The notes below the pieces were generated by a model. The model was not told the DNA's origin. It worked only from the letters and a program-made list of their open reading frames with translations, and searched no databases. Positions 1-64,000 of a stretch of 64,000 bases of DNA are shown piece by piece. The first letter of the stretch is position 1; each line of letters starts with the position of its first letter. Source of the stretch: Micromonospora arida (GTDB taxonomy: Bacteria > Actinomycetota > Actinomycetes > Mycobacteriales > Micromonosporaceae); contig NZ_QGSY01000164.1 of assembly GCF_003857035.1 (NCBI RefSeq), positions 1 through 64,000 of the forward strand. Reading direction: 5' to 3'. The position numbers and the translations under genes were made by a program.

Positions 1-25
1 GGTCGAGCCGGCGCCGGTGGTTTGG

Positions 26-505
26 TTACGCCGTTGGTGCGGGGGTGGGGGTGGGGGCGAAGCCGACGGTGATCACCAGGTCGGCCATCCGGAGGGTCCG
101 CCAGATCGCCGATCCGTCGGCCGGCGCACCCAGGCCGTGGCGCCGCCACCAGGCCGCCACCGACACATCGGCCAACTTGCACCAGCATTCGGCCCGGGTC
201 CAGCGGGCCCAGAAGTCCGCCGTGCCGAACCGGCGGGCCAGCGCCGGGGGCACCGGGGCGTCGGCGCGCTCCGCGTCGACGGCCACCCGCCAGCCGGGCG
301 CCGGTGGGCCGTACCAGCCGACGCACCGTCCATCGTCGAGGTGACTGCGGGTCACCGCGTCGGCCATCGCGGCCGGCGACCCGATGCGCAGATGCTGCTC
401 GGCGGCGACGAGCAGCCCCGGCACCGGACGCGGCACGACCGCCCTGCCGTGCCGTGCTGGTCGCACCGGCAGGGGAACCGGCCGCAGGTCAGATGGCGGC
501 GGCAC
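26..505 (-). CDS. Sfp-like 4'-phosphopantetheinyl transferase
   Basis: A 159-residue protein that I read as a phosphopantetheinyl transferase, which would convert the nearby apo-ACP to its holo form using CoA. The family's metal-binding motif is visible as VAVDAER (D77, E79). A second motif, WTRAECWCK (W102, E106, K110), matches the W-x3-E-A-x3-K signature, and RSH near residue 53 fits the usual SH motif. The length is at the short end for the family. The GTG start lies 17 bases inside the end of the FabG-like gene, so the two are translationally coupled. It is the last gene of a leftward ACP-ligase-reductase set, and that context supports the assignment. Divergence at the motifs leaves room for an inactive homologue. 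Confidence 0.6.
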   Translation of the reverse strand: MPPPSDLRPVPLPVRPARHGRAVVPRPVPGLLVAAEQHLRIGSPAAMADAVTRSHLDDGRCVGWYGPPAPGWRVAVDAERADAPVPPALARRFGTADFWARWTRAECWCKLADVSVAAWWRRHGLGAPADGSAIWRTLRMADLVITVGFAPTPTPAPTA

Positions 506-1244
506 CGTCCACCACGATGACCTGGCCGTTGATGTTGGTGTGCTCCCGCAGCAGCATCCGCACGACCGGTGTGACCTCCACCGGCTCGGTCAGGTGACCG
601 GTCGGGGTGCGGCGCACGATCTGGTCGAGCTGGGTCGGACCGAGCACGGCGGACATCTCCGAGGCGAAGAACCCGGGCGCGACCGAGTTGACCAGCATCC
701 GGCCGCCCAGTTCGCGGGCGAGCGAGCGGGTGGCGGCGTCCATGCCGCCCTTGGTGGCCGAGTACGCGACGAGGCCGGGGAAACCGCGCTGCCCGCAGAT
801 CGAGGTGATGTTGACGATCCGCCCGCGCAGCCCCTTGGCGAGCATCCGGCGGATCACCAGCCGGGTCAGCTGTAGCGGGGCCGTCAGGTTGGTCTCGATG
901 ATCCGGGCGATGTCGCCGGCGGCGGTGTGGGCGTGCAGGGAGTCCTGCCCCATGGCGGCGTTGTTGACGATGCCGTCGATCGGGCCGAGGCGCTGTTCCA
1001 CCTCGCGGACGAAGCTCTGCGCGGCGCGCAGGTCGGTGACGTCCACGGAGCCGACGTGCAGCCGGTCGGGGTGCTCGGCGGCGAGCTTCTCCAACTCCGG
1101 GGTGATGGTGCGGGCGAACGCGGCCACGCGTACGCCCGCGTCGAGCAGGTCGGTGACGATGGCCAGGCCCAGGCCACGGGAACCGCCGGAGACGAGAACC
1201 ACGGAGCTGGGCGGGACGAGCTGGGTGTCGGCTGGCTCAGACAT
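489..1244 (-). CDS. FabG-like short-chain dehydrogenase/reductase
   Basis: A 251-residue classical SDR that should reduce a keto group with NAD(P)H. The cofactor loop SGGSRGLG is at residues 19-26, the NNAA motif at 94-97, and the catalytic S148, Y161 and K165 (YSATK) are present. It ends with a FabG-like C-terminus (NGQVIVVDGA). It overlaps the ligase stop by 8 bases and is itself overlapped by the phosphopantetheinyl transferase, so all four genes from the ACP onward are coupled. With an ACP next door, reduction of a 3-oxoacyl-ACP to 3-hydroxyacyl-ACP is the most natural role. That is inferred from context, because SDR substrates cannot be read from sequence. Confidence 0.8.
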   Translation of the reverse strand: MSEPADTQLVPPSSVVLVSGGSRGLGLAIVTDLLDAGVRVAAFARTITPELEKLAAEHPDRLHVGSVDVTDLRAAQSFVREVEQRLGPIDGIVNNAAMGQDSLHAHTAAGDIARIIETNLTAPLQLTRLVIRRMLAKGLRGRIVNITSICGQRGFPGLVAYSATKGGMDAATRSLARELGGRMLVNSVAPGFFASEMSAVLGPTQLDQIVRRTPTGHLTEPVEVTPVVRMLLREHTNINGQVIVVDGAAAI

Positions 1245-2517
1245 CGCTCTTCAGGGTCTCCTTGACGGGAATGTCGGTCAGGACGCGAATGCGGCGCGGC
1301 ACCGCGTGCTCAGGGAGCCGGTCGGCGCACCAGCGGACCAGCGCGGCCTCGTCCGGCACACCGGTGTCAGCGGCGGACGGGTCGGCAGCGGCGAGGACCA
1401 CCTCGGCGACCACCATCCGCCCGAGCACCGGGGCGCGGCGGCCGGTCACCCGGGCCCAGGCCACCGCCGGATGACCGGTGAGTACGCCGCGGACCACACC
1501 GGCGGAGACTTTGCTGCCACCGACGTTGATCTCGTCCGAGTCCAGTCGGCCGGTGATCAGCACCCGGCCGTCGAGCACCTGCACCCGGTCCCCGGTGCGG
1601 ATCGGGCCGGCGAGACCGGCGCCATGGTACGGGGAGGTGACCACCAGCTCGTCGTCGCGGATCGAGAGCGTCGGCCGGCCAGGGGTGTCCCGGTCCAGCC
1701 AGTCGACCGGGAACCCGGCCCGCCCGTCGTGCACCACAATGGACGCACCCGCCTCGGAGGACGCGTAGATCCAGGAGATCCGGGCGGTCGGGAAGACCTC
1801 CCGCAGCTGGTCCAGGATCGCCTGGTCCACTGGTTCCCCGCCGAGGGTGATCTGGCGCAGCGGCACCCGGGCCAGCGCCTCGGCGTCGCGGTAGAGGGTG
1901 CGCCGCCAGAAGGTCGGAGTGCCGGAGGCCGCGTCCACCCCATGGGTGGCTGCGACCGTGGGCCAGTCGTCCAACTCGTCGGGCTCGACCACCACCAGGT
2001 GCTGGCCGGGCTGGGTCAGCGACAGGGTGACGACCTGCCACCAGGCGTACGTGCCCGGTGCGTACGGGCAGAGCCAGGTCCGCTCAGGCTGGTCGGCCCG
2101 CACCGTGGTCAGCGTGTCGAGGGTGTGCCCGACCCGCTTCGGACGCCCGGTGGACCCCGAGGTCAGCAGCCAGAGCCGGCCGGGCTCGGCGGCTCGCGGC
2201 CGAACCGGTGCGCTCGGGTGGACGCCGTCGTCGTCGAGGACGCCGACGGTGAACCCGGCCGTCAGCAGCTCGGTGCGCATCACCGCGTCGACCCGACTCA
2301 CGGTGCTGAGCAGCAGTTCGGTGCCGTGCGCGGCGTGCTGCCGCGCCGCGGTGAGCGCGTGCACGGCCGAGCGGGCGAGCACCGCCGCCGGGTCGGGCAG
2401 GGTGGGCGTCGGCAGCGAACGCCAGGTCAGCGCGGCGCCACCGACGACGAGCCGGTTGTCGGCACCGGCTGGCTCCGGGCCGGCGGGGGTCAGGTGGCGT
2501 GACGTCGCGACGGTCAC
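1237..2517 (-). CDS. AMP-dependent acyl ligase (ANL family)
   Basis: A 426-residue adenylate-forming enzyme that would activate a carboxylic acid as acyl-AMP and load it on the adjacent ACP. The P-loop LLTSGSTGRPK is at 117-127. The acyl-site motif WIYASSEAG, the RTGD motif and the hinge region ITGRLDSDEINVGG follow, and a C-terminal KETLK supplies the likely catalytic lysine just before the stop. The protein is about 80-100 residues shorter than typical family members at the N-terminus, as in small MenE- or DltA-like ligases, and lacks a long C-terminal extension. The GTG start overlaps the ACP stop as GTGA. Chain length and type of acyl substrate cannot be told from the sequence. Confidence 0.85.
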   Translation of the reverse strand: MTVATSRHLTPAGPEPAGADNRLVVGGAALTWRSLPTPTLPDPAAVLARSAVHALTAARQHAAHGTELLLSTVSRVDAVMRTELLTAGFTVGVLDDDGVHPSAPVRPRAAEPGRLWLLTSGSTGRPKRVGHTLDTLTTVRADQPERTWLCPYAPGTYAWWQVVTLSLTQPGQHLVVVEPDELDDWPTVAATHGVDAASGTPTFWRRTLYRDAEALARVPLRQITLGGEPVDQAILDQLREVFPTARISWIYASSEAGASIVVHDGRAGFPVDWLDRDTPGRPTLSIRDDELVVTSPYHGAGLAGPIRTGDRVQVLDGRVLITGRLDSDEINVGGSKVSAGVVRGVLTGHPAVAWARVTGRRAPVLGRMVVAEVVLAAADPSAADTGVPDEAALVRWCADRLPEHAVPRRIRVLTDIPVKETLKSDV

Positions 2518-2765
2518 TGGTGTTGAAGCTCGACGAGGAAGTCGAGGACGTCCCCGACGGTGGCGATGCGACGCAGCCCGGGGGCGTCGAAGTTGAGCTC
2601 CTCCCCCGTCTCGTCCTCCACCCGCAGGGCCAGCTCGGAGAAGTCGAGCGACCGGAAGCCGATCTCCCGCAACTGCGCCGCGTCGTCCGCGGGCAGCTCC
2701 TTGTCCTGATTCTTCAGCACCTGAGCCATGAGGTCGCGGATCTGCGCGCGACTCAATTCGTTCAT
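2514..2765 (-). CDS. Acyl carrier protein
   Basis: An 83-residue acidic acyl carrier protein. S39 in the FRSLDFSEL motif is the predicted phosphopantetheine site, in the usual helix-2 position (DSLD-like, here RSLD). The start chosen is the ATG at 2765. An upstream in-frame start at 2795 would add ten residues, but it lies upstream of a good -10 box. It is the first gene of the coupled leftward set ACP-ligase-reductase-phosphopantetheinyl transferase. It sits back to back with a GNAT acyltransferase, which suggests that the acyl group it carries is passed to a sugar amine rather than to a fatty acid or polyketide. Confidence 0.9.
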   Translation of the reverse strand: MNELSRAQIRDLMAQVLKNQDKELPADDAAQLREIGFRSLDFSELALRVEDETGEELNFDAPGLRRIATVGDVLDFLVELQHQ

Positions 2766-2772
2766 GCGCCGC

Positions 2773-2778
2773 AGTCTA
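2773..2778 (-). promoter_or_regulatory. -10 box for leaderless ACP operon
   Basis: TAGACT on the minus strand lies 7 bases upstream of the ACP ATG. This is the spacing of actinobacterial leaderless promoters, where transcription begins at the start codon. I see no Shine-Dalgarno sequence before this ATG and no clear -35 box. Confidence 0.45.
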
Positions 2779-2865
2779 CAACCCAACGAATGCATATCTG
2801 ATTTCCCGGTAGGCCCGGGTAAGGTGCCGGAACCCGATGTGAACGGCTAGGAAAGCGAGACGCAG

Positions 2866-3375
2866 GTGCTGCGCGAAGCGACGACGGACGACGTTCATCT
2901 GATGTTGTCCTGGCGTAATCAGGAAACCAATCGGCAGGTCAGCAAGACCAGTCACGAGATCACCGCCGAGGAGCACGCCCGGTGGTGGTCGGCGGTCCGC
3001 GGCGACCCGTCGCGGCGAGTGCTGGTGTACGTCCGCGACGACCGGCCCTGCGGTGTGGTCACCTTCTTCGACCTGCGATTGGACGGCCCCCGTACCGGGG
3101 CGTGGGGCTTCTATCTCGACGCCGACGGGCTGGACGGGCGGGGCGAGACACTGCCGGCCTGGCTGGGGGTCATGCGGGAGGCCGTCGAGTACGCCTTCGA
3201 CGGGCTGCACCTGGACCGACTCGATGGGGAGGTGCTCGGCCACAATACCGTCGTACGACAGATGAACCGGCGTTTCCGATTCGTCGAGGGAACCCCGCGA
3301 CAGGAGCTGTCCGATGGCCGGGAAATCACCGTCATCCCGATTTCCCTGGCTCGGGCAGACCGCCGCCAACGCTGA
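2866..3375 (+). CDS. PseH-like GNAT sugar N-acyltransferase
   Basis: A 169-residue GNAT-fold acyltransferase. Near the N-terminus it has the SWRNQE motif (WRN) that is typical of PseH-type enzymes. A central beta-strand block (CGVVTFFDL) follows, and a C-terminal part ends in MNRRFRFVEG, the family's usual 'N..a...Y.k.GF' region. PseH N-acetylates C4 of the UDP-4-amino-6-deoxy sugar made by PseB and PseC. Here the acyl donor may come from the divergent ACP operon instead of, or as well as, acetyl-CoA; that is inference. The GTG start has AGGAAAG about 10 bases upstream. The gene is separated from pseB by a convergent membrane glycosyltransferase gene. Confidence 0.75.
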   Translation: MLREATTDDVHLMLSWRNQETNRQVSKTSHEITAEEHARWWSAVRGDPSRRVLVYVRDDRPCGVVTFFDLRLDGPRTGAWGFYLDADGLDGRGETLPAWLGVMREAVEYAFDGLHLDRLDGEVLGHNTVVRQMNRRFRFVEGTPRQELSDGREITVIPISLARADRRQR

Positions 3376-3427
3376 TTGCCGGACCCTTTTCCGCGATGGA
3401 CAGGAAGCATTAATCGGCCGTGCTCCC

Positions 3428-3464
3428 GGTGGACATCCGCCGTTCACGAATAGCGGAGTCCACC
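3428..3464. terminator. Bidirectional hairpin between convergent genes
   Basis: GGTGGACATCCGC pairs with GCGGAGTCCACC, with one bulged A and a loop of about 12 bases. It sits between the convergent GNAT and glycosyltransferase genes and has no T-tract, as is usual in actinomycetes. Confidence 0.55.
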
Positions 3465-3477
3465 GAAGCGCGGTGGG

Positions 3478-5214
3478 TCAGGCCCGCCGCCAGGCGGCCC
3501 AGTGCTGCTCCGGGTTGCCGCCGAGTCGGACGAAGCCGTACGCCGCGCCGTCCCAGTCGTCGACCTGCCCCGGTGCCCAGCGGGCGAACACGACCTGCGC
3601 CGCGGCCGGCGGCTGCCTGTCGCCGAACCACCGGACGTCGGCCCAGGTCACCTGGTGGCTGAGGTTGAACCGGAGGGTGTAGTGCACGTCGGTCGACGCC
3701 CACACCCGCTCGCCGGGGCGTACGCCGACGTCGGCCACCCGGGGCGTCGGCGCGGTGCTCGCGGCGGTCGGTAGCACGATTCGTTGGTCGATCACGTGCA
3801 TCGTGACGAGGTTGACCACCACGACGGCGCCGAGGACGGGCAGCCGCAGGCGGGGCACCCGGACCGTGGCGACGAGCAGCACGCAGCCGGCGATGCCGAC
3901 CAGCGACCCGACCACCGGTCTCAGCTCCCGCCAGCCCTCGGTCAACGCCGCCAGGTCCGGTGCGCTGAACCCGCCGTAGCGCAACCGGTGGCCCTGGCTG
4001 GCCACGTACGCGAGTCGGGCCGCGACCAGCGCGCCGCCACCGATCAGCAGCGCCACCGCGACCGCCGCCCGGCGCAGCACCACCCGCCAGCCGGCGGTGA
4101 ACAGCACCCCCAGCCCGACCAGCAGCCAGAGCGGCGCCAGCATCTGCACGTAGCGGCCGTAGATCGCGTCCAGCGGCTTGCCGGTGATGCCGGACAGGAT
4201 CACCGACGCGCCGCCGGCCACCCCGACGGTCACCACCAGCGCCACGCCCATCGTCCAGCGGGCCGCGTCGCCGTGCCGTGGGCGCCACAGCTCGCGCACC
4301 GCGCCGGCCCAGGCCACCCCGGCCATTCCGAACGTGATCACCACGAGGTACCAGAGCTGGGTGGTGACCGCGGCGCTCACCCGGACCATCCCCTGGGCGG
4401 AGGTGACCGCCTCGAACGTGCCGCCGCCGGGGGTGCTGCCGAGCAGGTAGACCTTGCCGCCGAGGTAGCGGATGGCGGCCTCGTTGACGAGCGCCATGGC
4501 GAGCACCGGCAGCATCGCCGCGAGCACCACAGGCGGGCTGATTCGGCGGCGGACGAACAGCAGCAGCACCAGCCCGGCGTGCACGGCCACGATCACCAGA
4601 CCGCGGGAGTGCAGCAGGTGGAACCCGCCGACCAGCAGGCCCACGGTGGCGGCGGCGAGCGGGCCGGGCCGGGTGATCCAGCGGTGCACGGCGAGCAGCC
4701 AGGCGACGACAAGCGGCGCCATCACCGCGTCGATCATGGCGATGCCCGCGTAGAAGGCGGTGGCCGGCAGGGTCGCCGCCGCGACCGCGGCGAGCAGCGC
4801 GTACGAGCGGCGCAGCTGGAACAGGCGGCGACCGAACAGGTACGCCAGCGGCAGCAGCGTCGAATTCACCATCGCGTTGATCAGCTGGACGATCCGGTAG
4901 CTGTCGGTGAAGTCCCGGTCCCCGAGGAACGCCGGCGAGATCAGCATCGGGTAGCCGACCCGGCGCAGCAGGTCGTTCTCGCTGCTGAAGCCCCCCGGGC
5001 CGCCGGCCAACGCGCGGGCGGTGTTCAGGTAACTGTCCTCGTCGGTGTGCGCGATGGGCAGCACGATGTGCCGGGACCACCACATCCGCCAGGCCACGCT
5101 GAGCACCCAGCCGACGACCAGCAGCAGCGGCACCAGCCAACGTCGGGCGGCGGGGCCACTCGGTGTCTCGGCCACCACCACCGGCCGTTCGATCACGTCA
5201 CTACCGGGTGCCAT
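3478..5214 (-). CDS. Integral-membrane glycosyltransferase (GT-C/PMT-like)
   Basis: A 578-residue, very hydrophobic protein with roughly 11-13 membrane segments, starting near residue 27. In the first outside loop it has an acidic motif, AHTDEDSYLNTA, with adjacent D/E residues as in GT39/GT83-type GT-C enzymes, which take sugars from polyprenyl-phosphate carriers. A soluble C-terminal part of about 120 residues follows the last helix. The ATG is preceded by GGAGG. The gene points away from pseB and is embedded in the nonulosonate cluster, so it may decorate the wall glycopolymer that carries the sugar. Donor and acceptor are unknown. Confidence 0.7.
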   Translation of the reverse strand: MAPGSDVIERPVVVAETPSGPAARRWLVPLLLVVGWVLSVAWRMWWSRHIVLPIAHTDEDSYLNTARALAGGPGGFSSENDLLRRVGYPMLISPAFLGDRDFTDSYRIVQLINAMVNSTLLPLAYLFGRRLFQLRRSYALLAAVAAATLPATAFYAGIAMIDAVMAPLVVAWLLAVHRWITRPGPLAAATVGLLVGGFHLLHSRGLVIVAVHAGLVLLLFVRRRISPPVVLAAMLPVLAMALVNEAAIRYLGGKVYLLGSTPGGGTFEAVTSAQGMVRVSAAVTTQLWYLVVITFGMAGVAWAGAVRELWRPRHGDAARWTMGVALVVTVGVAGGASVILSGITGKPLDAIYGRYVQMLAPLWLLVGLGVLFTAGWRVVLRRAAVAVALLIGGGALVAARLAYVASQGHRLRYGGFSAPDLAALTEGWRELRPVVGSLVGIAGCVLLVATVRVPRLRLPVLGAVVVVNLVTMHVIDQRIVLPTAASTAPTPRVADVGVRPGERVWASTDVHYTLRFNLSHQVTWADVRWFGDRQPPAAAQVVFARWAPGQVDDWDGAAYGFVRLGGNPEQHWAAWRRA

Positions 5215-5578
5215 GAACGCCTCCAGAATTGCCGGCCGGACCGGCCCGCGCTGATCCGACAGGCCCGTCGACCGGCGTCGGTGACGCCCGGGGATGGCCC
5301 GCTCGCACGAGCCGGTGTGGATGTCGGGTGAACGTGGGACCCGGCTGCGCGCCGGGCCGCCGGGTCGTTCGCGCGGTCACTGTAGCGGCCCGATCCGGCC
5401 AGGTCAGCCCACATTCGGGGCGGTCGGAAGTGTTCGCCTACGCGGTGTTCGGCATTCACGGGAGCAGAGGTTGTGGTTCACCCGCGAGCGCCGGGGAGTT
5501 AACCCGCCATGGCTAGCGTGTCACCCCGGTCGGCCGGCCCAGGGCGGCTCGTTCATCCACGAACACGGGAGCACCACA
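5215..5578. other. Divergent intergenic region
   Basis: This 364-base stretch lies between the leftward glycosyltransferase and the rightward pse operon. It holds a good minus-strand promoter (5379-5407). On the plus strand there is a lone TAGCGT (5514-5519), about 60 bases before pseB, without a convincing -35 box. I see no gene in it. Confidence 0.5.
5379..5407 (-). promoter_or_regulatory. Promoter for membrane glycosyltransferase gene
   Basis: On the minus strand a CTGACC -35 box (5402-5407) is separated by exactly 17 bases from a TACAGT -10 box (5379-5384). Transcription would start near 5372 and give a leader of about 155 bases. Confidence 0.5.
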
Positions 5579-6562
5579 TTGAGTGAGTTGAATGGATCGT
5601 CCATTCTGATCACCGGGGGAACTGGTTCCTTCGGCAGGACGTTCCTCCGGCACATCCTCAACGAGGCCGACCCCGCCCGCGTGGTGGTGTTCTCCCGCGA
5701 CGAGCTCAAGCAGTACGAGCTGCGCCAGCAACTCGGCGACGACCCGCGGCTGCGCTGGTTCATCGGCGACATCCGGGACCGGCACCGCCTCACCCGGGCC
5801 ATGCACGGCGTCGACCACGTGGTGCACGCCGCCGCGCTGAAGCAGGTGGACACCGCGGAATACAACCCCTCGGAGTACATCGCCACCAACATCACCGGCT
5901 CGCAGCACGTCGTCGACGCGGCGATCGAGGCCGGCGTCAGGAAGGTCATCGCGCTCTCCACCGACAAGGCGTCCAGCCCGATCAACCTGTACGGCGCGAC
6001 GAAGCTGGTCGGCGACAAGCTGTTCGTCTCGGCCAACCACTACGCCGCCCAGCACCCCACCCGGTTCGCCGTGGTGCGCTACGGCAACGTGGTGGGCAGC
6101 CGCGGCTCGGTGGTCCCGCTGTTCCGCCGGCTGGCCGCCGAGGGCAAGAGCCTGCCGATCACCGACAAGCGGATGACCCGCTTCTGGATCACCCTGGACC
6201 AGGCCGTGCAGTTCGTCATGGACTCGTTCGACCAGATGCAGGGCGGCGAACTGTTCGTGCCGCGTATCCCGAGCATGCGCATCCTCGACCTGGTCGAGGC
6301 CGTGGCCCCGGACGCCACCACCCACGAGGTCGGAATCCGGCCGGGCGAAAAGCTGCACGAGGAGATGATCGCGCCCGACGACAGCCGGCGGACGCTGCGC
6401 GCCGACGGCCGGTTCATCGTCCAGCCCACCATCGCCACCTGGGGCTACCAGCCGCCGGCCGACTGCGACCCGGTGCCGGACGGCTTCGCCTACCAGTCCG
6501 ACACCAACGACGAGTGGCTCACCGTCGAGCAGTTGCGCGACATGCTCGGCATCAACGGATGA
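5579..6562 (+). CDS. pseB: UDP-GlcNAc 4,6-dehydratase, inverting (PseB)
   Basis: A 327-residue extended SDR. It catalyses the first step of pseudaminic acid synthesis: UDP-GlcNAc is oxidised, dehydrated and C5-inverted to the UDP-4-keto-6-deoxy-AltNAc sugar. The Rossmann loop TGGTGSFG is at 12-19. FSRDELKQYE and the catalytic block STDKASSPINLYGATK match PseB. The start chosen is the TTG at 5579, with GGGAG seven bases upstream and the length typical for PseB. The open frame extends further up to 5294, but that part has no family resemblance. The stop overlaps the pseC start as ATGA. Confidence 0.92.
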   Translation: MSELNGSSILITGGTGSFGRTFLRHILNEADPARVVVFSRDELKQYELRQQLGDDPRLRWFIGDIRDRHRLTRAMHGVDHVVHAAALKQVDTAEYNPSEYIATNITGSQHVVDAAIEAGVRKVIALSTDKASSPINLYGATKLVGDKLFVSANHYAAQHPTRFAVVRYGNVVGSRGSVVPLFRRLAAEGKSLPITDKRMTRFWITLDQAVQFVMDSFDQMQGGELFVPRIPSMRILDLVEAVAPDATTHEVGIRPGEKLHEEMIAPDDSRRTLRADGRFIVQPTIATWGYQPPADCDPVPDGFAYQSDTNDEWLTVEQLRDMLGING

Positions 6563-7716
6563 CGGGGATGCTCCCGTACGGCCGGCAGTCGATCAGCGAG
6601 GACGACATCGCGGCCGTCGCCGACGTGCTGCGCGGCGACTGGCTCACCACCGGTCCGCAGGTCGACGCCTTCGAGGCCGACCTCGCCCGGTGGACCGGCG
6701 GAGTCGGTGTCGCCGCCGTCTCCAACGGCACCGCGGCGCTGCACGTGGCGTACGCGGCGGCCGGGGTGGGGCCGGGCGACGAGGTGGTCGTTTCGCCGAT
6801 GACCTTCGTGGCGACCGCCAGCAGCGCAGTCGCCCTCGGCGCGAAGATCGTCTTTGCCGATGTCGACGACGAGACGTTCTGCCTCGACCCGGCGGCGGCC
6901 GCCGCCGCGGTCACCTCGCGGACGGCTGTCGTCGCCGCTGTCGACTATGCCGGCCACCCCGCCGACTACGACGCGCTGCGCAAGTCGGTCGACGGCAGCG
7001 ACGCGCTGCTGCTCGCCGACGCGGCGCACTCGATCGGCGGGACGTACCGAGGTCGGCCGGTCGGTTCGCTCGCCGACCTGACCACGTTCTCGTTCTTCCC
7101 CACGAAGAACCTGACCACCGCCGAGGGTGGCGCCGTCGCGGCGCTGGACCCGGAGATCCTGAAGCGGGCCCGCCGGTTCCGCGGCGTCGGCGTGGTCCGC
7201 GACCGCGACGACCTGCGTTTCCCGGACGAGGGCGGCTGGCACCAGGAGGTGCACGAGTTCGGGCTGAACTACCGACTGCCGGACGTGCTCTGTGCCCTGG
7301 GCCGCAGCCAACTGCGTCGGCTCGGCGCGTTCACCGCCCGCCGCAGCGCCCTGGTCGCCCGCTACGACGAGGCGCTGGCCGACCTGGACGGCGTGCTGCC
7401 GCCCAACCGCAGGTCGTGGGCCGACCCGGCCTGGCACCTCTACCCGATCCGGGTGCTCGACGGGCGTCGCCGCGAGGTGTACGACCGGATGCGCGCCGCC
7501 GGCATCGGCGTCCAGGTCAACTACGTCCCGGTGCACTGGCACCCGGCCTTCGCCGACCTGGGCTACCGGCGCGGGTCCTGCCCGGTGGCCGAGTCGTTCT
7601 ACTCCCAGCAGCTGTCGCTGCCGCTGTACCCGGGGCTCAGCGACGCCGACCAGGACCGCGTCATCGACGCGCTGACCGCCGCGGTGCGGGGCAGCTCGGT
7701 GCGTTCCGCCGCCTGA
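6559..7716 (+). CDS. pseC: PLP-dependent aminotransferase (PseC)
   Basis: A 385-residue DegT/DnrJ/EryC1-family sugar aminotransferase. It transfers an amino group from glutamate to C4 of the keto sugar made by PseB. The PLP-binding lysine is in FFPTKNLTTAEGG, the sugar-nucleotide start LPYGRQSISEDD matches PseC, and the ADAAHSIGG block holds the cofactor-contacting aspartate. The ATG at 6559 overlaps the pseB stop, which fixes the start. Its product would be the substrate for the PseH-like GNAT at 2.9 kb. A related sugar aminotransferase could look alike, but pairing with pseB makes PseC the best reading. Confidence 0.9.
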   Translation: MTGMLPYGRQSISEDDIAAVADVLRGDWLTTGPQVDAFEADLARWTGGVGVAAVSNGTAALHVAYAAAGVGPGDEVVVSPMTFVATASSAVALGAKIVFADVDDETFCLDPAAAAAAVTSRTAVVAAVDYAGHPADYDALRKSVDGSDALLLADAAHSIGGTYRGRPVGSLADLTTFSFFPTKNLTTAEGGAVAALDPEILKRARRFRGVGVVRDRDDLRFPDEGGWHQEVHEFGLNYRLPDVLCALGRSQLRRLGAFTARRSALVARYDEALADLDGVLPPNRRSWADPAWHLYPIRVLDGRRREVYDRMRAAGIGVQVNYVPVHWHPAFADLGYRRGSCPVAESFYSQQLSLPLYPGLSDADQDRVIDALTAAVRGSSVRSAA

Positions 7717-7726
7717 TGGGAACCTG

Positions 7727-8575
7727 ATGCACCACGCCAACCACTTCTACGGCCACGCCCACGTGCTGGCCCGCTACGCGGGCCTCGGCGACCGGCACCC
7801 ACCCCGGATCAGCGGGTACGTGCAGCACGGCTGGAACATCGGTGACGGCCTGGCCCCCGGCCACCCGTACGCCGACCGCACCCCCAGCCTGCTCTGGTCG
7901 GAGCAGACCCGCCGTCGGGCCTGGTCGGTGGGGCGACGCAACGTGGTCGTCATCGGCGCGCCGTTCGTCTACCTGCAGGCTCTGCGCCCCGACGAACCAC
8001 CGGCCGAGGAGCGGGAGGGCACCATCTGGTACCCGTTCCACGGCTGGGAGGGACAACACGTCAAGGGCGACCACCGCAAACTGATCGCCCTCATCCAGGA
8101 CACCGAGCCCGGCCCGGTCACGGTCTGCCTCTACTGGCACGAGTACCGGATGCGCAACGTGCGCCGGCTCTACGAGCGCGCCGGGTTCCGGGTGATCTGC
8201 CACGGCTACCGGGGACACTGGTGGAAGGACACCGACCCCGAGTTCCTCGACCGGCAGCTCACCGAGCTGCGCCGTCACCGCCGAGTGGCGTCCAACCGGC
8301 TGACCAGCGCGATCTTCTACGGCATCGCGGCGGGGTGCGAGCCCGCGGTCTACGGCGACCCGATGATCCTGTCCAACGAGGACCCGACCTTCGGCGGCAC
8401 CGCCCGGATCCGACGGCAGTGGCCGCAGCTGCACGGCACCAGTGTCGACCTGCCCACCGCGGTCGAGATCGCCCGCGCCGAGCTGGGCACCGACCACCGC
8501 TGCACGCCGGCCGAGCTCCGCGAGCTGCTCGGTTGGGCGCACCTCCAGGAGGAAGAGGAAGACCGTGACGACTGA
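7727..8575 (+). CDS. Putative GT-B-like surface-sugar transferase
   Basis: A 282-residue soluble protein without a confident family match. The N-terminal half holds YVQHGWN, then SEQTRR and VVVIGAPFVYL. The C-terminal half holds CLYWHEY, VICHGYRGH and a block RVASNRLTSAIFYGIAAG followed by VYGDP. This alternation resembles GT-B transferases of the polysialyl/Kdo type, where the last block would bind the CMP- or nucleotide-sugar. It starts 10 bases after pseC, and its stop overlaps the next gene by 11 bases, so it belongs to the operon. I infer that it attaches the finished nonulosonic acid to a carrier, but this is untested. Confidence 0.5.
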   Translation: MHHANHFYGHAHVLARYAGLGDRHPPRISGYVQHGWNIGDGLAPGHPYADRTPSLLWSEQTRRRAWSVGRRNVVVIGAPFVYLQALRPDEPPAEEREGTIWYPFHGWEGQHVKGDHRKLIALIQDTEPGPVTVCLYWHEYRMRNVRRLYERAGFRVICHGYRGHWWKDTDPEFLDRQLTELRRHRRVASNRLTSAIFYGIAAGCEPAVYGDPMILSNEDPTFGGTARIRRQWPQLHGTSVDLPTAVEIARAELGTDHRCTPAELRELLGWAHLQEEEEDRDD

Positions 8576-10391
8576 GACGGCACCCGCCGACCGGATCACC
8601 CTGCCGGGCGGCGAGATGCTGGCCTGGTCGGACCTGCCGCAGGAACGGCTGGCCAACGGTGGGCCGCTCGCCGCGCTGGCCGCCCGGTTGGTGCCGCCCG
8701 GCGCCCGCGTCCTGGTGGCCGGTCCACACGACCCGGCGCTGCTCGACCAGCTCACCCACGCCGAGGTGACCTGCCTGCTGCGCAGCCACCCGGACGCGGT
8801 GGCGCTGGCGCACCGGGCCGCCCGGGTGGTGGTGGGTGGCCCGGCCGGGCTGCCCGACGACGAGACGTACGACGTGGTGATCGCCGCTGCCGGGCTGGAC
8901 CCGGTGGAGTCGGTGGAGGGCACCCGGCTCGGCTGGGACGGTGTGCTGGCACGACTCGTCGCCGCGGTGCGACCGGGTGGCGCGTTGCTGCTGCGCCTGG
9001 ACAACCCCCTGGGCCTGCACCGGCTGGTCGACACCACCCCCTGGTACGCCCGCCGCGACAACTCCGCCTGGGTGATCGGCGGCGTGCTGGACCGGGCCCA
9101 CCCGGCCAACCGGGACCAACTGCGCGAGCGGCTCGACGCTGCGGGGCTGCGGCCGGCCGCGTGCTGGGCCGCGTACCCCGGTGTCAGCACCCCGACGGCG
9201 CTGCTGGACGCCGACCACCTCGACCGGGACGAGGGCTCCGGCCTGTTCGACGCGGTGCTGCACGGCGCCTGCGCCGGAGGTTTCACCAGCGCCATGGTGC
9301 TCCAGGACCCGGCCCGGCTCGCGGTGGACGCGCTGCACGCCGGGCGCGCCGCCGACCTCGCACCGGGCTGGTTGACGCTCGCCCACCGGCCCGCCGACCC
9401 CACGGACCCGACCACGCCGGCCGTCGAGGCGGACCTGCCGGTGGCCCTCGTGCAGACCGGTAGCCCCGGGATCGGCGTGCTGGAGGTGCTGCAGGGCCCC
9501 TCCGGTCGGCGCTGGGGGCTCATCCCGGCCACCGAAGCGACGACGCCGGCCGTCGCGCCGTTCGCCAGCCGCGAGGCCGCGTACCGGGACGCCGACGCGC
9601 TGTCCGGACCGGTGCCGTCCGGCCGGCTGCTGCGTACCCTGCTGCTCGACGCGGCCCTGCGCCGCGACCTGGCCACCCTGCGCGCGCTGCTGCGCGGGTA
9701 CGCGGGCTGGCTCGCCGACCAGGCCGACGCCGACGGCCGGATCGCCGGCGCGGCGGCGCTGGCCGCCACCGACAACGTGGTGGTCGACGGCGAGCGGTAC
9801 GCGGTGCTCGACCCCAGCTGGCGGGCCACCGCCGCGCTGCCCGCCGACGTGGTGCTCGCCCGCGGGCTGTGGCGCTTCGCCGCGGGCCTGCTCACCGGCG
9901 GGTACGCCCACCCGTGGTCGTCCACTCTCGACGTCGCGGGCCTGACCGTGGTGCTCGGCGGACTCGCCGGTCACGACCTCGACCGCGCGACCGTCAGCGA
10001 CGCGGTCGAGGCCGAGGCGGCCATCGCCGCAGCACTGCACGGGCTGGACGCCGACGGCAGGGTCGGCCTCGCCACCGAGCTGCACGCCGTCGCGCCGACC
10101 GACCCGCCGGTGGGCGGGCACAGCTACCAGCAGCTACGCGAGGCGTGGCTGCGCCAGCGCGAGGAACTCACCCGGTTGGCGGCGCTGACCGCGTGGACCG
10201 AGGAGTTGCTCACCTCGCGGGAACGGGCGCTGCGCCGGGCCGAGACGACGATCGGCCTGCTCAGCGGGTCGCTCAGCTACCGGGTGGGTCGGCTCGCCAT
10301 CACCCCGGCCCGGCTGGCCAAGCGGGGTGCCCGCGCCGCCAAACGTCGGGCCACCGCGGTGCTGGCCTCCAAGCAGGCGGAGCAGCAGTGA
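8565..10391 (+). CDS. Methyltransferase-like protein with coiled-coil tail
   Basis: A 608-residue protein. Residues about 20-260 look like a worn class I SAM-dependent methyltransferase: PPGARVLVAGP at the glycine-loop position, YDVVIAAAGLD at motif IV and VRPGGALLLRLDNP at motif VI. The middle is unrecognised. The end is charged and helical (QLREAWLRQREELTRL), followed by a basic SLSYRVGRLAITP tail of the kind often seen on wall-polysaccharide glycosyltransferases. The GTG at 8565 has GGAGGAAGAGG upstream and overlaps the preceding stop. It could modify or scaffold the surface sugar. The substrate is unknown, and the altered glycine loop leaves catalysis in doubt. Confidence 0.55.
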   Translation: MTTETAPADRITLPGGEMLAWSDLPQERLANGGPLAALAARLVPPGARVLVAGPHDPALLDQLTHAEVTCLLRSHPDAVALAHRAARVVVGGPAGLPDDETYDVVIAAAGLDPVESVEGTRLGWDGVLARLVAAVRPGGALLLRLDNPLGLHRLVDTTPWYARRDNSAWVIGGVLDRAHPANRDQLRERLDAAGLRPAACWAAYPGVSTPTALLDADHLDRDEGSGLFDAVLHGACAGGFTSAMVLQDPARLAVDALHAGRAADLAPGWLTLAHRPADPTDPTTPAVEADLPVALVQTGSPGIGVLEVLQGPSGRRWGLIPATEATTPAVAPFASREAAYRDADALSGPVPSGRLLRTLLLDAALRRDLATLRALLRGYAGWLADQADADGRIAGAAALAATDNVVVDGERYAVLDPSWRATAALPADVVLARGLWRFAAGLLTGGYAHPWSSTLDVAGLTVVLGGLAGHDLDRATVSDAVEAEAAIAAALHGLDADGRVGLATELHAVAPTDPPVGGHSYQQLREAWLRQREELTRLAALTAWTEELLTSRERALRRAETTIGLLSGSLSYRVGRLAITPARLAKRGARAAKRRATAVLASKQAEQQ

Positions 10392-11161
10392 CCGGCGTAC
10401 CGGTGCCCGGGGTCCCCGCGGACGACGCGGGGCCACGGATCGTCGGCATCGTGCAGGCGCGGATGGGTTCGTCCCGGCTGCCCGGCAAGGTGCTCCGCCC
10501 GCTCGCCGGACGCTCCGTGCTGGGCCGGGTCGTACGCGCCGCCTCCGACAGCGGCGTCCTGGCCGACCTGGTGGTCGCCACCAGCACCGACGCGGTCGAC
10601 GACGCGGTGGCCGCCGAGTGCGCGCGGCTCGACGTGCCGTGCCACCGCGGGCCGGTCGACGACGTGCTGGACCGGTTCGTGGGCGCCCTCGCGGCGCACC
10701 CGGGCGACGCCGTCATGCGGTTCACCGCCGACTGCCCCCTGCTCGACCCGGAGATCATCACCCTGGTCGCGTCGGTGTACCGGGCGGTCCCCGGGCTGGA
10801 CTACGCCAGCACGTCGATCGCCCGGACCCTGCCCCGGGGGCTGGACGTCGAGATCATCCGAGCGGAGACGCTGCGCACCCTGGGCCGGCTCGCCACCGAC
10901 CACCACCGGGTGCACGTGACCTCGTACGCGTACACCCATCCGGAGCTGTTCCGGGTGCTCGGGGTGACGCTCACCCCGGACCGCTCCGCGCTGCGGCTCA
11001 CCCTCGACACCGAGCAGGACTGGACGCTGGTCAGCGCGATCATCGACCACTTCGGTGACGTCAGCGTGCCGCTGGCCAAGCTCGCCGACTGGCTCGACGG
11101 TCAGCCCCGGCTGCGGGCGCTCAACGCCGACGTACGACAGAAGCACCTGGAGGAGTCCTGA
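10388..11161 (+). CDS. pseF: Cytidylyltransferase, PseF/SpsF type
   Basis: A 257-residue nucleotidyltransferase. It should activate the finished nonulosonic acid as its CMP derivative. The signature VQARMGSSRLPGKVL lies at about residues 21-35, the RFTADCPLLDPE metal-binding region follows, and a late LTLDTEQDW block is typical of SpsF/PseF-like proteins. The GTG start overlaps the previous stop as GTGA. It is followed by pseG, an order also seen in sps/pse clusters. Choosing between PseF and a legionaminate-type enzyme is not possible from sequence, but PseB and PseG in the same operon favour pseudaminate. Confidence 0.8.
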   Translation: MTGVPVPGVPADDAGPRIVGIVQARMGSSRLPGKVLRPLAGRSVLGRVVRAASDSGVLADLVVATSTDAVDDAVAAECARLDVPCHRGPVDDVLDRFVGALAAHPGDAVMRFTADCPLLDPEIITLVASVYRAVPGLDYASTSIARTLPRGLDVEIIRAETLRTLGRLATDHHRVHVTSYAYTHPELFRVLGVTLTPDRSALRLTLDTEQDWTLVSAIIDHFGDVSVPLAKLADWLDGQPRLRALNADVRQKHLEES

Positions 11162-12372
11162 GCACCCCGAGGGTCGGGTTGCGCTGCGACGCCGGGCCAC
11201 GGCGCGGCGTCGGCCACCTCGTCCGCTGCCTGGCGCTCGCCGAGGAGTTCCTCGCGCGGGGCGCCGACGTCACCGTGTTCGGCACCGTCGAACGGCTCGA
11301 CTGGGCAACCGCTGAGCTGGCCGCGCGGGGCATCCCGCTGCTCCCCGGCCCGGACTCGGCTGCCGAACTGGTCGAGGTGGCCCGCCGACACCACCTGGAC
11401 GTGTTCGTCCTCGACTCCTACGAACTGGACCCGGCCGGAGCCGGCGCCCTGCGCGCCGCCGGCGTCTACACCCTCGCCATCATCGACGGCGACAGCCGGG
11501 GCCAGGTCGCGGACCTCTACCTCGACCAGAACTTCGGAGCGGAGCTGCCGGCGCTGGGGTCAGGTTTCGGGGCGGACCTGCCGGCGCTGAGGTCCGGGCC
11601 GGACCGGCCGGGGCTGAGGTCCGCGCCGGAGCTGCCAGGGCTGGAGTCGGGGCCGGAGCTGCCAGGGCTGGAGTCCGGGCCGGAGCTGGGGTCGGGTCTT
11701 GGGGCGGAGCTGCCCGGCCGGCTTCTCGCCGGGAGCGGGTACGCGCTGCTGCGCGACACCGTGATCAACGCCCGGCCACCGGTCGCCCCGCCTGCCACGG
11801 CGGTCAGCCGCCCCCGGGTGCTGGCCTTCTTCGGCGGCACCGACGCGGTCGGCGCGGCGCCGCTCCTGACCCGGGTGCTGGTGGCCACCGGTCATCCGAT
11901 GGACCTCACGGTCATCGTCGGGCGACCCGAGATCGAGGCGGAGGTCGACGATGTCGCCCCCGGTCGGGGGCAGACCATCCGACCGGTCCCGCCCACCACC
12001 TCGCTGCCGGCACTGATCACCGAAGCGGACCTGGTGGTCAGCGCCGCCGGCACGTCCACCTGGGAACTCTGCTGCCTCGGCGCACCCGGCGCACTTGTCT
12101 GCGTGGTCGACAACCAACGTGAGTCGTACACCCGGGTGGTGCGGCACGGCCTGGCCGCCGGCCTCGGCGAGCTGCCGGAGCTGACCGCCGGTGGCGTCGC
12201 CGGACGAGCCGCCCGCGCGACGGCGGCACGGACCCTGCACGGGCTGCTCAGCTCGCCGCAGCGGCGCGCGACGCTGGCCGCGCGCGCCTGGTCCACCGTC
12301 GACGGGCAGGGCCGGGCACGGGTGGTGGACGCGGTGTTCGACGCCGTACGCGCCGCCACCGTCCCCGGCTGA
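11158..12372 (+). CDS. pseG: UDP-sugar hydrolase PseG with repeat insertion
   Basis: A GT-B-fold hydrolase of about 404 residues that removes UDP from the bis-acylated amino sugar in pseudaminate synthesis. The N-terminal RCDAGPRRGVGHLVRCLAL holds the conserved G-x-GH-x2-RC motif. The second domain has VLAFFGGTDAVG and VSAAGTSTWELCCLG, both typical of PseG/SpsG. The start is uncertain: a CTG at 11158 overlaps the pseF stop and has GGAGGAG just upstream, while the TTG at 11179 would cut away the first beta strand. Between the two domains sits a low-complexity tandem repeat of about 55 residues (see 11539-11718) that ordinary PseG proteins lack. It is the last gene of the operon. Confidence 0.82.
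   Translation: MSTPRVGLRCDAGPRRGVGHLVRCLALAEEFLARGADVTVFGTVERLDWATAELAARGIPLLPGPDSAAELVEVARRHHLDVFVLDSYELDPAGAGALRAAGVYTLAIIDGDSRGQVADLYLDQNFGAELPALGSGFGADLPALRSGPDRPGLRSAPELPGLESGPELPGLESGPELGSGLGAELPGRLLAGSGYALLRDTVINARPPVAPPATAVSRPRVLAFFGGTDAVGAAPLLTRVLVATGHPMDLTVIVGRPEIEAEVDDVAPGRGQTIRPVPPTTSLPALITEADLVVSAAGTSTWELCCLGAPGALVCVVDNQRESYTRVVRHGLAAGLGELPELTAGGVAGRAARATAARTLHGLLSSPQRRATLAARAWSTVDGQGRARVVDAVFDAVRAATVPG
11539..11718 (+). repeat. 27-base tandem repeat inside pseG
   Basis: At least five in-frame units of about 27 bases encode nine-residue steps: AELPALGSG, ADLPALRSG, PDRPGLRSA, PELPGLESG, PELPGLESG, then degenerate pieces. The two central units are nearly identical in DNA. The array lies in the inter-domain loop after LDQNFG and before LLAGSGYALLRD. 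Its length being a multiple of three suggests slipped-strand expansion that was tolerated in a surface loop. Confidence 0.85.
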
Positions 12373-12392
12373 CCGCGGCAGATCAAGGTCAC

Positions 12393-12452
12393 GCTCGATC
12401 CTGGATGTAGTCCCCTCCAAGGCGCGGGAGGCCACTACATCCAGGATCGAGC
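12393..12452. terminator. Long perfect inverted repeat after pse operon
   Basis: Two 19-base arms (12393-12411 and 12434-12452) are exact reverse complements; the left arm is GCTCGATCCTGGATGTAGT. The 22-base centre can pair further (CCTCC with GGAGG), and weaker pairing continues outward. It begins 20 bases after the pseG stop, so it probably ends the operon transcript. The unusually long perfect stem also fits a REP-like intergenic element. Confidence 0.65.
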
Positions 12453-12517
12453 ACGATCTTGCCGAGTGGCAACGAGCCGGCACCGTTCGCGCTAGCACGG
12501 GTGTACTAAAGTGCTGC

Positions 12518-12523
12518 TAGGGT
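12518..12523 (+). promoter_or_regulatory. -10 box for leaderless alkB-like gene
   Basis: TAGGGT lies exactly 6 bases before the ATG at 12530, the layout of a leaderless actinobacterial promoter. Just upstream AGCAC and GTGCT form a short inverted repeat around GGGTGTACTAAA. No good -35 hexamer is visible. Confidence 0.4.
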
Positions 12524-12529
12524 GGCCGT

Positions 12530-13165
12530 ATGACGCAGGCCGCCTACCAGCCGTCGATGCTCGACCTGGCCGACGCCGGGCCGACCCTGGGGCCGCTGCC
12601 CGGCCAGATCCGCCGGCACCAGCTCAGCCGGGGCGCCTGGGTCGACCACCTCCCCGGCTGGGTGCGCGGCTCCGACACGGTCCTCGACGCCCTGCTCACC
12701 GAGGTGCCCTGGCGTGCCGAACGGCGCACCATGTATGACGCCGAGGTCGACGTGCCCCGACTGCTCTGCTGGTACGACGGCGCGAGGCAGCTCCCCCACC
12801 CCGTGCTCACCGCCGCGCGGGCCGCGCTCACCGCGCACTACGCGCCCGAGTTGGGCGAGCCCTTCGTCACCGCCGGCATGTGCCTCTACCGGTCCGGGCG
12901 CGACAGCGTGGCCTGGCACGGCGACACCATCGGCCGATCGGCGCACACCGACACGATCGTCGCGATCGTGTCGTTCGGTGCACCGCGACCGCTGCTGCTG
13001 CGCCCACGCGGCGGCGGCGAGAGCCTGCGCTTCCCGGTGGGCCACGGTGACCTGATCGTGATGGGCGGCTCCTGCCAACGCACCTGGGAGCACGCCATCC
13101 CCAAGACCACCCGCCCCGTGGGCCCTCGGGTGAGCGTCCAGTTCCGCCCCCACAACGTCGCCTGA
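12530..13165 (+). CDS. AlkB-like Fe(II)/2-oxoglutarate dioxygenase
   Basis: A 211-residue AlkB-family protein. AlkB enzymes oxidatively remove methyl groups from damaged bases such as 1-methyladenine and 3-methylcytosine. The iron ligands appear as WHGD (H130, D132) and WEHAIPK (H188), and the 2-oxoglutarate arginines as RVSVQFR (R200, R206). The length fits bacterial AlkB. The ATG probably begins a leaderless mRNA. The gene is convergent with the SARP regulator and unrelated to the sugar operon upstream. The motif is WHGD rather than the WHSDDE of many homologues, so substrate preference may differ. Confidence 0.88.
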   Translation: MTQAAYQPSMLDLADAGPTLGPLPGQIRRHQLSRGAWVDHLPGWVRGSDTVLDALLTEVPWRAERRTMYDAEVDVPRLLCWYDGARQLPHPVLTAARAALTAHYAPELGEPFVTAGMCLYRSGRDSVAWHGDTIGRSAHTDTIVAIVSFGAPRPLLLRPRGGGESLRFPVGHGDLIVMGGSCQRTWEHAIPKTTRPVGPRVSVQFRPHNVA

Positions 13166-13178
13166 CTGTGGGCCCGCT

Positions 13179-15992
13179 CTAGGACGGCATCAGACGTTCG
13201 AGGCGGCGGCGGACCTCCTCCGCTGCGGGGTCGCCCACGTCCTCATAGATCCGCGCGGCCAGGCGCCAAGCGGCAGCGGCAGCGTTCCGGTCACCCATCC
13301 CTTCCCGGGTGTCTCCGAGTCGGATGAGGGTCTCCGCCTCGTGATACCGGTCCGCGGAGTCGCGAAAGAGCTTGATCGCCTGCTCGTAGCAGTTGGCCGC
13401 GCGGTCGCGTTCACCGAGGCGGTCGTATGCGAAGCCGAGGCTGTCCAGCGTCGCGGCCTGACCGTTGCGGTCGTCGGTCCGTCGTTGCTGGTCGAGGGCC
13501 TCGGTGCAGCTGGCGATGGCCTGGACATAGTCACCGGTGGTGGCGAGCAGCCAACCGATCGCGTTGAGCGTCCGGGCTTCGCCCGCGTGATTGCCGACCA
13601 GCCGGTAGAGCCGCAGCGCCTCGCGACCGTGTGCGAGCGCCTCGTCGAGCCGGCCGTCCAGGTAGCAGAGTTCGCAGTAGTTGTGCAGCGTCTGAGCCTG
13701 GCCGATCGGGTCGCCGAGACGTTCGTGCAGATCAAGCGCGCGCCTGAGCCGCTGCTCGGCAGTGGTGTGGTCGCCCAGTCGGGTCAGCGCGCGAGAGACC
13801 AGCCGGTTGGCGACGGCCTGACCCGCGAAGTCGTCGATCTTCTCTGCGGCACCCAACGCGACCTCTTGGATGGCGAGCTGGTCCTGCCAGAGGCCGCGCG
13901 GCGCCACAAAGGTCGTCAGCGCCCACGCGATCTGCCAGGCGTACGTCTCGAAGCCGTTCTCGGCGGCCTGTCGGACCACCCGGACCAGCACTCGATGCTC
14001 CGCCGTGAACCAGGCGAGCGCGCCGTCGTGATCGGTCACCGACCGCCTGGCGGGTACGGGCAGCGGCGGCATCGGCTCGATCGGGGGCCACTGCGGCTGG
14101 AGTAGCCGGGCGGCCGGATAGGCGGCGTGCAGGTAGTGGTCGTACAGGCGCTGTCGGGCTGCGACGTGTTCGTCGCCGCGCTCCGACGACTGTGCGAGCT
14201 CGGCCGCGTAGGCGCGCAGAAGATCGTGGAAGGCGAACCGGCCGGGCGCGTGCTCCGCCAGCAGGTGGAGCCGGGTCAGTTCCCGCAGGATCGGCGTAAC
14301 GGCCGTGGCCGACACACCGGCGAGAGCCGACGCCGCCGCGGCGGTCAGGTCCGGGCCCGGATGCAGCCCCAGCAGAGTGAACAGCCGGGCGGCGTCCACC
14401 CCCAGGGCCAGGAACGACCACGAGAAGACGCGCCGGACGTCGCCGTCGGCCAAGGCGTCCAGCCTCGCCTCGGCCGAGTGCAGTTCGGCGGCGATAGCGC
14501 TGAGCGGAAACGTGGGATGGGTCGCGACACGCGCCGCCACTATCGACAGTGCCAGTGGAAGCCGGCCTGCGGCCTCGATGATGTCGGCCACCGCCACCGA
14601 CTCGGAGGCGAGCCGGCTGACCCCGACACGTCTGGCGAGCAGACTCCTCGACTCGTCCGCCGTGAGCACGTCCAGTGTCAACGGCGTGGCACACTCGGCG
14701 GCGATCAGGCCGCCGAGCCGGTCACGGCTGGTGACCACGACCATGCAGCGGCCCGCACCGGGCAGCAGGGCGCGCACCTGGGCGGAGTCGCGAGCGTTGT
14801 CGAGCACCAGGAGCATCCGGCGGGAGGCCAGCAGGCTGCGGTAGAGACCAGTCCGGGCCTCCATGTCGGAGGGTATCCGGGCGTGGGGCACGCCGAGCGC
14901 CTCGAGGAAGCCGGACAGGGCGTCGGGCGGGGACACCGCGCCAGCTTCGTCGTAACCGCGAAGGTTCACATAGAGCTGGCCGTCCGGGAAGCGGTCGGCA
15001 ACCCGGTGCGCCCAGTGCAACGCCAGGGCCGTCTTGCCGACTCCGGCCATGCCGGACACCACAGAGATCGCCCCGCTCGTCGACCCCTCAGCCCCGCGAT
15101 GCAGAAGCCCGTCGAGGCCCGCCAGCTCGACGCTGCGTCCGACGAACTCCGGCACCGCACGCGGCAGTTGCTCGGGGCGCTGGATGAGCGGCCCGACTGC
15201 CGTCTCCGGCGCCCGCCGGTCCGGCCCCGTTGGCGGTTGCGTCGTCAGGCCCGGGCGGTGATGCAGAATGTCGTCGTACAGCGTGACGAGCTCGGGCGCG
15301 GGATCGAGGCCGGTCTCCTCCGCCAGCGTCTGTCGGGCCTGCCGGAAAGCATCCAGTGCGCCGGCCACGTCGCCGATGCGGTACAGGCCCACCATCAGCT
15401 GGCCCCACGCCCGCTGCCGCAACGGATGCCGGTCGAGCAGGCCACGCAACCGGTGCACGACGTCGGCCGACGCGCCGAGGGCCAGCACGGCCTCGGCGTA
15501 GTCCTCCTCGACGAGCAGCCGGCGCTCCTCCAACTGCGCCACCCGCCGAGCCAGCGTCGAGCGCAGCGGCAGGTCGGACAGCGGCGCACCACGCCACAGG
15601 CGCACCGCGGCGGAGAGTTCGGCCTCGGCCCGGTCCAGATCGGCAACGGCGAGCGCCTCGCGGCCCCGCGCCGCCGCGGCGTCGAACAGGTCCAGGTCCC
15701 GTTCGTCTGGGCCCACCCGCAGCAGGTAGCCGCCGGCCGCAGCGGTTATCCCATCCCAGGTCGTCCCACCGCCCAGCGACCGCCGCAGCCCGCGCACGTA
15801 GGTGCGCAGATTCGCGGCAGCCGACGCCGGTTCTTCGTCGCCCCACAGCATCGCGGCCAGCTCGTTGGTGCCGACGACCTCATTCGGGCGCAGCAGCAGG
15901 GTGGCCAGCAGGAGACGCTGCTTCACCGAGCCCAGTGGAACCGACCGGCCGTCGCGGTACACCCGGAACGGGCCAAGGAGTTCGAAACGCAA
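13179..15992 (-). CDS. AfsR/SARP-family regulator with NB-ARC and TPR domains
   Basis: A 937-residue transcriptional regulator. Residues 1-95 form an OmpR-like winged helix (FELLGPFRVYRDGR at the start), and the bacterial transcriptional activation domain continues to about 250. An NB-ARC ATPase follows with Walker A SGMAGVGKTALAL and Walker B RRMLLVLDNA. The last 250 residues are tetratricopeptide repeats with repeated LGD...A.. patterns. This is the layout of AfsR, which activates small regulators and antibiotic genes in Streptomyces. The TTG start has GAGGTG six bases upstream. Three heptamers with an exact 11-base period lie 75-103 bases upstream, which suggests autoregulation. Its target genes are unknown. 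Confidence 0.88.
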   Translation of the reverse strand: MRFELLGPFRVYRDGRSVPLGSVKQRLLLATLLLRPNEVVGTNELAAMLWGDEEPASAAANLRTYVRGLRRSLGGGTTWDGITAAAGGYLLRVGPDERDLDLFDAAAARGREALAVADLDRAEAELSAAVRLWRGAPLSDLPLRSTLARRVAQLEERRLLVEEDYAEAVLALGASADVVHRLRGLLDRHPLRQRAWGQLMVGLYRIGDVAGALDAFRQARQTLAEETGLDPAPELVTLYDDILHHRPGLTTQPPTGPDRRAPETAVGPLIQRPEQLPRAVPEFVGRSVELAGLDGLLHRGAEGSTSGAISVVSGMAGVGKTALALHWAHRVADRFPDGQLYVNLRGYDEAGAVSPPDALSGFLEALGVPHARIPSDMEARTGLYRSLLASRRMLLVLDNARDSAQVRALLPGAGRCMVVVTSRDRLGGLIAAECATPLTLDVLTADESRSLLARRVGVSRLASESVAVADIIEAAGRLPLALSIVAARVATHPTFPLSAIAAELHSAEARLDALADGDVRRVFSWSFLALGVDAARLFTLLGLHPGPDLTAAAASALAGVSATAVTPILRELTRLHLLAEHAPGRFAFHDLLRAYAAELAQSSERGDEHVAARQRLYDHYLHAAYPAARLLQPQWPPIEPMPPLPVPARRSVTDHDGALAWFTAEHRVLVRVVRQAAENGFETYAWQIAWALTTFVAPRGLWQDQLAIQEVALGAAEKIDDFAGQAVANRLVSRALTRLGDHTTAEQRLRRALDLHERLGDPIGQAQTLHNYCELCYLDGRLDEALAHGREALRLYRLVGNHAGEARTLNAIGWLLATTGDYVQAIASCTEALDQQRRTDDRNGQAATLDSLGFAYDRLGERDRAANCYEQAIKLFRDSADRYHEAETLIRLGDTREGMGDRNAAAAAWRLAARIYEDVGDPAAEEVRRRLERLMPS

Positions 15993-16066
15993 CCAGGCAC
16001 CTCACGTGTGGGCGCTGCCATGTGCCGCCACGCGTACCGCACCCGGACAAGCGGGCGAGCAGATGA

Positions 16067-16095
16067 GCTGTGCGTGAGTTGTGCGGCGGTTGTAC
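16067..16095. promoter_or_regulatory. Candidate SARP operator (three heptamers, 11-bp period)
   Basis: GCTGTGC (16067), GTTGTGC (16078) and GTTGTAC (16089) are spaced exactly 11 bases apart with 4-base gaps, the geometry at which SARP proteins bind one DNA face. The array lies upstream of the leftward SARP gene. I do not see a -10 box at the standard 8-base distance on either strand, so orientation is open. Confidence 0.45.
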
Positions 16096-16133
16096 CGGCC
16101 CCACCGTACCTTCTTCATGGGGGGACCGGGAGC

Positions 16134-16160
16134 GGTGAGGACGGTTCTACCGTCCTCACC
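16134..16160. terminator. Perfect 12-bp hairpin
   Basis: GGTGAGGACGGT, loop TCT, ACCGTCCTCACC. It lies 90 bases beyond the RNA methyltransferase stop and about 140 bases upstream of the SARP gene on the same strand. It may end the methyltransferase transcript before the SARP promoter. Confidence 0.5.
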
Positions 16161-16250
16161 GTCTCATCCAAGAGCACCAATCGCCAGGCCTGGTTGCACG
16201 ACGATGGCGCGAGGCCAAACGGGGACCGTCTGTCCACACCTGGCGCGAGG

Positions 16251-16769
16251 CTAGAGGAGGCCGGCCAGTTTGTAGAGGACCAGGGAGCCGGCTACCGCGA
16301 CGTTCAGGCTGTGGCCGTGGCCGACCATGGGAATCTCCACCGCCGCGTCCAGTTGGTCGAGCGCCTCGGGCGGGATGCCGGTCGCCTCGTGGCCCAGCAG
16401 CACCACGGTACGGCCCCGAGCGGCGGGCAGATCACCGAGCCGGACGGCCTCGTCGGCCAGTTCCACGCCGAGGACCCGGGTGCCGGCGGCCCGTTCGGCG
16501 GCCAGCCATTGCAGCGGACTGCCGACCCGGTGGACGCAGCCCGGCCGCCGCAGCGTGTTGCCCCGGGCCACGGCCTCGTCCACCCAGCGGAACGGTGGCA
16601 CGGCGAGGCAGGCGCCGACCGCGTCGCACGTACGCAACAGGGTGCCCAGGTTCGCGCCGTGCATCGGCCAGAGTGGCGCGGCGATCAGGTGACCCCAACA
16701 GCGGTGTGGCCGGGGACGGCGGGCGGCGCGTAGCTCACGCCTCGGCCGGACCCGGATGGCGGCGCTCAC
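16251..16769 (-). CDS. SpoU/TrmH-family RNA 2'-O-methyltransferase
   Basis: A protein of about 172 residues with the SPOUT knotted fold, expected to methylate a ribose 2'-OH in tRNA or rRNA using SAM. Motif 1 is GANLGTLLRTCDAVGA, motif 2 VVLLGHEATGIPPEAL and motif 3 IPMVGHGHSLNVAVAGSLVLYKL; the last forms the cofactor knot. It lacks the N-terminal RNA-binding domain of larger SpoU enzymes. The GTG at 16769 is my choice. An open frame continues to 16865, but those residues are arginine-rich and unlike the family. It lies downstream of parC, beyond a terminator, and so is probably transcribed separately. Confidence 0.8.
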   Translation of the reverse strand: MSAAIRVRPRRELRAARRPRPHRCWGHLIAAPLWPMHGANLGTLLRTCDAVGACLAVPPFRWVDEAVARGNTLRRPGCVHRVGSPLQWLAAERAAGTRVLGVELADEAVRLGDLPAARGRTVVLLGHEATGIPPEALDQLDAAVEIPMVGHGHSLNVAVAGSLVLYKLAGLL

Positions 16770-16895
16770 GCCGCGCCGGCGACTCCGCCGGACAGAGAAG
16801 AAATCATGTTGAGGGGCGCTTCGCGGTGCACCCGGACCCTCACCGACAACAGAGGGCACCACCATACCGCGCAGGCGGACGCTCCACCCCGCAGG

Positions 16896-16926
16896 TGCCG
16901 GACCGTCCCCGGGGGACGGTCCGGCA
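16896..16926. terminator. Terminator after parC
   Basis: TGCCGGACCGTCCCC and its exact complement flank one central G, a 15-bp arm repeat just beyond the parC stop at 16939. The fold must open a few central pairs to form a loop. No T-tract. Confidence 0.7.
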
Positions 16927-16938
16927 GCGCGGGTGGGG

Positions 16939-19900
16939 TCAGTCGCGTTCGATCAGGTGGCCTACCACCGTCGGGCCGAGCATCACCGCGAAGCCGCTGC
17001 CGTCGCGGCGTGGGTCCGCGGCGGGCAGTTCCACCGGGTCGCCGGTGGCGGACGCTCCGACCGGTCGCGGGCCCACCCAGGCGACGGCCACGTCCGTCTC
17101 ACCCTTGAGGAAGCGGTGCGCGCGCACGCCGCCGGTCGCCCGGCCCTTCGCCGGGTACGCCTTGAACGGCGTCACCTTGACCGTCGCTCCGGTGGAGGTG
17201 ACCACCATCGGCTCGCCATGCCCCGGGTCGTCGGTGCGTACCGCGCCGAAGAACGCGACCCGCGCCCGGGCCGGCAGGTTGATGCCGGCCATACCGCCGC
17301 CCTTGAGGCCCTGCGGCCGGACCAACCCTGCGGGGAAGCGCAACAGCGACGCCTCCGAGGTGACGAAGGTCAGCGTTTCGGTGCCGTCGGTCAGCCAGGT
17401 CGCCCCGACCACCTCGTCACCGTCGCGCAGACCGATCACCTCGAACTCGTCGGAGCGCACCGGCCACTCCGGCGAGCAGATCTTCACCGCGCCCTGCCGG
17501 GTGCCCAATGCGAGCCCTGGTGAGCCCTCCGCCTGCCCGCCCAGCGGGGCCAGGCCGACGACGGTCTCCCCCGCCGCCAACGGCACCAGCTCGGCCGCGG
17601 ACATACCGCCACGCAGTGACACGGTGCCCGCCTGCTCGGGCAGCACCGGCAGCGGCAGAACGTCGACCTTGAACGCCCGACCGGCGCTGGTCAACAGCAG
17701 CACCCGACCGCGGGCGGTGGAGTGCGCGATGGCGCGTACCGTGTCGTGCTTGACCCGGCCGTTGCGTCGGCGCCCCTCGGAGCTCTCCTCCGACTCGGCA
17801 GCGGTCCGGGCGACCAGCCCGGTCGCGGAGAGGATCACCTGGCACGGGTCGTCGGCGACCTCCAGCGGGCCGGCCGGCGCGGACGCGGCCAGCACCTCCT
17901 TCAGGTCACCGTCGACAAGCGTCGTACGACGTTCGGTGCTGAACTGCTTGACCACGGCCGCCAGCTCGTCGGAGACCACCTTCCGGAGCACACGCTCGTC
18001 GTCGAGGATCTTGCTCAGCTCGGCGATCTCGGAACGCAGCCGCTCCTGCTCGGCCTCCAGCTCGATCCGGTCGAACTTGGTCAGCCGGCGCAACGGAGTG
18101 TCCAGGATGTACGTGGCCTGGATGTCGGAGAGGCCGAACCGGCTCATCAGCCCGTCCTTCGCGGCCTGCGCGTCGTCGCTGCCCCGGATCAGCCGGACCA
18201 CCTCGTCGATGTCCAGCAGCGCGATCAGCAGACCGTCGACCAGGTGCAACCGCTCCTGACGCTTGCGCCGACGGTACGAGGTGCGCCGGGTGACCACCTC
18301 GTACCGGTGGGCCAGGAAGACCTCCAGCAGCGCCTTGAGGCCCAGCGTGCGCGGCTGCCCGTCGACCAGGACCAGGTTGTTGACGCCGAACGACTGCTCC
18401 AACGGGGTCAGCCGGTAGAGGTCGGCGAGCAGCGCCTGCGGGTTGACCCCGACCTTGCACTCGACGACGAGCCGCGTGCCGCTCTCCCGGTCGGTGAGGT
18501 CCTTGACGTCGGCGATGCCGGTGAGCCGCTTGGTCTTGGTGACCTCGTTGGTGATCGCGGCGATGACCTTCTCCGCGCCGACACCATAGGGCAGCTCGAC
18601 CACGGTGATCGCCTGTCGGCCCCGGCTGCCCTCGATCGGTCCGATCTCCACCTTGCCGCGCATCCGCACCACGCCACGCCCGGTCTCGTACGCCCGGCGC
18701 ACCTCGTCCAGGCCGAGCAGCACCCCACCCGTGGGCAGGTCGGGGCCGGGGACGAACTCCATGAGCTTGTCCAGAGTGGCGTCCGGGTGGTTGATCAACC
18801 AGCGGGCCGCGGAGACGACCTCCGCCAGGTTGTGCGGGATCATGTTGGTGGCCATTCCGACCGCGATCCCGGACGCGCCGTTGACCAGCAGGTTGGGGAA
18901 GGCCGCCGGCAGCACGGTCGGCTGGGTCAGCGACCCGTCGTAGTTGGGCTCGACGTCGACGGTGTCCTCGCCCAGCTCACCGACGAGCAGCATGGCCTCG
19001 CGGGACATCCGCGCTTCGGTGTAACGCGAGGCGGCCGGGCCGTCGTCGGGGCTGCCGAAGTTGCCGTGCCCGTCGATGAGCGGCACGTTGAGGGAGAAGT
19101 CCTGGGCGAGGCGGACCATGGCGTCGTAGATCGCCGTGTCGCCGTGTGGATGGTACTTACCCATGCAGTTGTGAACGACATAACCCTCGGCGACGAACGC
19201 GTGCTCATCACTGCCGACCTGGATGTCGTACGTGACGTCGGGCGAAACCGCCTCAACCGAAGTGACCCGCAGGAACGAACTGCCGACCAACGCGTCGAGC
19301 CGAGCAGCGAGCGGTGAGCCAAGGCGGCGGAGTTTCTGGATCCAGCCGTCTCGTACCGCTCGCTCCAACTGGAACGACCGGTCCGCGAGCGGGACGCCAT
19401 TGCGGTCCTTGCCGTACCGCACCTTCGGGCCACCGCTCGCCGAGAGCGAGTCACGGAACGCCTGCCCGTCCTGGTCCCGGAACCACCCGCCGCCCTGATG
19501 CGCTGCCGTGAACTCCGCGATGACCGGACCGTAGGGCAACCGGTCGTTGCCCTGCTTGCCGCTGTACTCGTAGCCGATCTCGGCGACTCGCTGCAAGCCG
19601 TCGTGCTTGTATCCGATCCGCACCCAGGGCAACAACAACCGAGCAAGGTCTGCGGCGTCCCGACCGCTGACCGAAAGACCAAAGAGCGGGTTACCCGCGG
19701 AGGCGCGACCGCTGGTCCAGTGGTGCCCGTGCAGCCCCAGGTCGGCAAGCATGGCGTAGATCTGCCGCACCAGCACCTCGCTCGTGCTGACGAAGACGAT
19801 CTCTCTGAAGCGCTTACGGACGTAGCCGTCACCGTCAAAGAAGCCGGCGAGGAACGGCGCCCACGCCGACCGGTCCCGGATGACGTCGTCGGGCACGTGC

Positions 19901-20727
19901 TTGTCGCGGCTGAGCGGCTGTGCGGCCTCCAGCAACCCTTTGTGCCGAGCGAAGGTCAGAATGTGCTGGTCGCGATGGAGGGGATTACGCGCCTCGCGCT
20001 TACCTCGGGAGACGTTCAATCCACTGGCGATGGCCCAGCCGTGAGCGACATCCAGCGGCTCGACGTCACACATGCGGATCCGGACCCGGCCGTCCGCTTC
20101 GGGAGACCGATGGGCAGGGAAGCCCTCAGCCACCAGCAGCCCGCGCACATAGTCGTAGACGTCGCCAGCAGGCGTCGACACCGCATTGCGGCGACTGCCG
20201 TACGCCAATGCCAGTCGCCCCGGGAGATCCCGGGCCTCCGCCCACCGAACCGAAAGGTCATCGGCGACCACGCGGAAGCGCTGGCCCGGCGTGACGAGCA
20301 TCGTGTGCCCGTTGCTCCAGGTTACGCGCACGAGTTCGGAGGTCGGATTCCGATAAACAGCAGTCACCGGTACGGAGGCTCCGTCACCGTCCAGCACGAG
20401 GTCCCCGACCTCGATCTCCTCAATGGCCCGCAAACCGTCGGGCGTCGAGACGAGTGTGCCGGCAACGAAGCAGTCGCCGACGATGCGGGCGGACTTCACG
20501 TGCCCGCGGTCGGGGCGGTAGCCCTGCTCGTACATCGACCAGAGGATGCGCCGGTGCACGGGCTTGAGGCCGTCGCGGGCGTCGGGCAGGGCGCGGGAGT
20601 GGATGACCGAGAACGCGTACTCCAGGTAGGAGTCGGAGACCTCGGTGACCAGTGGGTTGTCGAACACCCGCGCGCCGGCCTGGTCGAACGAGGAGAGGTC
20701 GACCTTGTTTTCCTTACGGCGTGCCAT
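16939..20727 (-). CDS. parC: Topoisomerase IV subunit A (ParC) precursor with intein
   Basis: A 1262-residue precursor. After removal of a 435-residue intein (residues 86-520) it becomes an 827-residue type IIA topoisomerase A subunit, which breaks and rejoins DNA with its partner ParE. The extein has LPDARDGLKPVHRRIL, MGKYHPHGD and the catalytic tyrosine in ASRYTEARMS (Y569 in the precursor, Y134 after splicing). A coiled coil and a C-terminal beta-propeller region follow. It starts 33 bases after parE in one operon, away from an oriC-type gyrBA context. That favours the ParC/ParE pair seen in Streptomyces over GyrA. The ATG start is clear. Function depends on intein splicing. Confidence 0.9.
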   Translation of the reverse strand: MARRKENKVDLSSFDQAGARVFDNPLVTEVSDSYLEYAFSVIHSRALPDARDGLKPVHRRILWSMYEQGYRPDRGHVKSARIVGDCFVAGTLVSTPDGLRAIEEIEVGDLVLDGDGASVPVTAVYRNPTSELVRVTWSNGHTMLVTPGQRFRVVADDLSVRWAEARDLPGRLALAYGSRRNAVSTPAGDVYDYVRGLLVAEGFPAHRSPEADGRVRIRMCDVEPLDVAHGWAIASGLNVSRGKREARNPLHRDQHILTFARHKGLLEAAQPLSRDKHVPDDVIRDRSAWAPFLAGFFDGDGYVRKRFREIVFVSTSEVLVRQIYAMLADLGLHGHHWTSGRASAGNPLFGLSVSGRDAADLARLLLPWVRIGYKHDGLQRVAEIGYEYSGKQGNDRLPYGPVIAEFTAAHQGGGWFRDQDGQAFRDSLSASGGPKVRYGKDRNGVPLADRSFQLERAVRDGWIQKLRRLGSPLAARLDALVGSSFLRVTSVEAVSPDVTYDIQVGSDEHAFVAEGYVVHNCMGKYHPHGDTAIYDAMVRLAQDFSLNVPLIDGHGNFGSPDDGPAASRYTEARMSREAMLLVGELGEDTVDVEPNYDGSLTQPTVLPAAFPNLLVNGASGIAVGMATNMIPHNLAEVVSAARWLINHPDATLDKLMEFVPGPDLPTGGVLLGLDEVRRAYETGRGVVRMRGKVEIGPIEGSRGRQAITVVELPYGVGAEKVIAAITNEVTKTKRLTGIADVKDLTDRESGTRLVVECKVGVNPQALLADLYRLTPLEQSFGVNNLVLVDGQPRTLGLKALLEVFLAHRYEVVTRRTSYRRRKRQERLHLVDGLLIALLDIDEVVRLIRGSDDAQAAKDGLMSRFGLSDIQATYILDTPLRRLTKFDRIELEAEQERLRSEIAELSKILDDERVLRKVVSDELAAVVKQFSTERRTTLVDGDLKEVLAASAPAGPLEVADDPCQVILSATGLVARTAAESEESSEGRRRNGRVKHDTVRAIAHSTARGRVLLLTSAGRAFKVDVLPLPVLPEQAGTVSLRGGMSAAELVPLAAGETVVGLAPLGGQAEGSPGLALGTRQGAVKICSPEWPVRSDEFEVIGLRDGDEVVGATWLTDGTETLTFVTSEASLLRFPAGLVRPQGLKGGGMAGINLPARARVAFFGAVRTDDPGHGEPMVVTSTGATVKVTPFKAYPAKGRATGGVRAHRFLKGETDVAVAWVGPRPVGASATGDPVELPAADPRRDGSGFAVMLGPTVVGHLIERD
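19168..20472 (-). mobile_element. Intein with LAGLIDADG homing endonuclease in parC
   Basis: A 435-codon in-frame insertion. It begins with C (CFVAGTLVSTPDG, block A) and ends with FVAEGYVVHN followed by C as the first extein residue, the standard Cys1, His-Asn and +1 Cys of a class 1 intein. Block B is NGHTMLVTPGQRF. Endonuclease motifs are YVRGLLVAEGF and FLAGFFDGDGYVR, two LAGLIDADG helices with acidic residues kept, so nuclease activity is possible. It splits IVGD from CMGKYHPHGD, whereas the well-known mycobacterial GyrA intein follows the catalytic tyrosine (RY-TEAR), which is uninterrupted here. Base composition looks less GC-biased at third positions than in the flanks. Confidence 0.93.
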
Positions 20728-20759
20728 GACTCAGCTCTCCATCGGAACGGAACGGGCGC

Positions 20760-22817
20760 TCATGCGTCGATCGCATCCCGGTCGACGCGGTCGGCGGAGT
20801 CGATGAGCCAGTTGCGACGCGGCTCGACCTTCTCGCCCATCAGCAGTTCGAGGATGCGTTCGGCGGCGTCGACGTCGTCGAGGGTGATCCGGCGGACGGC
20901 CCGGGTGGCCGGGTTCATCGTGGTGTCCCACAGCTCGTCGGCGTCCATCTCACCGAGACCCTTGAACCGTGGGATGGGCGTGACGATCTGCTTGCCGGCC
21001 TTCTCCAGCTTGCGGACCGTCGTCTCCATCTCGGCCTGGGTGTAGGTGTAGACGGTCTGCGGGCTGCGCCCCTTGGTGGTGATCTTGTGCAGGGGCGGCA
21101 TCGCGGCGTAGAGCCGACCGGCCTCGATCAGCGGTCGCATGTACCGGGCGAACAGGGTGATCAGCAGCGTACGGATGTGGGCGCCGTCCACGTCGGCGTC
21201 GGCCATGATCAGCACACGGCCGTAGCGCAGCGCGGAGAGGTCGAAGGTGCGCCCCGAGCCGGCGCCGAGGACCTGCACGATGGCCGCGCACTCGGCATTG
21301 TCCAGAACCTGCTGGAGGTTGGCCTTCTGCACATTGAGGATCTTGCCGCGGATCGGCAGCAGCGCCTGGTATTCCGAGGAACGGGCCATCCGGCTCGTAC
21401 CCAGCGCGCTGTCACCCTCGACGATGAACAGCTCGCTGCGATCGATGCCGGTGGCCCGGCAGTCGACCAGCTTCGGCGGCATGGACGCGCCCTCCAGGGC
21501 GGTCTTGCGCCGGGCGGCGTCCTTCTGTTGCTTCTGGGTGAGTCGCACCCGGGCGGCGTCGACGATCTTCTGCAGGACGGTGCGCGCCTCGGCCTTGGTG
21601 CGCCGGTCCTCAAGCCAGGCCTTGATGTGCGCGTCGACCAGGGACTGGAGAACCTTGGTGATGCCGGTGGTGGAGAGCTCGTCCTTGGTCTGCGAGGTGA
21701 ACTGCGGCTCGGGGATCCGCACGTGCACCACCGCCGTCATCCCCTCCAGGACGTCGTCCAGGGTGGGAGGCTCCTCCTTGGCCTTGAGCAGACCGCGGGT
21801 GTTGCGGATCGCGTCGGCGAGCGCGCGGACGAGGGCCCGCTCGAAACCCTTGCGGTGGGTGCCGCCGTGCGCGTTGCGGATGGTGTTGGTGAAGCATTCG
21901 ACGGTGCGCTCGTAACCGGTGCCCCACCGGAACGCCACCTCGACCTCGGCGCGCCGCTGCACGTTGGACTGCATGACGCCGTTGGCGTCGGCGGCGTTCT
22001 CCCGGTAGGTGCCCTCGCCGTTGACCAGCAGGGTGCCAGAGACGGGCCGGTCTCCGGCCGGGGCGAGGAACTCCACCATGTCACTGAGCCCGTTGGGGTA
22101 GTGGAACCGCTCCTCGGCGGGCGCCTCGCCGGTCAGGTCGCGCAGCAGGTAGGTCACGCCGGGGACCAGGAACGCGGTGTTGCGCAGCTTCATCCGGACG
22201 GCGTCGACGTCGAGCGCGGCGCCGGTCTCGAAGTAGCGGGCGTCGTGCCACCAGCGGATCGAGGTGCCGGTGCGCTGGCCGCGCTTCATCCCGCCGGTCA
22301 CCTGGAGCCCGGGGCCGGCGGTGAACGGGGCGTCCGGCCCGTCGCCGTCGAAGATGCCCGGGACGCCGTGCCGGAACGACATCGCGTGGATCTTGCCGGC
22401 CCGGCGGACGGTCACGTCGAAGCGGCGGGACAGCGCGTTGACCGCCGATGCGCCGACGCCGTGCAGACCGCCGGAGGTCTTGTAGCCGGAGCCGCCGAAC
22501 TTGCCGCCGGCGTGCAGCCGGGTCAGCACCAGCTCGACGCCGGAGATGCCGGACTTGGCGTGCACGTCGGTGGGGATGCCGCGGCCGTCGTCGTCGACCT
22601 GCACCGAGCCGTCGGCGTGCAGGATCACCTCGACGTGGCTGGCGTGACCGGCGACACCCTCGTCGGTGGAGTTGTCGAGGATCTCGTTGACGAGGTGACC
22701 CACGCCACGGCTGTCGGTGGAACCGATGTACATGCCGGGCCGCTTGCGGACAGCGTCCAGCCCCTCAAGGTGGGTGAGGTCATCGGCCCCGTACAGGGTG
22801 TCAGGCTCTGCGGTCAA
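20760..22817 (-). CDS. parE: Topoisomerase IV subunit B (ParE)
   Basis: A 685-residue GHKL ATPase subunit. The ATP site shows NEILDNSTDEG and DDGRGIPTD, and the glycine lid is GGLHGVGASAVNALS. The transducer lysine region follows, then TOPRIM motifs EGDSALG and DADVDGAHIR, ending with the family's FKGLGEMDADELW. I place the start at the TTG at 22817 (TAEPDTLYGADDL), because GGAG lies about nine bases upstream. The frame stays open to 22967, but those extra residues are unlike the family. It is followed directly by parC, so the two subunits are co-transcribed. It decatenates daughter chromosomes with ParC. Confidence 0.9.
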   Translation of the reverse strand: MTAEPDTLYGADDLTHLEGLDAVRKRPGMYIGSTDSRGVGHLVNEILDNSTDEGVAGHASHVEVILHADGSVQVDDDGRGIPTDVHAKSGISGVELVLTRLHAGGKFGGSGYKTSGGLHGVGASAVNALSRRFDVTVRRAGKIHAMSFRHGVPGIFDGDGPDAPFTAGPGLQVTGGMKRGQRTGTSIRWWHDARYFETGAALDVDAVRMKLRNTAFLVPGVTYLLRDLTGEAPAEERFHYPNGLSDMVEFLAPAGDRPVSGTLLVNGEGTYRENAADANGVMQSNVQRRAEVEVAFRWGTGYERTVECFTNTIRNAHGGTHRKGFERALVRALADAIRNTRGLLKAKEEPPTLDDVLEGMTAVVHVRIPEPQFTSQTKDELSTTGITKVLQSLVDAHIKAWLEDRRTKAEARTVLQKIVDAARVRLTQKQQKDAARRKTALEGASMPPKLVDCRATGIDRSELFIVEGDSALGTSRMARSSEYQALLPIRGKILNVQKANLQQVLDNAECAAIVQVLGAGSGRTFDLSALRYGRVLIMADADVDGAHIRTLLITLFARYMRPLIEAGRLYAAMPPLHKITTKGRSPQTVYTYTQAEMETTVRKLEKAGKQIVTPIPRFKGLGEMDADELWDTTMNPATRAVRRITLDDVDAAERILELLMGEKVEPRRNWLIDSADRVDRDAIDA

Positions 22818-23127
22818 CTGGTCGTACTCCCCGGTCTCGGCGGTGTGCTGCCGGTCACCGGCGACATCAGCCGGCGTGGCGCGCCGCAGCGAGCCTAGCC
22901 CGAGGCTAGGACAACCACCGGAGGACCTACGCGACCCGCCGCGCGTGGCCCTCCGGACGTGAGCCAACGAACAGCCGCCGAGTGATCATGGGGCCACACA
23001 GAGACACCGCCACCGGTACGCCCACCCATGATCGCGGCCGGTTGAGCGCGGGGGGCACGCCGGTTCGGGTCGAGGAGTTCGTCGAGGCGGCCGAGGTGGA
23101 CGAGACGCGCTGCGGCGTTCCCTCGGC
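22818..23127. other. parE upstream region with short palindrome
   Basis: This 310-base stretch holds the parE leader. CCTAGCC-CGA-GGCTAGG (22894-22910) is a 7-bp inverted repeat whose minus strand contains TAGCCT and TAGGCT, either of which could be a -10 box. It could therefore be a promoter with an overlapping operator. No gene is convincing here. Confidence 0.35.
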
Positions 23128-23223
23128 ATGCCGGCCCGACGGTGGCTGTTGGTGGGCACCCTGGCGGCGGGGCTGCTGGCCGCCGGGGCGCTGGTCGCGG
23201 CGGTGGATCCCGCCGACCGCTAG
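23128..23223 (+). CDS. Possible 31-residue single-helix membrane peptide
   Basis: The reading frame encodes MPARRWLLVGTLAAG and continues into an alanine/leucine-rich helix, ending AAVDPADR. It has one strong hydrophobic segment with a positively charged start. There is no good ribosome binding site and I recognise no family. The codon bias fits coding DNA, but in this GC-rich genome that is weak evidence. It may be a real small membrane protein or chance. Confidence 0.3.
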   Translation: MPARRWLLVGTLAAGLLAAGALVAAVDPADR

Positions 23224-23276
23224 CCCGTCATGCCTACGGGCGCATGTCTTTCGTCGAACGAATCTGTTACGGGCCA

Positions 23277-23306
23277 TTGACGCCCATCGCGGCGAGGTGA
23301 TCTGAT
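23277..23306 (+). promoter_or_regulatory. Candidate promoter for GDSL esterase gene
   Basis: TTGACG (23277-23282), an 18-base spacer, then TCTGAT (23301-23306), about 45 bases before the chosen ATG. The -35 box is good; the -10 box is moderate. Confidence 0.35.
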
Positions 23307-23350
23307 CGCGCCCTCAGAGAATCTTTCATCTTTCGATGGTTGGGGGCCCC

Positions 23351-24607
23351 ATGCCCAGGTTCCGGCGTACCGCGCTCGCCGCGGGACTAACGATCGCCAT
23401 GGCCGCGTTGTCGACCGCCGTCGCGCTGCCCGCACCCGCGTCCGCCGCGTTGCCCACCGCCGCGGTGGCACTCGGGGACAGCTTCATCAGTGGCGAGGGC
23501 GCCGGGGCGTACACCCCTGTCGTCGACGTCAACGGAGTCAGCCAGGGCTTCCCCGGTTGGACCGCGGCGAACAACAACGCGTTCTTCTGCCACCGCTCGG
23601 CGAACGCCTCGCTCAACCAGGCCAACCTGCCGGGCATCCAGAACCGGTTCAACCTGGCCTGCTCCGGTGGTCAGCCCCACGACATCGCCAACGCCTCCCA
23701 GGCGCGGACCAACGGTCGTACCGTCGCCTCGCAGTTGAGTCAGCTGCGCGCCGTCGCGCAGACCCAGGACATCGACCTGGTGCTGGTCGGCCTCGGTTCC
23801 AACAACAGCTCGTTCACCTTCGGCAGCGTCGCGGAGAAGTGCGCCAACCGGTTCATCGCCGACGCCTGGACCGGCTGGTGGGAGTTCTGGGCGTACCTGA
23901 ACGGGCCGGTGGAGCAGAAGCCGTGCAGCGACGCCGACCTGGCCACCGCCGCGCAGCTCAGCGCCGCGACCGCGGAGACCACCGCGGCCGTACGCCAGAT
24001 CCTGACCACCCTCGACCAGGTGGACGCGGACGGGCAGCACCGGGTGGTTTTCCAGGACTACACGAACCCGCTGCCGCTGGATCTGAACCCGCAGTTCCAC
24101 GAGGAGGACAGCCGGGACGACACCCGGGACAAGTTCCGTGACCTGGGTGCCGAGCGGTACGCGGGCGGTTGCCCGATCCACCGGGCCAGCCTGGCGCCGG
24201 GGCACCGCTTCTCCCAGGGTCTGGGCAGCATCGTGAAGTCCACCCGGGACACTCTGGCCGCCGAGTTCCCCGCGGACGAGCTGGTGTACCTGAACGTGCA
24301 GCAGGCCTTCAACGGCGCCCGGCTCTGCGAGCAGACCAGCAGCCCGAGCGGCTCGCTGGCCACTCCGATCCGGCTTCAGGACGGCGCGACCGGCACCTTC
24401 GTCACCAGCCTCGCCGGCAAGGACAAGATCGCCATCCAGCGCATCGCCAACACCTGCGTGACCTACTTCCAGACCTGCCAGGAGTCGTGGCACCCGAACG
24501 CCACCGGGCACCAGGTCCTCGGCCAGTGCCTGAGCGGCGCGGCCTCCACCAGCGCCCGTTCGGTCGCCTGCGTGCGGGCCAGCAACGGGGCGATCTCGGT
24601 CTCCTGA
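23351..24607 (+). CDS. Secreted SGNH/GDSL-family esterase
   Basis: A protein of about 418 residues, exported by a classical signal peptide (RFRR, hydrophobic core, then PAPASA-A cleavage near residue 30). It belongs to the SGNH hydrolases: block I is VALGDSFISGEGA with the catalytic serine, block III is GLGSNNSSF and block V is ESWHPNATGH with the catalytic histidine. Even cysteine pairs suggest disulfides in the mature protein. It probably hydrolyses lipid or acetyl esters outside the cell. I prefer the ATG at 23351, which follows a GGGGG stretch, over the ATG at 23336. A strong terminator follows. Confidence 0.85.
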   Translation: MPRFRRTALAAGLTIAMAALSTAVALPAPASAALPTAAVALGDSFISGEGAGAYTPVVDVNGVSQGFPGWTAANNNAFFCHRSANASLNQANLPGIQNRFNLACSGGQPHDIANASQARTNGRTVASQLSQLRAVAQTQDIDLVLVGLGSNNSSFTFGSVAEKCANRFIADAWTGWWEFWAYLNGPVEQKPCSDADLATAAQLSAATAETTAAVRQILTTLDQVDADGQHRVVFQDYTNPLPLDLNPQFHEEDSRDDTRDKFRDLGAERYAGGCPIHRASLAPGHRFSQGLGSIVKSTRDTLAAEFPADELVYLNVQQAFNGARLCEQTSSPSGSLATPIRLQDGATGTFVTSLAGKDKIAIQRIANTCVTYFQTCQESWHPNATGHQVLGQCLSGAASTSARSVACVRASNGAISVS

Positions 24608-24620
24608 CCGCAGCGTCCTT

Positions 24621-24652
24621 CGGAGGGCTCCGCCATTCGGCGGGGCCCTCCG
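24621..24652 (+). terminator. Terminator after GDSL esterase gene
   Basis: CGGAGGGC-T-CCGCC, loop ATTC, GGCGG-G-GCCCTCCG. The stem is strong with one T/G internal step, 14 bases after the stop, and lacks a T-tract. Confidence 0.75.
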
Positions 24653-24726
24653 TCGCGTCCGTCGAGCGCGCCCACTGCTGCCGTGGACCCGACGGCCTGC
24701 TGCTACCCGCCGGTAACGTCAGGCCG

Positions 24727-24732
24727 TAGTCT
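24727..24732 (+). promoter_or_regulatory. -10 box for leaderless hydrolase gene
   Basis: TAGTCT lies exactly 6 bases before the ATG at 24739, with no Shine-Dalgarno between them. Confidence 0.4.
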
Positions 24733-24738
24733 GGGCCG

Positions 24739-25602
24739 ATGAACGGGGACCCGGAGTACGCGCAGGAGTACGTCGACGTCGACGGTGGCCGGTTGGGTGT
24801 GCAGGTCTATCCGGAACCGGCCGGGGTGCCGGGCGCGCCGGTGGTCGTGATCTGGCCCGCGATGGGGGTCCGGGCCCGGTACTACCGGCCCTTCGCCGCC
24901 GCGCTGCGCGCCGCCGGACTGGCAGTGGTCGTGGCCGATCTGCGCGGCACCGGGGCGAGCACGCCGGCGCCGAGTCGGGCCGACCGGCACGGTTACGCCG
25001 AACTGGCCGACGACGTCGGCGCCGTCCTGGCCGCCCTCAAGCCACGTCTGGACGGACGCACCCGACTGCTTCTCGGGCACTCGCTCGGCGGACAGGCCGC
25101 GCTGCTGCACCTCGCACTGCACGGCAGCGGCGAGGTGGACGGGTTGGCGCTGGTGGCGGTCGGCATCCCGTACTGGCGGAGCTACCCGGGCCGTCGCGGC
25201 ATCGGCGTACTGCCCTACACCCAGGGAATCGCCGCCACGGCGGCCCTGCTCGGGGTCTGGCCGGGCTGGGGCTTCGGCGGTCGGCAGGCACGCGGCGTGA
25301 TCCGCGACTGGGCCCACACCGCGCGGACCGGCCGATTCCCCCGGCTCGACGGTACGGACACCGAGGCCGCCGTCCGCGCGGTGCGGACCCCGGTGCTGGC
25401 CGTCAGTGTGGACGACGACCAGTTCACCCCGCACGAGACCATGGACCACCTCTGCGCGAAGCTCGCCGACGCGCCGGTGACCCGGGAGCGGTACACAGTG
25501 GCCCAGGCCGGTACGACGTTGGACCACTTCACCTGGGTTCGCGCCAGCGTCCCGCTGGCGCGGCGGATCGCCGGCTTCGTCGGCGACCTGCCGCCCCGCT
25601 GA
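24739..25602 (+). CDS. Alpha/beta hydrolase (serine hydrolase)
   Basis: A 287-residue alpha/beta-fold hydrolase. The nucleophile elbow is GHSLGG, the oxyanion region lies near VVIWPAMGVRARYY, and ADLRGTGAS marks strand beta-4. A late VDDDQFTP supplies the likely catalytic acid, and TTLDHF the histidine. There is no signal peptide, so it acts inside the cell. It resembles the serine aminopeptidase S33/monoacylglycerol-lipase group that is annotated widely in actinobacteria. Substrate unknown. It probably forms a single-gene leaderless transcript. Confidence 0.8.
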   Translation: MNGDPEYAQEYVDVDGGRLGVQVYPEPAGVPGAPVVVIWPAMGVRARYYRPFAAALRAAGLAVVVADLRGTGASTPAPSRADRHGYAELADDVGAVLAALKPRLDGRTRLLLGHSLGGQAALLHLALHGSGEVDGLALVAVGIPYWRSYPGRRGIGVLPYTQGIAATAALLGVWPGWGFGGRQARGVIRDWAHTARTGRFPRLDGTDTEAAVRAVRTPVLAVSVDDDQFTPHETMDHLCAKLADAPVTRERYTVAQAGTTLDHFTWVRASVPLARRIAGFVGDLPPR

Positions 25603-25621
25603 GCCGTACCGGCCGGTCGGC

Positions 25622-25792
25622 TCACTCGTCCTGGTCCAGCGGCACCAGTTCACCGTCCCGCTCCACCTGGATCTCGGCGTGCTCCTTGCGGGGTGCGACC
25701 TCTGCGGTGTTCCGGTGCGGGTCGTTGTCGGGGTGCATGAGCACCGCGTCTGTTTTGGGGGTTTTCTCCCGGCTCTCGTCCGGCTGCGACAT
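25622..25792 (-). CDS. Small acidic protein of unknown function
   Basis: A 56-residue, strongly charged protein starting MSQPDESREKTPK and ending ELVPLDQDE. It has many D, E, K and R residues, no hydrophobic core and no cysteine, so it is probably disordered. The ATG at 25792 follows AGGGGAA at normal spacing. It is convergent with the alpha/beta hydrolase gene. I recognise no family. The clean ribosome binding site and the lower-GC codons (AAA, ACA), which chance open frames here would rarely use, argue that it is real. Confidence 0.6.
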   Translation of the reverse strand: MSQPDESREKTPKTDAVLMHPDNDPHRNTAEVAPRKEHAEIQVERDGELVPLDQDE

Positions 25793-25989
25793 CGCGTTCC
25801 CCTCTCGTCGGCGTCGCTCGGGATCTACCCACCACCGGGCGAACGACTCCTGCTCGGGGCAGGTCGACCCGCCGACGCCAGGGATGTCCGGTAGCGGCCC
25901 TCCACAGGGCGGATCGGCCCGCCCGGGGCGGGGTTAGCCGCCCGACCGGCGGGTAAGCCGCACCGCCCGACACGGCGGAAGGGGATCAC

Positions 25990-26616
25990 ATGTCCGAACG
26001 GCATACCGCACTGCGCTCGATGCACGATCTGGGCCTGGCGGCCTGGTTTGGCGGCTCCCTCATGGGTGCCTTCGGCGTCAACGGCGCAGCGGCGAAGATC
26101 AGCGACTCGACCCAGCGGCTCCCGGTCGCCTCGGCCGGATGGTCCAAGTGGACACCGGTCAACGCGGCCGCGATCGGCGCCCACCTGGCCGGCGCCGTCG
26201 GCGAGCTGGTGACCGAGAGCCCACGGGTGGCGGCCCAGTCCGGCGTCGCCCGGGCCAGCGCCATCAAGACCGCGTTGACGATCGGCGCGCTGGCGGTCAC
26301 CGGCTACAGCCGGTTGGTCGGCATGCGGCTGGAGAAGGCGGGCGGTCCGTCGGTGAGCGGTGCCACCGAGCCGAACCACCAGACGCCGTCCAGTGTGGCC
26401 TCGTCGCAGCGGCAGATGAAGCTGCTCCAGTGGGCCATTCCGGCGCTGACCGGGACCCTGGTCGTGGTCACCGCGTACATGGGTGAGCAGCAGAAGCCCG
26501 GCCAGGTGTTCCGCGGCATGCTCAGTCGCGCAGGTGGGATGAAGGGCGCCTCGAAGAGCATGATCAAAATGGGAATGAGCAACGGCAAGCGGCCGATGGC
26601 GATGGCCGGACGCTGA
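25990..26616 (+). CDS. Conserved actinobacterial membrane-associated protein
   Basis: A 208-residue protein of unknown function. Hydrophobic segments lie at about 13-32 (LGLAAWFGGSLMGAFG), 59-75, 90-105 and 148-164. It is alanine- and glycine-rich, and the last 35 residues are basic and methionine-rich (SMIKMGMSNGKRPMAMAGR). The opening MHDLGLAAWFGGSLMG is a pattern I have seen in many hypothetical proteins of high-GC actinobacteria, but I cannot name a function. The ATG has GGAAGGGGA upstream. A strong hairpin follows the stop, so it is probably monocistronic. Confidence 0.75.
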   Translation: MSERHTALRSMHDLGLAAWFGGSLMGAFGVNGAAAKISDSTQRLPVASAGWSKWTPVNAAAIGAHLAGAVGELVTESPRVAAQSGVARASAIKTALTIGALAVTGYSRLVGMRLEKAGGPSVSGATEPNHQTPSSVASSQRQMKLLQWAIPALTGTLVVVTAYMGEQQKPGQVFRGMLSRAGGMKGASKSMIKMGMSNGKRPMAMAGR

Positions 26617-26621
26617 ACGTC

Positions 26622-26672
26622 GGGCCGGCCGGCGTCCCGCCGCCACCTCGACGGCGGGGCGCCGGCCGGCCC
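26622..26672 (+). terminator. Terminator hairpin
   Basis: GGGCCGGCCGGCG-T-CCCGCCG pairs with CGGCGGG-G-CGCCGGCCGGCCC around a 9-base loop, starting 6 bases after the stop at 26616. Confidence 0.75.
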
Positions 26673-26813
26673 TACGCGCGCACCGAAGGGATGACGGGTC
26701 CCACGCGCGGCGGCGTGCCGGCGACATGTCGTACGCCGCACTCGGGCGGGCGGTCCCGGCCCGAGGACGGCACATCGTCCGCCGCTGGCGGCGGACCGAC
26801 GAGCGGGGTGGCC

Positions 26814-27185
26814 ATGACGGCGCACAAGGGACGCAGCGGGGACAACGACCGGCTGGAGCCGGAGGCGACCAAGCCGTGGGGCACCGGCGACGGCTTCGAC
26901 GCCGACGCGCCCTGGGGCACGGCCGACGACTCGCCGATGGACGAGGGCAGCGAGGAGACCGCGGTGCCCGAGGGACGGCGCGGCGAGCGACGCGCCGGTG
27001 CTCCGGCGGGTCGGTCGGACCCGGCGGGACGACACGGCTTCGGCTCCGTCGAGCCGACCCGTACGACGATGGCCGGATCGGGTGGGGCACCCGATCCCGC
27101 CCCCAGCGGCCGGAGCTTCCCCGACGACGCGGACATCGGCGAGTCGACCCAGGACGCCCTGCGCAGCCGGGGACGACGGTCCTGA
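26814..27185 (+). CDS. Disordered hydrophilic protein of unknown function
   Basis: A 123-residue protein rich in G, D, E, R and P with almost no hydrophobic stretch. It contains two short echoes, KPWGTGDGF and APWGTADDS, and ends in DALRSRGRRS. I chose the ATG at 26814 because GGGGTGG precedes it. The frame is open to 26691, but the extra part looks non-coding. It is probably intrinsically disordered. No family is recognised, and the gene could be lineage-specific. Confidence 0.5.
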   Translation: MTAHKGRSGDNDRLEPEATKPWGTGDGFDADAPWGTADDSPMDEGSEETAVPEGRRGERRAGAPAGRSDPAGRHGFGSVEPTRTTMAGSGGAPDPAPSGRSFPDDADIGESTQDALRSRGRRS

Positions 27186-27221
27186 GCTGACCGGCGCCCG
27201 ACCGGGTGGCACGTGCCGCGA

Positions 27222-28127
27222 TCAGCCGGTCGCCGGGACGGCCTGCTCGACGACCATCGTCTCGGCGAGCAGTTGCGCCAGCCGGGTGGCGTCGCGCTGG
27301 GCCTGCCCGGCGCAGCAGTTGTTGAACAGCACGTGCAGCTCGTCGGGGAGATCGGCGAACTCGGCCAGCCGTCCGGCCCAGTGCCGGAGCTCGTCCTCGG
27401 CGTACGCGTAGCGGAACTTCTCCTGCTTGTCACCCTCGCCCCAGGCGTCGCTGTGACCGTGGAACCGGACGATCGCCGGTTCCGCCGTCATGGTCAGGAT
27501 CGGTGGCACCGACGACGGGTGCCCCTGTGGCATGTCGACGCAGACCAGGGACAGGTCGTGGGCGCGTAGCAGGTCCAGAGTGTCCGCCGCGGCGTCGTCG
27601 TCCAACCAGGAGCCGTGCCGCAGCTCCACAGCGACCCGCCACGGCCGGCAGCGCTGCGCCAGCTCGACGATCCGGCGTTCGGCCGCGGGGCTGCGCACCA
27701 GCCACGGCGGGAACTGCAACATCACCACACCGAGCTTGCCCGCCGCCGCGATCGGGTCGAGGGCCGCGCGGAACCGGGCCCACAGCTCGTCGTACGCCGG
27801 CTCCGGCAGGTCCCGGCGGCGGATCCGGCTCGGGCCGCTGGCCGGTCGCAGGTCCCGGGGCAGCACGGCGACCGGTGTCGGGTGACCGGTGAAGAGGCTG
27901 AACGCCTTGACGTCGAAGGTGAAGTCGTCAGGTGTGGCGTCCACCCAGCCCTGAGTCGTCTCCGGCACCGGGACGGCGTAGTAGGACGTGTCCACCTCGA
28001 CCATCGGGAACTGGCTGGCGTAGAAGCCCAGTCGACGGGCCGGTGTGCTGGCCGAGCGCGGGTACCACCCGGAGCGCAGCAGGGACTGGTCCGCCCAGGA
28101 CGACGTGCCCACCTTAATCACAGCCAT
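27222..28127 (-). CDS. DUF72 (YecE-like) TIM-barrel protein
   Basis: A 301-residue DUF72 protein. The family start is KVGTSSWADQSLLRSGWYP, with the conserved SSW-D. FEVDTSYYAVP-like residues (VEVDTSYYAVP) follow, then VVMLQFPPWLV, VAVELRHGSW, IVRFHGHSDAWG and a terminal LFNNCCAGQAQRDA. All of these are classic family blocks. The fold is a TIM barrel, and the biochemical role is unknown for the whole family. I start at ATG 28127 because the longer frame adds an arginine-rich non-family stretch. It is divergent from the DinB-fold gene. Confidence 0.88.
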   Translation of the reverse strand: MAVIKVGTSSWADQSLLRSGWYPRSASTPARRLGFYASQFPMVEVDTSYYAVPVPETTQGWVDATPDDFTFDVKAFSLFTGHPTPVAVLPRDLRPASGPSRIRRRDLPEPAYDELWARFRAALDPIAAAGKLGVVMLQFPPWLVRSPAAERRIVELAQRCRPWRVAVELRHGSWLDDDAAADTLDLLRAHDLSLVCVDMPQGHPSSVPPILTMTAEPAIVRFHGHSDAWGEGDKQEKFRYAYAEDELRHWAGRLAEFADLPDELHVLFNNCCAGQAQRDATRLAQLLAETMVVEQAVPATG

Positions 28128-28261
28128 GTCATTCAGTGGACCGCCACCGGCGCGGATCGGCAACCGCTGGAGGGTCTTCCGCCGACGCCGTGCGATGACC
28201 GGAAAGTGTCGGTGCCTCGCCCTACGGTGGCCTCGGATGGACATCAACGAGGGGTGGCGGC

Positions 28262-28765
28262 ATGACCAGCACTGAGCAGCTCACCGGCGAGCGCACCGAT
28301 CTCTTGCAGGCGCTCCGCGGGCACCGCGGGTTCCTCCTGCAGACCGTCGACGGGCTCACCGACGAGCAGGCGGCCAGCCGCCCCACGGTCAGCGAGCTCT
28401 GCCTCGGCGGCCTCATCAAGCACGTGTCCGTCGTCGAGCACCGGTGGATGCTCTTCGCCGTCGGCGGCGCGGAGGCGATGGGCCGCGAGGAGATCGACTG
28501 GGTCGGTCAGTTCCAGATGTTGCCGGGCGAGACCCTCGCCGGGCTGGTCGGGCGCTTCCAGGAGGTGGCCGCCCAGACCGACGAGTTGGTCGCCACCCTC
28601 GACCTGGACGCGGCGCACCCGCTGCCGCAGGCGCCGTGGTTCGAGCCGGGGGCGAGTTGGACGGTCCGCCGGGTGCTGCTGCACCTGATCGCCGAGACGG
28701 CCCAGCACGCCGGGCACGCCGACATCCTGCGGGAGTCGATCGACGGCGCCAAGACGATGGGCTGA
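28262..28765 (+). CDS. DinB/DUF664-family protein
   Basis: A 167-residue four-helix-bundle protein of the DinB superfamily. The three metal-binding histidines are plausible in KHVSVVEHRW (first helix pair) and in HLIAETAQHAGHADILRE. In actinobacteria many relatives are mycothiol-dependent S-transferases or maleylpyruvate isomerase-like enzymes, so a thiol-transfer role is likely but unproved. GAGGGGTGG precedes the ATG. A TACGGT -10-like box lies at 28223-28228. The nearby gene on the other strand is DUF72. There is no operon partner. Confidence 0.8.
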   Translation: MTSTEQLTGERTDLLQALRGHRGFLLQTVDGLTDEQAASRPTVSELCLGGLIKHVSVVEHRWMLFAVGGAEAMGREEIDWVGQFQMLPGETLAGLVGRFQEVAAQTDELVATLDLDAAHPLPQAPWFEPGASWTVRRVLLHLIAETAQHAGHADILRESIDGAKTMG

Positions 28766-28808
28766 CTCCGACGTCGACCGTCGCCGGGCCGAGCGCTGCG
28801 GCACCGCC

Positions 28809-30866
28809 TCAGTGCAGGCGGTGCCGGCGTTCGGTGGTCCGGTCTCTCGCGTAGGCGTCGGAGTGGCCCCAACGGCCCGGGATGTCCAGCAGTTCCAGCC
28901 GACCGAACCCCTCCGGCACCGCCGGGTTCACCAACAGGTTGTCGCCGGTGGGTCGCAGGCCCAGCATGGTGCCGAGCAGCATCAGCATCGCTCCTGACGA
29001 CCACGCCTGCGGGCGGCAGCTCGTCGTCAACTGGACGGGGTAGGTCGTCAGGTCGCGCTCGTAGCCGGCGATCACTCCCGGCGTCGCGCCACCGAGCGTC
29101 TGCGCCATGTCGAAGATGCCGTCCGCGATTCGGGCCGCCTGCACGTCGAGGCGGTAGCGGCGCAACCCGGCGGCGATCAGCGCGTTGTCCGACGGCCACA
29201 CCGCGCCCAGGTGCGTGCCCACCGGGTTGTACGCACGCTGCCCGGTGGCGAACGTGCGTACTCCCCACCCGCTGAACAGTCGCGGCCCGACCAGGTGCTC
29301 GGCGACCGCCTCCGCACGGTCGTCCGCGACGATCCCGCTCCAGAGCAGATGCCCGATGTTGGAGGCCAACGCGTCGACCGGTTCGCCGTACGGGTCGAGC
29401 GCCAACGCGTAGTGCTCCCGGTGCGGCAGCCAGAAGTCCCGGTTGAAGCGCTCCTTCAGCGCTGCCGCCTCCCGTTCCAACCGGTCGGCGTACGCGGGGT
29501 CACCCCAGAACTCCCGGGCCAGCCGGGCGCCACGCCGCTTCGCGTCGTACGCGTAGCCCTGCAACTCGCAGGTGGCGCGGGGGAAGGCGGGTTGCCGACC
29601 GTGGGCGTCGACGATGGCGTCCGGGGAGTCCTTCCAGCACTGGTTGATCGTGCCGTCGCGCTCGTTGCGGCGCTGGTAACGCAGGTAGCCGTCCCCGGTC
29701 AGGTCGCCGTACTCGTCGATCCAGTCCAGCGCCATCCGGGCCGGGTGGCGCAGTTCGCGGACCAGGTCCGCGTCACCGGACCAGCGCTCATACTCGTCGA
29801 GCAGCACGACGAAGAGCGGGGTGGTGTCCGCCGCGCCGTAGTACAGCGCGCTCGTCCGGTCGCTGAACGCCCCCGTCTCGCCGTACCGGAGCTGGGCCAG
29901 GATCTTGCCGGGCTCCTCGTCCAGCGCGTCGTCGAGTTGGCCGCCCTGCATGAGCGCCAGCATCCGTAGCGTCGCGGGAGCCAGTTCGGGGGTGAAGGCC
30001 ATCGTCTGGAGGCAGGTGATCAGGGCGTCCCGTCCACACAACCCCATCGCCCACGGCAGACCACCGATCGGCACCCGCTCGCGGTACGACAGCGGCCTGT
30101 AGCGCAGCGCCGCCAGGTCCGCGAGGCTGCCCTGGTAGAGCTCCTCCAGGCCCTTGCGTTCGGCCACCAGCTGCGGTGCCCGGTCCAGCCACTGCACCAG
30201 GTCCTCCTCCATTCCCGTCCGCACAATCTGCTGGTGCGACTGGAGGTCGGCGCGGAGATCCCGGCCGTCCTCGCCGCCCATGGTCACGCTGACGTGCAGG
30301 TCGGTCTCCCACTTGCCGTCGGGTGCGATCCGGATCTGGAACGTCATCCCCCGCTCGTCCACCTCGGCGGGGACGGTGCTGCGCACTGTGGTCTCCCGGA
30401 CGAACCGGTCCCGCTGGTAGCGCAGCACGAGTTGCTGGTTCGCCGAGTCGGCGCTGACCTCGACGGCCCGCTGCCGGAGCTGCCCGACCTCGACGATGTC
30501 GGTGAAGTCGCTGGCCATCTCCACCCGGACGGTGAACTCGGCGGGCTGCGACGAGTGGTTGAGCACTGTGATGTTCTCGTGGAAGCAGTCGTGCACCGAG
30601 CGGTGCCTGATGATCGACACGTCGGCGTCGACGTAGTGACTCGCCGCACCGGGGACCAGGAAGAACCGGGTTTCGAAGTAGGTGAGGTCGTCGCGGGAGA
30701 GCGCGTTGATCCGTTCACCGTCGATCCTGAGCACCCAGTGGGACAGGAACCGGGTGTCGTACGCGAAGAGTCCGAGCGGGGCCTGCGGATCGGTCTCGAT
30801 GTCGCCCTGGGCGTCGCTGATCGCGAACAGGTTGCCGGCGATGACGTGCACCAGTTCCTGCTTCAC
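28809..30866 (-). CDS. Glycogen-debranching-type glucosidase
   Basis: A 685-residue protein. The N-terminal domain (about 1-220, beginning KQELVHVIAGNLFAISDAQG) matches the debranching-enzyme N-terminal domain. The C-terminal part is an (alpha/alpha)6-barrel of the GH15/GH63/amylo-alpha-1,6-glucosidase type. Barrel motifs include GGLPWAMGLCGRDALIT, with an acidic GRD, and NQCWKDSPDA, with the expected W-K-D-S. Near the end are AVWPSDNALIAAGLRRY and CRPQAWSSGA. It has no signal peptide, so it acts in the cytosol, probably on alpha-glucans or trehalose-linked metabolism. Its ATG overlaps the end of the SCP2 gene as ATGA. Confidence 0.82.
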   Translation of the reverse strand: MKQELVHVIAGNLFAISDAQGDIETDPQAPLGLFAYDTRFLSHWVLRIDGERINALSRDDLTYFETRFFLVPGAASHYVDADVSIIRHRSVHDCFHENITVLNHSSQPAEFTVRVEMASDFTDIVEVGQLRQRAVEVSADSANQQLVLRYQRDRFVRETTVRSTVPAEVDERGMTFQIRIAPDGKWETDLHVSVTMGGEDGRDLRADLQSHQQIVRTGMEEDLVQWLDRAPQLVAERKGLEELYQGSLADLAALRYRPLSYRERVPIGGLPWAMGLCGRDALITCLQTMAFTPELAPATLRMLALMQGGQLDDALDEEPGKILAQLRYGETGAFSDRTSALYYGAADTTPLFVVLLDEYERWSGDADLVRELRHPARMALDWIDEYGDLTGDGYLRYQRRNERDGTINQCWKDSPDAIVDAHGRQPAFPRATCELQGYAYDAKRRGARLAREFWGDPAYADRLEREAAALKERFNRDFWLPHREHYALALDPYGEPVDALASNIGHLLWSGIVADDRAEAVAEHLVGPRLFSGWGVRTFATGQRAYNPVGTHLGAVWPSDNALIAAGLRRYRLDVQAARIADGIFDMAQTLGGATPGVIAGYERDLTTYPVQLTTSCRPQAWSSGAMLMLLGTMLGLRPTGDNLLVNPAVPEGFGRLELLDIPGRWGHSDAYARDRTTERRHRLH

Positions 30867-31270
30867 GACCGCTCATTCCGAGCGGCCGTCGCGGTCCGGC
30901 CAACCAACGCGGCCCGGCCCAGCTCGCGCGGGTGGCGGGCGCCGTCCGGCCCGGAGAAGATCCGCCGCAGCAGCATCAGCAGTTGCATGTTGCCCTGCAC
31001 GGTCAGCTCGTTGCGCAGCAAGCCCGCGCCGGGGTGCAACTCGCCGCGGATCATCCGGTCGAAGACCGGCCGGTCGGCCCGCACCACCAGGTCGGCGTCG
31101 TCGGCCGAGCGGGTCACCCGGACCTGTTGGTCGGCGATGGTCAGGTACCAGTGGTCGGTGCTGCCGTCGTCGCGGACGTCCAGCCGGAGCGTTCCCACTG
31201 TGGTCTCCGGCAGGTCGGGCCGCCGACCGGTGTCGAGCTGTCGCAGGTACTGCTCCGCCGTTGCCCCCAT
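30863..31270 (-). CDS. SCP2 sterol-transfer-fold protein
   Basis: A 135-residue protein with the SCP2 lipid-binding fold. It has YLTIADQQVRVTRSADDADLVVRAD, then the conserved FDRMIRGELHPGAGLLRNELTVQGN, where the last glycine-rich turn precedes the final helix. Such domains bind hydrophobic ligands or accompany mycothiol-dependent enzymes. AGGGGA precedes the ATG at 31270. The stop overlaps the glucosidase start, so the two are coupled. The functional link between lipid-fold and sugar enzyme is unclear. Confidence 0.78.
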   Translation of the reverse strand: MGATAEQYLRQLDTGRRPDLPETTVGTLRLDVRDDGSTDHWYLTIADQQVRVTRSADDADLVVRADRPVFDRMIRGELHPGAGLLRNELTVQGNMQLLMLLRRIFSGPDGARHPRELGRAALVGRTATAARNERS

Positions 31271-31312
31271 CGGGTCCCCTCCCCCACGGTTTCCCGCAGG
31301 ATCACCCGCTTC

Positions 31313-31333
31313 GGGGTGAGCCCGGTTCACCCC
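31313..31333. promoter_or_regulatory. Inverted repeat in divergent promoter
   Basis: GGGGTGA-7 bases-TCACCCC, placed between the divergent SCP2 and alcohol dehydrogenase genes. An operator for a dimeric repressor is the simplest reading. Confidence 0.35.
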
Positions 31334-31432
31334 AAACAGGTGAGGTGCCAGATCTGCCGTGGTGTCGGCTCGTTTGCTCTGGGACGAGGTGGGCAGGCCA
31401 GTGGTTCAGCCGAGACGGACGGGAGCACCGGT

Positions 31433-32479
31433 ATGCGGGCGCTGCAGTTGCGGGAGTGGAAGTCGGAACCGGAGCTGGTCGAGGTTCCCGATCCGACACC
31501 GGGGCCGGGTCAGGTGGTGGTCCGGATCGGCGGTGCCGGCGCCTGCCATTCCGACCTGCACCTGATGGACGAGTTTGAGCCCGGCAGCATGCCCTGGAAC
31601 CCACCTTTCACCCTCGGGCACGAGAACGCCGGCTGGGTGCACGCCCTCGGCGCCGGGGTGACCGGGCTGTCCGTCGGCCAACCGGTCGCCGTCTTCGGCG
31701 CGTGGGGCTGCGGCACCTGCGCCCGATGCCGGGTCGGGATCGACCCGTACTGCGAGAACCCGTCCGCTGCGCCGGTACCGAGCGGCGGCGGCGGGCTCGG
31801 ACTGGACGGCGGCATGGCCGAGTTCGAACTGGTCCCGGACGCGCGGCACGTCGTGCCTCTTCCGGAGGGTCTGGATCCGGTACAGGCCGCACCGCTGACC
31901 GACGCGGGGCTCACCCCGTACCACGCCATCCGGCGCTCCTGGCCGAAGCTGCCGCCGGGCAGCACGGCCGTGGTGATCGGAGTCGGCGGTCTGGGGCATG
32001 TGGGTGTGCAGATCCTCAAGGCCACCACAGCCGCCCGAGTGATCGCCGTGGACACCCGGGCTGAGGCGCTGCAGCTGGCCGAGGAGTGCGGCGCCGAGCG
32101 CACCGTGACCTCCGGACCGACCGCCGCCGAGGAGATCCGGGACGCCACCGGAGGGCGGGGCGCCGACGTGGTGCTGGACTTCGTCGGCACGGACACCACC
32201 CTGGCGCTCGGCGTGGCGGCGGCCCGCACCGTGGGCGACCTGACCATCGTGGGGATCGGCGGCGGCACCGTGGGGGTGTCGTTCTTCTCCGTGCCCTACG
32301 AGGTGAGTATCGCGACCACCTACTGGGGCAGCCGCCCCGAGCTGGTGGAGGTGCTCGACCTGGGTGCCCGGGGCCTGGTCCGTCCGAAGACCACCACCTT
32401 CGCGCTGGGCGACGCTCTGGACGCGTACCGCCAGTTGCGCGACGGGACCCTGGAGGGCCGGGCGGTGATCGTGCCGTGA
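31433..32479 (+). CDS. Zinc-dependent alcohol dehydrogenase
   Basis: A 348-residue medium-chain dehydrogenase. The catalytic zinc ligands are in ACHSDLH (Cys) and GHENAG (His, Glu). The structural zinc site is GCGTCARCRVGIDPYC with four cysteines. The NAD(P) loop is VIGVGGLGHVG, followed by VIAVDTR with an aspartate that favours NAD over NADP. The length is standard. GGGAG lies eight bases before the ATG at 31433. The frame is open far upstream, but family homology begins at MRALQL. It oxidises alcohols or reduces aldehydes; the exact substrate is unknown. It is convergent with a DinB-fold gene. Confidence 0.88.
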   Translation: MRALQLREWKSEPELVEVPDPTPGPGQVVVRIGGAGACHSDLHLMDEFEPGSMPWNPPFTLGHENAGWVHALGAGVTGLSVGQPVAVFGAWGCGTCARCRVGIDPYCENPSAAPVPSGGGGLGLDGGMAEFELVPDARHVVPLPEGLDPVQAAPLTDAGLTPYHAIRRSWPKLPPGSTAVVIGVGGLGHVGVQILKATTAARVIAVDTRAEALQLAEECGAERTVTSGPTAAEEIRDATGGRGADVVLDFVGTDTTLALGVAAARTVGDLTIVGIGGGTVGVSFFSVPYEVSIATTYWGSRPELVEVLDLGARGLVRPKTTTFALGDALDAYRQLRDGTLEGRAVIVP

Positions 32480-32488
32480 GCCCGGCGG

Positions 32489-32998
32489 TCAGTCGGCCTG
32501 GATGAGGCCGCGCACGTAGGCGGCCTGGCCGACGTGTTGCAGGTCGTCGTCGACGATGCTGACCAACCGGACGCCGAGGGTGACCGGCGGGTCCCACGTT
32601 TCGTCGACCACGCGGTCCAGGTCCGCCGGGCCCAGGCCGGCCAGGAAGCTTCCGGTACGCGCCGCGACCGCCTGGTAGTAGTCGATCAGCGCCTGCGCGC
32701 TCTCCGGCCGCACCGCGGCGACCTGAGCGGGCGAGTGCCCGTAGCCGGTGTTGTCGGGGTCGGCGGCGAGCCCGAACCGACCCGCCCAGTCGCCGCTCAC
32801 CCAGATCTGCTCGGCGTCGAGCAGGTCGGCGACGTGGTGGTCCTGCACCCGCGTGAGGTGCCAGACCAGCCATCCGACCGAGTTGGCGCCCGGCACGGGC
32901 TGGTGGCGCAGTTGCTCGGGGCTGAGGCCGTCGACGGCCGCGCGGACGAGGTCGGGCAGCCGGTCGTACGCCTCGGTCAGCAGGTCACTCACGTCCAC
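32489..32998 (-). CDS. DinB-fold (DUF664-like) protein
   Basis: A 169-residue DinB-superfamily protein, distinct from the one at 28.3 kb. The helical bundle starts VSDLLTEAYDRLPDLV. The metal ligands are plausible at WLVWHLTRVQDHH and in the late DDDLQHVGQAAYVRG. A role as a mycothiol-dependent or other thiol transferase is possible. The GTG at 32998 follows AGGAAGG. The open frame extends upstream to 33580, but that part lies antisense to the 2H phosphoesterase gene and is not coding. Confidence 0.78.
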   Translation of the reverse strand: MDVSDLLTEAYDRLPDLVRAAVDGLSPEQLRHQPVPGANSVGWLVWHLTRVQDHHVADLLDAEQIWVSGDWAGRFGLAADPDNTGYGHSPAQVAAVRPESAQALIDYYQAVAARTGSFLAGLGPADLDRVVDETWDPPVTLGVRLVSIVDDDLQHVGQAAYVRGLIQAD

Positions 32999-33064
32999 GG
33001 GTACGCCTTCCTGGTCGGTTTCCGAACAGGTACCGCCGGACCAGGGCGCGCAAACCTCGGCCGC

Positions 33065-33070
33065 TACGGT
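33065..33070 (+). promoter_or_regulatory. -10 box for leaderless 2H phosphoesterase gene
   Basis: TACGGT lies 6 bases before the ATG at 33077, with no Shine-Dalgarno between. This matches the other probable leaderless promoters in the window. Confidence 0.4.
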
Positions 33071-33076
33071 GATCGA

Positions 33077-33592
33077 ATGGTCGCCGCGGTGGAGTTGTAC
33101 CTGGACCCGGACGCCACCCGCCGAATCCGGGTGCTCTGGGACGCGCTGGAGGCCGAGGGGGTGCAGAGCATGCGCTCGCTGCTGGAGCAGCGCCACCGTC
33201 CGCACGTCTCGCTCATGGTGGCGCCCCGCTTCGACCCGGAGCAGGTCGCCGAGGCGCTGAAAGGGACGGTGGTGGCCGCCCCACTGCGGCTCGACTTCCA
33301 GCACGCCGGCCAGTTCGTCGGTCGGGTCCTCTGGCTCGGCCCGGCGCCCACCCCGGAGTTGCTGGCGCACCACCGGCTGGTGCACGACCGGCTCACCGCC
33401 GCCGGCATCGCCCTCGCCGAGCACTACCAGCCGGGGCGGTGGGTGCCGCACTGCACGCTCTCCATGCGGGTGCCGAACACGCTGATGGCCGCCGCGGTGC
33501 GCCGCTGCCTGGAGGTGTTGCCGCTGGCCGCGACAGTGGTCGGCGCGGCGCTCACCGACCACGCGCGCGGCATCGCCCACCCGCTGCCTTGA
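33077..33592 (+). CDS. 2'-5' RNA ligase / 2H phosphoesterase family protein
   Basis: A 171-residue member of the 2H phosphoesterase superfamily. The two signature motifs are visible as RPHVSLMV (HVS) and VPHCTLSM (HCT), about 80 residues apart, as expected for the two catalytic histidines. Relatives act as RNA ligases or cyclic phosphodiesterases on 2',5' or 2',3' cyclic phosphates. The mRNA is probably leaderless. The gene is divergent from a DinB-fold gene and followed by a clean hairpin. The physiological substrate is unknown. Confidence 0.82.
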   Translation: MVAAVELYLDPDATRRIRVLWDALEAEGVQSMRSLLEQRHRPHVSLMVAPRFDPEQVAEALKGTVVAAPLRLDFQHAGQFVGRVLWLGPAPTPELLAHHRLVHDRLTAAGIALAEHYQPGRWVPHCTLSMRVPNTLMAAAVRRCLEVLPLAATVVGAALTDHARGIAHPLP

Positions 33593-33594
33593 CC

Positions 33595-33615
33595 ACGCCT
33601 CGACCGTCGAGGCGT
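33595..33615 (+). terminator. Terminator hairpin
   Basis: ACGCCTCGA, loop CCG, TCGAGGCGT: a perfect 9-bp stem starting 3 bases after the stop of the 2H phosphoesterase gene. Confidence 0.65.
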
Positions 33616-33801
33616 AATGTCCGGTTTGGCGGGCGACAGTCGGAAACCCGAAAACAAGCGGTGCGGATGCGGCCGGGCGTGGGAAGGTTCGAGTGGCTGT
33701 CGTACCGGTGGTGGGCTGCTCACAGGCGGTCCGCCCGGCCGGTGTGGCGCGAGGTCACCCCGCGCCACCCACGGCGGCTTCGACGAGGAGAGGCAGGGCC
33801 C

Positions 33802-33987
33802 ATGCAGGCTCAGCGCAGGCCACCGCGCGCGGAGCGGAGCCAGACCCGGGACGACCGGACCGGCGGCGGAATGACCGGGGCGGCCACGCCACTGACGATC
33901 TGGGCGGCCGCCGTACTGCTCGGCCGTATCGGTGCCGGCGACGACGACGTCGAGGACGAGCGGCACATCCTGCGCGGCATCGAGTGA
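33802..33987 (+). CDS. Small protein of unknown function
   Basis: A 61-residue protein. Its first 25 residues are basic and polar (MQAQRRPPRAERSQTRDD), then comes one hydrophobic stretch, LTIWAAAVLLGRIG, and an acidic end, AGDDDVEDERHILRGIE. The ATG follows GAGGAGAGG. It is convergent with corA and has no known family. The hydrophobic part is short for a full membrane span, so a peripheral or small membrane protein is possible. Confidence 0.45.
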   Translation: MQAQRRPPRAERSQTRDDRTGGGMTGAATPLTIWAAAVLLGRIGAGDDDVEDERHILRGIE

Positions 33988-34003
33988 ATCCCGGCCGCGC
34001 GGC

Positions 34004-35134
34004 TCAGAGCCAGCCGCGTCGCTTGAAGATCACATAGAGGGTGCCGCAGACCAGCAGCATCAACAGCAGCGCGAAGAGGTAGCCGAAGCGCCAGTTCAGC
34101 TCCGGCATGTGGACGAAGTTCATGCCGTACACGGTGCCGATGAGCGTGGGAGCGAAGAGGATCGCCGCCCAGGAGGAGACCTTCTTCAGCTCCTCGTTCT
34201 GGCTGTAGCTGGCCGCGGTGAGGCTGCGCATCTCCTCGTTCTGCTGCTGCGAGACGAGGGTGGCGTTGACGGTGAGGATGTTCTGCAACAGGTGCCGGAA
34301 ACCGTCCACCCGCTCCACCACCTGGGTCAGGTGGTCGGTCACGTCGCGCAGATAGCGGCGCAACTCCTCGTCGGCGCTGGCGCTGCCGGCGCCGTCGGCC
34401 AGCGCGTCGAGCACGCTGAGCAGCGGGCGGGCGGCCCGTTGGAACTGGATGACCTCGCGGCTGAGCCCGTAGATGCGGCGGCTGGCGTTCGGGTCGCCAC
34501 CGAACACCTGGGTCTCGATCTCGTCGATGTCGTTCTCCAGTCCGGCCACCACCGGCGCGTACCCGTCGACGACCTGGTCGAGGATCGCGTACAGGACCGC
34601 CTCCGGCCCCCGGGCGAGCATCTGCGCCTCGGTCTCCAGCCGCCGCCGCACCGCGGCCAGGTCGGGCGCCTCGCCGTGCCGGACGGTGACCACGAAGCCC
34701 GGCCCGATGAACAGGTGCAGCTCGGAGAACTCGACGTCCTCCCGGAGGTCGTTGTAGCGGGCGGCGCGCAGCACCACGAACAGGGTGTGGCCGTACCGCT
34801 CCAGCTTGGGCCGCTGGTGGGCGTTGATCGCGTCCTCGACCGCCAGGTCGTGCAGCCGAAACTCCCGGGCCAGCGAGGTGATCTGCTCGATGTCCGGCCG
34901 GTACAACCCGATCCAGGCCATCGCGCCGTCCTGCTCCTGGAGGCAGCGGTACGTCTCGGCGAGGCCGGACGGCGAGGCGAACCGGTGCCCCCGGATGTAG
35001 ACCGCGCTGTCCACCAGGCCGCCGTGGGACGCGGCGGGCGACTCCGCGGGCGGCGCCACACCGACCCTCGTCTCGTACTCGTCGAGTTGGCGGCCGAAGC
35101 CACCACCCGGACGGAAGCGACGGCCGCCGACCAT
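34004..35134 (-). CDS. corA: CorA-family magnesium/cobalt channel
   Basis: A 376-residue CorA protein, a pentameric divalent-metal channel. The soluble N-terminal funnel runs to about residue 315 and includes [15 protein letters not shown] and the long charged stalk helix. Two transmembrane helices lie at the C-terminus, joined by the selectivity motif YGMNF, and the protein ends with the basic KRRGWL typical of the family. The ATG at 35134 follows GGGGAGGGGA. It is divergent from an APC permease gene. The first 45 residues are glycine/arginine-rich and probably disordered. Confidence 0.9.
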
Positions 35135-35288
35135 GCCCTGTCCCCTCCCCGGTGCCGTCCCATCCAGCGCGGGGCGCTGCTTCCCCCCTGTCCTGGGCCC
35201 TGAAACCCGCCGTGGCGTCAGCTGGGATCCGCGCACCGGCGGACGGGGCCGGCCCGTCGGGCGGATACTCACGGTGACCGTGAGCGGG

Positions 35289-37247
35289 ATGACGGGGGAC
35301 GCGCCGGTGAAGGTCGACAGACGGGCCGGCCGGTTGCGGGGGTGGCTGCTCGACGCCGGCTCGGACCAGGCCGTGCAGCACCCGGGGCCGCACGGGCGCC
35401 CGCCGGAGCGCCGGCACCACCCGTGGTGGAAGGTGATGTGCCTGACCGGGGTCGACTACTTCTCCACGCTGGGTTACCAGCCGGGCATCGCGGCGCTGGC
35501 CGCCGGGGCGCTCTCACCGGTGGCGACCCTGGTGCTGGTGCTGGTGACCCTGTTGGGGGCGCTGCCGGTCTACCGGCGGGTGGCGGTGGAGAGCCCGCAC
35601 GGTGAGGGTTCCATCGCGATGCTGGTACGCCTGCTGAGCTACTGGCCGGGCAAGCTGCTGGTGCTGGTGCTGCTCGGTTTCGTGGCCACCGACTTCATCA
35701 TCACCATCACTCTCTCGGCCGCTGACGCGACGGCGCACATCGACGAGAACCCGTTCTGGCCGAGCGGGCTCAAGGGGCACGAGGTGCTGATCACGCTGCT
35801 GCTGGTGTCGCTGCTGGGCGCGGTGTTCCTCAAGGGATTCACCGAGGCCATCGGGATCGCCGTCGTCCTGGTCGCGGTCTACCTGACGCTGAACGCGGTG
35901 GTGGTGGCCGACGCGCTGTGGCGGGTGGTGACGCATCCGAGCGCGGTCGGCGACTGGACCACCATGCTGACCACCCGGCACGGCGACCCGTGGTTGGTGG
36001 TCGGGCTGTCGCTGCTGGTCTTTCCGAAGCTGGCGTTGGGTCTGTCCGGCTTCGAGACCGGAGTGGCGGTCATGCCGAGCGTTCGGGGTGACCCACAGGA
36101 CACGGAGGCACGTCCGCTGGGCCGGATCCGTGGCGCGCGCCGGCTGCTCACCACCGCAGCGCTGATCATGAGCGTCTTCCTGATCACCAGCAGCGTGACG
36201 ACCACGGTGCTCATCCCGCCGGAGGCGTTCAAGCCGGGTGGGCCGGCGAACGGGCGGGCGCTGGCCTACCTGGCGCACGCCCACCTCGGCGAGGTGTTCG
36301 GCACCGTCTACGACCTGTCCACCATCGGAATCCTCTGGTTCGCCGGGGCATCGGCGATGGCTGGTCTGCTCAACCTCGTGCCGCGCTACCTGCCCCGCTA
36401 CGGCATGGCCCCGACCTGGGCGCGAGCCGTCCGGCCGCTGGTGCTGGTCTTCACCGCGGTGGCGTTCCTGATCACGATCGTCTTCGAGGCCAGCGTGGAC
36501 GCGCAGGGCGGCGCGTACGCCACCGGGGTGTTGGTGTTGATCACCTCGGCCGCGACGGCGGTGACGCTCGCGGCGCTCCGGCAGCGTCAGCGCGGTCGCA
36601 CCATCGCGTTCGGAGTCATCACGGTGATCTTCGTCTACACCACGCTGGCGAACGTGGTGGAGCGCCCGAGCGGCGTCAAGATCGCGGCCTGTTTCATCGG
36701 CGGGATCATCCTGGTGTCGGTGCTGTCCCGGCTGATGCGGGCCTACGAGCTGCGCGTCGACCGCGTCGAACTGGACCCCGCCGCGGCCCGGCTGATCGAC
36801 GAACGCGCCGGACGTCGGATCCGCCTGATCGCGCACGAACCCGACCGACGCGACGAGGCGGAGTACCGCGCCAAGCTGGCCCAGACCATGGCGGACAACG
36901 ACTTCCCCGACGACAGCGACGTCATCTTCGTCGAGGTCACGGTCACCGACCCGTCCGACTTCGAGACCGAACTGCTGGTCCGCGGCGGCGTGGTCGACGG
37001 TCGCTTCCCGGTGCTCAGCCTGGCCAGTTCGTCGGTGCCCAGCGCGCTCGCCGCCCTGCTGCTGGAGATCCGCGACCGCAGCCGTCGGCGCCCTCACATC
37101 TACTTCGAGTGGTCCGAGGGCGGTCCAACCCGCAACTTCCTGCGCTACCTGGCGTTCGGACAGGGCGCCATCGCCTCGGTGACCCGGGAGATCCTGCGCC
37201 GTCACGAGCCCGACCCGCACCGTCGACCGCACGTGCACGCCGGCTGA
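35289..37247 (+). CDS. APC-superfamily amino-acid permease with cytosolic domain
   Basis: A 652-residue transporter with about 11-12 membrane helices up to residue 500, followed by a soluble domain of about 150 residues. The first helix region [21 protein letters not shown] is conserved in a group of actinobacterial APC/KUP-like permeases. [16 protein letters not shown] marks helix 6, with the broken-helix glycines. The C-terminal domain ([15 protein letters not shown]) may be regulatory. Substrate unknown; amino acids or potassium are possible. A GTG nine bases upstream (35280) is an alternative start, and neither start has a strong ribosome binding site. Confidence 0.78.
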
Positions 37248-37295
37248 CCCGCGAGCCGACAGTCCGTCGCGCACCGTGAGCGTGGTCATAACGAC

Positions 37296-37326
37296 TGGAC
37301 GATCCACCCGTTCCTGCTGCTAGCCT
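37296..37326 (+). promoter_or_regulatory. Candidate promoter of riboswitch-transporter operon
   Basis: TGGACG (37296-37301), a 19-base spacer, then TAGCCT (37321-37326). Transcription would begin near 37333, exactly where the riboswitch aptamer starts, which supports this weak match. Confidence 0.4.
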
Positions 37327-37333
37327 CGGCGCA

Positions 37334-37445
37334 GGTCATGAGTGCCAGCGCGAAGCCCCGGCTCGCTGGCCGGCAACCCTCCTCCGCGGTGGGGTGCCCC
37401 GGGTGAAGACCAGGCACCGGCAGGACGTCGGTGCAAGCGTGGCCT
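37334..37445 (+). promoter_or_regulatory. SAM-IV riboswitch
   Basis: The RNA begins GGTCATGAGTGCCAGCG and continues with CCCCGGCTCGCTGG, CCGGCAACCCTCC, GCGGTGGGGTGCCCC and GGGTGAAGACCA. These match the actinobacterial SAM-IV consensus block for block, including the paired ends (GGTC...GACC), the internal GCCAGC/GCTGGC stem and the GGTGGGGTGCC core. A variable hairpin, GCACCGGCAGGACGTCGGTGC, and then AAGCG follow, as in known members. SAM-IV binds S-adenosylmethionine and usually lowers expression of sulfur amino acid genes. Here it precedes a leader peptide and an amino-acid-type ABC transporter operon, which points to methionine, cystine or a related sulfur substrate. Confidence 0.92.
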
Positions 37446-37477
37446 GGCACCCAGGTCAGCACAGACCCGGGAGAACC

Positions 37478-37618
37478 ATGCGCATCCTCAGCACCACCCC
37501 ACCGACCGACGTCGCGGACTCCCGCACCGATCGACCCTCGCCCGCACTGATCCGGCGGCGGCACGTGGACATGATGCGAATGTGCAGCGCCGCCTGTCGT
37601 CGCGGCACCGCGCTCTAG
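37478..37618 (+). CDS. Putative sulfur-responsive leader peptide
   Basis: A 46-residue open frame ending in RRRHVDMMRMCSAACRRGTAL. The R-x-HVD-x2-R-x-CSAAC block matches the short actinobacterial 'putative leader peptides' found upstream of sulfur-assimilation and transport genes. Their translation past conserved cysteine and methionine codons is thought to sense amino-acid supply. The ATG follows GGGAGAA, and the peptide lies between the SAM-IV aptamer and the ABC operon. Two cysteines and four methionines fall near its end. It is probably regulatory rather than a working protein. Confidence 0.75.
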   Translation: MRILSTTPPTDVADSRTDRPSPALIRRRHVDMMRMCSAACRRGTAL

Positions 37619-37674
37619 CACCCCCTTCCCGAGCTCCTCTCCCACCGGTACGCCCATCGGGCGCGCCGTCGGTG

Positions 37675-37690
37675 GCGCACGTCCGTGCGC
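37675..37690 (+). terminator. Possible attenuator hairpin after leader peptide
   Basis: GCGCACG-TC-CGTGCGC, set in a longer GC-rich stretch with CGGGCGCGCCG just before it, which offers competing pairings. It lies between the leader peptide stop and the ribosome binding site of the binding-protein gene. Its attenuator role is inferred from position. Confidence 0.35.
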
Positions 37691-37718
37691 GCCGAGACAT
37701 CACCCTTCGGAGACACCA

Positions 37719-38624
37719 GTGCGATTCCTTCCTGCCCTGACCCGCGCCGCCGCCCTGGGCGCGGCCACGATCCTGGCCGCCACCGCCCTCACCGCTTGCG
37801 GCGACGACAGCTCGTCCGACGCCACCGCCAACCCGTACGGCCTGGCCCGGTCGGGCGTGCTGCGCGCCGGAACGCTGACCGACGCCCCGCCGAACGTGTA
37901 CCTCAAGGACGGCAAGTTCACCGGCTTCGACAACGACCTGCTGACCGCCGTGGCCGGGAAGCTCGGTCTCACTGTCGAGTTCGTCGGCACCGACTTCTCC
38001 GCGCTGCTCAGCCAGGTCAACAACCGCAAGTTCGACGTGGGCAGCTCCTCGATCACCATCACCGAGGCCCGCAGGAAGACCGTCGACTTCGGCAACGGCT
38101 ACGACTTCGGCTACTTCGGCCTGGACGTCCCGACCGGCTCGCCGATCACCGGCTTCGACCAACTCGCCGGCAAGCGGGTCGTGGTGGTGCAGGGCACCGT
38201 CCAGGACGACTACGCCACCGGCAAGCAGCTCAACCCGGTGCGGGTGCCCGACTACAACGGCGCGCTCAACCAGCTCAAGGCGGGCACCGCCGACGCCTGG
38301 ATCGCCCCGGCGGAGATCGGCGAGAAGTCGGCCACCGACAGCAACGGCAAGATCACCGTGGCGGCCAAGCAGCTCAGCCCGGCACCTACCGCGTACGCCG
38401 TCGCCAAGGGCAACGACAAGCTGCGCGAGGCGCTGAACAAGGCCCTCGACGAGGTCATCGCCGACGGCACCTGGACCCGGTTGCAGGCGCAGTACTACCC
38501 GGGCCGACCGATCCCGGCGGACTTCACGCCGGGCAGCGGCACGGTGAAGGCCCCGTCCGCGTCGGCCGTGCCGTCGGCGTCCGCTACAGCCGTGCCGTCG
38601 GCGTCCGCGTCGACCGCGTCCTGA
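37719..38624 (+). CDS. ABC transporter substrate-binding lipoprotein (sulfur amino acid type)
   Basis: A 301-residue lipoprotein of the polar amino-acid (SBP family 3) type. The signal peptide ends in a lipobox with C27 (TALTACGDD). The ligand fold shows GVLRAGTLTDAPPNVY, FTGFDNDLLTAVAGKLG, DVGSSSITIT and the hinge KRVVVVQGT. The last 30 residues are an alanine/serine/proline repeat (PSASA), probably a wall-spanning tail and a site of repeat variation. The GTG start follows GGAG. It is the first structural gene of the operon under the SAM-IV riboswitch and leader peptide. The likely ligand is cystine, methionine or another sulfur compound; this comes from the regulation, not from the binding site. 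Confidence 0.85.
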   Translation: MRFLPALTRAAALGAATILAATALTACGDDSSSDATANPYGLARSGVLRAGTLTDAPPNVYLKDGKFTGFDNDLLTAVAGKLGLTVEFVGTDFSALLSQVNNRKFDVGSSSITITEARRKTVDFGNGYDFGYFGLDVPTGSPITGFDQLAGKRVVVVQGTVQDDYATGKQLNPVRVPDYNGALNQLKAGTADAWIAPAEIGEKSATDSNGKITVAAKQLSPAPTAYAVAKGNDKLREALNKALDEVIADGTWTRLQAQYYPGRPIPADFTPGSGTVKAPSASAVPSASATAVPSASASTAS

Positions 38625-38663
38625 GCCGGTGACGAACGAGCAGGGCGGTAGGAGGAGCGACCG

Positions 38664-39440
38664 ATGGATCCGTTGAGCACCCTGTGGGAGACCTTCTTCG
38701 ACTGGGACGCGATGCGCGAGGCGCTGCCCGAGATGCTGACCGTCGGGTTGCCCAACACGCTGATCCTGGCGGTCTCCGCCGCCCTGCTCGGCTCGGTGCT
38801 GGGCCTGCTGCTGGCCGTCGCCGGGATCTCCCGCAGCCGCTGGTTGCGCTGGCCGGCGCGGGTCTACACCGACGTGTTCCGGGGGCTGCCGGCCGCGGCG
38901 ACGATCCTGCTGATCGGCGTCGGACTGGCTCCGCTGGGCATGCAGGTCTGGGGCCCGGATCCCTACCCGTTGGGCATCCTGGCGCTGTCGCTCATCGCCG
39001 CCGCGTACATCGGAGAGATCTTCCGCTCGGGCATCCAGTCGGTGGAGGCCGCCCAGTTGGAGGGCGCCCGGGCGCTCGGCTTCTCCTGGGCCGACGCGAT
39101 GCGGCTGGTGATCATCCCGCAGGGCATCCGGCGGGTGCTGCCGGCCTGGGTGAACCAGCTCATCGCGCTGATCAAGGACTCCAGCCTGGTCTACTTCCTC
39201 GGCCTGGTGGCCAGCCAGCGGGAGCTGTTCCGGATCGGGCAGGACTACGCGGCCACCACCGGCAACGAGTCGGCGCTGCTGCTGGCGGGGCTCTGCTACC
39301 TGGCGTTGACAGTCCCGCTGACGCACGTCGTCAACTGGATCGACAGGCGGCTGCGCAACGGTCGGCCGGCCACCGCGTCGACCGAAGAGGACGACGACGA
39401 CACCGCGTCGTACGCCGCGACGGAAGGAGATCGGCGATGA
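38664..39440 (+). CDS. ABC transporter permease (polar amino acid type)
   Basis: A 258-residue inner-membrane permease with about five helices. The family's cytoplasmic coupling loop is present as [34 protein letters not shown], the EAA motif that contacts the ATPase. The start follows AGGAGGAGC. The protein ends with an acidic, disordered tail ([11 protein letters not shown]). It overlaps the ATPase gene as ATGA. It is the sole permease gene, so it should work as a homodimer in the SAM-IV-controlled importer. Confidence 0.9.
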
Positions 39441-40180
39441 CCAGCGCCACCACCACCTCGGTCAGCCTCGACGTACGCGACGTGCACCTCGCCTTCGGAC
39501 CGAACCGGGTGCTGCGCGGTGTCGACCTCTCGGTGCCGCGCGGCGCGACGGCCTGTGTCATCGGCCCGTCCGGGTCGGGCAAGTCCACATTGCTGCGCAC
39601 CATCAACCGGCTGATCGAACCGGACCGGGGCGACGTGCTGCTGGACGGGCGCAGCGTGCTGGGCGACGACCCGGACGCGCTGCGGCAGCGGGTGGGCATG
39701 GTGTTCCAGCAGTTCAACCTCTTTCCGCACATGAGCGTGCTGCGCAACGTCACGCTGGCACTGCGCCGGCTCCGCAAGCTTGATGCCGACGAGGCGGAAA
39801 CTGTCGCCCGGGCCCAGTTGGAGCTGGTGGGGCTGGCCGGCAAGGCGAATTCCCGACCGGCGCAGCTCTCCGGCGGTCAGCAGCAGCGGGTGGCGATCGC
39901 CCGCGCGCTGGCGCTGCGGCCCGAGGTGATGCTCTTCGACGAGGCCACCTCGGCGCTCGACCCGGAGCTGGTCAAGGGCGTCCTCGGGGTGATGGCCGAC
40001 CTGTCCGCCGCCGGCATGACCATGGTGGTGGTGACCCACGAGATGGGCTTCGCGCGGCAGGTCGCCGACACCGTCGCCTTCATGGACCGGGGTGTGGTGC
40101 TGGAGGCCGGCCCGCCCGAGGCCATCTTCGAGCGGGCCGAGCATCCGCGACTGCGCCGGTTCCTCGACCAGGTGCTCTGA
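39437..40180 (+). CDS. ABC transporter ATPase (polar amino acid type)
   Basis: A 247-residue ATPase that drives the importer. Walker A is GPSGSGKST, the Q-loop is in [11 protein letters not shown], the signature is [17 protein letters not shown], and Walker [14 protein letters not shown] is followed by the H-loop in [15 protein letters not shown]. These residues are all intact and match the GlnQ/TcyC-type group. The ATG overlaps the permease stop, which fixes the start. Last gene of the operon; the convergent antiporter gene begins 27 bases later. Confidence 0.93.
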
Positions 40181-40207
40181 GCCGCGCCGGTCGGACCGAC
40201 GCGACGA

Positions 40208-41782
40208 TCACTCGTTGGGTCCGCGCCCCAGCAGCCGGATCTCCTCGTTGTCCAACGCGGCCTGGAGCTCCTGCAGCACCAGGTCGTCGATCTCCCGGCT
40301 GTCGCGCAGGCGGGTCACCTCTCGGCGTTTGTGGGCCAGGACGCGAAGGCGCAGCTGCCGCTCCAGGCGGCGTTCCTCGGCGGTGCTCCCGCCGCTCTCG
40401 TTGAGGTCCTCCAGATGCCGCTGGTACTCGGCCTCCAGCCGGCGCACCGAGTCATCCTGGGCACCGACCTCGGCGGCGACCTGGGGAAGCGCGGCCAGGC
40501 CCGCCTCGGTGGCCCGCCGCCGGGCATGCCGCGCCTCGTCCACGCGTTCCGGGTCGCCGCTCAGCCGGGCCCAGCGCACGACCAACGGCAGGGTGGTGCC
40601 CTGCAAGAGCATGATCAGCACGATGACCAGTGCGGTAACGAAGATGATCAGATCGCGTTCGACCACCGGTCGACCACCCGCCGTCATCGTCGGCACGGCC
40701 AGGGCGGCGGCGAGCGACACCGCGCCCCGGAAACCGGACCAGCCCGCGACGGTCCCCACCCGCCAACTCGACGGCCCCTGGCTCGGGTCCATGATGCGAC
40801 GCCGCCGCAGCCTCGCGGTCTGCGAGGTCAGGTAGACGAAGAGCAGCCTGGTACCGATCACGACCAGGGTCACCACCACCACGATCAGCAGAGCCCGCCC
40901 GGTCGATGTGCTGGTGATGCCCCGCACCGCGCGGGGAATCTGCGTGCCGAGCAGCACGAACAATCCGCCGTTGATCAGGAAGGTGGTCAGGTCCCAGAAC
41001 GCATACGCCAGCACCCGGGACCGGGCCCGGATCACCCGAGGGCCGGCGTAGGCCAGCACCAGGCCGGCAACCACCACCGCCAGTACGCCACTCGCGTGCA
41101 CCGAGTCGGCGAGCAGGAAGGCGCCGAACGGTGTCAGGACGCTCAACGCGCCCTCGCGCAGCGGATCGTCGAGCCGCTTGCGGATCAGCACCACGGCCGC
41201 CCCCACCAGCAGACCGGCGACCACGCCGCCGACACTGGCGCCGACGAACTCCTCGCCGATGCCCAGCACGCCCGGCTCGGCGCTCTGGCTGAGCAGACCC
41301 ACCGCCACCGCGAAGATCACCAGCGCGGTGCCGTCGTTGATCAGGCTCTCCGCGTGCAGGGTGGTGAGCAGCTTCCGGGGCAGCCGCTTGGCCAGACCGG
41401 TGACCGCGGCGGCGTCCGTCGGCGCGAGGACCGCGCCGAGCACCCAGGCGGCCGCAGGGTTCACCCCGAACGCCTGCGCGGCGAACGACACGGTGACCAT
41501 GGTGAGCACCACCAGCACCACGGCGAGCAGCCCGATCACCGGCAGGTTGGCCCGGATCTCCCGCAGGCTGATGGTGAGGCTCTCCCGGTACAGGATCGCC
41601 GGCAGGAAGATCAGCAGGACCAGGTCGGGTTCCAGGGTGACCTCGGACAGCGGCGGCGTGAGCCCGAGCAGCACGCCCAACGCGATGAGCAGGACCGGCG
41701 GGGCGACCCGGTACCGGCCGCCGAGGGTGGTGCCGACGAGGACGGTGATGCCGAGCGCCACGATCAGGATGAGCGCCTCCAC
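40208..41782 (-). CDS. CPA1-family Na+/H+ antiporter
   Basis: A 524-residue cation/proton antiporter with about 12 helices up to residue 400 and a charged, partly coiled-coil tail of about 115 residues (RRLEAEYQRHLEDLNESGG). The ion-binding region shows LGAVLAPTDAAAVTGLAKRL, with the conserved acidic residue, and ESLINDGTALVIF follows. WSGFRGAVSLAAALAVP is another family block. I chose the GTG at 41782 because GAGGGGGG precedes it. An ATG at 41833 would add a proline-rich head. It would keep pH and sodium balance. It lies downstream of the SARP gene on the same strand, with a 114-base gap. Confidence 0.87.
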   Translation of the reverse strand: MEALILIVALGITVLVGTTLGGRYRVAPPVLLIALGVLLGLTPPLSEVTLEPDLVLLIFLPAILYRESLTISLREIRANLPVIGLLAVVLVVLTMVTVSFAAQAFGVNPAAAWVLGAVLAPTDAAAVTGLAKRLPRKLLTTLHAESLINDGTALVIFAVAVGLLSQSAEPGVLGIGEEFVGASVGGVVAGLLVGAAVVLIRKRLDDPLREGALSVLTPFGAFLLADSVHASGVLAVVVAGLVLAYAGPRVIRARSRVLAYAFWDLTTFLINGGLFVLLGTQIPRAVRGITSTSTGRALLIVVVVTLVVIGTRLLFVYLTSQTARLRRRRIMDPSQGPSSWRVGTVAGWSGFRGAVSLAAALAVPTMTAGGRPVVERDLIIFVTALVIVLIMLLQGTTLPLVVRWARLSGDPERVDEARHARRRATEAGLAALPQVAAEVGAQDDSVRRLEAEYQRHLEDLNESGGSTAEERRLERQLRLRVLAHKRREVTRLRDSREIDDLVLQELQAALDNEEIRLLGRGPNE

Positions 41783-41896
41783 GCGTACACCCCCCTCGGA
41801 CCATGCCGACGGTGGACGCGCCGGTGGTTCCATCTGACCCCACCGGCCGGTGGGTTCCAGCGGAAACCGGCAAGTCGCGGTGCCCGCGGGCGAGGG

Positions 41897-44800
41897 TCAG
41901 GCGGTGGCGCGGGCGCGCGCTGTCACCGCACGGGCCCTACGACGGTGTTCGGCCGCCTCCTCGGGCCGGCCCAGCGCGGTGGCCAGGTCGGCGAGGTGCC
42001 CGGCAACCGGGCCGACGGTGAGCACCCCGCTGCCGGCGGCCAGCTCGGCGGCGGCCGGCAGCAGCTCGGCGTGGACCCGGGCCATCGTGGCCCGGTCGTC
42101 GAGGGCGCGCGCCGCCCGACCGACGAGGCAGAGCCGTACCTCACGCAGCAGATCGTGCGGCCCCTCGGGAAGCGCCCGCAGGGCGGCCGCGGCGGCGTCC
42201 CGGTCGCCGGCGGCGAGCAGCAGCAACGGCCGGACCCACGGTTCGTACGGACCCCAGTCCAGGTCCGCCCAGTCGTCCGCGCCAAGCCCGAGGGTCGGCG
42301 GGTCGGCCCCGCCGGGCCCGGTGGTCGGCCGGTCGGCACCGACGGTGTCGGCCAGCCGCAGGCCGAGTAGGGCCAGTGGGAGCAGCCCCTGGGTCAGCCC
42401 CGGCATGCCGTCGGCGCTCACGCCCTCGGCCGCCGAGCGGTACGCCTGCGCCGCCGCGTCCGACTCGCCGTCGAGTGCCAGGCGCAGTGCGGCGTACCAC
42501 CGGGTGAAGACACCGACCAACGGCAGCTCGTACCGTTCGGCGAGACGGTCGGCGGCGCGGGCGTGCCCGTCGGCGGCGGGCCGGTCGGCCAGCGCACAGT
42601 TGGCCTGGACCAGGACGAGGTGGCCCAGCACCTCGAAGGTCACCAGGTGGTGCCGTGCGGCCAGCTCGACCAGTTCCACGCCGATCCGGGCCCGCGCGTC
42701 GGCCAGACCGACGCGGTGGAAGGCGTGCATGAAACGGGCGTTGAGCGCGAAGGCCAACAGCCCGGGATCGCCGATGTCGCGAGCGATCGTCTCGGCCTCG
42801 ACGGCAGCGCGGCGGCCACGATCGGTGGTGGTGCCGCGCAGCTCCAGCGCGAGGGTGCTCAGCAGCCGGCTGCGCTGCGTCGAGCCGATCGGGCCGAGCG
42901 GGGTCAGGGCGTGTTCGGCGGCCCGGACGATGTGCCCGGAGAGCAGGTCGTCGTCGTTGCGCGTCCAACTGGCGGGCACGTCGAAGCCCGCCAGCGCCTC
43001 CTGGATCAGCAGGGGGTCGCCGGTGGATTCGGCGACGGTGATCGCCTCGGCACGCCGTAGCCGCGCCTCGGCCAGCCGGCCCGTCACGGCCAGCGCCCGC
43101 CCCAGGCCGAGCAGCGCGGTCACCCGCCCACGCGGCTCGACCCCGCCAGCGCGGTCGTACGCGTCGATCGCCTGGCCCCACAGGCGGGCCGCCTCGTGGG
43201 GGTTGCCGCCCCGTTCGGCCCGCTCGGCCGCCACCTGGGCGTACGTCGACGCCTCGGCGGCGTGGACCGGCCCGCCGGCGCGCAGCAGGTGGTACGCGAG
43301 GGCCGCCGGCTCGACGGGTTCCCGCTGTCGCAGCACGTCGGCGACGGCCGCGTGCCAGGCGGCGCGGCGCGGCGCGGACAGGTCGGCGTAGAGGGTGTCG
43401 CGGACCAGGATGTGGGTGAAGCGCAGCCGCCCGTCGGACTCCCGTTCGGTGAGGAACCCGGCCGCCAGGGCACGGTCCACGGCGTCCAGCGCTGTCGTCC
43501 GGTCACCGGCCAACACGCCCAGCACGTCCGGGTCGAGGTCCCGGCCGAGCACGGCCGCCTGCCGCAGCACGGTACGGGTCGAGGCCGGCAGCTGCGCCAA
43601 CCGGTGCCGGATCACGTCGCGTACCCCGGGCGGCACGGCGGCCAACCCCGCCTGCCCCGTGCTCGCGTACAGCTGGGCCAGTTCGCGGACGAAGAACGGG
43701 TTACCGCCGCTGCGCTGGTGAATCGAGCGGGCGGTGGCCTGGTCCAGTTCCGCTCCGACGATGGCGCCGGCCAGCTCGCCGGTCGCCGGCGCGGGCAGGC
43801 CGGCAAGATACTCCCGGACCGGCTCCAGCCCGGCCGCGCGGGCCAGGGTGGCGGTCAACTCCGGGCTGATCTCGGTGGCCCGGTAGGTGCCGAGGATCAG
43901 CACCGGCCCGCCGGCCGGCTGCGGGCCGGTGAGCAGTGCGGTCAGCAGGTCCAGGGTGTCGCCGTCGGCGCGGTGCAGGTCGTCGAGGACCAGCAGGACC
44001 GGCTCCCGGTCGGCGACCGCCGAGATCAGCGAGGCCACCGCGCGGTGTCGATGGAATCGCACGGTGGCGGGGTCAGCCGAAGCCTCAGCCGAGCCGTCTT
44101 CCGGGTCAACGGCGACGGCGACGGGGGCGCCGACGGCGGCGGCCGGCCCAGCGAGCGCGTCGGTGATCTGGGTCCACGGCCATGCTGGCGGAGCGCCCTC
44201 GTACTCCGGGCTGCGTCCCCACGCGGTGGTCCAGCCCTCGGCGGCGAGTCGCCGGGTCAGGGCCTCGGCCAGTGCCGTCTTGCCGGCGCCCGGGTCGCCG
44301 CTGAGCAGGGCGAGCGTGGGCTGGCGGCGGCGGGACGCGGCCTCGGCGGCGCGCCGCAGCCGTTCCAGCTCCGCGTCGCGGCCGACGAACGGGCGCTGCT
44401 CCGCCTGGACGGGTCGAGCGGGTTCCCCGAGGTCGGGGGTGACGGCCCGGTCGAGGGCCGGGGCGAGGTGCGGCGCCTGGGCCAGGATGTCGGCTTCCAG
44501 CCGTCGCAGCTCGGGCCCCGGGTCCACGCCCAGCTCGGTCACCAGGACGTGGCGGGCCTCCCGCAGCGCGGCCAGCGCGTCGCCCTGCCGGCCGGCGCGG
44601 TACCGGGCAGTCGCGAGCAGCCGCCAGGCGTCCTCGCGCAGCGGATGGCTGGCCAGGTGTGCCGGTAGGTCCGCGGCGGCGTCGTCCGGTCGGCCCACCG
44701 CCAGGAGCGCCTCGGCCCGCCGCTCGACGGCGAGCATGCGCAGCTCGTCCAGCCGGTTGATCTCCGCGACCGCCCAGGACTCGTTGGCGCAGTCGGCGTA

Positions 44801-45250
44801 CGCGGGCCCGCGCCAGAGCCCGAGTGCCGACTCCAGTGCGGCCAGGGCCGGTGCGGGACGCCCGGCCGCCAGCAGCCGGCCCGCCTCGCCGACGGCCGCC
44901 TCGAACTGTCCGGCGTCGACCGCGTCCGGGGCGGCCTTCAGGGCGTACCCGGGCGGCTCGGTGACCAGGATCCGGGGCGGCTGCCGGGGTGGTCTGTCGG
45001 GCTCAAGGGCCCGGCGCAGGTCGGCGACGAAGGTCCGGATCGCGCCCACCGCGCCGTCCGGTGCGACCTCCCACAGGTCGTCGACGAGACGGTCCACCGG
45101 CACCACCCGACCGTGGGCGATCAACAGCCGGCCCAGCACCAGGCGCTGCCGGTGTCCCCGCAGGGGGACCGGGCCGCGCTCGGTCGCGGCGATCACCGGC
45201 CCGAGTACGCCGAAGGTCACCGCGACGGGCGCCGTCAGCTGCCTGGTCAT
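41897..45250 (-). CDS. SARP/BTAD-domain regulator with AAA ATPase domain
   Basis: A 1117-residue regulator. Residues 12-105 form the OmpR-like DNA-binding domain (FGVLGPVIAATERGPVPLRG), and 106-255 the transcriptional activation domain. A large ATPase (about 280-650) follows, with Walker A SGDPGAGKTALAEAL and Walker B VLLVLDDLHRADGDT. The last 450 residues are alpha-helical repeats of the MalT/LAL type. The ATG at 45250 is preceded six bases upstream by TAGATT, so the mRNA is probably leaderless. Three heptamers with an 11-base period lie in the shared promoter with the divergent hydrolase gene, suggesting that this regulator controls it, itself, or both. Confidence 0.88.
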   Translation of the reverse strand: MTRQLTAPVAVTFGVLGPVIAATERGPVPLRGHRQRLVLGRLLIAHGRVVPVDRLVDDLWEVAPDGAVGAIRTFVADLRRALEPDRPPRQPPRILVTEPPGYALKAAPDAVDAGQFEAAVGEAGRLLAAGRPAPALAALESALGLWRGPAYADCANESWAVAEINRLDELRMLAVERRAEALLAVGRPDDAAADLPAHLASHPLREDAWRLLATARYRAGRQGDALAALREARHVLVTELGVDPGPELRRLEADILAQAPHLAPALDRAVTPDLGEPARPVQAEQRPFVGRDAELERLRRAAEAASRRRQPTLALLSGDPGAGKTALAEALTRRLAAEGWTTAWGRSPEYEGAPPAWPWTQITDALAGPAAAVGAPVAVAVDPEDGSAEASADPATVRFHRHRAVASLISAVADREPVLLVLDDLHRADGDTLDLLTALLTGPQPAGGPVLILGTYRATEISPELTATLARAAGLEPVREYLAGLPAPATGELAGAIVGAELDQATARSIHQRSGGNPFFVRELAQLYASTGQAGLAAVPPGVRDVIRHRLAQLPASTRTVLRQAAVLGRDLDPDVLGVLAGDRTTALDAVDRALAAGFLTERESDGRLRFTHILVRDTLYADLSAPRRAAWHAAVADVLRQREPVEPAALAYHLLRAGGPVHAAEASTYAQVAAERAERGGNPHEAARLWGQAIDAYDRAGGVEPRGRVTALLGLGRALAVTGRLAEARLRRAEAITVAESTGDPLLIQEALAGFDVPASWTRNDDDLLSGHIVRAAEHALTPLGPIGSTQRSRLLSTLALELRGTTTDRGRRAAVEAETIARDIGDPGLLAFALNARFMHAFHRVGLADARARIGVELVELAARHHLVTFEVLGHLVLVQANCALADRPAADGHARAADRLAERYELPLVGVFTRWYAALRLALDGESDAAAQAYRSAAEGVSADGMPGLTQGLLPLALLGLRLADTVGADRPTTGPGGADPPTLGLGADDWADLDWGPYEPWVRPLLLLAAGDRDAAAAALRALPEGPHDLLREVRLCLVGRAARALDDRATMARVHAELLPAAAELAAGSGVLTVGPVAGHLADLATALGRPEEAAEHRRRARAVTARARATA

Positions 45251-45256
45251 GGCACC

Positions 45257-45262
45257 AATCTA
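45257..45262 (-). promoter_or_regulatory. -10 box for leaderless SARP gene
   Basis: On the minus strand TAGATT is followed by 6 bases and then the SARP ATG at 45250. No Shine-Dalgarno is present. Confidence 0.45.
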
Positions 45263-45282
45263 GGCCCGTGGCCCGGCCGGCA

Positions 45283-45325
45283 CTGATCCGACACTGACCG
45301 GCTGCTGATCACCGCCGGGCAGGCT
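45283..45325 (+). promoter_or_regulatory. SARP-type operator and promoter of hydrolase gene
   Basis: Three direct heptamers, CTGATCC (45283), CTGACCG (45294) and CTGATCA (45305), repeat at exactly 11 bases. The last is followed by exactly 8 bases and then CAGGCT (45320-45325), which sits where SARP-activated promoters carry their -10 box. This matches the rule for ActII-ORF4/DnrI-type activators, whose repeats replace the -35 box. It points rightward, to the alpha/beta hydrolase gene. Confidence 0.6.
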
Positions 45326-45388
45326 CGGTGAGGTACGACGGCGACGGGCCACCGCCCTCGCCGGCACTGCTCACCAGGAAGGTTCCCC

Positions 45389-46267
45389 GTGGACCCGAAG
45401 ATCAACGGATTCGACTACCGACGCGTCACCGTCGCCGACGGGGTGACGCTCAACGCCGCCGTGGGCGGTTCCGGGCCGGCGATCGTGCTGTTGCACGGCT
45501 TTCCGCAGACCCACCTCATGTGGCGGCACGTCGCCGCCGATCTGGCCGCCGACCACACGGTCATCTGCCCCGACCTGCGTGGCTACGGCGACAGCGACAA
45601 GCCCGTCGACACCGACGGCGCCGGGTACGCCAAGCGCACCATGGCCGCCGACATCGTGGCGCTGGCCGGCGCGCTCGGTCACGATCGGTTCGCGTTGGCC
45701 GGGCACGACCGGGGCGCCCTGGTCGCGTTCCGCGCCGGTCTCGACCATCCGACGGCGGTCAGTCAACTGGCCCTGCTCGACGTGCTACCCACCCTGGACA
45801 TGTGGGATGTGCTGCACGGCGCCAGCGCCGCTGTGGCGTTTCACCTGTACCTGATGGCGCAGCCGCCCGGCCTGCCCGAGGAGCTGATCGCCGGCAGCCC
45901 GGACGCCTTCTTCGGTCACTTCCTGGACGTCTGGACCCGTGATCCGGAGGCCCTGCCGGCGGAGGTGCGGGCCGCGTACCTGCGCGCGTCCCGCGACGCC
46001 GTTCCCTCGATCGTCGCCGACTATCGGGCGTCCGCCGGGATCGACGTGGCCCACGATGCCGCCGACCGGGCGGCCGGCAACCAGCTGCGGATGCCGGTGA
46101 CGGTGCTCCAGCAGGACTGGGGCGCGGCGCTGGGCTACGACGCGGCGGCGGTGTGGCGGGCCTGGGCGCCGGACCTGGACCACCAGACGGTCACCTGCGG
46201 GCACTTCATGGCGGAGGAGGCCCCGGCCGAGGTGCTCCGGGCGCTGCGCGCCCTGCTCGACCGTTGA
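45389..46267 (+). CDS. Alpha/beta hydrolase (epoxide hydrolase / haloacetate dehalogenase group)
   Basis: A 292-residue hydrolase with an aspartate nucleophile. The elbow reads AGHDRGALVA (G-H-D-R-G), as in epoxide hydrolases and fluoroacetate dehalogenases. LLHGFPQTHLMW provides the HGFPQ oxyanion loop, PDLRGYGDSDKP follows, and CGHFMAEEAP carries the catalytic histidine. No signal peptide. The GTG start follows AAGG. The SARP-type operator upstream suggests it is the direct target of the divergent regulator. Whether it acts on an epoxide, a haloacid or an ester cannot be told. Confidence 0.85.
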   Translation: MDPKINGFDYRRVTVADGVTLNAAVGGSGPAIVLLHGFPQTHLMWRHVAADLAADHTVICPDLRGYGDSDKPVDTDGAGYAKRTMAADIVALAGALGHDRFALAGHDRGALVAFRAGLDHPTAVSQLALLDVLPTLDMWDVLHGASAAVAFHLYLMAQPPGLPEELIAGSPDAFFGHFLDVWTRDPEALPAEVRAAYLRASRDAVPSIVADYRASAGIDVAHDAADRAAGNQLRMPVTVLQQDWGAALGYDAAAVWRAWAPDLDHQTVTCGHFMAEEAPAEVLRALRALLDR

Positions 46268-46633
46268 TCGATCGGCGACCCGGCCACCTCTGTCACCCTG
46301 GGCAAGATATCCGACACTAGCTGTCACCGGGTGGTCGTACGGCCGGGTCGCCGCGCCACAACGGTCCCACAGCCCACAAACCAGCCATCAATGGGCCTTG
46401 ACCTGCGGTAATGCGATGCTGCGCGAGGTGGACGGCAAGCCGTCATCGGTGATAAACAGGCAGATACCGGCAGCCAACGACGCCGAGTCGCTCCCTTTCT
46501 CGCCCAACGACCGTCCACAGGCAACGCACCCCTGGGCTTCGCCGCACGGACCGCCGCTCGACAGTCGCGACCCACCGAACGGCACTGGTCCACCGGGCGC
46601 TGCCGGACGCCGGTCCTCGACCAAGGAGTTGCC
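46268..46633. other. Intergenic region without a clear gene
   Basis: A 366-base stretch, less GC-rich than its surroundings (for example GGTGATAAACAGGCAGATA). CTGTCACC occurs twice, at 46288 and 46320. An open frame on the minus strand (46324-46710) is arginine-rich, lacks a ribosome binding site and runs into the next gene. I see no convincing gene or RNA. Confidence 0.5.
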
Positions 46634-47083
46634 GTGGGAAACCTACGAATCCGGTCCCGCCACCAGCCGTACGAGATCGCTGTCCTGGCCGCAGCGCCGC
46701 TCTGCGGCATTCTGATGATGACTCTGAATGTCCGGCCGACGTCCGTTCAGACGTCGATGCCGGAGCCCATCCAGGTCGCCTGGGAACTGGGTCTGATCGT
46801 GGTGGGCGTGGGTGGACTGCTGGGCATCCTGTGGCCCGGCCGGCTCTCCACCGGGCTCGGCCTCGAACTCGCGTCGGTGCTGGTGCTCGGCACGATCACC
46901 GGCATGTACGCGGTAGCCGTGTTGGTCATGTCGGGCCGAAGCTCCATCGTCGCGACGTCGTTCGTGATGGCGGTGACGGTCGGGTCGCTCTGGCGGGCCG
47001 CGCAGATCGCCATCGACCTTCGTCGCCTGGCCCGAGCGTGCGAATTTGTGACATACGAACAGTTGCAGGCAGGTGTTACGTGA
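46634..47083 (+). CDS. Small multi-span membrane protein (phage-like)
   Basis: A 149-residue protein with four likely membrane helices (about 15-32, 48-66, 74-96, 103-122) and a short basic end (DLRRLARACEFVTYEQ). The GTG follows AAGGAG at 7 bases. Its stop overlaps the next gene as GTGA. I recognise no family by name. The size, topology and pairing with a one-helix coiled-coil protein recall holin-like gene pairs of actinophages, so a prophage remnant is possible. No capsid, integrase or lysin gene lies beside it. Confidence 0.6.
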   Translation: MGNLRIRSRHQPYEIAVLAAAPLCGILMMTLNVRPTSVQTSMPEPIQVAWELGLIVVGVGGLLGILWPGRLSTGLGLELASVLVLGTITGMYAVAVLVMSGRSSIVATSFVMAVTVGSLWRAAQIAIDLRRLARACEFVTYEQLQAGVT

Positions 47084-47478
47084 TCACCGCACCCGCACCG
47101 GCTGCACCGCACTGGGTGCAGGTGGCGCTCAGCGTGCTCGGCATCCTCGGCGGAGGCACCGGCCTCGCCGCTATTGCCACCGTCATAGTGCAGCGGGGCA
47201 AGTTCAAGGCCGATGCCGCCGACACGCTCACCGAGGCCGCCCTCACGCTCGTGCAGCCGTTGCAGACGCGGATCACCCAACTGGAGGGCGAGGCGTTCAG
47301 CGCCCGGTCCGAGTTGGGCACGCTCCGCGAACAGGTCAACCAGTTGCAGTTCGTGGTCCGGGTGCTCACCCGGACACTGGACCGCTGGCGTGCCGCGATC
47401 CGCGCCCCCGACGCCACGCTGCGCAAGGTCCGCGCGACGGTGGCGGAGTCGGACCGGATTCCTGAGATGGACCGTTGA
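47080..47478 (+). CDS. One-helix membrane protein with coiled coil (phage-like)
   Basis: A 132-residue protein with one N-terminal membrane helix (VALSVLGILGGGTGLAAIATVIV), then a heptad-patterned region (LQTRITQLEGEAFSARSELG) predicted to be a coiled coil, and a polar end. The GTG overlaps the preceding stop, so translation is coupled. The pair looks like a holin-type or scaffold-type module, but no family is certain. A convergent membrane hydrolase gene follows after 43 bases. Confidence 0.6.
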   Translation: MITAPAPAAPHWVQVALSVLGILGGGTGLAAIATVIVQRGKFKADAADTLTEAALTLVQPLQTRITQLEGEAFSARSELGTLREQVNQLQFVVRVLTRTLDRWRAAIRAPDATLRKVRATVAESDRIPEMDR

Positions 47479-47521
47479 CCGCGGTGCGGTCCCCGCACCG
47501 CCCGCCCCACGATCGGCCGGC

Positions 47522-49690
47522 TCAGCCGGCACCACGGAGGCGTTCGGCGAGTTCGCGCACCGCAGCCCGGAACTCGGGGTCGGTCTCGCCCGGATGGTGC
47601 CCCCGCAGCGGCGGCGCAGAGCGCTCCCCCGGCGCCGGCAGCAGGTCCGGTGGGTCCCGCAACCGCCGATCGACCTGGCCCGACGGATCGAGCGGGTCCG
47701 GGGGTGGATCGCCGGGGCGGTGTGCGGCGAAGACCCAGCCGCCGACCGGGTCGGTGTCCCGCCAGAGGTTGAGCCACCGCCACTCGACCCGCTCCCCCAC
47801 CTCACGCAGCACCTCCTCGTTGAGGTAGGCCGGAAAGAGCCGGGCGTACAGGCGGTCCAGCGGTGACCCGTAGGTGAGCAGCGCGACCCGTTGACGTACG
47901 CGCGAGGGCAGCCGCAGCACCGCGAGAGCGAGCAGCGCGGACCCGTGGCTGTGCCCACAGAGCAGAACCCCGGCGTGCCGCTCGGCCAGTTGGCTGATCC
48001 GGTCGGCCAGTTCCGGCACCGCGCGGTCGGCGTAGCTCGGCGGGGCGAACGGATGCGCGGCCCGGGGCCAGAAGGTGCCCAGGTCCCACAGGATGCCGAC
48101 GTGCCGGCGAAACCACGCGGTCCGATAGGCGAACACGCCACCGGTCACCAGCGTGAGCAGCAACGCGGCGAGAAGATAGCTGCCCCCGCTGAGCCCCATC
48201 TGGACGGCTTCGCCCGGCAGCCCGAGCAGTTGCCGGGTCAACTCCTCCGGTTCGCGCCCGGTACGCCCCACCAGACTCGTGGTCAGCCCCACCACCGCGA
48301 GCGCCGCGTACGTGGCGGCCAGCAGTCCCAGCCACTCGGTGAACCGCGCACGGGCGATGGTCTTCGTCGTCAGCCGTAGCCGGCCGACCGCCTCCGGTGG
48401 CACGACCGGGAAGTCACGGGCGGTGATCGCCGCCGCCGCACGCAGCCGGCGCCGCCGCGACACGACGGTCGCCGCCCCGCACAACAGCACCGCCGCGACC
48501 ACGTGCAGGAAGAAGGCCAGCAGCGTCCAGCGGTACGGCAACGGTGGCCCGCCGTCACCGCGGTAGCCGCCGAGCAACTCCCCCGTCTGGTAGACGAGGC
48601 CGGCGGAGAGCGCGCCGGTCAGGCCGACCGCGAGGGCGGCGAGGACCGCCGCGCCCAGGCCACCCGGCAGCGCGGACCGGCCGCCCACCCGACCGCGCTG
48701 CCACAGCACCACCACGCTGAGGACCACCAGCAACACCATCTGGCCCAACAGCGCCCAACCCGCGATCCCGCCGTAGCCGGGAAGCCCGACCGCCGACGAC
48801 CAGCCGCGCCGGTCGCTCCCCACGGTGACGAGGGTCGCCACGCTCAGGACGGCGGACACCGCGCCCGCCGTGCGGGCGGTCCAGGTCGCCGTTCGGGCGG
48901 TCGCCGCCCGGTCGATCATCCCCGGAGCGGCGAGCAGACCGACGCAGGTCAGCAACACCGCCGCGCTGAGCGCCAGCAGCAGCGTCGTGGAGAACGTCGC
49001 GCCGCTGGCGCGACGGGCCGTGAGCAGCACGACATTGAGTACGGCGAGCGCGGCGGCCACGTGGATCGCGCGCAGCCGGTGCACCAACGGCTCCACGGCC
49101 CACAGCGGGTTGTCGGCCGGACCGGACCGACGGGCGCCGAGGAGGCGCAGGACCGCGATGGCGGCGATCGGCAGGAGCGCCAGCACGGCCAGCCGCTGCC
49201 CGACGTGCCGGCCGTCGAGCCCGGCCATCGTGTCGAAGGGCGGGCGGCAGCGAGCCGCACCGAGACACCGCCAGGCGAGCAGGTCGAGGGCGACTCCGGC
49301 GATGGACACCACGTACAGCACGGTGAGGTTGAGCGCGAGCAGCCGGCACAGCACGCTGACCGCGACGGCGCGGCGGCGGCCGGTGGGGCGCATCCACACG
49401 GCCACGTTGCTGAGCATGAACGGCAGCAGGAAAACCATGGCAAGGGTCCGCCCGACGGTGCCCGAGGGCAGGTCACCCCAGCGGTACGCCTCCAGCGTCA
49501 GCCCGTCCGGGCCGACGCCGTCCGACCGGGCGGCACGGTGGAAACCCCCGCTGCCGTCGCCGGCGACCTGCCGGACCTGCGGCTGGTCGAGGATGACAGT
49601 GGGGTCCGCCCCGGACACGCCGTGCACCCGCAACTCCACCACGTCGTGTCGTCGCGGTTGGTCGCCGTGCTGCGCTCGTCCCTGCGGCAT
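47522..49690 (-). CDS. Multi-span membrane protein with alpha/beta-hydrolase motif
   Basis: A 722-residue protein. It opens with a conserved block, DVVELRVHGVSGADPT, near the N-terminus, in which VHGV resembles the oxyanion strand of a lipase. About 9-11 membrane helices follow. Near the C-terminus is a nucleophile elbow, LLCGHSHGSALLAL (G-H-S-x-G). One hydrolase domain thus appears split around a membrane region. I start at the ATG at 49690, eight bases after the LtrA gene; the frame is open upstream inside that gene. Similar proteins occur in Streptomyces without known function. A membrane lipase or esterase is inferred. Confidence 0.65.
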   Translation of the reverse strand: MPQGRAQHGDQPRRHDVVELRVHGVSGADPTVILDQPQVRQVAGDGSGGFHRAARSDGVGPDGLTLEAYRWGDLPSGTVGRTLAMVFLLPFMLSNVAVWMRPTGRRRAVAVSVLCRLLALNLTVLYVVSIAGVALDLLAWRCLGAARCRPPFDTMAGLDGRHVGQRLAVLALLPIAAIAVLRLLGARRSGPADNPLWAVEPLVHRLRAIHVAAALAVLNVVLLTARRASGATFSTTLLLALSAAVLLTCVGLLAAPGMIDRAATARTATWTARTAGAVSAVLSVATLVTVGSDRRGWSSAVGLPGYGGIAGWALLGQMVLLVVLSVVVLWQRGRVGGRSALPGGLGAAVLAALAVGLTGALSAGLVYQTGELLGGYRGDGGPPLPYRWTLLAFFLHVVAAVLLCGAATVVSRRRRLRAAAAITARDFPVVPPEAVGRLRLTTKTIARARFTEWLGLLAATYAALAVVGLTTSLVGRTGREPEELTRQLLGLPGEAVQMGLSGGSYLLAALLLTLVTGGVFAYRTAWFRRHVGILWDLGTFWPRAAHPFAPPSYADRAVPELADRISQLAERHAGVLLCGHSHGSALLALAVLRLPSRVRQRVALLTYGSPLDRLYARLFPAYLNEEVLREVGERVEWRWLNLWRDTDPVGGWVFAAHRPGDPPPDPLDPSGQVDRRLRDPPDLLPAPGERSAPPLRGHHPGETDPEFRAAVRELAERLRGAG

Positions 49691-49698
49691 CGGGTCAG

Positions 49699-50901
49699 CT
49701 ATCCAGCCAGCCGCTGGTCGGCCGGGTGGCTCTCCCTGGCCTGGCGGATGAACCGCCACAGTCGCGGCATCGCGTCGAAGAGGACGATCAGCAGCAGCAC
49801 CCCGGCGACGACGGCGCTGGCGACGAGCTGCGGAAGCCCCACGGTGGCCAGCCCGCCCACGATGATGGCCGGCACACCGACCAGGCGTGCCCAGGGCCGG
49901 CTGCCGTCGACCATCGCCGCGAGCAGGATCCGGGCGGTCAGGAACAGCGAGGGGCCGATGACGCCCACCGCCAGCTGCCCCGTGTTGTCTTCGCCCGGAT
50001 CGTCGATCGTCATCTCCATGGCCACCGAGGTGCCCAGCACCCCGGCGATCATGACGAGGTGCAGGTAGCCCGCCAGCAGCGTCAACCGGCTGCCGGGCGG
50101 GCCCTCCGCCTCGATTCTGCCGCCCAGCCGCCCGCCGGCGGGCACCAGGTAGAGCCGGGCGAGGGCCACCGCGGTCACGAACGCCAGGGCGAAGGCCACC
50201 GTGCTGTCCCGGTCCAGGCCGGACCCGCTGTAGGTGATGCCGGCGATCAAGATCAGCTCACCCAGGGCGATGATGAAGATCTGTTGGTACCGCTCGGAGA
50301 GGTGTGTTCCGTTCACCCGAAGTTCCGGCCAGGTGCTGCGTCCCAGCCACGGGAACGGCCAGCGCAGCCATGCCAGTACGTACTCCATGACCAGGGCCAG
50401 CGCCCAGAGCACCTCCCGGGCCGGGGCCACGGCCGCCCCCACCACCCAGAGCACGCCGGAGATCGCGAACCAGATCGCCACCCGCAGACTGCGCAGTTGC
50501 AGCGGATGCCCCCGCAGGCCGGGGATCAGGATCGCCGCCCGACCCAGGTGGATGGCCACGTAGGCGACGGCGAACACCATGGCGTGTCCGTCGAACACCG
50601 TGGGTACGGCCGCGGCCATCAGCAGGCCGCCGAACATCACCCAGAGCAGCAGTGCGACGACCAGCGGGGCCCGCGGGTCGAACCAGTCGGCCGACCAGGC
50701 GGTCACGAACCACACCCACCAGAGCGCCGCCAGCATCAGTAGCGCCTGGAAACCACCGTTGAGGCTGGGGTCGTCGAGCAGCGCCCGGGACAACCGGGTC
50801 AGCGCGAAGATGAACGCCAGGTCGAAGAAGAGTTCCAGGAACGACGCCTTGCCCAGGTTCTCCCGCCGAAGCAGCAGCTGACCCGGAAGCCTGCCCGCCA
50901 T
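49699..50901 (-). CDS. Low-temperature-requirement A (LtrA) family membrane protein
   Basis: A 400-residue integral membrane protein with about 11-12 helices. The family start is LRRENLGKASFLELFFDLAFIFALTRLS, including the conserved ELFFDL. SERYQQIFIIALGELIL is the second signature, with the conserved GE. LtrA was first linked to growth in the cold, but the biochemical role is unknown. Two ATGs lie six bases apart. The second, at 50901, has GGGGAAGG at better spacing and is preferred; the other is at 50907. It is followed closely by the membrane hydrolase gene, so the two are probably one operon. Confidence 0.88.
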   Translation of the reverse strand: MAGRLPGQLLLRRENLGKASFLELFFDLAFIFALTRLSRALLDDPSLNGGFQALLMLAALWWVWFVTAWSADWFDPRAPLVVALLLWVMFGGLLMAAAVPTVFDGHAMVFAVAYVAIHLGRAAILIPGLRGHPLQLRSLRVAIWFAISGVLWVVGAAVAPAREVLWALALVMEYVLAWLRWPFPWLGRSTWPELRVNGTHLSERYQQIFIIALGELILIAGITYSGSGLDRDSTVAFALAFVTAVALARLYLVPAGGRLGGRIEAEGPPGSRLTLLAGYLHLVMIAGVLGTSVAMEMTIDDPGEDNTGQLAVGVIGPSLFLTARILLAAMVDGSRPWARLVGVPAIIVGGLATVGLPQLVASAVVAGVLLLIVLFDAMPRLWRFIRQARESHPADQRLAG

Positions 50902-51017
50902 CGCCATCCTTCCCCGGCCCGCAGCTGCCACCGCCGCCCCAGTCGTACCACCTGGGCTGCCGGGCCCGGGTCGGTTCCGGCGAGCCGGGCGTCGTCGGTG
51001 GCCGCGGTGACGCCGCG

Positions 51018-51542
51018 CTAGGTGATCAGGTCGGACGCCACGGTCCAGAGCCGCTCGGCGTTGCCCGGGTCGACCGCGTACACGGCCACGCCGCTGTAGT
51101 CGGCGGGCCGTTCGGTGACGACCGGGGCCTCGGCGCAGTCCTCGAAATAGCGACCGCCGACCCCGTCCAGCAACGGGGACGCCGCGAGCAGCACTGAGGT
51201 AGCGGCGCCCTGTTGCGGGGTCTTGTGCATCTCCTTGGGCGACTTGAGCCCACCGGTGTGCTTCTGCAAGCCGGTGGCGATCGCGCCCGGGTTCAGTGCG
51301 TTGGAGTAGATGCCCTCGCCGGACCAGCGGCGCGTCACCTCGACTGCCAGCAGGGCCTCGGCGCTCTTGGACTGCCCGTAGGCCAGCAACGGGTCGTACG
51401 GCCGGAACGCGAAGTGCAGGTCGTCGAAGATCACCGGGGAGAAGAGGTTGCCGCTGGAGCTGACCGACACCACCCGGGCGCCGCCGGCCGCGGCGAAGGC
51501 GTCGTGCGGGCCGACGGTCAACGCGAAGTGCCCCATGAAGTT
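51018..51542 (-). pseudogene. SDR oxidoreductase, N-terminal half deleted
   Basis: About 175 residues that align with the C-terminal half of a classical short-chain dehydrogenase: NFMGHFALT, GARVVSVSSSGNL (catalytic Ser), AYGQSKSAEALLA (Tyr and Lys), NALNPGAI and GRYFEDC. The NAD-binding Rossmann half (TG-x3-GIG) is missing. Family resemblance stops abruptly at NFMGHF, at the point where a truncated regulator begins on the other strand. Without the cofactor site the product cannot be a working dehydrogenase. An ATG at 51536 keeps an open frame of 172 residues, so automatic annotation will call an intact gene. Confidence 0.82.
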
Positions 51543-51783
51543 GGAGGAGCTGACGGCCGGCAGCGAGCGGTTTCGGCGGTTGTGGGCCCGGCACGACGTC
51601 GCGGCCCGTGCGGGCGGCGGGGTGCGGGTGTTCCAGCACCCGGAGCTGGGCGAGTTGGCGCTGCGCTACGAGAAGCTCGCGATCAGCGGCACCACGCAGT
51701 CGCTGGTCGTCTATCACGCCGAGCCGGGCAGCCCGTCGGCGCGCTCGCTGGCCCGGCTGGCTCGACAGGCGGCACCACGCTAG
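51535..51783 (+). pseudogene. MmyB-type transcriptional regulator, N-terminal part deleted
   Basis: About 80 residues that match only the end of an XRE/MmyB-family regulator: LTAGSERFRRLWARHDV, VRVFQHPELGELALRYEKL and LVVYHAEPGSPSARSL are the classic last blocks of the ligand-binding domain. The helix-turn-helix and most of the sensor domain (about 190-200 residues) are missing. Resemblance begins exactly at the junction with the beheaded SDR on the opposite strand. In many actinobacteria the two families are divergent neighbours. One deletion across the shared promoter would explain both remnants. Confidence 0.8.
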
Positions 51784-51807
51784 GTCGCCGTCCCCGAAGC
51801 GGGCCGG

Positions 51808-52575
51808 CTATCGGTTGGCCGCCCGCTCGGCGACCACCACCGAGATCCCGTCGAGGACGCGTTGCAGACCGAACTCGAACGCGTACTCCGGGCCGTACGC
51901 GGCGCCGTGCTGCTGGCCGGCGGCGGTGCCGACCCGGGACGCGGTCGGGTAGGCGCCGGGCTTCAGGAAGGTCTCCAGCCAGGGCGCGTGCGACTGCCAC
52001 CACTGACCGTCGGTCATGCCGGTCTCGCGCTCCAGGTCAACCACCTCGGAGGCGGCCCGGGCGGCGCTCTTCACGTGACCCAGCACGAGGGTGAGCACCG
52101 CGTCGACCTCGACGTCGGTGAGCCCGATGTCGACGATGGCGCTCAGCTCGTAGTCGTACTTGGCCATCAGGTGCGGACCGAGCACCGGTCGGGTCGTCTC
52201 GGCCCGCAGCATCCACGGATGTCGCTGGTAGAGCGCCAGATTGTCGCGGGCGATCCGTTCCAGCCTGGTCCGCCAGTCGCCCTCGACGGCGGGGCGCGGC
52301 ATCTCGCCGTACGCGGTGTCGATCATGACGGCGACGAGTTCGGCCTTGCCCGGCACGTAGGTGTAGACCGACATCGTGCCGACCCCCAGCGCCTCACCGA
52401 CCCGGCGCATGGTCAGCGCGTCGAGCCCTTCGGCGTCGGCGATGTCGATCGCGACCCGGACGATCCGGTCGACGCTGAGCGCCGGACCGGCGCTGCGGCT
52501 GGTCGGCTCCCGGGTGCGCCAGAGAAGGGCCAGGCTGCGGGCCGGGTCCGCGGTCGCCTTACGCTCACTCGCCAT
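51808..52575 (-). CDS. TetR-family transcriptional repressor
   Basis: A 255-residue TetR regulator. The helix-turn-helix spans about 32-80: LSVDRIVRVAIDIADAEGLDALTMRRVGEALGVGTMSVYTYV, with the usual YTYVPGKAEL turn. The C-terminal part (LALYQRHPWMLR, TDVEVDAVLTLVLGHVKSAAR) fits the TetR_C ligand domain of tetracycline-repressor-like proteins. TAGCAT lies nine bases before the ATG, which would give a nearly leaderless mRNA. The usual target, a neighbouring efflux pump or enzyme, is not obvious; the beheaded SDR next door may once have been it. Confidence 0.88.
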   Translation of the reverse strand: MASERKATADPARSLALLWRTREPTSRSAGPALSVDRIVRVAIDIADAEGLDALTMRRVGEALGVGTMSVYTYVPGKAELVAVMIDTAYGEMPRPAVEGDWRTRLERIARDNLALYQRHPWMLRAETTRPVLGPHLMAKYDYELSAIVDIGLTDVEVDAVLTLVLGHVKSAARAASEVVDLERETGMTDGQWWQSHAPWLETFLKPGAYPTASRVGTAAGQQHGAAYGPEYAFEFGLQRVLDGISVVVAERAANR

Positions 52576-52584
52576 AGTCCCGTC

Positions 52585-52590
52585 ATGCTA
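52585..52590 (-). promoter_or_regulatory. -10 box for tetR-family gene
   Basis: TAGCAT on the minus strand, 9 bases before the ATG at 52575. It implies a leader of only about two bases. Confidence 0.35.
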
Positions 52591-52645
52591 ACCGCAGGTG
52601 CCGTACGTCGTACCGGCCGCCGGAGCGGTGGCCCGCGACGACAGC

Positions 52646-52680
52646 GGTGTGGGAGGGTTCTCGGGGAACCCTCCCACACC
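52646..52680 (-). terminator. Terminator after GH25 lysozyme gene
   Basis: GGTGTGGGAGGGTTC, loop TCGGG, GAACCCTCCCACACC: a perfect 15-bp stem placed 12 bases beyond the stop at 52693. Confidence 0.85.
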
Positions 52681-52692
52681 GATCGACGGCGC

Positions 52693-53790
52693 TCAGAGAA
52701 GTCGGATGGCGTCCCACTGCCAGGACGCGCTGGCCGGCACGGTCAGGCTGCCGGTGAAGGCCCCGAACCCGCCACCGCTGTTCGCCAGCGCGGTGTGCAT
52801 GGTGATCGACCCGTCCGCCTGGCAGTACATGGCTGCGAGGTCGGTGCGGCCGTCACCGTTGTGGTCACCGGTGATCGTCTTGAACGAGTTCCACTTCCAC
52901 GAGTTCGCCGGGAGCTTGTAGCTGCCGGTGAAGGTGCCGAACCCGCCGCTGGCGTTGCCCAGCGAGGTGAACAACTCGATCGACTCGTCGTTGTAGCGGT
53001 AGAGCATCCCGGCGTCGTCACGACCGTCACCGTTGAAGTCACCCGTGGTCAGGCGGATCGCGTCCCACTTCCAGGACGCGCTCGCCGGGACGGTCAGGCT
53101 GCCGGTGAACGCTGCGAACCCACCGCTGGCGTTGGCCAGGGCGGTGTGCATGGTGATCGACCCGTCCGCCTGGTAGTACATCGCCGCCAGATCAGAACGA
53201 CCATCACCGTTGTAGTCGCCCGCGATGGTCCGGAACGAGTTCCACTTCCACGAGTTCGCGGGGAGCTTGTAGCTGCCGGTGAACGTGCCGAACCCGCCAC
53301 TGGTGTTCCCCAGCGACGTGAACAACTCGATCGAGCCATCCCGGTAGCCGTACAACATCGCCGCATCGTCGCGACCGTCACCGTTGAAGTCACCACTGGT
53401 CAACCGGATCGCGTCCCACTTCCACGCCGCGCTCGCCGGCACCGTCAGACTCCCGGTGAACGCACCGAACCCGCCACCGCTGTTCGCCAACGCGGTGTGC
53501 ATCGTGATCGACCCGTCCGCCTGGTAATACATCGCCCCCAGATCCGAACGGCCATCACCGTTGAAATCACCCACGATCGTCCGGAACGAATCCCACTTCC
53601 ACGAATTCGCCGGCAGCTTGTAACTGCCGAAGTACGCCCCGAACCCACCACTGGCATTGGCCAACGACGTGAACAACTCGATCGAGTCGTCCCTGTAGTG
53701 GTAGAGCATCGCGGCGTCGTCGCGCCCGTCACCGTTGAAGTCCCCCGACAGCTGCACCACGTTCGGGTCCGCGACCGGAGTAGGCTCCGG
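52693..53790 (-). repeat. 1.1-kb direct repeat, copy 1 (FG-GAP region)
   Basis: It matches 54709-55806 at a constant offset of 2016 bases with no insertions or deletions that I can see. Differences cluster in the outermost 150 bases and at the very inner edge. The central 900 bases (about 52850-53748) look identical. It encodes the six FG-GAP modules of the GH25 lysozyme. Confidence 0.92.
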
Positions 53791-54591
53791 GCTGCCCCCG
53801 GCGAGCGCCTGGAGCTGGGTGAGGCTTCCGTTGAACACGTCCTGGTCGCCCGGCAGGGAGCCACTGTCCGAGTACTGCCACAGCGTGAACTGGTTCCAGC
53901 CCGCGGGCAGCGGCTTGTACGTCGAGCTGTAGTTGGCGATGAAGAGCGGATTGGCGCCGAACGTCGCGTTGTTGCCGGTGCACGGATTCCACCAGTTGGT
54001 GTTCGTGTAGATCATCGTTCGCTGGCCGGTGCGCGCGTAGACCCGGTCCACGAACTGCTTGACCCACGTCGACATCCGGCTCGTGCTCAGCCCGTAGCAC
54101 GGGGACGGCGCGCCCGAACCCTCCCAGGGCCATTCGATGTCCAGCATCGGGATGAGCGTCTTGCCATCCTGCGAGTACTGAGCGCGATCGAGAAAGTAGT
54201 TCGCCTGGCTGGTGCCATCGGACACGTCGGGGCGGGCGTAGTGGTAGGCGCCCGCCAGGATGCCGTTCTGCTTGGCGCCGCGGAAGTTGGCGGTGAAGGA
54301 ACTGTCCACGAAGGAAAGCCCCTCGGTTGCCTTGGCGTACGAGAACTTGGCTCCACCGCGGGCCACCGCCGCCCAGTCGATGGTGCCCTGGTGGTGTGAG
54401 ACGTCGATGCCGGTGACCGGATACCCGGGAGGCACGGTTGCGGCAGCGGCGGCTTGAGCCGAGCCGGTCATGGCGGGATGGCCATCAGGGGCGTCATCAC
54501 CGGCGGCCTGAGCGACTGCCGGCGTGGCGAGTCCGAGCAGCGCGACCACGGCCAGCGCCACGACGACCGCCGACCTCTTCATGCTGAGCAT
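52693..54591 (-). CDS. Secreted GH25 lysozyme with FG-GAP/VCBS repeat tail
   Basis: A 632-residue exported muramidase that should cut peptidoglycan between MurNAc and GlcNAc. A signal peptide (MKRS, hydrophobic core, AVAQAA) is followed by a GH25 domain at about 58-255: GIDVSHHQGTIDW, FSYAKATEG and the catalytic PMLDIEWP (D, E). The tail from about 275 has six FG-GAP-like modules with calcium-type DFNGDGRDD loops, alternating two types (SIELFTSL and SITMHTAL). The ATG at 54591 has AAGGAG 10 bases upstream. The tail is nearly identical to that of the next gene and probably binds wall polysaccharide. Confidence 0.9.
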   Translation of the reverse strand: MLSMKRSAVVVALAVVALLGLATPAVAQAAGDDAPDGHPAMTGSAQAAAAATVPPGYPVTGIDVSHHQGTIDWAAVARGGAKFSYAKATEGLSFVDSSFTANFRGAKQNGILAGAYHYARPDVSDGTSQANYFLDRAQYSQDGKTLIPMLDIEWPWEGSGAPSPCYGLSTSRMSTWVKQFVDRVYARTGQRTMIYTNTNWWNPCTGNNATFGANPLFIANYSSTYKPLPAGWNQFTLWQYSDSGSLPGDQDVFNGSLTQLQALAGGSPEPTPVADPNVVQLSGDFNGDGRDDAAMLYHYRDDSIELFTSLANASGGFGAYFGSYKLPANSWKWDSFRTIVGDFNGDGRSDLGAMYYQADGSITMHTALANSGGGFGAFTGSLTVPASAAWKWDAIRLTSGDFNGDGRDDAAMLYGYRDGSIELFTSLGNTSGGFGTFTGSYKLPANSWKWNSFRTIAGDYNGDGRSDLAAMYYQADGSITMHTALANASGGFAAFTGSLTVPASASWKWDAIRLTTGDFNGDGRDDAGMLYRYNDESIELFTSLGNASGGFGTFTGSYKLPANSWKWNSFKTITGDHNGDGRTDLAAMYCQADGSITMHTALANSGGGFGAFTGSLTVPASASWQWDAIRLL

Positions 54592-54659
54592 TGCTACACA
54601 CTCCTTGGATGTTGGGGCACGTCCCTGCGCCAGGCTGAGGCCTGCCTGTCCAGAGGGGA

Positions 54660-54697
54660 GGTGCGGGAGGGCCCTGAGGGGTGAGCCCTCCCGCACC
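54660..54697 (-). terminator. Terminator after NlpC/P60-like gene
   Basis: GGTGCGGGAGGGC (54660-54672) and GCCCTCCCGCACC (54685-54697) form a perfect 13-bp stem around 12 bases, beginning 12 bases past the stop at 54709. It resembles the terminator after the GH25 gene, also placed 12 bases beyond its stop. Confidence 0.8.
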
Positions 54698-54708
54698 CAG
54701 GAGGAAAG

Positions 54709-55806
54709 TCAGAGGAGTCGGATGGCGTCCCAGTGCCAGGCGGCGTTGGCGGGCACGGTCAGGCTGCCGGTGAAGGCCCCGAACCCGCCACCGCTGTTCG
54801 CCAGCGCGGTGTGCATGGTGATCGACCCATCGGCCTGGTAGTACATGGCGGCGACATCGGTGCGGCCGTCACCGTTGTGGTCACCGGTGATCGTCTTGAA
54901 CGAGTTCCACTTCCACGAGTTCGCCGGGAGCTTGTAGCTGCCGGTGAAGGTGCCGAACCCGCCGCTGGCGTTGCCCAGCGAGGTGAACAACTCGATCGAC
55001 TCGTCGTTGTAGCGGTAGAGCATCCCGGCGTCGTCACGACCGTCACCGTTGAAGTCACCCGTGGTCAGGCGGATCGCGTCCCACTTCCAGGACGCGCTCG
55101 CCGGGACGGTCAGGCTGCCGGTGAACGCTGCGAACCCACCGCTGGCGTTGGCCAGGGCGGTGTGCATGGTGATCGACCCGTCCGCCTGGTAGTACATCGC
55201 CGCCAGATCAGAACGACCATCACCGTTGTAGTCGCCCGCGATGGTCCGGAACGAGTTCCACTTCCACGAGTTCGCGGGGAGCTTGTAGCTGCCGGTGAAC
55301 GTGCCGAACCCGCCACTGGTGTTCCCCAGCGACGTGAACAACTCGATCGAGCCATCCCGGTAGCCGTACAACATCGCCGCATCGTCGCGACCGTCACCGT
55401 TGAAGTCACCACTGGTCAACCGGATCGCGTCCCACTTCCACGCCGCGCTCGCCGGCACCGTCAGACTCCCGGTGAACGCACCGAACCCGCCACCGCTGTT
55501 CGCCAACGCGGTGTGCATCGTGATCGACCCGTCCGCCTGGTAATACATCGCCCCCAGATCCGAACGGCCATCACCGTTGAAATCACCCACGATCGTCCGG
55601 AACGAATCCCACTTCCACGAATTCGCCGGCAGCTTGTAACTGCCGAAGTACGCCCCGAACCCACCACTGGCATTGGCCAACGACGTGAACAACTCGATCG
55701 AGTCGTCCCTGTAGTGGTAGAGCATCGCGGCGTCGTCGCGCCCGTCACCGTTGAAGTCCCCCGACAACTGCACCACGTTCGGATCCGCGACCGGAGTCGG
55801 CTCCGG
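54709..55806 (-). repeat. 1.1-kb direct repeat, copy 2 (FG-GAP region)
   Basis: Partner of 52693-53790, encoding the tail of the NlpC/P60-like protein. The proteins agree from ADPNVVQLSGDFNG to about the last 40 residues, where TDVAAMYYQ and PANAAWHWD replace TDLAAMYCQ and PASASWQWD. Confidence 0.92.
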
Positions 55807-56400
55807 CTCGGGCGTCGGGTCGGCCTCGATGTTGACCCGCCGGATTGGTTGGTAGCTGGTCAGATCGCTCCAGCTGTTGAATCCCCTGGCGTCCTTATTG
55901 GTGAGAGCGTAAGGGTTTTGCACCGTCTCACCGGAGTTGTTGAACGAGTAGACGTAAGCGCCCTTGCGGTGATCGCTCTTGTCCCTCCAAAACGCGAAAA
56001 GCTCCATATGGCCGGTGCGAACCATGGCGTCGCCAGGCTGGAAGTCGTCCCAATTGCTGAACTTCGTCCACATGGGGTTACTGCCCTGAAAGGCTTGGGT
56101 GTTGTAATCCGTGGACAGATGCCAGGCCATCGAGACGAGGCCGGAGCAGTCCCGTCGGTAACTGTGAGCGCCTTCGGCGTCACTGACCTTCGCATCCGTG
56201 TTGTACGTGATGCCACGATCGACCCAGTTCTGGGCGCGGTCCAGCATCTCGGTTCGGGTCATGGGTCCGTTGATCGACGATGCCTCGGCGGGCGAGACGG
56301 CGAGCAGGCCACTCGCACCGACGACCGCCACACTCAGCGCCACGCCGGCAACCAGCCGGGTCAGATGCCGCAATTGTGAGCGTGCTGCGAAGACTCGCAT
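54709..56400 (-). CDS. Secreted NlpC/P60-like hydrolase with FG-GAP/VCBS repeat tail
   Basis: A 563-residue exported protein. A signal peptide (about 1-41, ending SPAEASS) precedes a cysteine-peptidase-like domain at about 45-190. Its likely nucleophile is C85 in RRDCSGLVSMAWHLS and its histidine H131 in RTGHMELFAFW, as in NlpC/P60/CHAP enzymes that cut peptidoglycan stem peptides. A short Pro/Glu linker (TPEPEPTPV) leads to the six FG-GAP modules shared with the GH25 lysozyme. The ATG at 56400 follows AGGAGG. It ends in its own terminator, upstream of the lysozyme gene on the same strand. Together the two would attack both glycan and peptide bonds of wall material. Confidence 0.85.
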   Translation of the reverse strand: MRVFAARSQLRHLTRLVAGVALSVAVVGASGLLAVSPAEASSINGPMTRTEMLDRAQNWVDRGITYNTDAKVSDAEGAHSYRRDCSGLVSMAWHLSTDYNTQAFQGSNPMWTKFSNWDDFQPGDAMVRTGHMELFAFWRDKSDHRKGAYVYSFNNSGETVQNPYALTNKDARGFNSWSDLTSYQPIRRVNIEADPTPEPEPTPVADPNVVQLSGDFNGDGRDDAAMLYHYRDDSIELFTSLANASGGFGAYFGSYKLPANSWKWDSFRTIVGDFNGDGRSDLGAMYYQADGSITMHTALANSGGGFGAFTGSLTVPASAAWKWDAIRLTSGDFNGDGRDDAAMLYGYRDGSIELFTSLGNTSGGFGTFTGSYKLPANSWKWNSFRTIAGDYNGDGRSDLAAMYYQADGSITMHTALANASGGFAAFTGSLTVPASASWKWDAIRLTTGDFNGDGRDDAGMLYRYNDESIELFTSLGNASGGFGTFTGSYKLPANSWKWNSFKTITGDHNGDGRTDVAAMYYQADGSITMHTALANSGGGFGAFTGSLTVPANAAWHWDAIRLL

Positions 56401-56773
56401 AGCAGATGTCCTCCTGATGAATAGTGTTTTTCGGACCGGTAGCGGCTCTGACGAGCGGCTGGCATCACCTCGGGGGGCACTGATGACCACCGATGGCGGG
56501 CTAGAGTCGCTGGGAACCTTGCAAGATCACGAGGGCTGCCGAGACCCGGCGGCTCTCTTCGCGTCATCCGATGAAAATCGATACTCGCGGCTCCTATGGG
56601 GGAGAGGACGACTGTCGTGGGCTGCACGGGCCACACCCGTTGGCGGCGCACCAGATCGCTTGTGGCAAGACCTTCGCAGCCGGACCGGTAGCGAAGCTGA
56701 ACGAATCCTTGACAGCCACATCTGCCCTCTTCACGGGCGATGTGGACAATCCAACGGGCGCGGGGGCGATGCC
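56401..56773. other. Divergent region before third SARP gene
   Basis: A 373-base stretch, less GC-rich than average. CGGACCGGTAGCG occurs twice (56432-56444 and 56681-56693), a 13-base direct repeat. TTGACA at 56709 is a perfect -35 hexamer, but no -10 box follows at normal spacing. I found no 11-base-period repeat like those of the other two SARP genes. Confidence 0.45.
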
Positions 56774-59700
56774 GTGGAACTTCGAATACTTGGCGAGTTA
56801 CAGATCCAGGTGGCCGGCCGGCCGATCGAACTCGGCCCACTGAAGCAGCGCCTGGTGCTGGCGGCCCTGGCCGTCGACGTCGGTCGGGGCGTACCGGTCG
56901 AGGTGCTGATCGACCGGGTGTGGGATGGCTCGCCACCGGCGGACGCCCGAGGGGTGCTCTACACCTACATCACCCGGATCCGCCGGCTGCTCGCCGCGGC
57001 CGCGCTCGTGGAGGGCGTCAGCCCGATCACGCTGGCGCGGCGACCGGGCGGATACCAGTTGGAGGCCGCGGACGACCGGGTGGACCTGCGGCAGCTGCGG
57101 ACTCTCAGCGAGCAGGTCCAGCAACTCGACGCGGATGACCCGCGACGGGCGCAACTGCTCCGTCAGGCGGTCGAATTGTGGCGCGGCGACCCACTGGACG
57201 GTCTGCCCGGCGACTGGGCCGCCCGGGTCCGAGAACGGCTACGTCAGCAGGCGCTCGGCACGCTGTTGGAGTGGGCGGAGAGCGAGTTGCGCCAGGGCCG
57301 CCCCGGGCCGGTAGCCGATCGACTCAGCCAGGCGTTGGAACGCGACCCACTCACGGAACCCCTCGTGCTGCACCTGATGCGCGCGCTGCACCTCAGCGGG
57401 CGGCGCGCCGAGGCGCTGGACCAGTACGCCCGTACCCGCAGCCTGCTCGCCGACGAGTTGGGCGTCGACCCGGGCAGCGAGCTGCAACTCCTGCACCAAC
57501 GCATCCTGCGCGACGAGTCGGTACGGCGGCCGGTGGCCGTGCTCGAACCGACGCCGCCGCCCGCCGTGACGCCGTCACAGCCGGTCGAGGCGACCGAGCC
57601 GGACGAGCAGGACCAACCTGACGACATACCGCACGCCGGGCGGGCGGGCCGTGGCTGCCAGCTACCGCCCCCGTTGCCGGACCACACCGGATGCGAGGCG
57701 GAGATCGAGCAGGCGCTGACCGCCCTGGCCCAGCCGCAGCAGACGCTCACCGCACGGCCACCGCTGATCTTGTCCGGGCCGGGCGGCGTCGGCAAGACCT
57801 CGCTCAGCGTCCGACTCGCCCACCTGCTGCGCGCCAGCTACCCGGACGGGCAGATCTTCGTGGGGCTCGACGGCCGGCGCAGCGACCCGGTCAGCGTCCT
57901 CAATCAGGTCCTGCGCGCCCTGGGCGTGTCGAACGTCCAGCAACTGCGCAGCACCGAGGAGAAGCTGGGCGAGTACCGCTCGACCATCAGCGGACGACGG
58001 ATCCTGATCGTCCTCGACGCGGCCGTCAGCGCCGAGGAGGTCCGTCCGCTGATCCCGGGCGACTCGGGCTGCGCCCTGATCGCCACCAGCCGGGCCCGGC
58101 TGACCACTGTTCCCGGCGCGCACCATGTCGAGCTCACGATGTTCACCCCCGAGCAGTCACTGGCCCTGCTAGGGCAGATCATCGGCGCGGACCGGATCGC
58201 TCGCGAGCCGGAGGCGGCCGAGACGCTGGTCGAGCTGTGCGCCGGCCTGCCGCTCGCCCTGCGCATCGTCGGCGCGCGGCTGACCGCCCGACCACACCAG
58301 CGGATAGCCCGTCTCGCCGACCGGCTGCGCAACGAGCGCTACCGGCTCGACGAGATGACCGCCGACGGTCTGGCGGTCCGGCTCAGCGTGGCGGTCAGCT
58401 ACCACGGCCTGGACCCGGCCGCGCGGCGGGTCTTCCGCCTGCTCGGCTTCATGGGAGCGCCCACCTTCGCCGAGTGGCTGGGCGCGGCACTGCTGGGCGA
58501 GCCGGTGGACGTCACCGAGGAGCTTCTGGACCTGTTGGTCGACGCCCGGCTGATCGAGGTGGTCCCGGACCCGGTGCACCGCACGCTGCGCTACCGGATG
58601 CACGATCTGGTTCGGCTGTACGCGTACGAGCGTGCCGTCGAGGAGGACAGCACAGCCGAACTGCACACCGCCGTGGCCCGGGTGTTGACCGCGGCAACCG
58701 GGCTCAGCGAGCGCCTCGGCGAGCGGCTTCCGCACGCGGTGCCGCCGCTGTACCGGCAACCGCCGATGCCGGTCAGCCTCCAGTCCTGTGTGCTGGCAGC
58801 GGATCACCTGCGGCCGGGCTGGCTCGACGCCGAGGGCGCGTGCCTGGTCGCGGCGGTGGAGCGTGCGGCCGAACTCGACATGGACGCCGCCGCCTGCGCG
58901 TTGGCCGACGCGCTGGTCTTCGCCTCGTTCGCGGTCCGCAACGACTTCGTGAGCTGGGACCGTACCCACGCGGCGGCGATCGGCGTCGCCCGCCGCACCG
59001 GCAACCGGGTCGCGCAGGCCGTCATCGAGTGTGGCATCGGGCTGCTCCGCTACAAGGAGGACCGGTTCGCCGAGGCGGAGCGCTACTTTCCCGCCGCGGT
59101 CACGCTCTTCGACGAGGCCGGTCACCAGGCGGGGGCCGCTGCCGCGCGCAACGGTCTCGGCACGGTGCTGCGCGAGGTGGGACGGCACCACGAGGCGATC
59201 CCGCTGCTGGAGGCGGCCGCCGAGACGCTGGCCCGGCTCGGCGACGAGAACGGCGCCGCGCACGCCCGCTACGGTCTGGGGCACTGTCACCGCGAGTTGG
59301 GTGACGACACGGCGGCCACCACGCGGCTCGGCGAGGCGATCAGCGGGTACCGCACGCTCGGCCACTGGCGTGGCGAGGCGATCGCCACGCGCGCCATCGG
59401 CCTGGTGCACCGGGCGCGCGGCGAGCTGGACGAGGCGGAGGCGTGGTGCACTCGCGCACATGCGCTGATCGTGGAGCATCAGGACGAGCACATCACCTGC
59501 TACACGTCGCAGGCGCTGGCCAAGATCTGGCTGCGCCAGGGGAAAATCGACCGGGCCCGGGGGCCTCTCGAACGCTCGTTGGCCACCTGCCGGCGGCTGC
59601 ACGACCGGCTGGGCGTGGCCCTCGTTCAGCGCACCATCGGTGAGCTGCACCTCGCCGCCGGCCAGCTCGACGACGCGGCCCGCGTGCTGGAGCTGGCGTA

Positions 59701-59953
59701 CGACGGATGGCAGGCGCTCGGGCACGACCTGGGCCGAGCGCGGACCCTGCGGGACATCGGGCTGGTCCGGGCGGCGGGCGGCGACCTGCCGGCGGCCCAC
59801 ACCGCCTGGACGGACGCCCTGGCCGTGTTCACCCGGCTGGGCACCCGGGAGGCCGCCGAGGCTCCGGGCTGGCACCGGGCGTGCGGCCCCGGCTGTGGCT
59901 TCGACTGTGCCGGATCGACCGCCGCCGGCTCCCTGGCCGTGTCGGCCGCCTGA
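56774..59953 (+). CDS. AfsR/SARP-family regulator with NB-ARC and TPR domains
   Basis: A 1059-residue regulator with the same layout as the one at 13-16 kb. The winged-helix domain (ELRILGELQIQVAGRPIELG) spans 1-95, the activation domain runs to about 250, and a proline/glutamate linker follows. The NB-ARC ATPase comes next (Walker A SGPGGVGKTSLSV, Walker B RRILIVLDAA), then about eight TPRs ending near residue 1030. The final 25 residues are cysteine-containing (GCGFDCAGS). I chose the GTG at 56774, where SARP homology begins and a GGGGG stretch precedes. It is divergent from the wall-hydrolase gene, so it may control it. Direct targets are unknown. Confidence 0.87.
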   Translation: MELRILGELQIQVAGRPIELGPLKQRLVLAALAVDVGRGVPVEVLIDRVWDGSPPADARGVLYTYITRIRRLLAAAALVEGVSPITLARRPGGYQLEAADDRVDLRQLRTLSEQVQQLDADDPRRAQLLRQAVELWRGDPLDGLPGDWAARVRERLRQQALGTLLEWAESELRQGRPGPVADRLSQALERDPLTEPLVLHLMRALHLSGRRAEALDQYARTRSLLADELGVDPGSELQLLHQRILRDESVRRPVAVLEPTPPPAVTPSQPVEATEPDEQDQPDDIPHAGRAGRGCQLPPPLPDHTGCEAEIEQALTALAQPQQTLTARPPLILSGPGGVGKTSLSVRLAHLLRASYPDGQIFVGLDGRRSDPVSVLNQVLRALGVSNVQQLRSTEEKLGEYRSTISGRRILIVLDAAVSAEEVRPLIPGDSGCALIATSRARLTTVPGAHHVELTMFTPEQSLALLGQIIGADRIAREPEAAETLVELCAGLPLALRIVGARLTARPHQRIARLADRLRNERYRLDEMTADGLAVRLSVAVSYHGLDPAARRVFRLLGFMGAPTFAEWLGAALLGEPVDVTEELLDLLVDARLIEVVPDPVHRTLRYRMHDLVRLYAYERAVEEDSTAELHTAVARVLTAATGLSERLGERLPHAVPPLYRQPPMPVSLQSCVLAADHLRPGWLDAEGACLVAAVERAAELDMDAAACALADALVFASFAVRNDFVSWDRTHAAAIGVARRTGNRVAQAVIECGIGLLRYKEDRFAEAERYFPAAVTLFDEAGHQAGAAAARNGLGTVLREVGRHHEAIPLLEAAAETLARLGDENGAAHARYGLGHCHRELGDDTAATTRLGEAISGYRTLGHWRGEAIATRAIGLVHRARGELDEAEAWCTRAHALIVEHQDEHITCYTSQALAKIWLRQGKIDRARGPLERSLATCRRLHDRLGVALVQRTIGELHLAAGQLDDAARVLELAYDGWQALGHDLGRARTLRDIGLVRAAGGDLPAAHTAWTDALAVFTRLGTREAAEAPGWHRACGPGCGFDCAGSTAAGSLAVSAA

Positions 59954-60072
59954 GGGCCCTCCCCGCCTGCGGATTCAAGGTTTGGTTCAGCTTCGGCAGA
60001 GGCACGACTCCTACCGTCGTCGGCGGGTCCGGAAGGCGAATCCGGCCCGACCGACGAGGCAGGGAGTCAGCT

Positions 60073-60660
60073 GTGCGAACTCGAGGCAGTGACGTGGCAT
60101 TGACGTTGGCGATGGTCCTGACGTGTGCGGTGGCGGGCTGCTCCCAACCCGCGCCGCGCTCGGTCGGCGCGCCCGCCGCCAGTTCGCCCGGGTCCACCCC
60201 GTCCGCGGCGCCCCCGACCGGCGGACCGTCTCCCTCCATCGACGCCCCGCAGACCGCGAGCGCCGCGCCAGGCCGGGCCAACGGTGGTGGGTCCGCCGCC
60301 GGTGACGGGTCAGCGCCACCCACCGCCGGCGCCGAATCACCAGCGGTGGGTGGCGGCGCGCCGGATCGGCCAATCGACACCGACGCCAGCTGTACGCCCA
60401 GCACGCTGCTGGCGGCCAGCCAGGCGCTGTTGGACGGCGCACAGATCGCCCGGGTCGAGATCTTCGCCTGTCGGAATTCCTATGCGCGGCTGACCGCCGT
60501 ACCGGCCGGGGCGCCGGACACTCTCCCGGAACCGCAGATCTTCCTCCAGCGGTCGGGAACGCAGTGGCAGCTCGCCGGGCGGGCGGCGGCGAACATCGAC
60601 TGTGGGGACGGCGGCCTGACGCCGGACATCAGCACAGCATGCGGTGCACTCGCCCGCTGA
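60073..60660 (+). CDS. Lipoprotein with Ala/Ser/Pro-rich linker
   Basis: A 195-residue lipoprotein of unknown function. The signal peptide ends in a lipobox with C23 (CAVAGCSQP). Residues 24-115 are low-complexity A/S/P/G, likely spanning the wall. The folded part, about 118-195, has four cysteines (ASCTPSTL, FACRNSYARL, IDCGDGG, STACGALA), probably two disulfides. The GTG follows AGGGAG at six bases. Similar short Cys-paired domains follow linkers in many actinobacterial hypothetical lipoproteins. It lies 119 bases after the SARP gene on the same strand. Confidence 0.75.
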   Translation: MRTRGSDVALTLAMVLTCAVAGCSQPAPRSVGAPAASSPGSTPSAAPPTGGPSPSIDAPQTASAAPGRANGGGSAAGDGSAPPTAGAESPAVGGGAPDRPIDTDASCTPSTLLAASQALLDGAQIARVEIFACRNSYARLTAVPAGAPDTLPEPQIFLQRSGTQWQLAGRAAANIDCGDGGLTPDISTACGALAR

Positions 60661-60704
60661 CGTCCGGCAGGTCCCGCCGCCCGCGTCGACGCACACACGC
60701 CGGA

Positions 60705-62336
60705 TCAGAGCGCCTCGCTGTCGTCGGAGAGCGTCGGGCCGGCGGCGGCGGGCACCAGGTGTCGGACCTCCGGTTCCCCGTCGGTCAGCTCCCGGGCCCG
60801 TTGCTCGGCCGCGCGGTCCTCACCTGTCAACCGGCCGCCGTGCTGGCGCAGGTGCTCGTCCCAGGACGGCACCAGGTACACCTCGACGAACCGGTCCACC
60901 GTTTCGGCCGGGCGGAACAGCCCCCAGCGCATCGCGCCGGTCCGTTGCCGCGCGCCACGCACCAGGTCCATCGCCGCCAGGAACTGCTGGGTCCGCTCCG
61001 GTCGGACGGTGTACTGCACCGTCACCAGCACCGGCCCCACCCACGGGTCCGGTTCGTGGGCCAGATGCAGTTGCGGCCAGTAGGCCGCCGGTTCGCGGTC
61101 CACCGACCGCAGGTTCGGCAGCGGCCAGATCCGACTCGTCACGGTGCCGACCAGCATCAGTGCCGCCGCCACGAGGTAGGCGGACAACAGCCCGGCCATG
61201 TCGGCCAGCAGCCCCCAGATGAGCGCGCCGGCCGCCTGCCCACCGGCGAAGCAGACCTGGTAGACGGCCAGGCCCCGAGCCCGTACCCAGCTGGGCAGGA
61301 AGATCTGCATCTCGGCGTTGACGTTGGCCAGTACCGTCACCCAGGCCATCCCGGCGGGCAGCAGGGCGAGCAGCACCAACGGCACCGCCCGCACGGTGCC
61401 GACCACGGTCAGCGCCACGGTGAACAACGCTCCGGCGATGAGCAGAAGCTGGTTGGCCGACAGACGGTTGCGGATCACGGCCAGCAGCACACCACCCGCG
61501 ATCGCACCGATTCCGAGGGCGGCCAACAGCACCCCGTACCCGCCGGAGCCCAGCCCCAGCCGGCGGCTGGCCACCAACGGCAGCAACGCCCACAGCGCGC
61601 TGGCCGGAACCACGAAGACCAACGCACGGCGCAACAGCCGGCGGACTGTCGGCGAGTGGCGTACGTAGCGGCTGCCGGCCCGCAGCGCGGCGGTGAACCG
61701 CTCGGGCACCTCGACCGCGCGGGCGTTGCCGGGCCGCCAGCGCCACAGCGCGTACGCGAAGATCCCGAAGGCGACCGCGTTGATGCCGAAGACCGGGGCG
61801 ACGCCGGTACGGGCGATCAGCACGCCGGCCACCGCGGGTCCGACCGCCCTCGCCACGTTCACGCTTATCGACCCGAGCGCGGACGCCGACCGGAGTTGGT
61901 CCTGCGGCACCAGCTCCGGGATCACCGCCGCCCAGGCCGGCAGGGTCAGCGCCTGCCCGACACCGAACGCGAAGGTGAGGGTGAGCAGCAGCGCGGGCGG
62001 CATCCGGTCGGTCACTGTGAGCAGCGTCAACGCGACCGCCACCGCCACCAGGAACAGCTGCACGGCGATCAGCAGGTGCCGGCGGTCGAAGCTGTCGGCC
62101 AGCACCCCGGCGGGCAACGCCAGCAGCAGCACCGGCAGCAGACTGGCGGTCTGCACCAACGCGACGAGGGTGGCGGCGTTGGAGTGGTTGATCAGCAGCC
62201 ACTGCGCGCCGACGGTCTGCATCCAGGTGCCGATGTTGGCGGCGAGCAGGGCCAGCCACAGGTTGCGGTAGACCGCCGTCCGCAGCGGCGCCCAGGCCGA
62301 GGCCGGACGGTCGGCGGGTCCGGCTGCGGCAGTCAC
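60705..62336 (-). CDS. MFS transporter with C-terminal monooxygenase-like domain
   Basis: A 543-residue protein. Residues 15-410 form a 12-helix major-facilitator transporter of the EntS/MFS_3 type. Its motif A is LPAGVLADSFDRRHLL and a second loop motif is FGVGQALTLPAWAAVIPEL. The remaining 130 residues are soluble and resemble an antibiotic-biosynthesis-monooxygenase (ABM) or related ferredoxin-like fold: LVTVQYTVRPERTQQFLAAM and EVYLVPSWDEHLRQH. Such fusions occur in this MFS group. I prefer the GTG at 62336, which overlaps the SDR stop as GTGA, to the GTG one codon earlier. It probably exports a small molecule made or altered by the coupled SDR. Confidence 0.83.
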   Translation of the reverse strand: MTAAAGPADRPASAWAPLRTAVYRNLWLALLAANIGTWMQTVGAQWLLINHSNAATLVALVQTASLLPVLLLALPAGVLADSFDRRHLLIAVQLFLVAVAVALTLLTVTDRMPPALLLTLTFAFGVGQALTLPAWAAVIPELVPQDQLRSASALGSISVNVARAVGPAVAGVLIARTGVAPVFGINAVAFGIFAYALWRWRPGNARAVEVPERFTAALRAGSRYVRHSPTVRRLLRRALVFVVPASALWALLPLVASRRLGLGSGGYGVLLAALGIGAIAGGVLLAVIRNRLSANQLLLIAGALFTVALTVVGTVRAVPLVLLALLPAGMAWVTVLANVNAEMQIFLPSWVRARGLAVYQVCFAGGQAAGALIWGLLADMAGLLSAYLVAAALMLVGTVTSRIWPLPNLRSVDREPAAYWPQLHLAHEPDPWVGPVLVTVQYTVRPERTQQFLAAMDLVRGARQRTGAMRWGLFRPAETVDRFVEVYLVPSWDEHLRQHGGRLTGEDRAAEQRARELTDGEPEVRHLVPAAAGPTLSDDSEAL

Positions 62337-63028
62337 CACCGCCCGTCCGCGCGCAGCACGCGCTCACCGGAGACGTAGAGGTCGTCGGGTTCGAGCAGCA
62401 GCAACCGGACGACCTCGGTGGCGACCTGTTCGGGCATGGCGTACACCTCGTCCAGGAACTCGGCACCCACCCGTTCCTGTAGCCGCGTCGGCATCGGCCC
62501 GGGGTGCAGCTGCATCACCTTGACCCGGTTGCTGTGCTGGGCCTCGGCCAGCGAATCGACAAGGCTGTTGCCGTAGCTCTTGGTGGCCCGGTAGACGGGG
62601 ATGCCGGGCCGGGGCGCCGCCAGCGCCAGCGCGCCGATGTAGACGACGTTGCCGTGGCCCTGCCGGTGCAGGTGCTGCACCGCCTCCCGCAGCAGGTACG
62701 TGATGCCCAGAACGTTGATCTCCACGGCCCGGCGGATGTGTTCCACCGACAGGTCTCCCAGGTCGCCGCCCGCCCACATGGAGGCGCAGGCCGCCACCCC
62801 GTCGATCGTGCCGTAGCGCTCGACCACTTCGGCAAGCCCGTCGCGGACCTGCTCGTAGGAGGAGATGTCGCAGACGGCGCCGTCGCAACCCAGCTCGTCG
62901 GTCGCGGCGGCGACCTCGGCCGGCACGTTGCCGAACACCACGACCTGATGCTCGTTGACGAGCAGTCGGGCCACCGCGAGGCCGAGACCGCTGGTCCCGC
63001 CGACCACCACGAAGGTTCTGGCACCCAT
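62333..63028 (-). CDS. Short-chain dehydrogenase/reductase, atypical active site
   Basis: A 231-residue SDR. The NAD(P) loop is VVGGTSGLGLAVA at about 8-20, and VYRATKSYGNSL supplies the catalytic Tyr and Lys. The strand that normally carries the catalytic serine reads VVYIGALALAAP, with no serine at the usual place, so the reaction may differ or be slow. The usual NNAG is replaced by ACASMWAGG. The ATG at 63028 follows GGAGAG; the longer open frame upstream is not family-like. It is translationally coupled to the MFS exporter and divergent from a sensor kinase. Confidence 0.82.
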   Translation of the reverse strand: MGARTFVVVGGTSGLGLAVARLLVNEHQVVVFGNVPAEVAAATDELGCDGAVCDISSYEQVRDGLAEVVERYGTIDGVAACASMWAGGDLGDLSVEHIRRAVEINVLGITYLLREAVQHLHRQGHGNVVYIGALALAAPRPGIPVYRATKSYGNSLVDSLAEAQHSNRVKVMQLHPGPMPTRLQERVGAEFLDEVYAMPEQVATEVVRLLLLEPDDLYVSGERVLRADGRW

Positions 63029-63174
63029 GTCTCTCCAGCCGCCGGCACAGGTCACGCGGGCCGCGCGACGGCGCGTTCTTCCCGTTTCCGGGCCCCGTAC
63101 ACCCGTCCGCCGGTAGTGCTGGGCATACCCCGAAGAGTGGATCTGGACGGCTGGGGCACCCGGTCGCTCCCGAT

Positions 63175-63180
63175 TAGCGT
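63175..63180 (+). promoter_or_regulatory. -10 box for leaderless histidine kinase gene
   Basis: TAGCGT lies 7 bases before the ATG at 63188, with no Shine-Dalgarno between them. Confidence 0.4.
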
Positions 63181-63187
63181 CTGCTGC

Positions 63188-64000
63188 ATGACCACGGAAC
63201 ACCCTTCGCACCTGGCCGAGGCGCTACGCCGCCGCCGCTGGCTGATCTCCGCGTGGCCCTGGCGCGCGCTGGCCTACCTGGTGACCACCGTGCCGATCGC
63301 CGGTGTCCTCGGTGTCGGGCTGCTGGTCATCGGCGCGCCCCTGCTGGCCGCTGTCAACGGGCTCCGACAGCACGGCCGACCGCCGAGCATCGCGCTGATG
63401 CTGTTCCTGGCGACCGGCAGCCTCACCCTGTTGGCGTTGGCACCGCTCGTGAGCTTCCCGGTGGCCGTCGTCGAGCGGTGGCGGGTGGGGCTCGTCGACG
63501 GTCGTCCGCTGGCCTCGTCGCCGTGGCCGGGCCTGGTCGCGCGCTACCGCAGCGCCGCGACCTGGCGGGAGGTGGCGTACCTGTTCTGGCTGGGCGGGTT
63601 CACGCCGGTCGCGTACTGGGTGTTCCTGGTCCTGGTGCTGCTCGACCTCGGAATGATCTCCAGCCCCTGGCTGGCCGGCGACGCCAACCAGCCGGTGGTG
63701 ATCTGGCAGCCGATCGACAGCGTCGGCGAAGCCATTCCGTACGCCATCGTGGGGGTGTTGCTGATCCCGGTGCTCTGGTACGCCATCGGTCTGCTCGCCG
63801 CCGTCCAGGCAGCTGTGGCCCGGTGGTTGCTGGCCCACCCGGTGGACGCGGCGGCGTTGCGCGAGGTCACCCGTTCCCGCACCCGACTGGTCGGCGCGTA
63901 CGAGGCCGAACGCCGCCGCATCGAGCGCGACCTGCACGACGGCGCACAGCCCCGGCTCACCAGCCTCACCCTCCAGCTGGGGCTGGCCCGGCTGGACGTA
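63188..64000 (+). CDS. Sensor histidine kinase, 5' part (cut by window end)
   Basis: The first 271 residues of a membrane sensor kinase, open at the right edge of the window. About five hydrophobic segments lie in residues 20-220 (YLVTTVPIAGVLGVGLLVIG, IALMLFLATGSLTLLALAPL, YWVFLVLVLLDLGMI, YAIVGVLLIPVLWYAIGLL). The HisKA_3 dimerisation helix follows, with the phosphorylated H250 in ERRRIERDLHDGAQPRL. The catalytic ATPase part lies beyond position 64000. This is the NarL-partner type of kinase; the response regulator is expected just downstream. The input signal is unknown. Confidence 0.88.
   Translation, partial: MTTEHPSHLAEALRRRRWLISAWPWRALAYLVTTVPIAGVLGVGLLVIGAPLLAAVNGLRQHGRPPSIALMLFLATGSLTLLALAPLVSFPVAVVERWRVGLVDGRPLASSPWPGLVARYRSAATWREVAYLFWLGGFTPVAYWVFLVLVLLDLGMISSPWLAGDANQPVVIWQPIDSVGEAIPYAIVGVLLIPVLWYAIGLLAAVQAAVARWLLAHPVDAAALREVTRSRTRLVGAYEAERRRIERDLHDGAQPRLTSLTLQLGLARLDV

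Follow-up and report, generated by a model that had tools for sequence, protein, structure and literature searches.

A PseH-like GNAT probably matched to its own acyl carrier protein cassette in the pseudaminic acid clusters of Micromonosporaceae

Genes of the cluster and their assignments

The window, namely the whole stretch of 64,000 nucleotides of the soil bacterium Micromonospora arida that was analysed, opens with a cluster for pseudaminic acid, a cell-surface sugar resembling sialic acid, in which four genes run leftward on the minus strand. They encode an acyl carrier protein (ACP; 2514..2795; PF00550, E 5.2e-6), a short acyl-AMP ligase of 426 aa (1237..2517; PF00501, E 7.6e-18, and PF13193), a FabG-like SDR reductase of 251 aa (489..1244; PF00106, E 3.9e-45, and PF13561) and, as the last gene of the operon, a PPTase-like protein of 159 aa (26..505; assigned by motif and profile). 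Their frames overlap by 4, 8 and 17 nt, in agreement with the initial annotation, which had described four coupled genes at this place. It had also put the set next to a PseH-like GNAT, and such a gene of 169 aa is found on the plus strand (2866..3375), divergent from the ACP gene with 70 bp between them; a leftward frame at 2776-3447 was tried as the GNAT and rejected, as it has no family match.

The genes pseB, pseC, pseF and pseG, which had been named alongside, all lie on the plus strand and reach their models to different degrees. PseB (5294..6562) exceeds the cut-off of TIGR03589 (494 against 408 bits), and since the match begins at residue 99 its true start is probably near 5590. For PseC (6514..7716; PF01041) and the PseG-like UDP-sugar hydrolase (11179..12372) the best models are TIGR03588 and TIGR03590, both below cut-off (398.7 against 423.5 bits and 122.8 against 153.6 bits), while the PseF-like protein (10385..11161) is cytidylyltransferase-like (PF02348, E 2.6e-25 with the longer frame) and falls far below the cut-off of the PseF model, with 28.8 against 205.7 bits. 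The gene pseI lies outside the window because the window begins at a contig end. Its match is on the adjoining contig C77 and stops about 150 nt short of the end of that contig, and the end of C77 and the start of the window map to consecutive places in the genome of a complete relative, so that with pseI counted on the adjoining contig all of pseB, pseC, pseH, pseG, pseI and pseF occur together.

Three further genes belong to this region. A weakly PMT-like membrane protein, possibly a glycosyltransferase (3478..5214, minus strand; PF13231 E 3.2e-4, below cut-off), is found in all 16 same-genus regions and in 35 of the 80 loci. A conserved protein of 282 aa (7727..8575, plus strand), which gave no Pfam match at E 0.05 and otherwise noise only, is 86-90% identical across cassette types in Micromonospora and may be a candidate Pse transferase. 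The third, of about 608 aa (8442..10391, plus strand), is methyltransferase-like by eye; the Pfam search returned no match for it or for a relative's copy.

As for the ACP operon itself, the ACP has a PP-binding domain and a conserved serine, Ser49, within a GFRSLD stretch that is invariant in an alignment of 16 and in which Arg precedes the serine. The ligase has an invariant TSGSTGRPK and a C-terminal VKETLKSDV (alignment of 17), and among solved structures its profile matches best a malonyl-CoA ligase, in the C-terminal part only. For the reductase TIGR01830 is the best NCBIfam model, and as its 166.7 bits miss the curated FabG equivalog cut-off of 297.75 we call it a FabG-like SDR only. 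The PPTase-like protein matches no Pfam model, the ACPS domain included, and no NCBIfam model, and its profile gave no result against solved structures. The motif of PPTases is D-x-E ... W-x-x-x-E-x-x-x-K, and the corresponding D77, E79, W102, E106 and K110 are invariant in an alignment of 44; in the protein of the window Ala, not Lys, precedes the motif Glu. Its profile match scored 36.5, whereas none of 60 column shuffles exceeded 17.6, the comparison set being 12 PF01648-locus proteins which were themselves chosen by the same motif. A PPTase of the set's own, as first proposed, is not a general feature, since a profile search detected the PPTase-like gene in 55 of 80 loci and it is missing from 18 of the 21 Kribbella loci.

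The sole NCBIfam match of the GNAT is the PseH model TIGR03585 (E 5.8e-22), and with 78.4 bits it lies below the curated cut-off of 93.1, so that we regard the protein as PseH-like and do not file it as PseH. By sequence its best solved relative is the PseH structure 4xpk (E 1.6e-7), which we take to be that of C. jejuni. In structure comparison its fold also resembles solved PseH; spermidine acetyltransferases score as high there, and the fold therefore says little beyond GNAT. Aligned with the solved PseHs (4ri1 from H. pylori, and 4xpk), the GNAT of the window has 7 extra residues after the FYLD strand.

Distribution and joint replacement of GNAT and cassette

A sample of 200 genomes of Micromonosporaceae was searched, in which type A denotes the ligase described here and type B denotes LuxC, the marker of a second ACP cassette. 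The earlier claim that the set forms part of the pse pathway is borne out, as all 25 ligase genomes carry pseI; an association mostly with unrelated pathways is not seen for this ligase at close identity, while remoter trios do occur elsewhere. Moreover, the 66 pseI genomes divide completely into 25 with this ligase and 41 with LuxC, none having both and none having neither. In the genome of the window LuxC gave no match at E 1e-15, which means that its cassette is not of the Aeromonas type (LuxE/LuxC). The GNAT follows the markers closely, with one marker in 76 of 78 GNAT genomes and a GNAT in 76 of 81 marker genomes; one genome (G412) has a GNAT of this kind with neither marker and counts against the pairing. 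In 74 of the 80 named loci both ACP and GNAT stand alongside the ligase, which is not an arrangement by chance.

The comparison of Micromonospora pairs of differing cassette shows which genes change with it. In these pairs pseI is 85-86%, pseB 92%, pseC 82-87% and pseF 89-93% identical, while the GNATs are only 44-46% identical; in fact, among the nine genes compared the GNAT alone changes with the cassette. Between type-A pairs of Micromonospora the GNATs are 77-79% identical, and between Micromonospora and a Hamadaea genome (G061) type-A GNATs still reach 62-64%, though pseI is at 70-71%. The GNAT tree has a single split by cassette type (support 100/100, in all 200 bootstrap trees), whereas the pseI tree needs 4 changes of cassette type (bootstrap range 4-4). 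Constraining type-A pseI to one clade is rejected (p 2.6e-6), as are the constraint of Micromonospora GNATs to one clade (p 5e-4) and that on the g39 GNAT pair (p 3e-61). Loss of a strict CoA-loop motif was also tried as a discriminator of the GNATs and rejected, as the motif occurs in 2 of 4 cassette-less GNATs and is missing from fragments of both solved PseHs, and the pattern matches of the type-A GNATs, in 4 of 35, sit upstream of the loop.

These sequence comparisons show that cassette type and GNAT type change jointly, most of the pathway being retained, and the GNAT is probably matched to its cassette and fed by it. Because the set that would load the acyl group and the enzyme that would attach it are exchanged jointly, the set probably decides the acyl group of the sugar. 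Of the acyl supply line proposed by the initial annotation, the membership in the pse pathway and the pairing of GNAT with ACP cassette are thus strengthened.

Source and nature of the acyl group

We consider it somewhat better than an even chance that the PseH-like GNAT of this cluster serves specifically to transfer an acyl group made ready on a carrier protein of its own, with 3-hydroxybutyryl as our best guess for the group. The ACP would be armed by the PPTase-like protein or else by a general PPTase, the ligase would load a short acid, in our view most likely a 3-oxo acid such as acetoacetate, and the reductase would convert it to a 3-hydroxyacyl-ACP. The GNAT would then transfer the 3-hydroxyacyl group to the 4-amine of UDP-4-amino-4,6-dideoxy-AltNAc, the amine that becomes N-7 of pseudaminic acid, and the acylated sugar would go into wall polymer or glycoprotein.

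A rather plausible variant, at somewhat less than even odds, keeps the GNAT fed by ACP and changes the group, so that the ligase would load malonate, lactate or pyruvate, glycerate or a dihydroxy acid and the reductase would act on that. It is favoured by the malonyl-CoA ligase match, confined to the C-terminal part, by a ketoacyl synthase III beside a similar trio in Azospirillum, and by the N-7 glyceroyl and N-hydroxybutyryl groups described in the consulted part of PMC6388019. Moreover, an Aeromonas residue of 376.14 Da fits Pse5Ac7Ac + C2H4O2 (376.148); however, a 403 Da glycan is described for A. hydrophila AH-1, whose island is small, so that odd masses arise also without the cassette, and a 3-oxo substrate is the simplest fit for a FabG-like reductase.

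We regard it as unlikely that the GNAT is an ordinary acetyl-CoA PseH and that the sugar or its polymer receives another group, O-acyl or lipid-like, from the cassette. The H. pylori PseH, as characterised in the sections available of PMC4363471, does use acetyl-CoA and acylates the 4-amine, other acyl recipients are compatible with the sequence, and similar genes have been read as liposugar genes in Aeromonas and enterobacterial islands (PMC7874193, PMC4875605, from excerpts). However, this would leave unexplained why the GNAT alone of nine genes changes with the cassette, and a second acyltransferase was not recognised in the operon.

Quite doubtful is a route in which the cassette makes a 3-hydroxyacyl group that is presented to the GNAT as a thioester of CoA. 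A model for it is FdhC (5ktc), a GNAT-fold 3-hydroxybutanoyltransferase solved with CoA and its 3-hydroxybutanoylamino sugar; its sugar differs from that of the window GNAT, and a common fold shows no function. Against this route, no enzyme for transfer from ACP to CoA was recognised in the operon, and a dedicated ACP would be superfluous. Mere hitch-hiking of adjacent genes with no common substrate deserves very little credence. It is true that the ACP and GNAT genes lie side by side and diverge in 55 of 74 loci of type A, as do the type-B ACP and GNAT in five regions without a pseI match. However, in 19 loci (18 from Kribbella, the other from the Streptomyces-labelled SID13031) a distance of 4.2-6.6 kb separates the two and the GNATs tested are still of type A, in G138 and G179 an unreplaced pseI (85%) separates the GNAT from the cassette gene closest to it, and the 54 GNAT rows include no mixed pair.

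More broadly, and with slightly less than even confidence, Micromonosporaceae, like many other actinomycetes, may as a rule feed the N-acyltransferase of pseudaminic acid synthesis from a carrier protein. There would be two different and interchangeable ACP cassettes, each with a GNAT class of its own. The type-B pair would be a portable module for amino-sugar acylation used also without a recognised pseI, and the cassette type would encode in the genome which N-7 acyl group is made. To our knowledge no genomic encoding of the N-acyl choice of pseudaminic acid has been known. Pseudaminic acids do differ in their N-acyl groups (PMC6388019, in the part consulted), and should the GNAT be fed by the cassette, the group could be predicted from genome sequence, a concrete function could be given to the 'fatty acid' genes in flagellin islands, and the GNATs using acyl-ACP would gain a PseH-like member.

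Relation to known systems

Dedicated transferases that move an ACP-bound acyl group onto an amine are familiar from butirosin (BtrI/BtrJ/BtrH) and mycobactin (MbtL/MbtK, with a GNAT in MbtK), neither of which is a nonulosonate pathway. Among the open-access papers listed, our literature search found no paper proposing that ACP feeds PseH, none on pseudaminic acid with acyl carrier protein and hydroxybutyryl, none on viosamine with acyl carrier protein and flagellin, and none on the wall chemistry of Kribbella or Micromonospora; for nonulosonic acid with acyl carrier protein only the Aeromonas paper was found. According to the portion consulted of that paper (PMC7874193), the group II islands of Aeromonas (98 strains) have genes for an ACP, a 3-oxoacyl-ACP reductase and an AMP-dependent synthetase downstream of pseH, read as fatty-acid or liposugar genes, and similar fatty-acid genes are described for enterobacterial flagellin islands (PMC4875605, likewise in part). 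To call the present arrangement a new variation, as was done initially, is therefore too strong; its novelty is limited by this precedent and by the solved CoA-using sugar 3-hydroxybutanoyltransferase of GNAT fold.

The Aeromonas clusters resemble the window in that PseH is accompanied in a pse cluster by an ACP, a reductase and a ligase, and by gene list they correspond to the type-B cassette of actinobacteria. They differ from the window's genome (G000), which has no LuxC, and from the window itself, which includes a gene for a PPTase-like protein and whose ligase and GNAT belong to a different type. Another known system is the flagellin locus on plasmid p3 of Azospirillum brasilense Sp7, where a GNAT, pseI and an ACP-ligase-SDR trio share one locus as in the present cluster. 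There the PPTase-like protein has no match and the ketoacyl synthase III is extra, and the identities to the present cluster are 40% for the ligase, 46% for the SDR, 57% for pseI and 23% for the GNAT.

Gene layout of the pseudaminic acid cluster

In the window, four leftward genes on the minus strand, encoding an ACP (2514-2795), an acyl-AMP ligase (1237-2517; 97% identical to that of M. saelicesensis), a FabG-like SDR (489-1244) and a PPTase-like protein (26-505), overlap one another by 4, 8 and 17 nt. The PseH-like GNAT gene (2866-3375, plus strand) diverges from the ACP gene, and a membrane protein (3478-5214, minus strand) separates it from the rightward pseB, pseC, 282-aa protein, ~608-aa protein, pseF-like and pseG-like genes. 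The initial annotation of such a set within a pse cluster is confirmed, its last member being PPTase-like. The 282-aa protein (7727-8575), without a Pfam match and among the best conserved genes in both cluster types described below, is a possible CMP-Pse transferase; the ~608-aa protein (8442-10391) also occurs in both types without a Pfam match.

The window begins at an edge of its contig (G000:C279). A pseI match stops about 150 nt short of the end of another contig, C77; in the complete genome G185 this end and the start of the window fall at consecutive positions, and pseI directly follows the PPTase-like gene there, so pseI is absent from the window only through assembly. At 6-13 kb past pseI, G185 carries an IspD-SDR fusion, a CDP-glycerol glycerophosphotransferase-like protein and ABC transporter parts, which point to a wall polymer.

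Past pseG, an AlkB-like 2OG-Fe(II) oxygenase (12530-13165) is seen in 15 of 16 Micromonospora regions, the 16th being cut. Farther on, the 1262-aa GyrA (16939-20727) matches Hint and LAGLIDADG and thus carries a gyrA intein; in many relatives the alignment covers ~755 residues only, against the full 1262 in G168 and upwards of 900 in G162 and G144.

Conservation and distribution of two cassette types

Among 20 relatives chosen for having the ligase, SDR, ligase, ACP, GNAT and pseB/F/G matches are present in all, and the PPTase-like gene in 17. Of 80 named loci, the best 80 of 153 confirmed with the ligase alignment, 74 carry ACP as well as GNAT (73 for the GNAT with an overlap filter), 69 have pseI, and all have an SDR match, that of L141 being remote (28%, 6 kb off). 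Short flanks, under 4.4 kb on the side that holds the gene in relatives, are seen at four of the six GNAT-less loci and eight of the 11 pseI-less loci; with full flanks, GNAT and pseI are both missing from L141 and L145, and pseI from L143. In 55 of the 74 the ACP and GNAT genes diverge as neighbours; in the remaining 19, 18 from Kribbella and one labelled Streptomyces, they are 4.2-6.6 kb apart. The PPTase-like gene is present in 55 of the 80 loci by profile (58 by tblastn), and the profile did not find it in 18 of 21 Kribbella loci, so that a dedicated PPTase is not general.

Besides this type A, a second cassette (type B), ACP-SDR-ligase-LuxE-LuxC, is recognised by Pfam in G080, with the ACP just below cut-off, and further pse clusters from this family contain it (L206:8252-12911, L190, L192). 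Four genes were searched for in the same 200 family genomes, evenly drawn from a larger group: 25 have the type-A ligase (E<=1e-20), 66 have pseI (E<=1e-60), 56 have LuxC (E<=1e-15) and 78 match the GNAT profile (E<=1e-20). No genome of the 200 has both ligase and LuxC; the 66 pseI genomes split into 25 with ligase and 41 with LuxC, 15 have LuxC without pseI at that threshold, and 76 of the 78 GNAT genomes have one of the two markers, ligase or LuxC. Since the sampled genomes are related, Fisher's p is not counted as evidence for this partition. Around pseI in 20 of the 41 type-B genomes, all five cassette genes are near in six (G179, G001, G006, G028, G080, G084), some in five and none in nine, whose LuxC lies farther away or on a different contig.

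The perfect partition is confined to the family sample and fails beyond it, because among 296 genomes of the class (ligase E<=1e-60), 16 have pseI, five with the window-type ligase, one with LuxC and ten with neither. For eight of these ten the pseI shows only 39-52% identity; G317 (82% complete) and G412 have a near pseI. In G412 (L228/L229), pseI and a type-B-like GNAT occur, with neither LuxC nor type-A ligase found, and it is either an exception or a third cassette. G219 gives a ligase match, on a contig of 5.9 kb, and none for pseI. The pse cluster of G353 has no cassette; its pseC-pseI interval (L230:11459-12247) holds a formyltransferase-like protein, by eye, and no GNAT.

Pairing of the GNAT with the cassette

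Both cassette types occur in Micromonospora, where most pse genes are about as similar between types as within type A: 85-86% against 90-91% for pseI, 92% against 89-95% for pseB, 82-87% against 83-85% for pseC, 89-93% against 88-89% for pseF, 70-74% against 71-77% for pseG, and 86-90% against 87-89% for the 282-aa protein. For the GNAT, identity drops to 44-46% between types, from 77-79% within type A; type-A GNATs of Micromonospora and Hamadaea (G061) are 62-64% identical, although the pseI identity of these pairs is 70-71%. In genus g39, the pair G061/G080 shares 80% in pseI, 92% in pseB and 48% in the GNAT; its pseF (63%) and 282-aa protein (71%) are hardly above between-genus identity.

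Trees are required here, because same-type GNATs of distant genera are only 49-52% identical in several pairs. The trees have 54 rows: 20 regions of type A, 15 or 14 named loci out of the 80, and 19 or 20 regions of type B, with one organism entered twice. The GNAT tree is divided by a single split according to cassette type (100/100, all 200 bootstrap trees), while the pseI tree requires four changes of type. A tree constrained to hold type-A pseI in a single clade is rejected (p 2.6e-6); the same goes for a single clade of Micromonospora GNATs (p 5e-4) and for pairing the g39 GNATs (p 3e-61). In G138 and G179 the order is GT2 (79-80%), GNAT, pseI (85%), with pseI separating the GNAT from the nearest cassette gene; LuxC of G138 is 23 kb off. 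Altogether, the comparison makes a clear case for the GNAT being paired with the ACP cassette.

Proposed acyl supply, and cassettes in other contexts

The acylated 4-amine of the UDP-sugar becomes N-7 of pseudaminic acid, and most simply, a GNAT that changes with its own ACP cassette would take the acyl group prepared there. PseH is described as acylating this amine (PMC4363471). FdhC, a GNAT-fold sugar 3-hydroxybutanoyltransferase, uses CoA, so a CoA donor is possible for the window's GNAT too. As to the acyl group, an island with ACP, reductase, ligase, luxE and luxC and a pseudaminic acid derivative of 376.14 Da are described for A. piscicola AH-3 (PMC7874193). From our computed masses (Pse5Ac7Ac, 316.127; with C2H4O2 added, 376.148; the plain 3-hydroxybutyryl version, 360.153), a dihydroxybutyryl replacing acetyl would fit, as a lead only; the 403 Da glycan described for A. 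hydrophila AH-1, which has a small island, counts against it.

Genes of this kind next to pse genes, or to other genes for flagellin glycans, are already published, being read as fatty-acid synthesis in the Aeromonas (PMC7874193) and enterobacterial (PMC4875605) papers. For ACP feeding of PseH, we found no proposal in the open literature searched, which takes in few subscription journals.

Seven of the 15 family genomes with LuxC and without pseI were examined by region. In five (G064, G081, G019, G106, G122), the type-B GNAT and ACP lie side by side and divergent, and in four of them an aminotransferase with 31-33% identity to PseC is close by; the LuxC cassette and a PseC-like aminotransferase are also present in G040 and G073, with no GNAT within the examined stretch. 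The five regions with type-B GNAT and cassette but no pseI match (L244/L245, L246/L247, L248, L250/L251, L252/L253) perhaps serve a different acylated amino sugar. Remoter ACP-ligase-SDR trios occur together with GNAT and pseI in an Azospirillum flagellin locus, beside an annotated 'acyltransferase' on two Rhodobacterales plasmids, and in a cluster that resembles natural-product loci and belongs to the same genus (L291:10884-13056), where the ligase is 40% identical to the window's.
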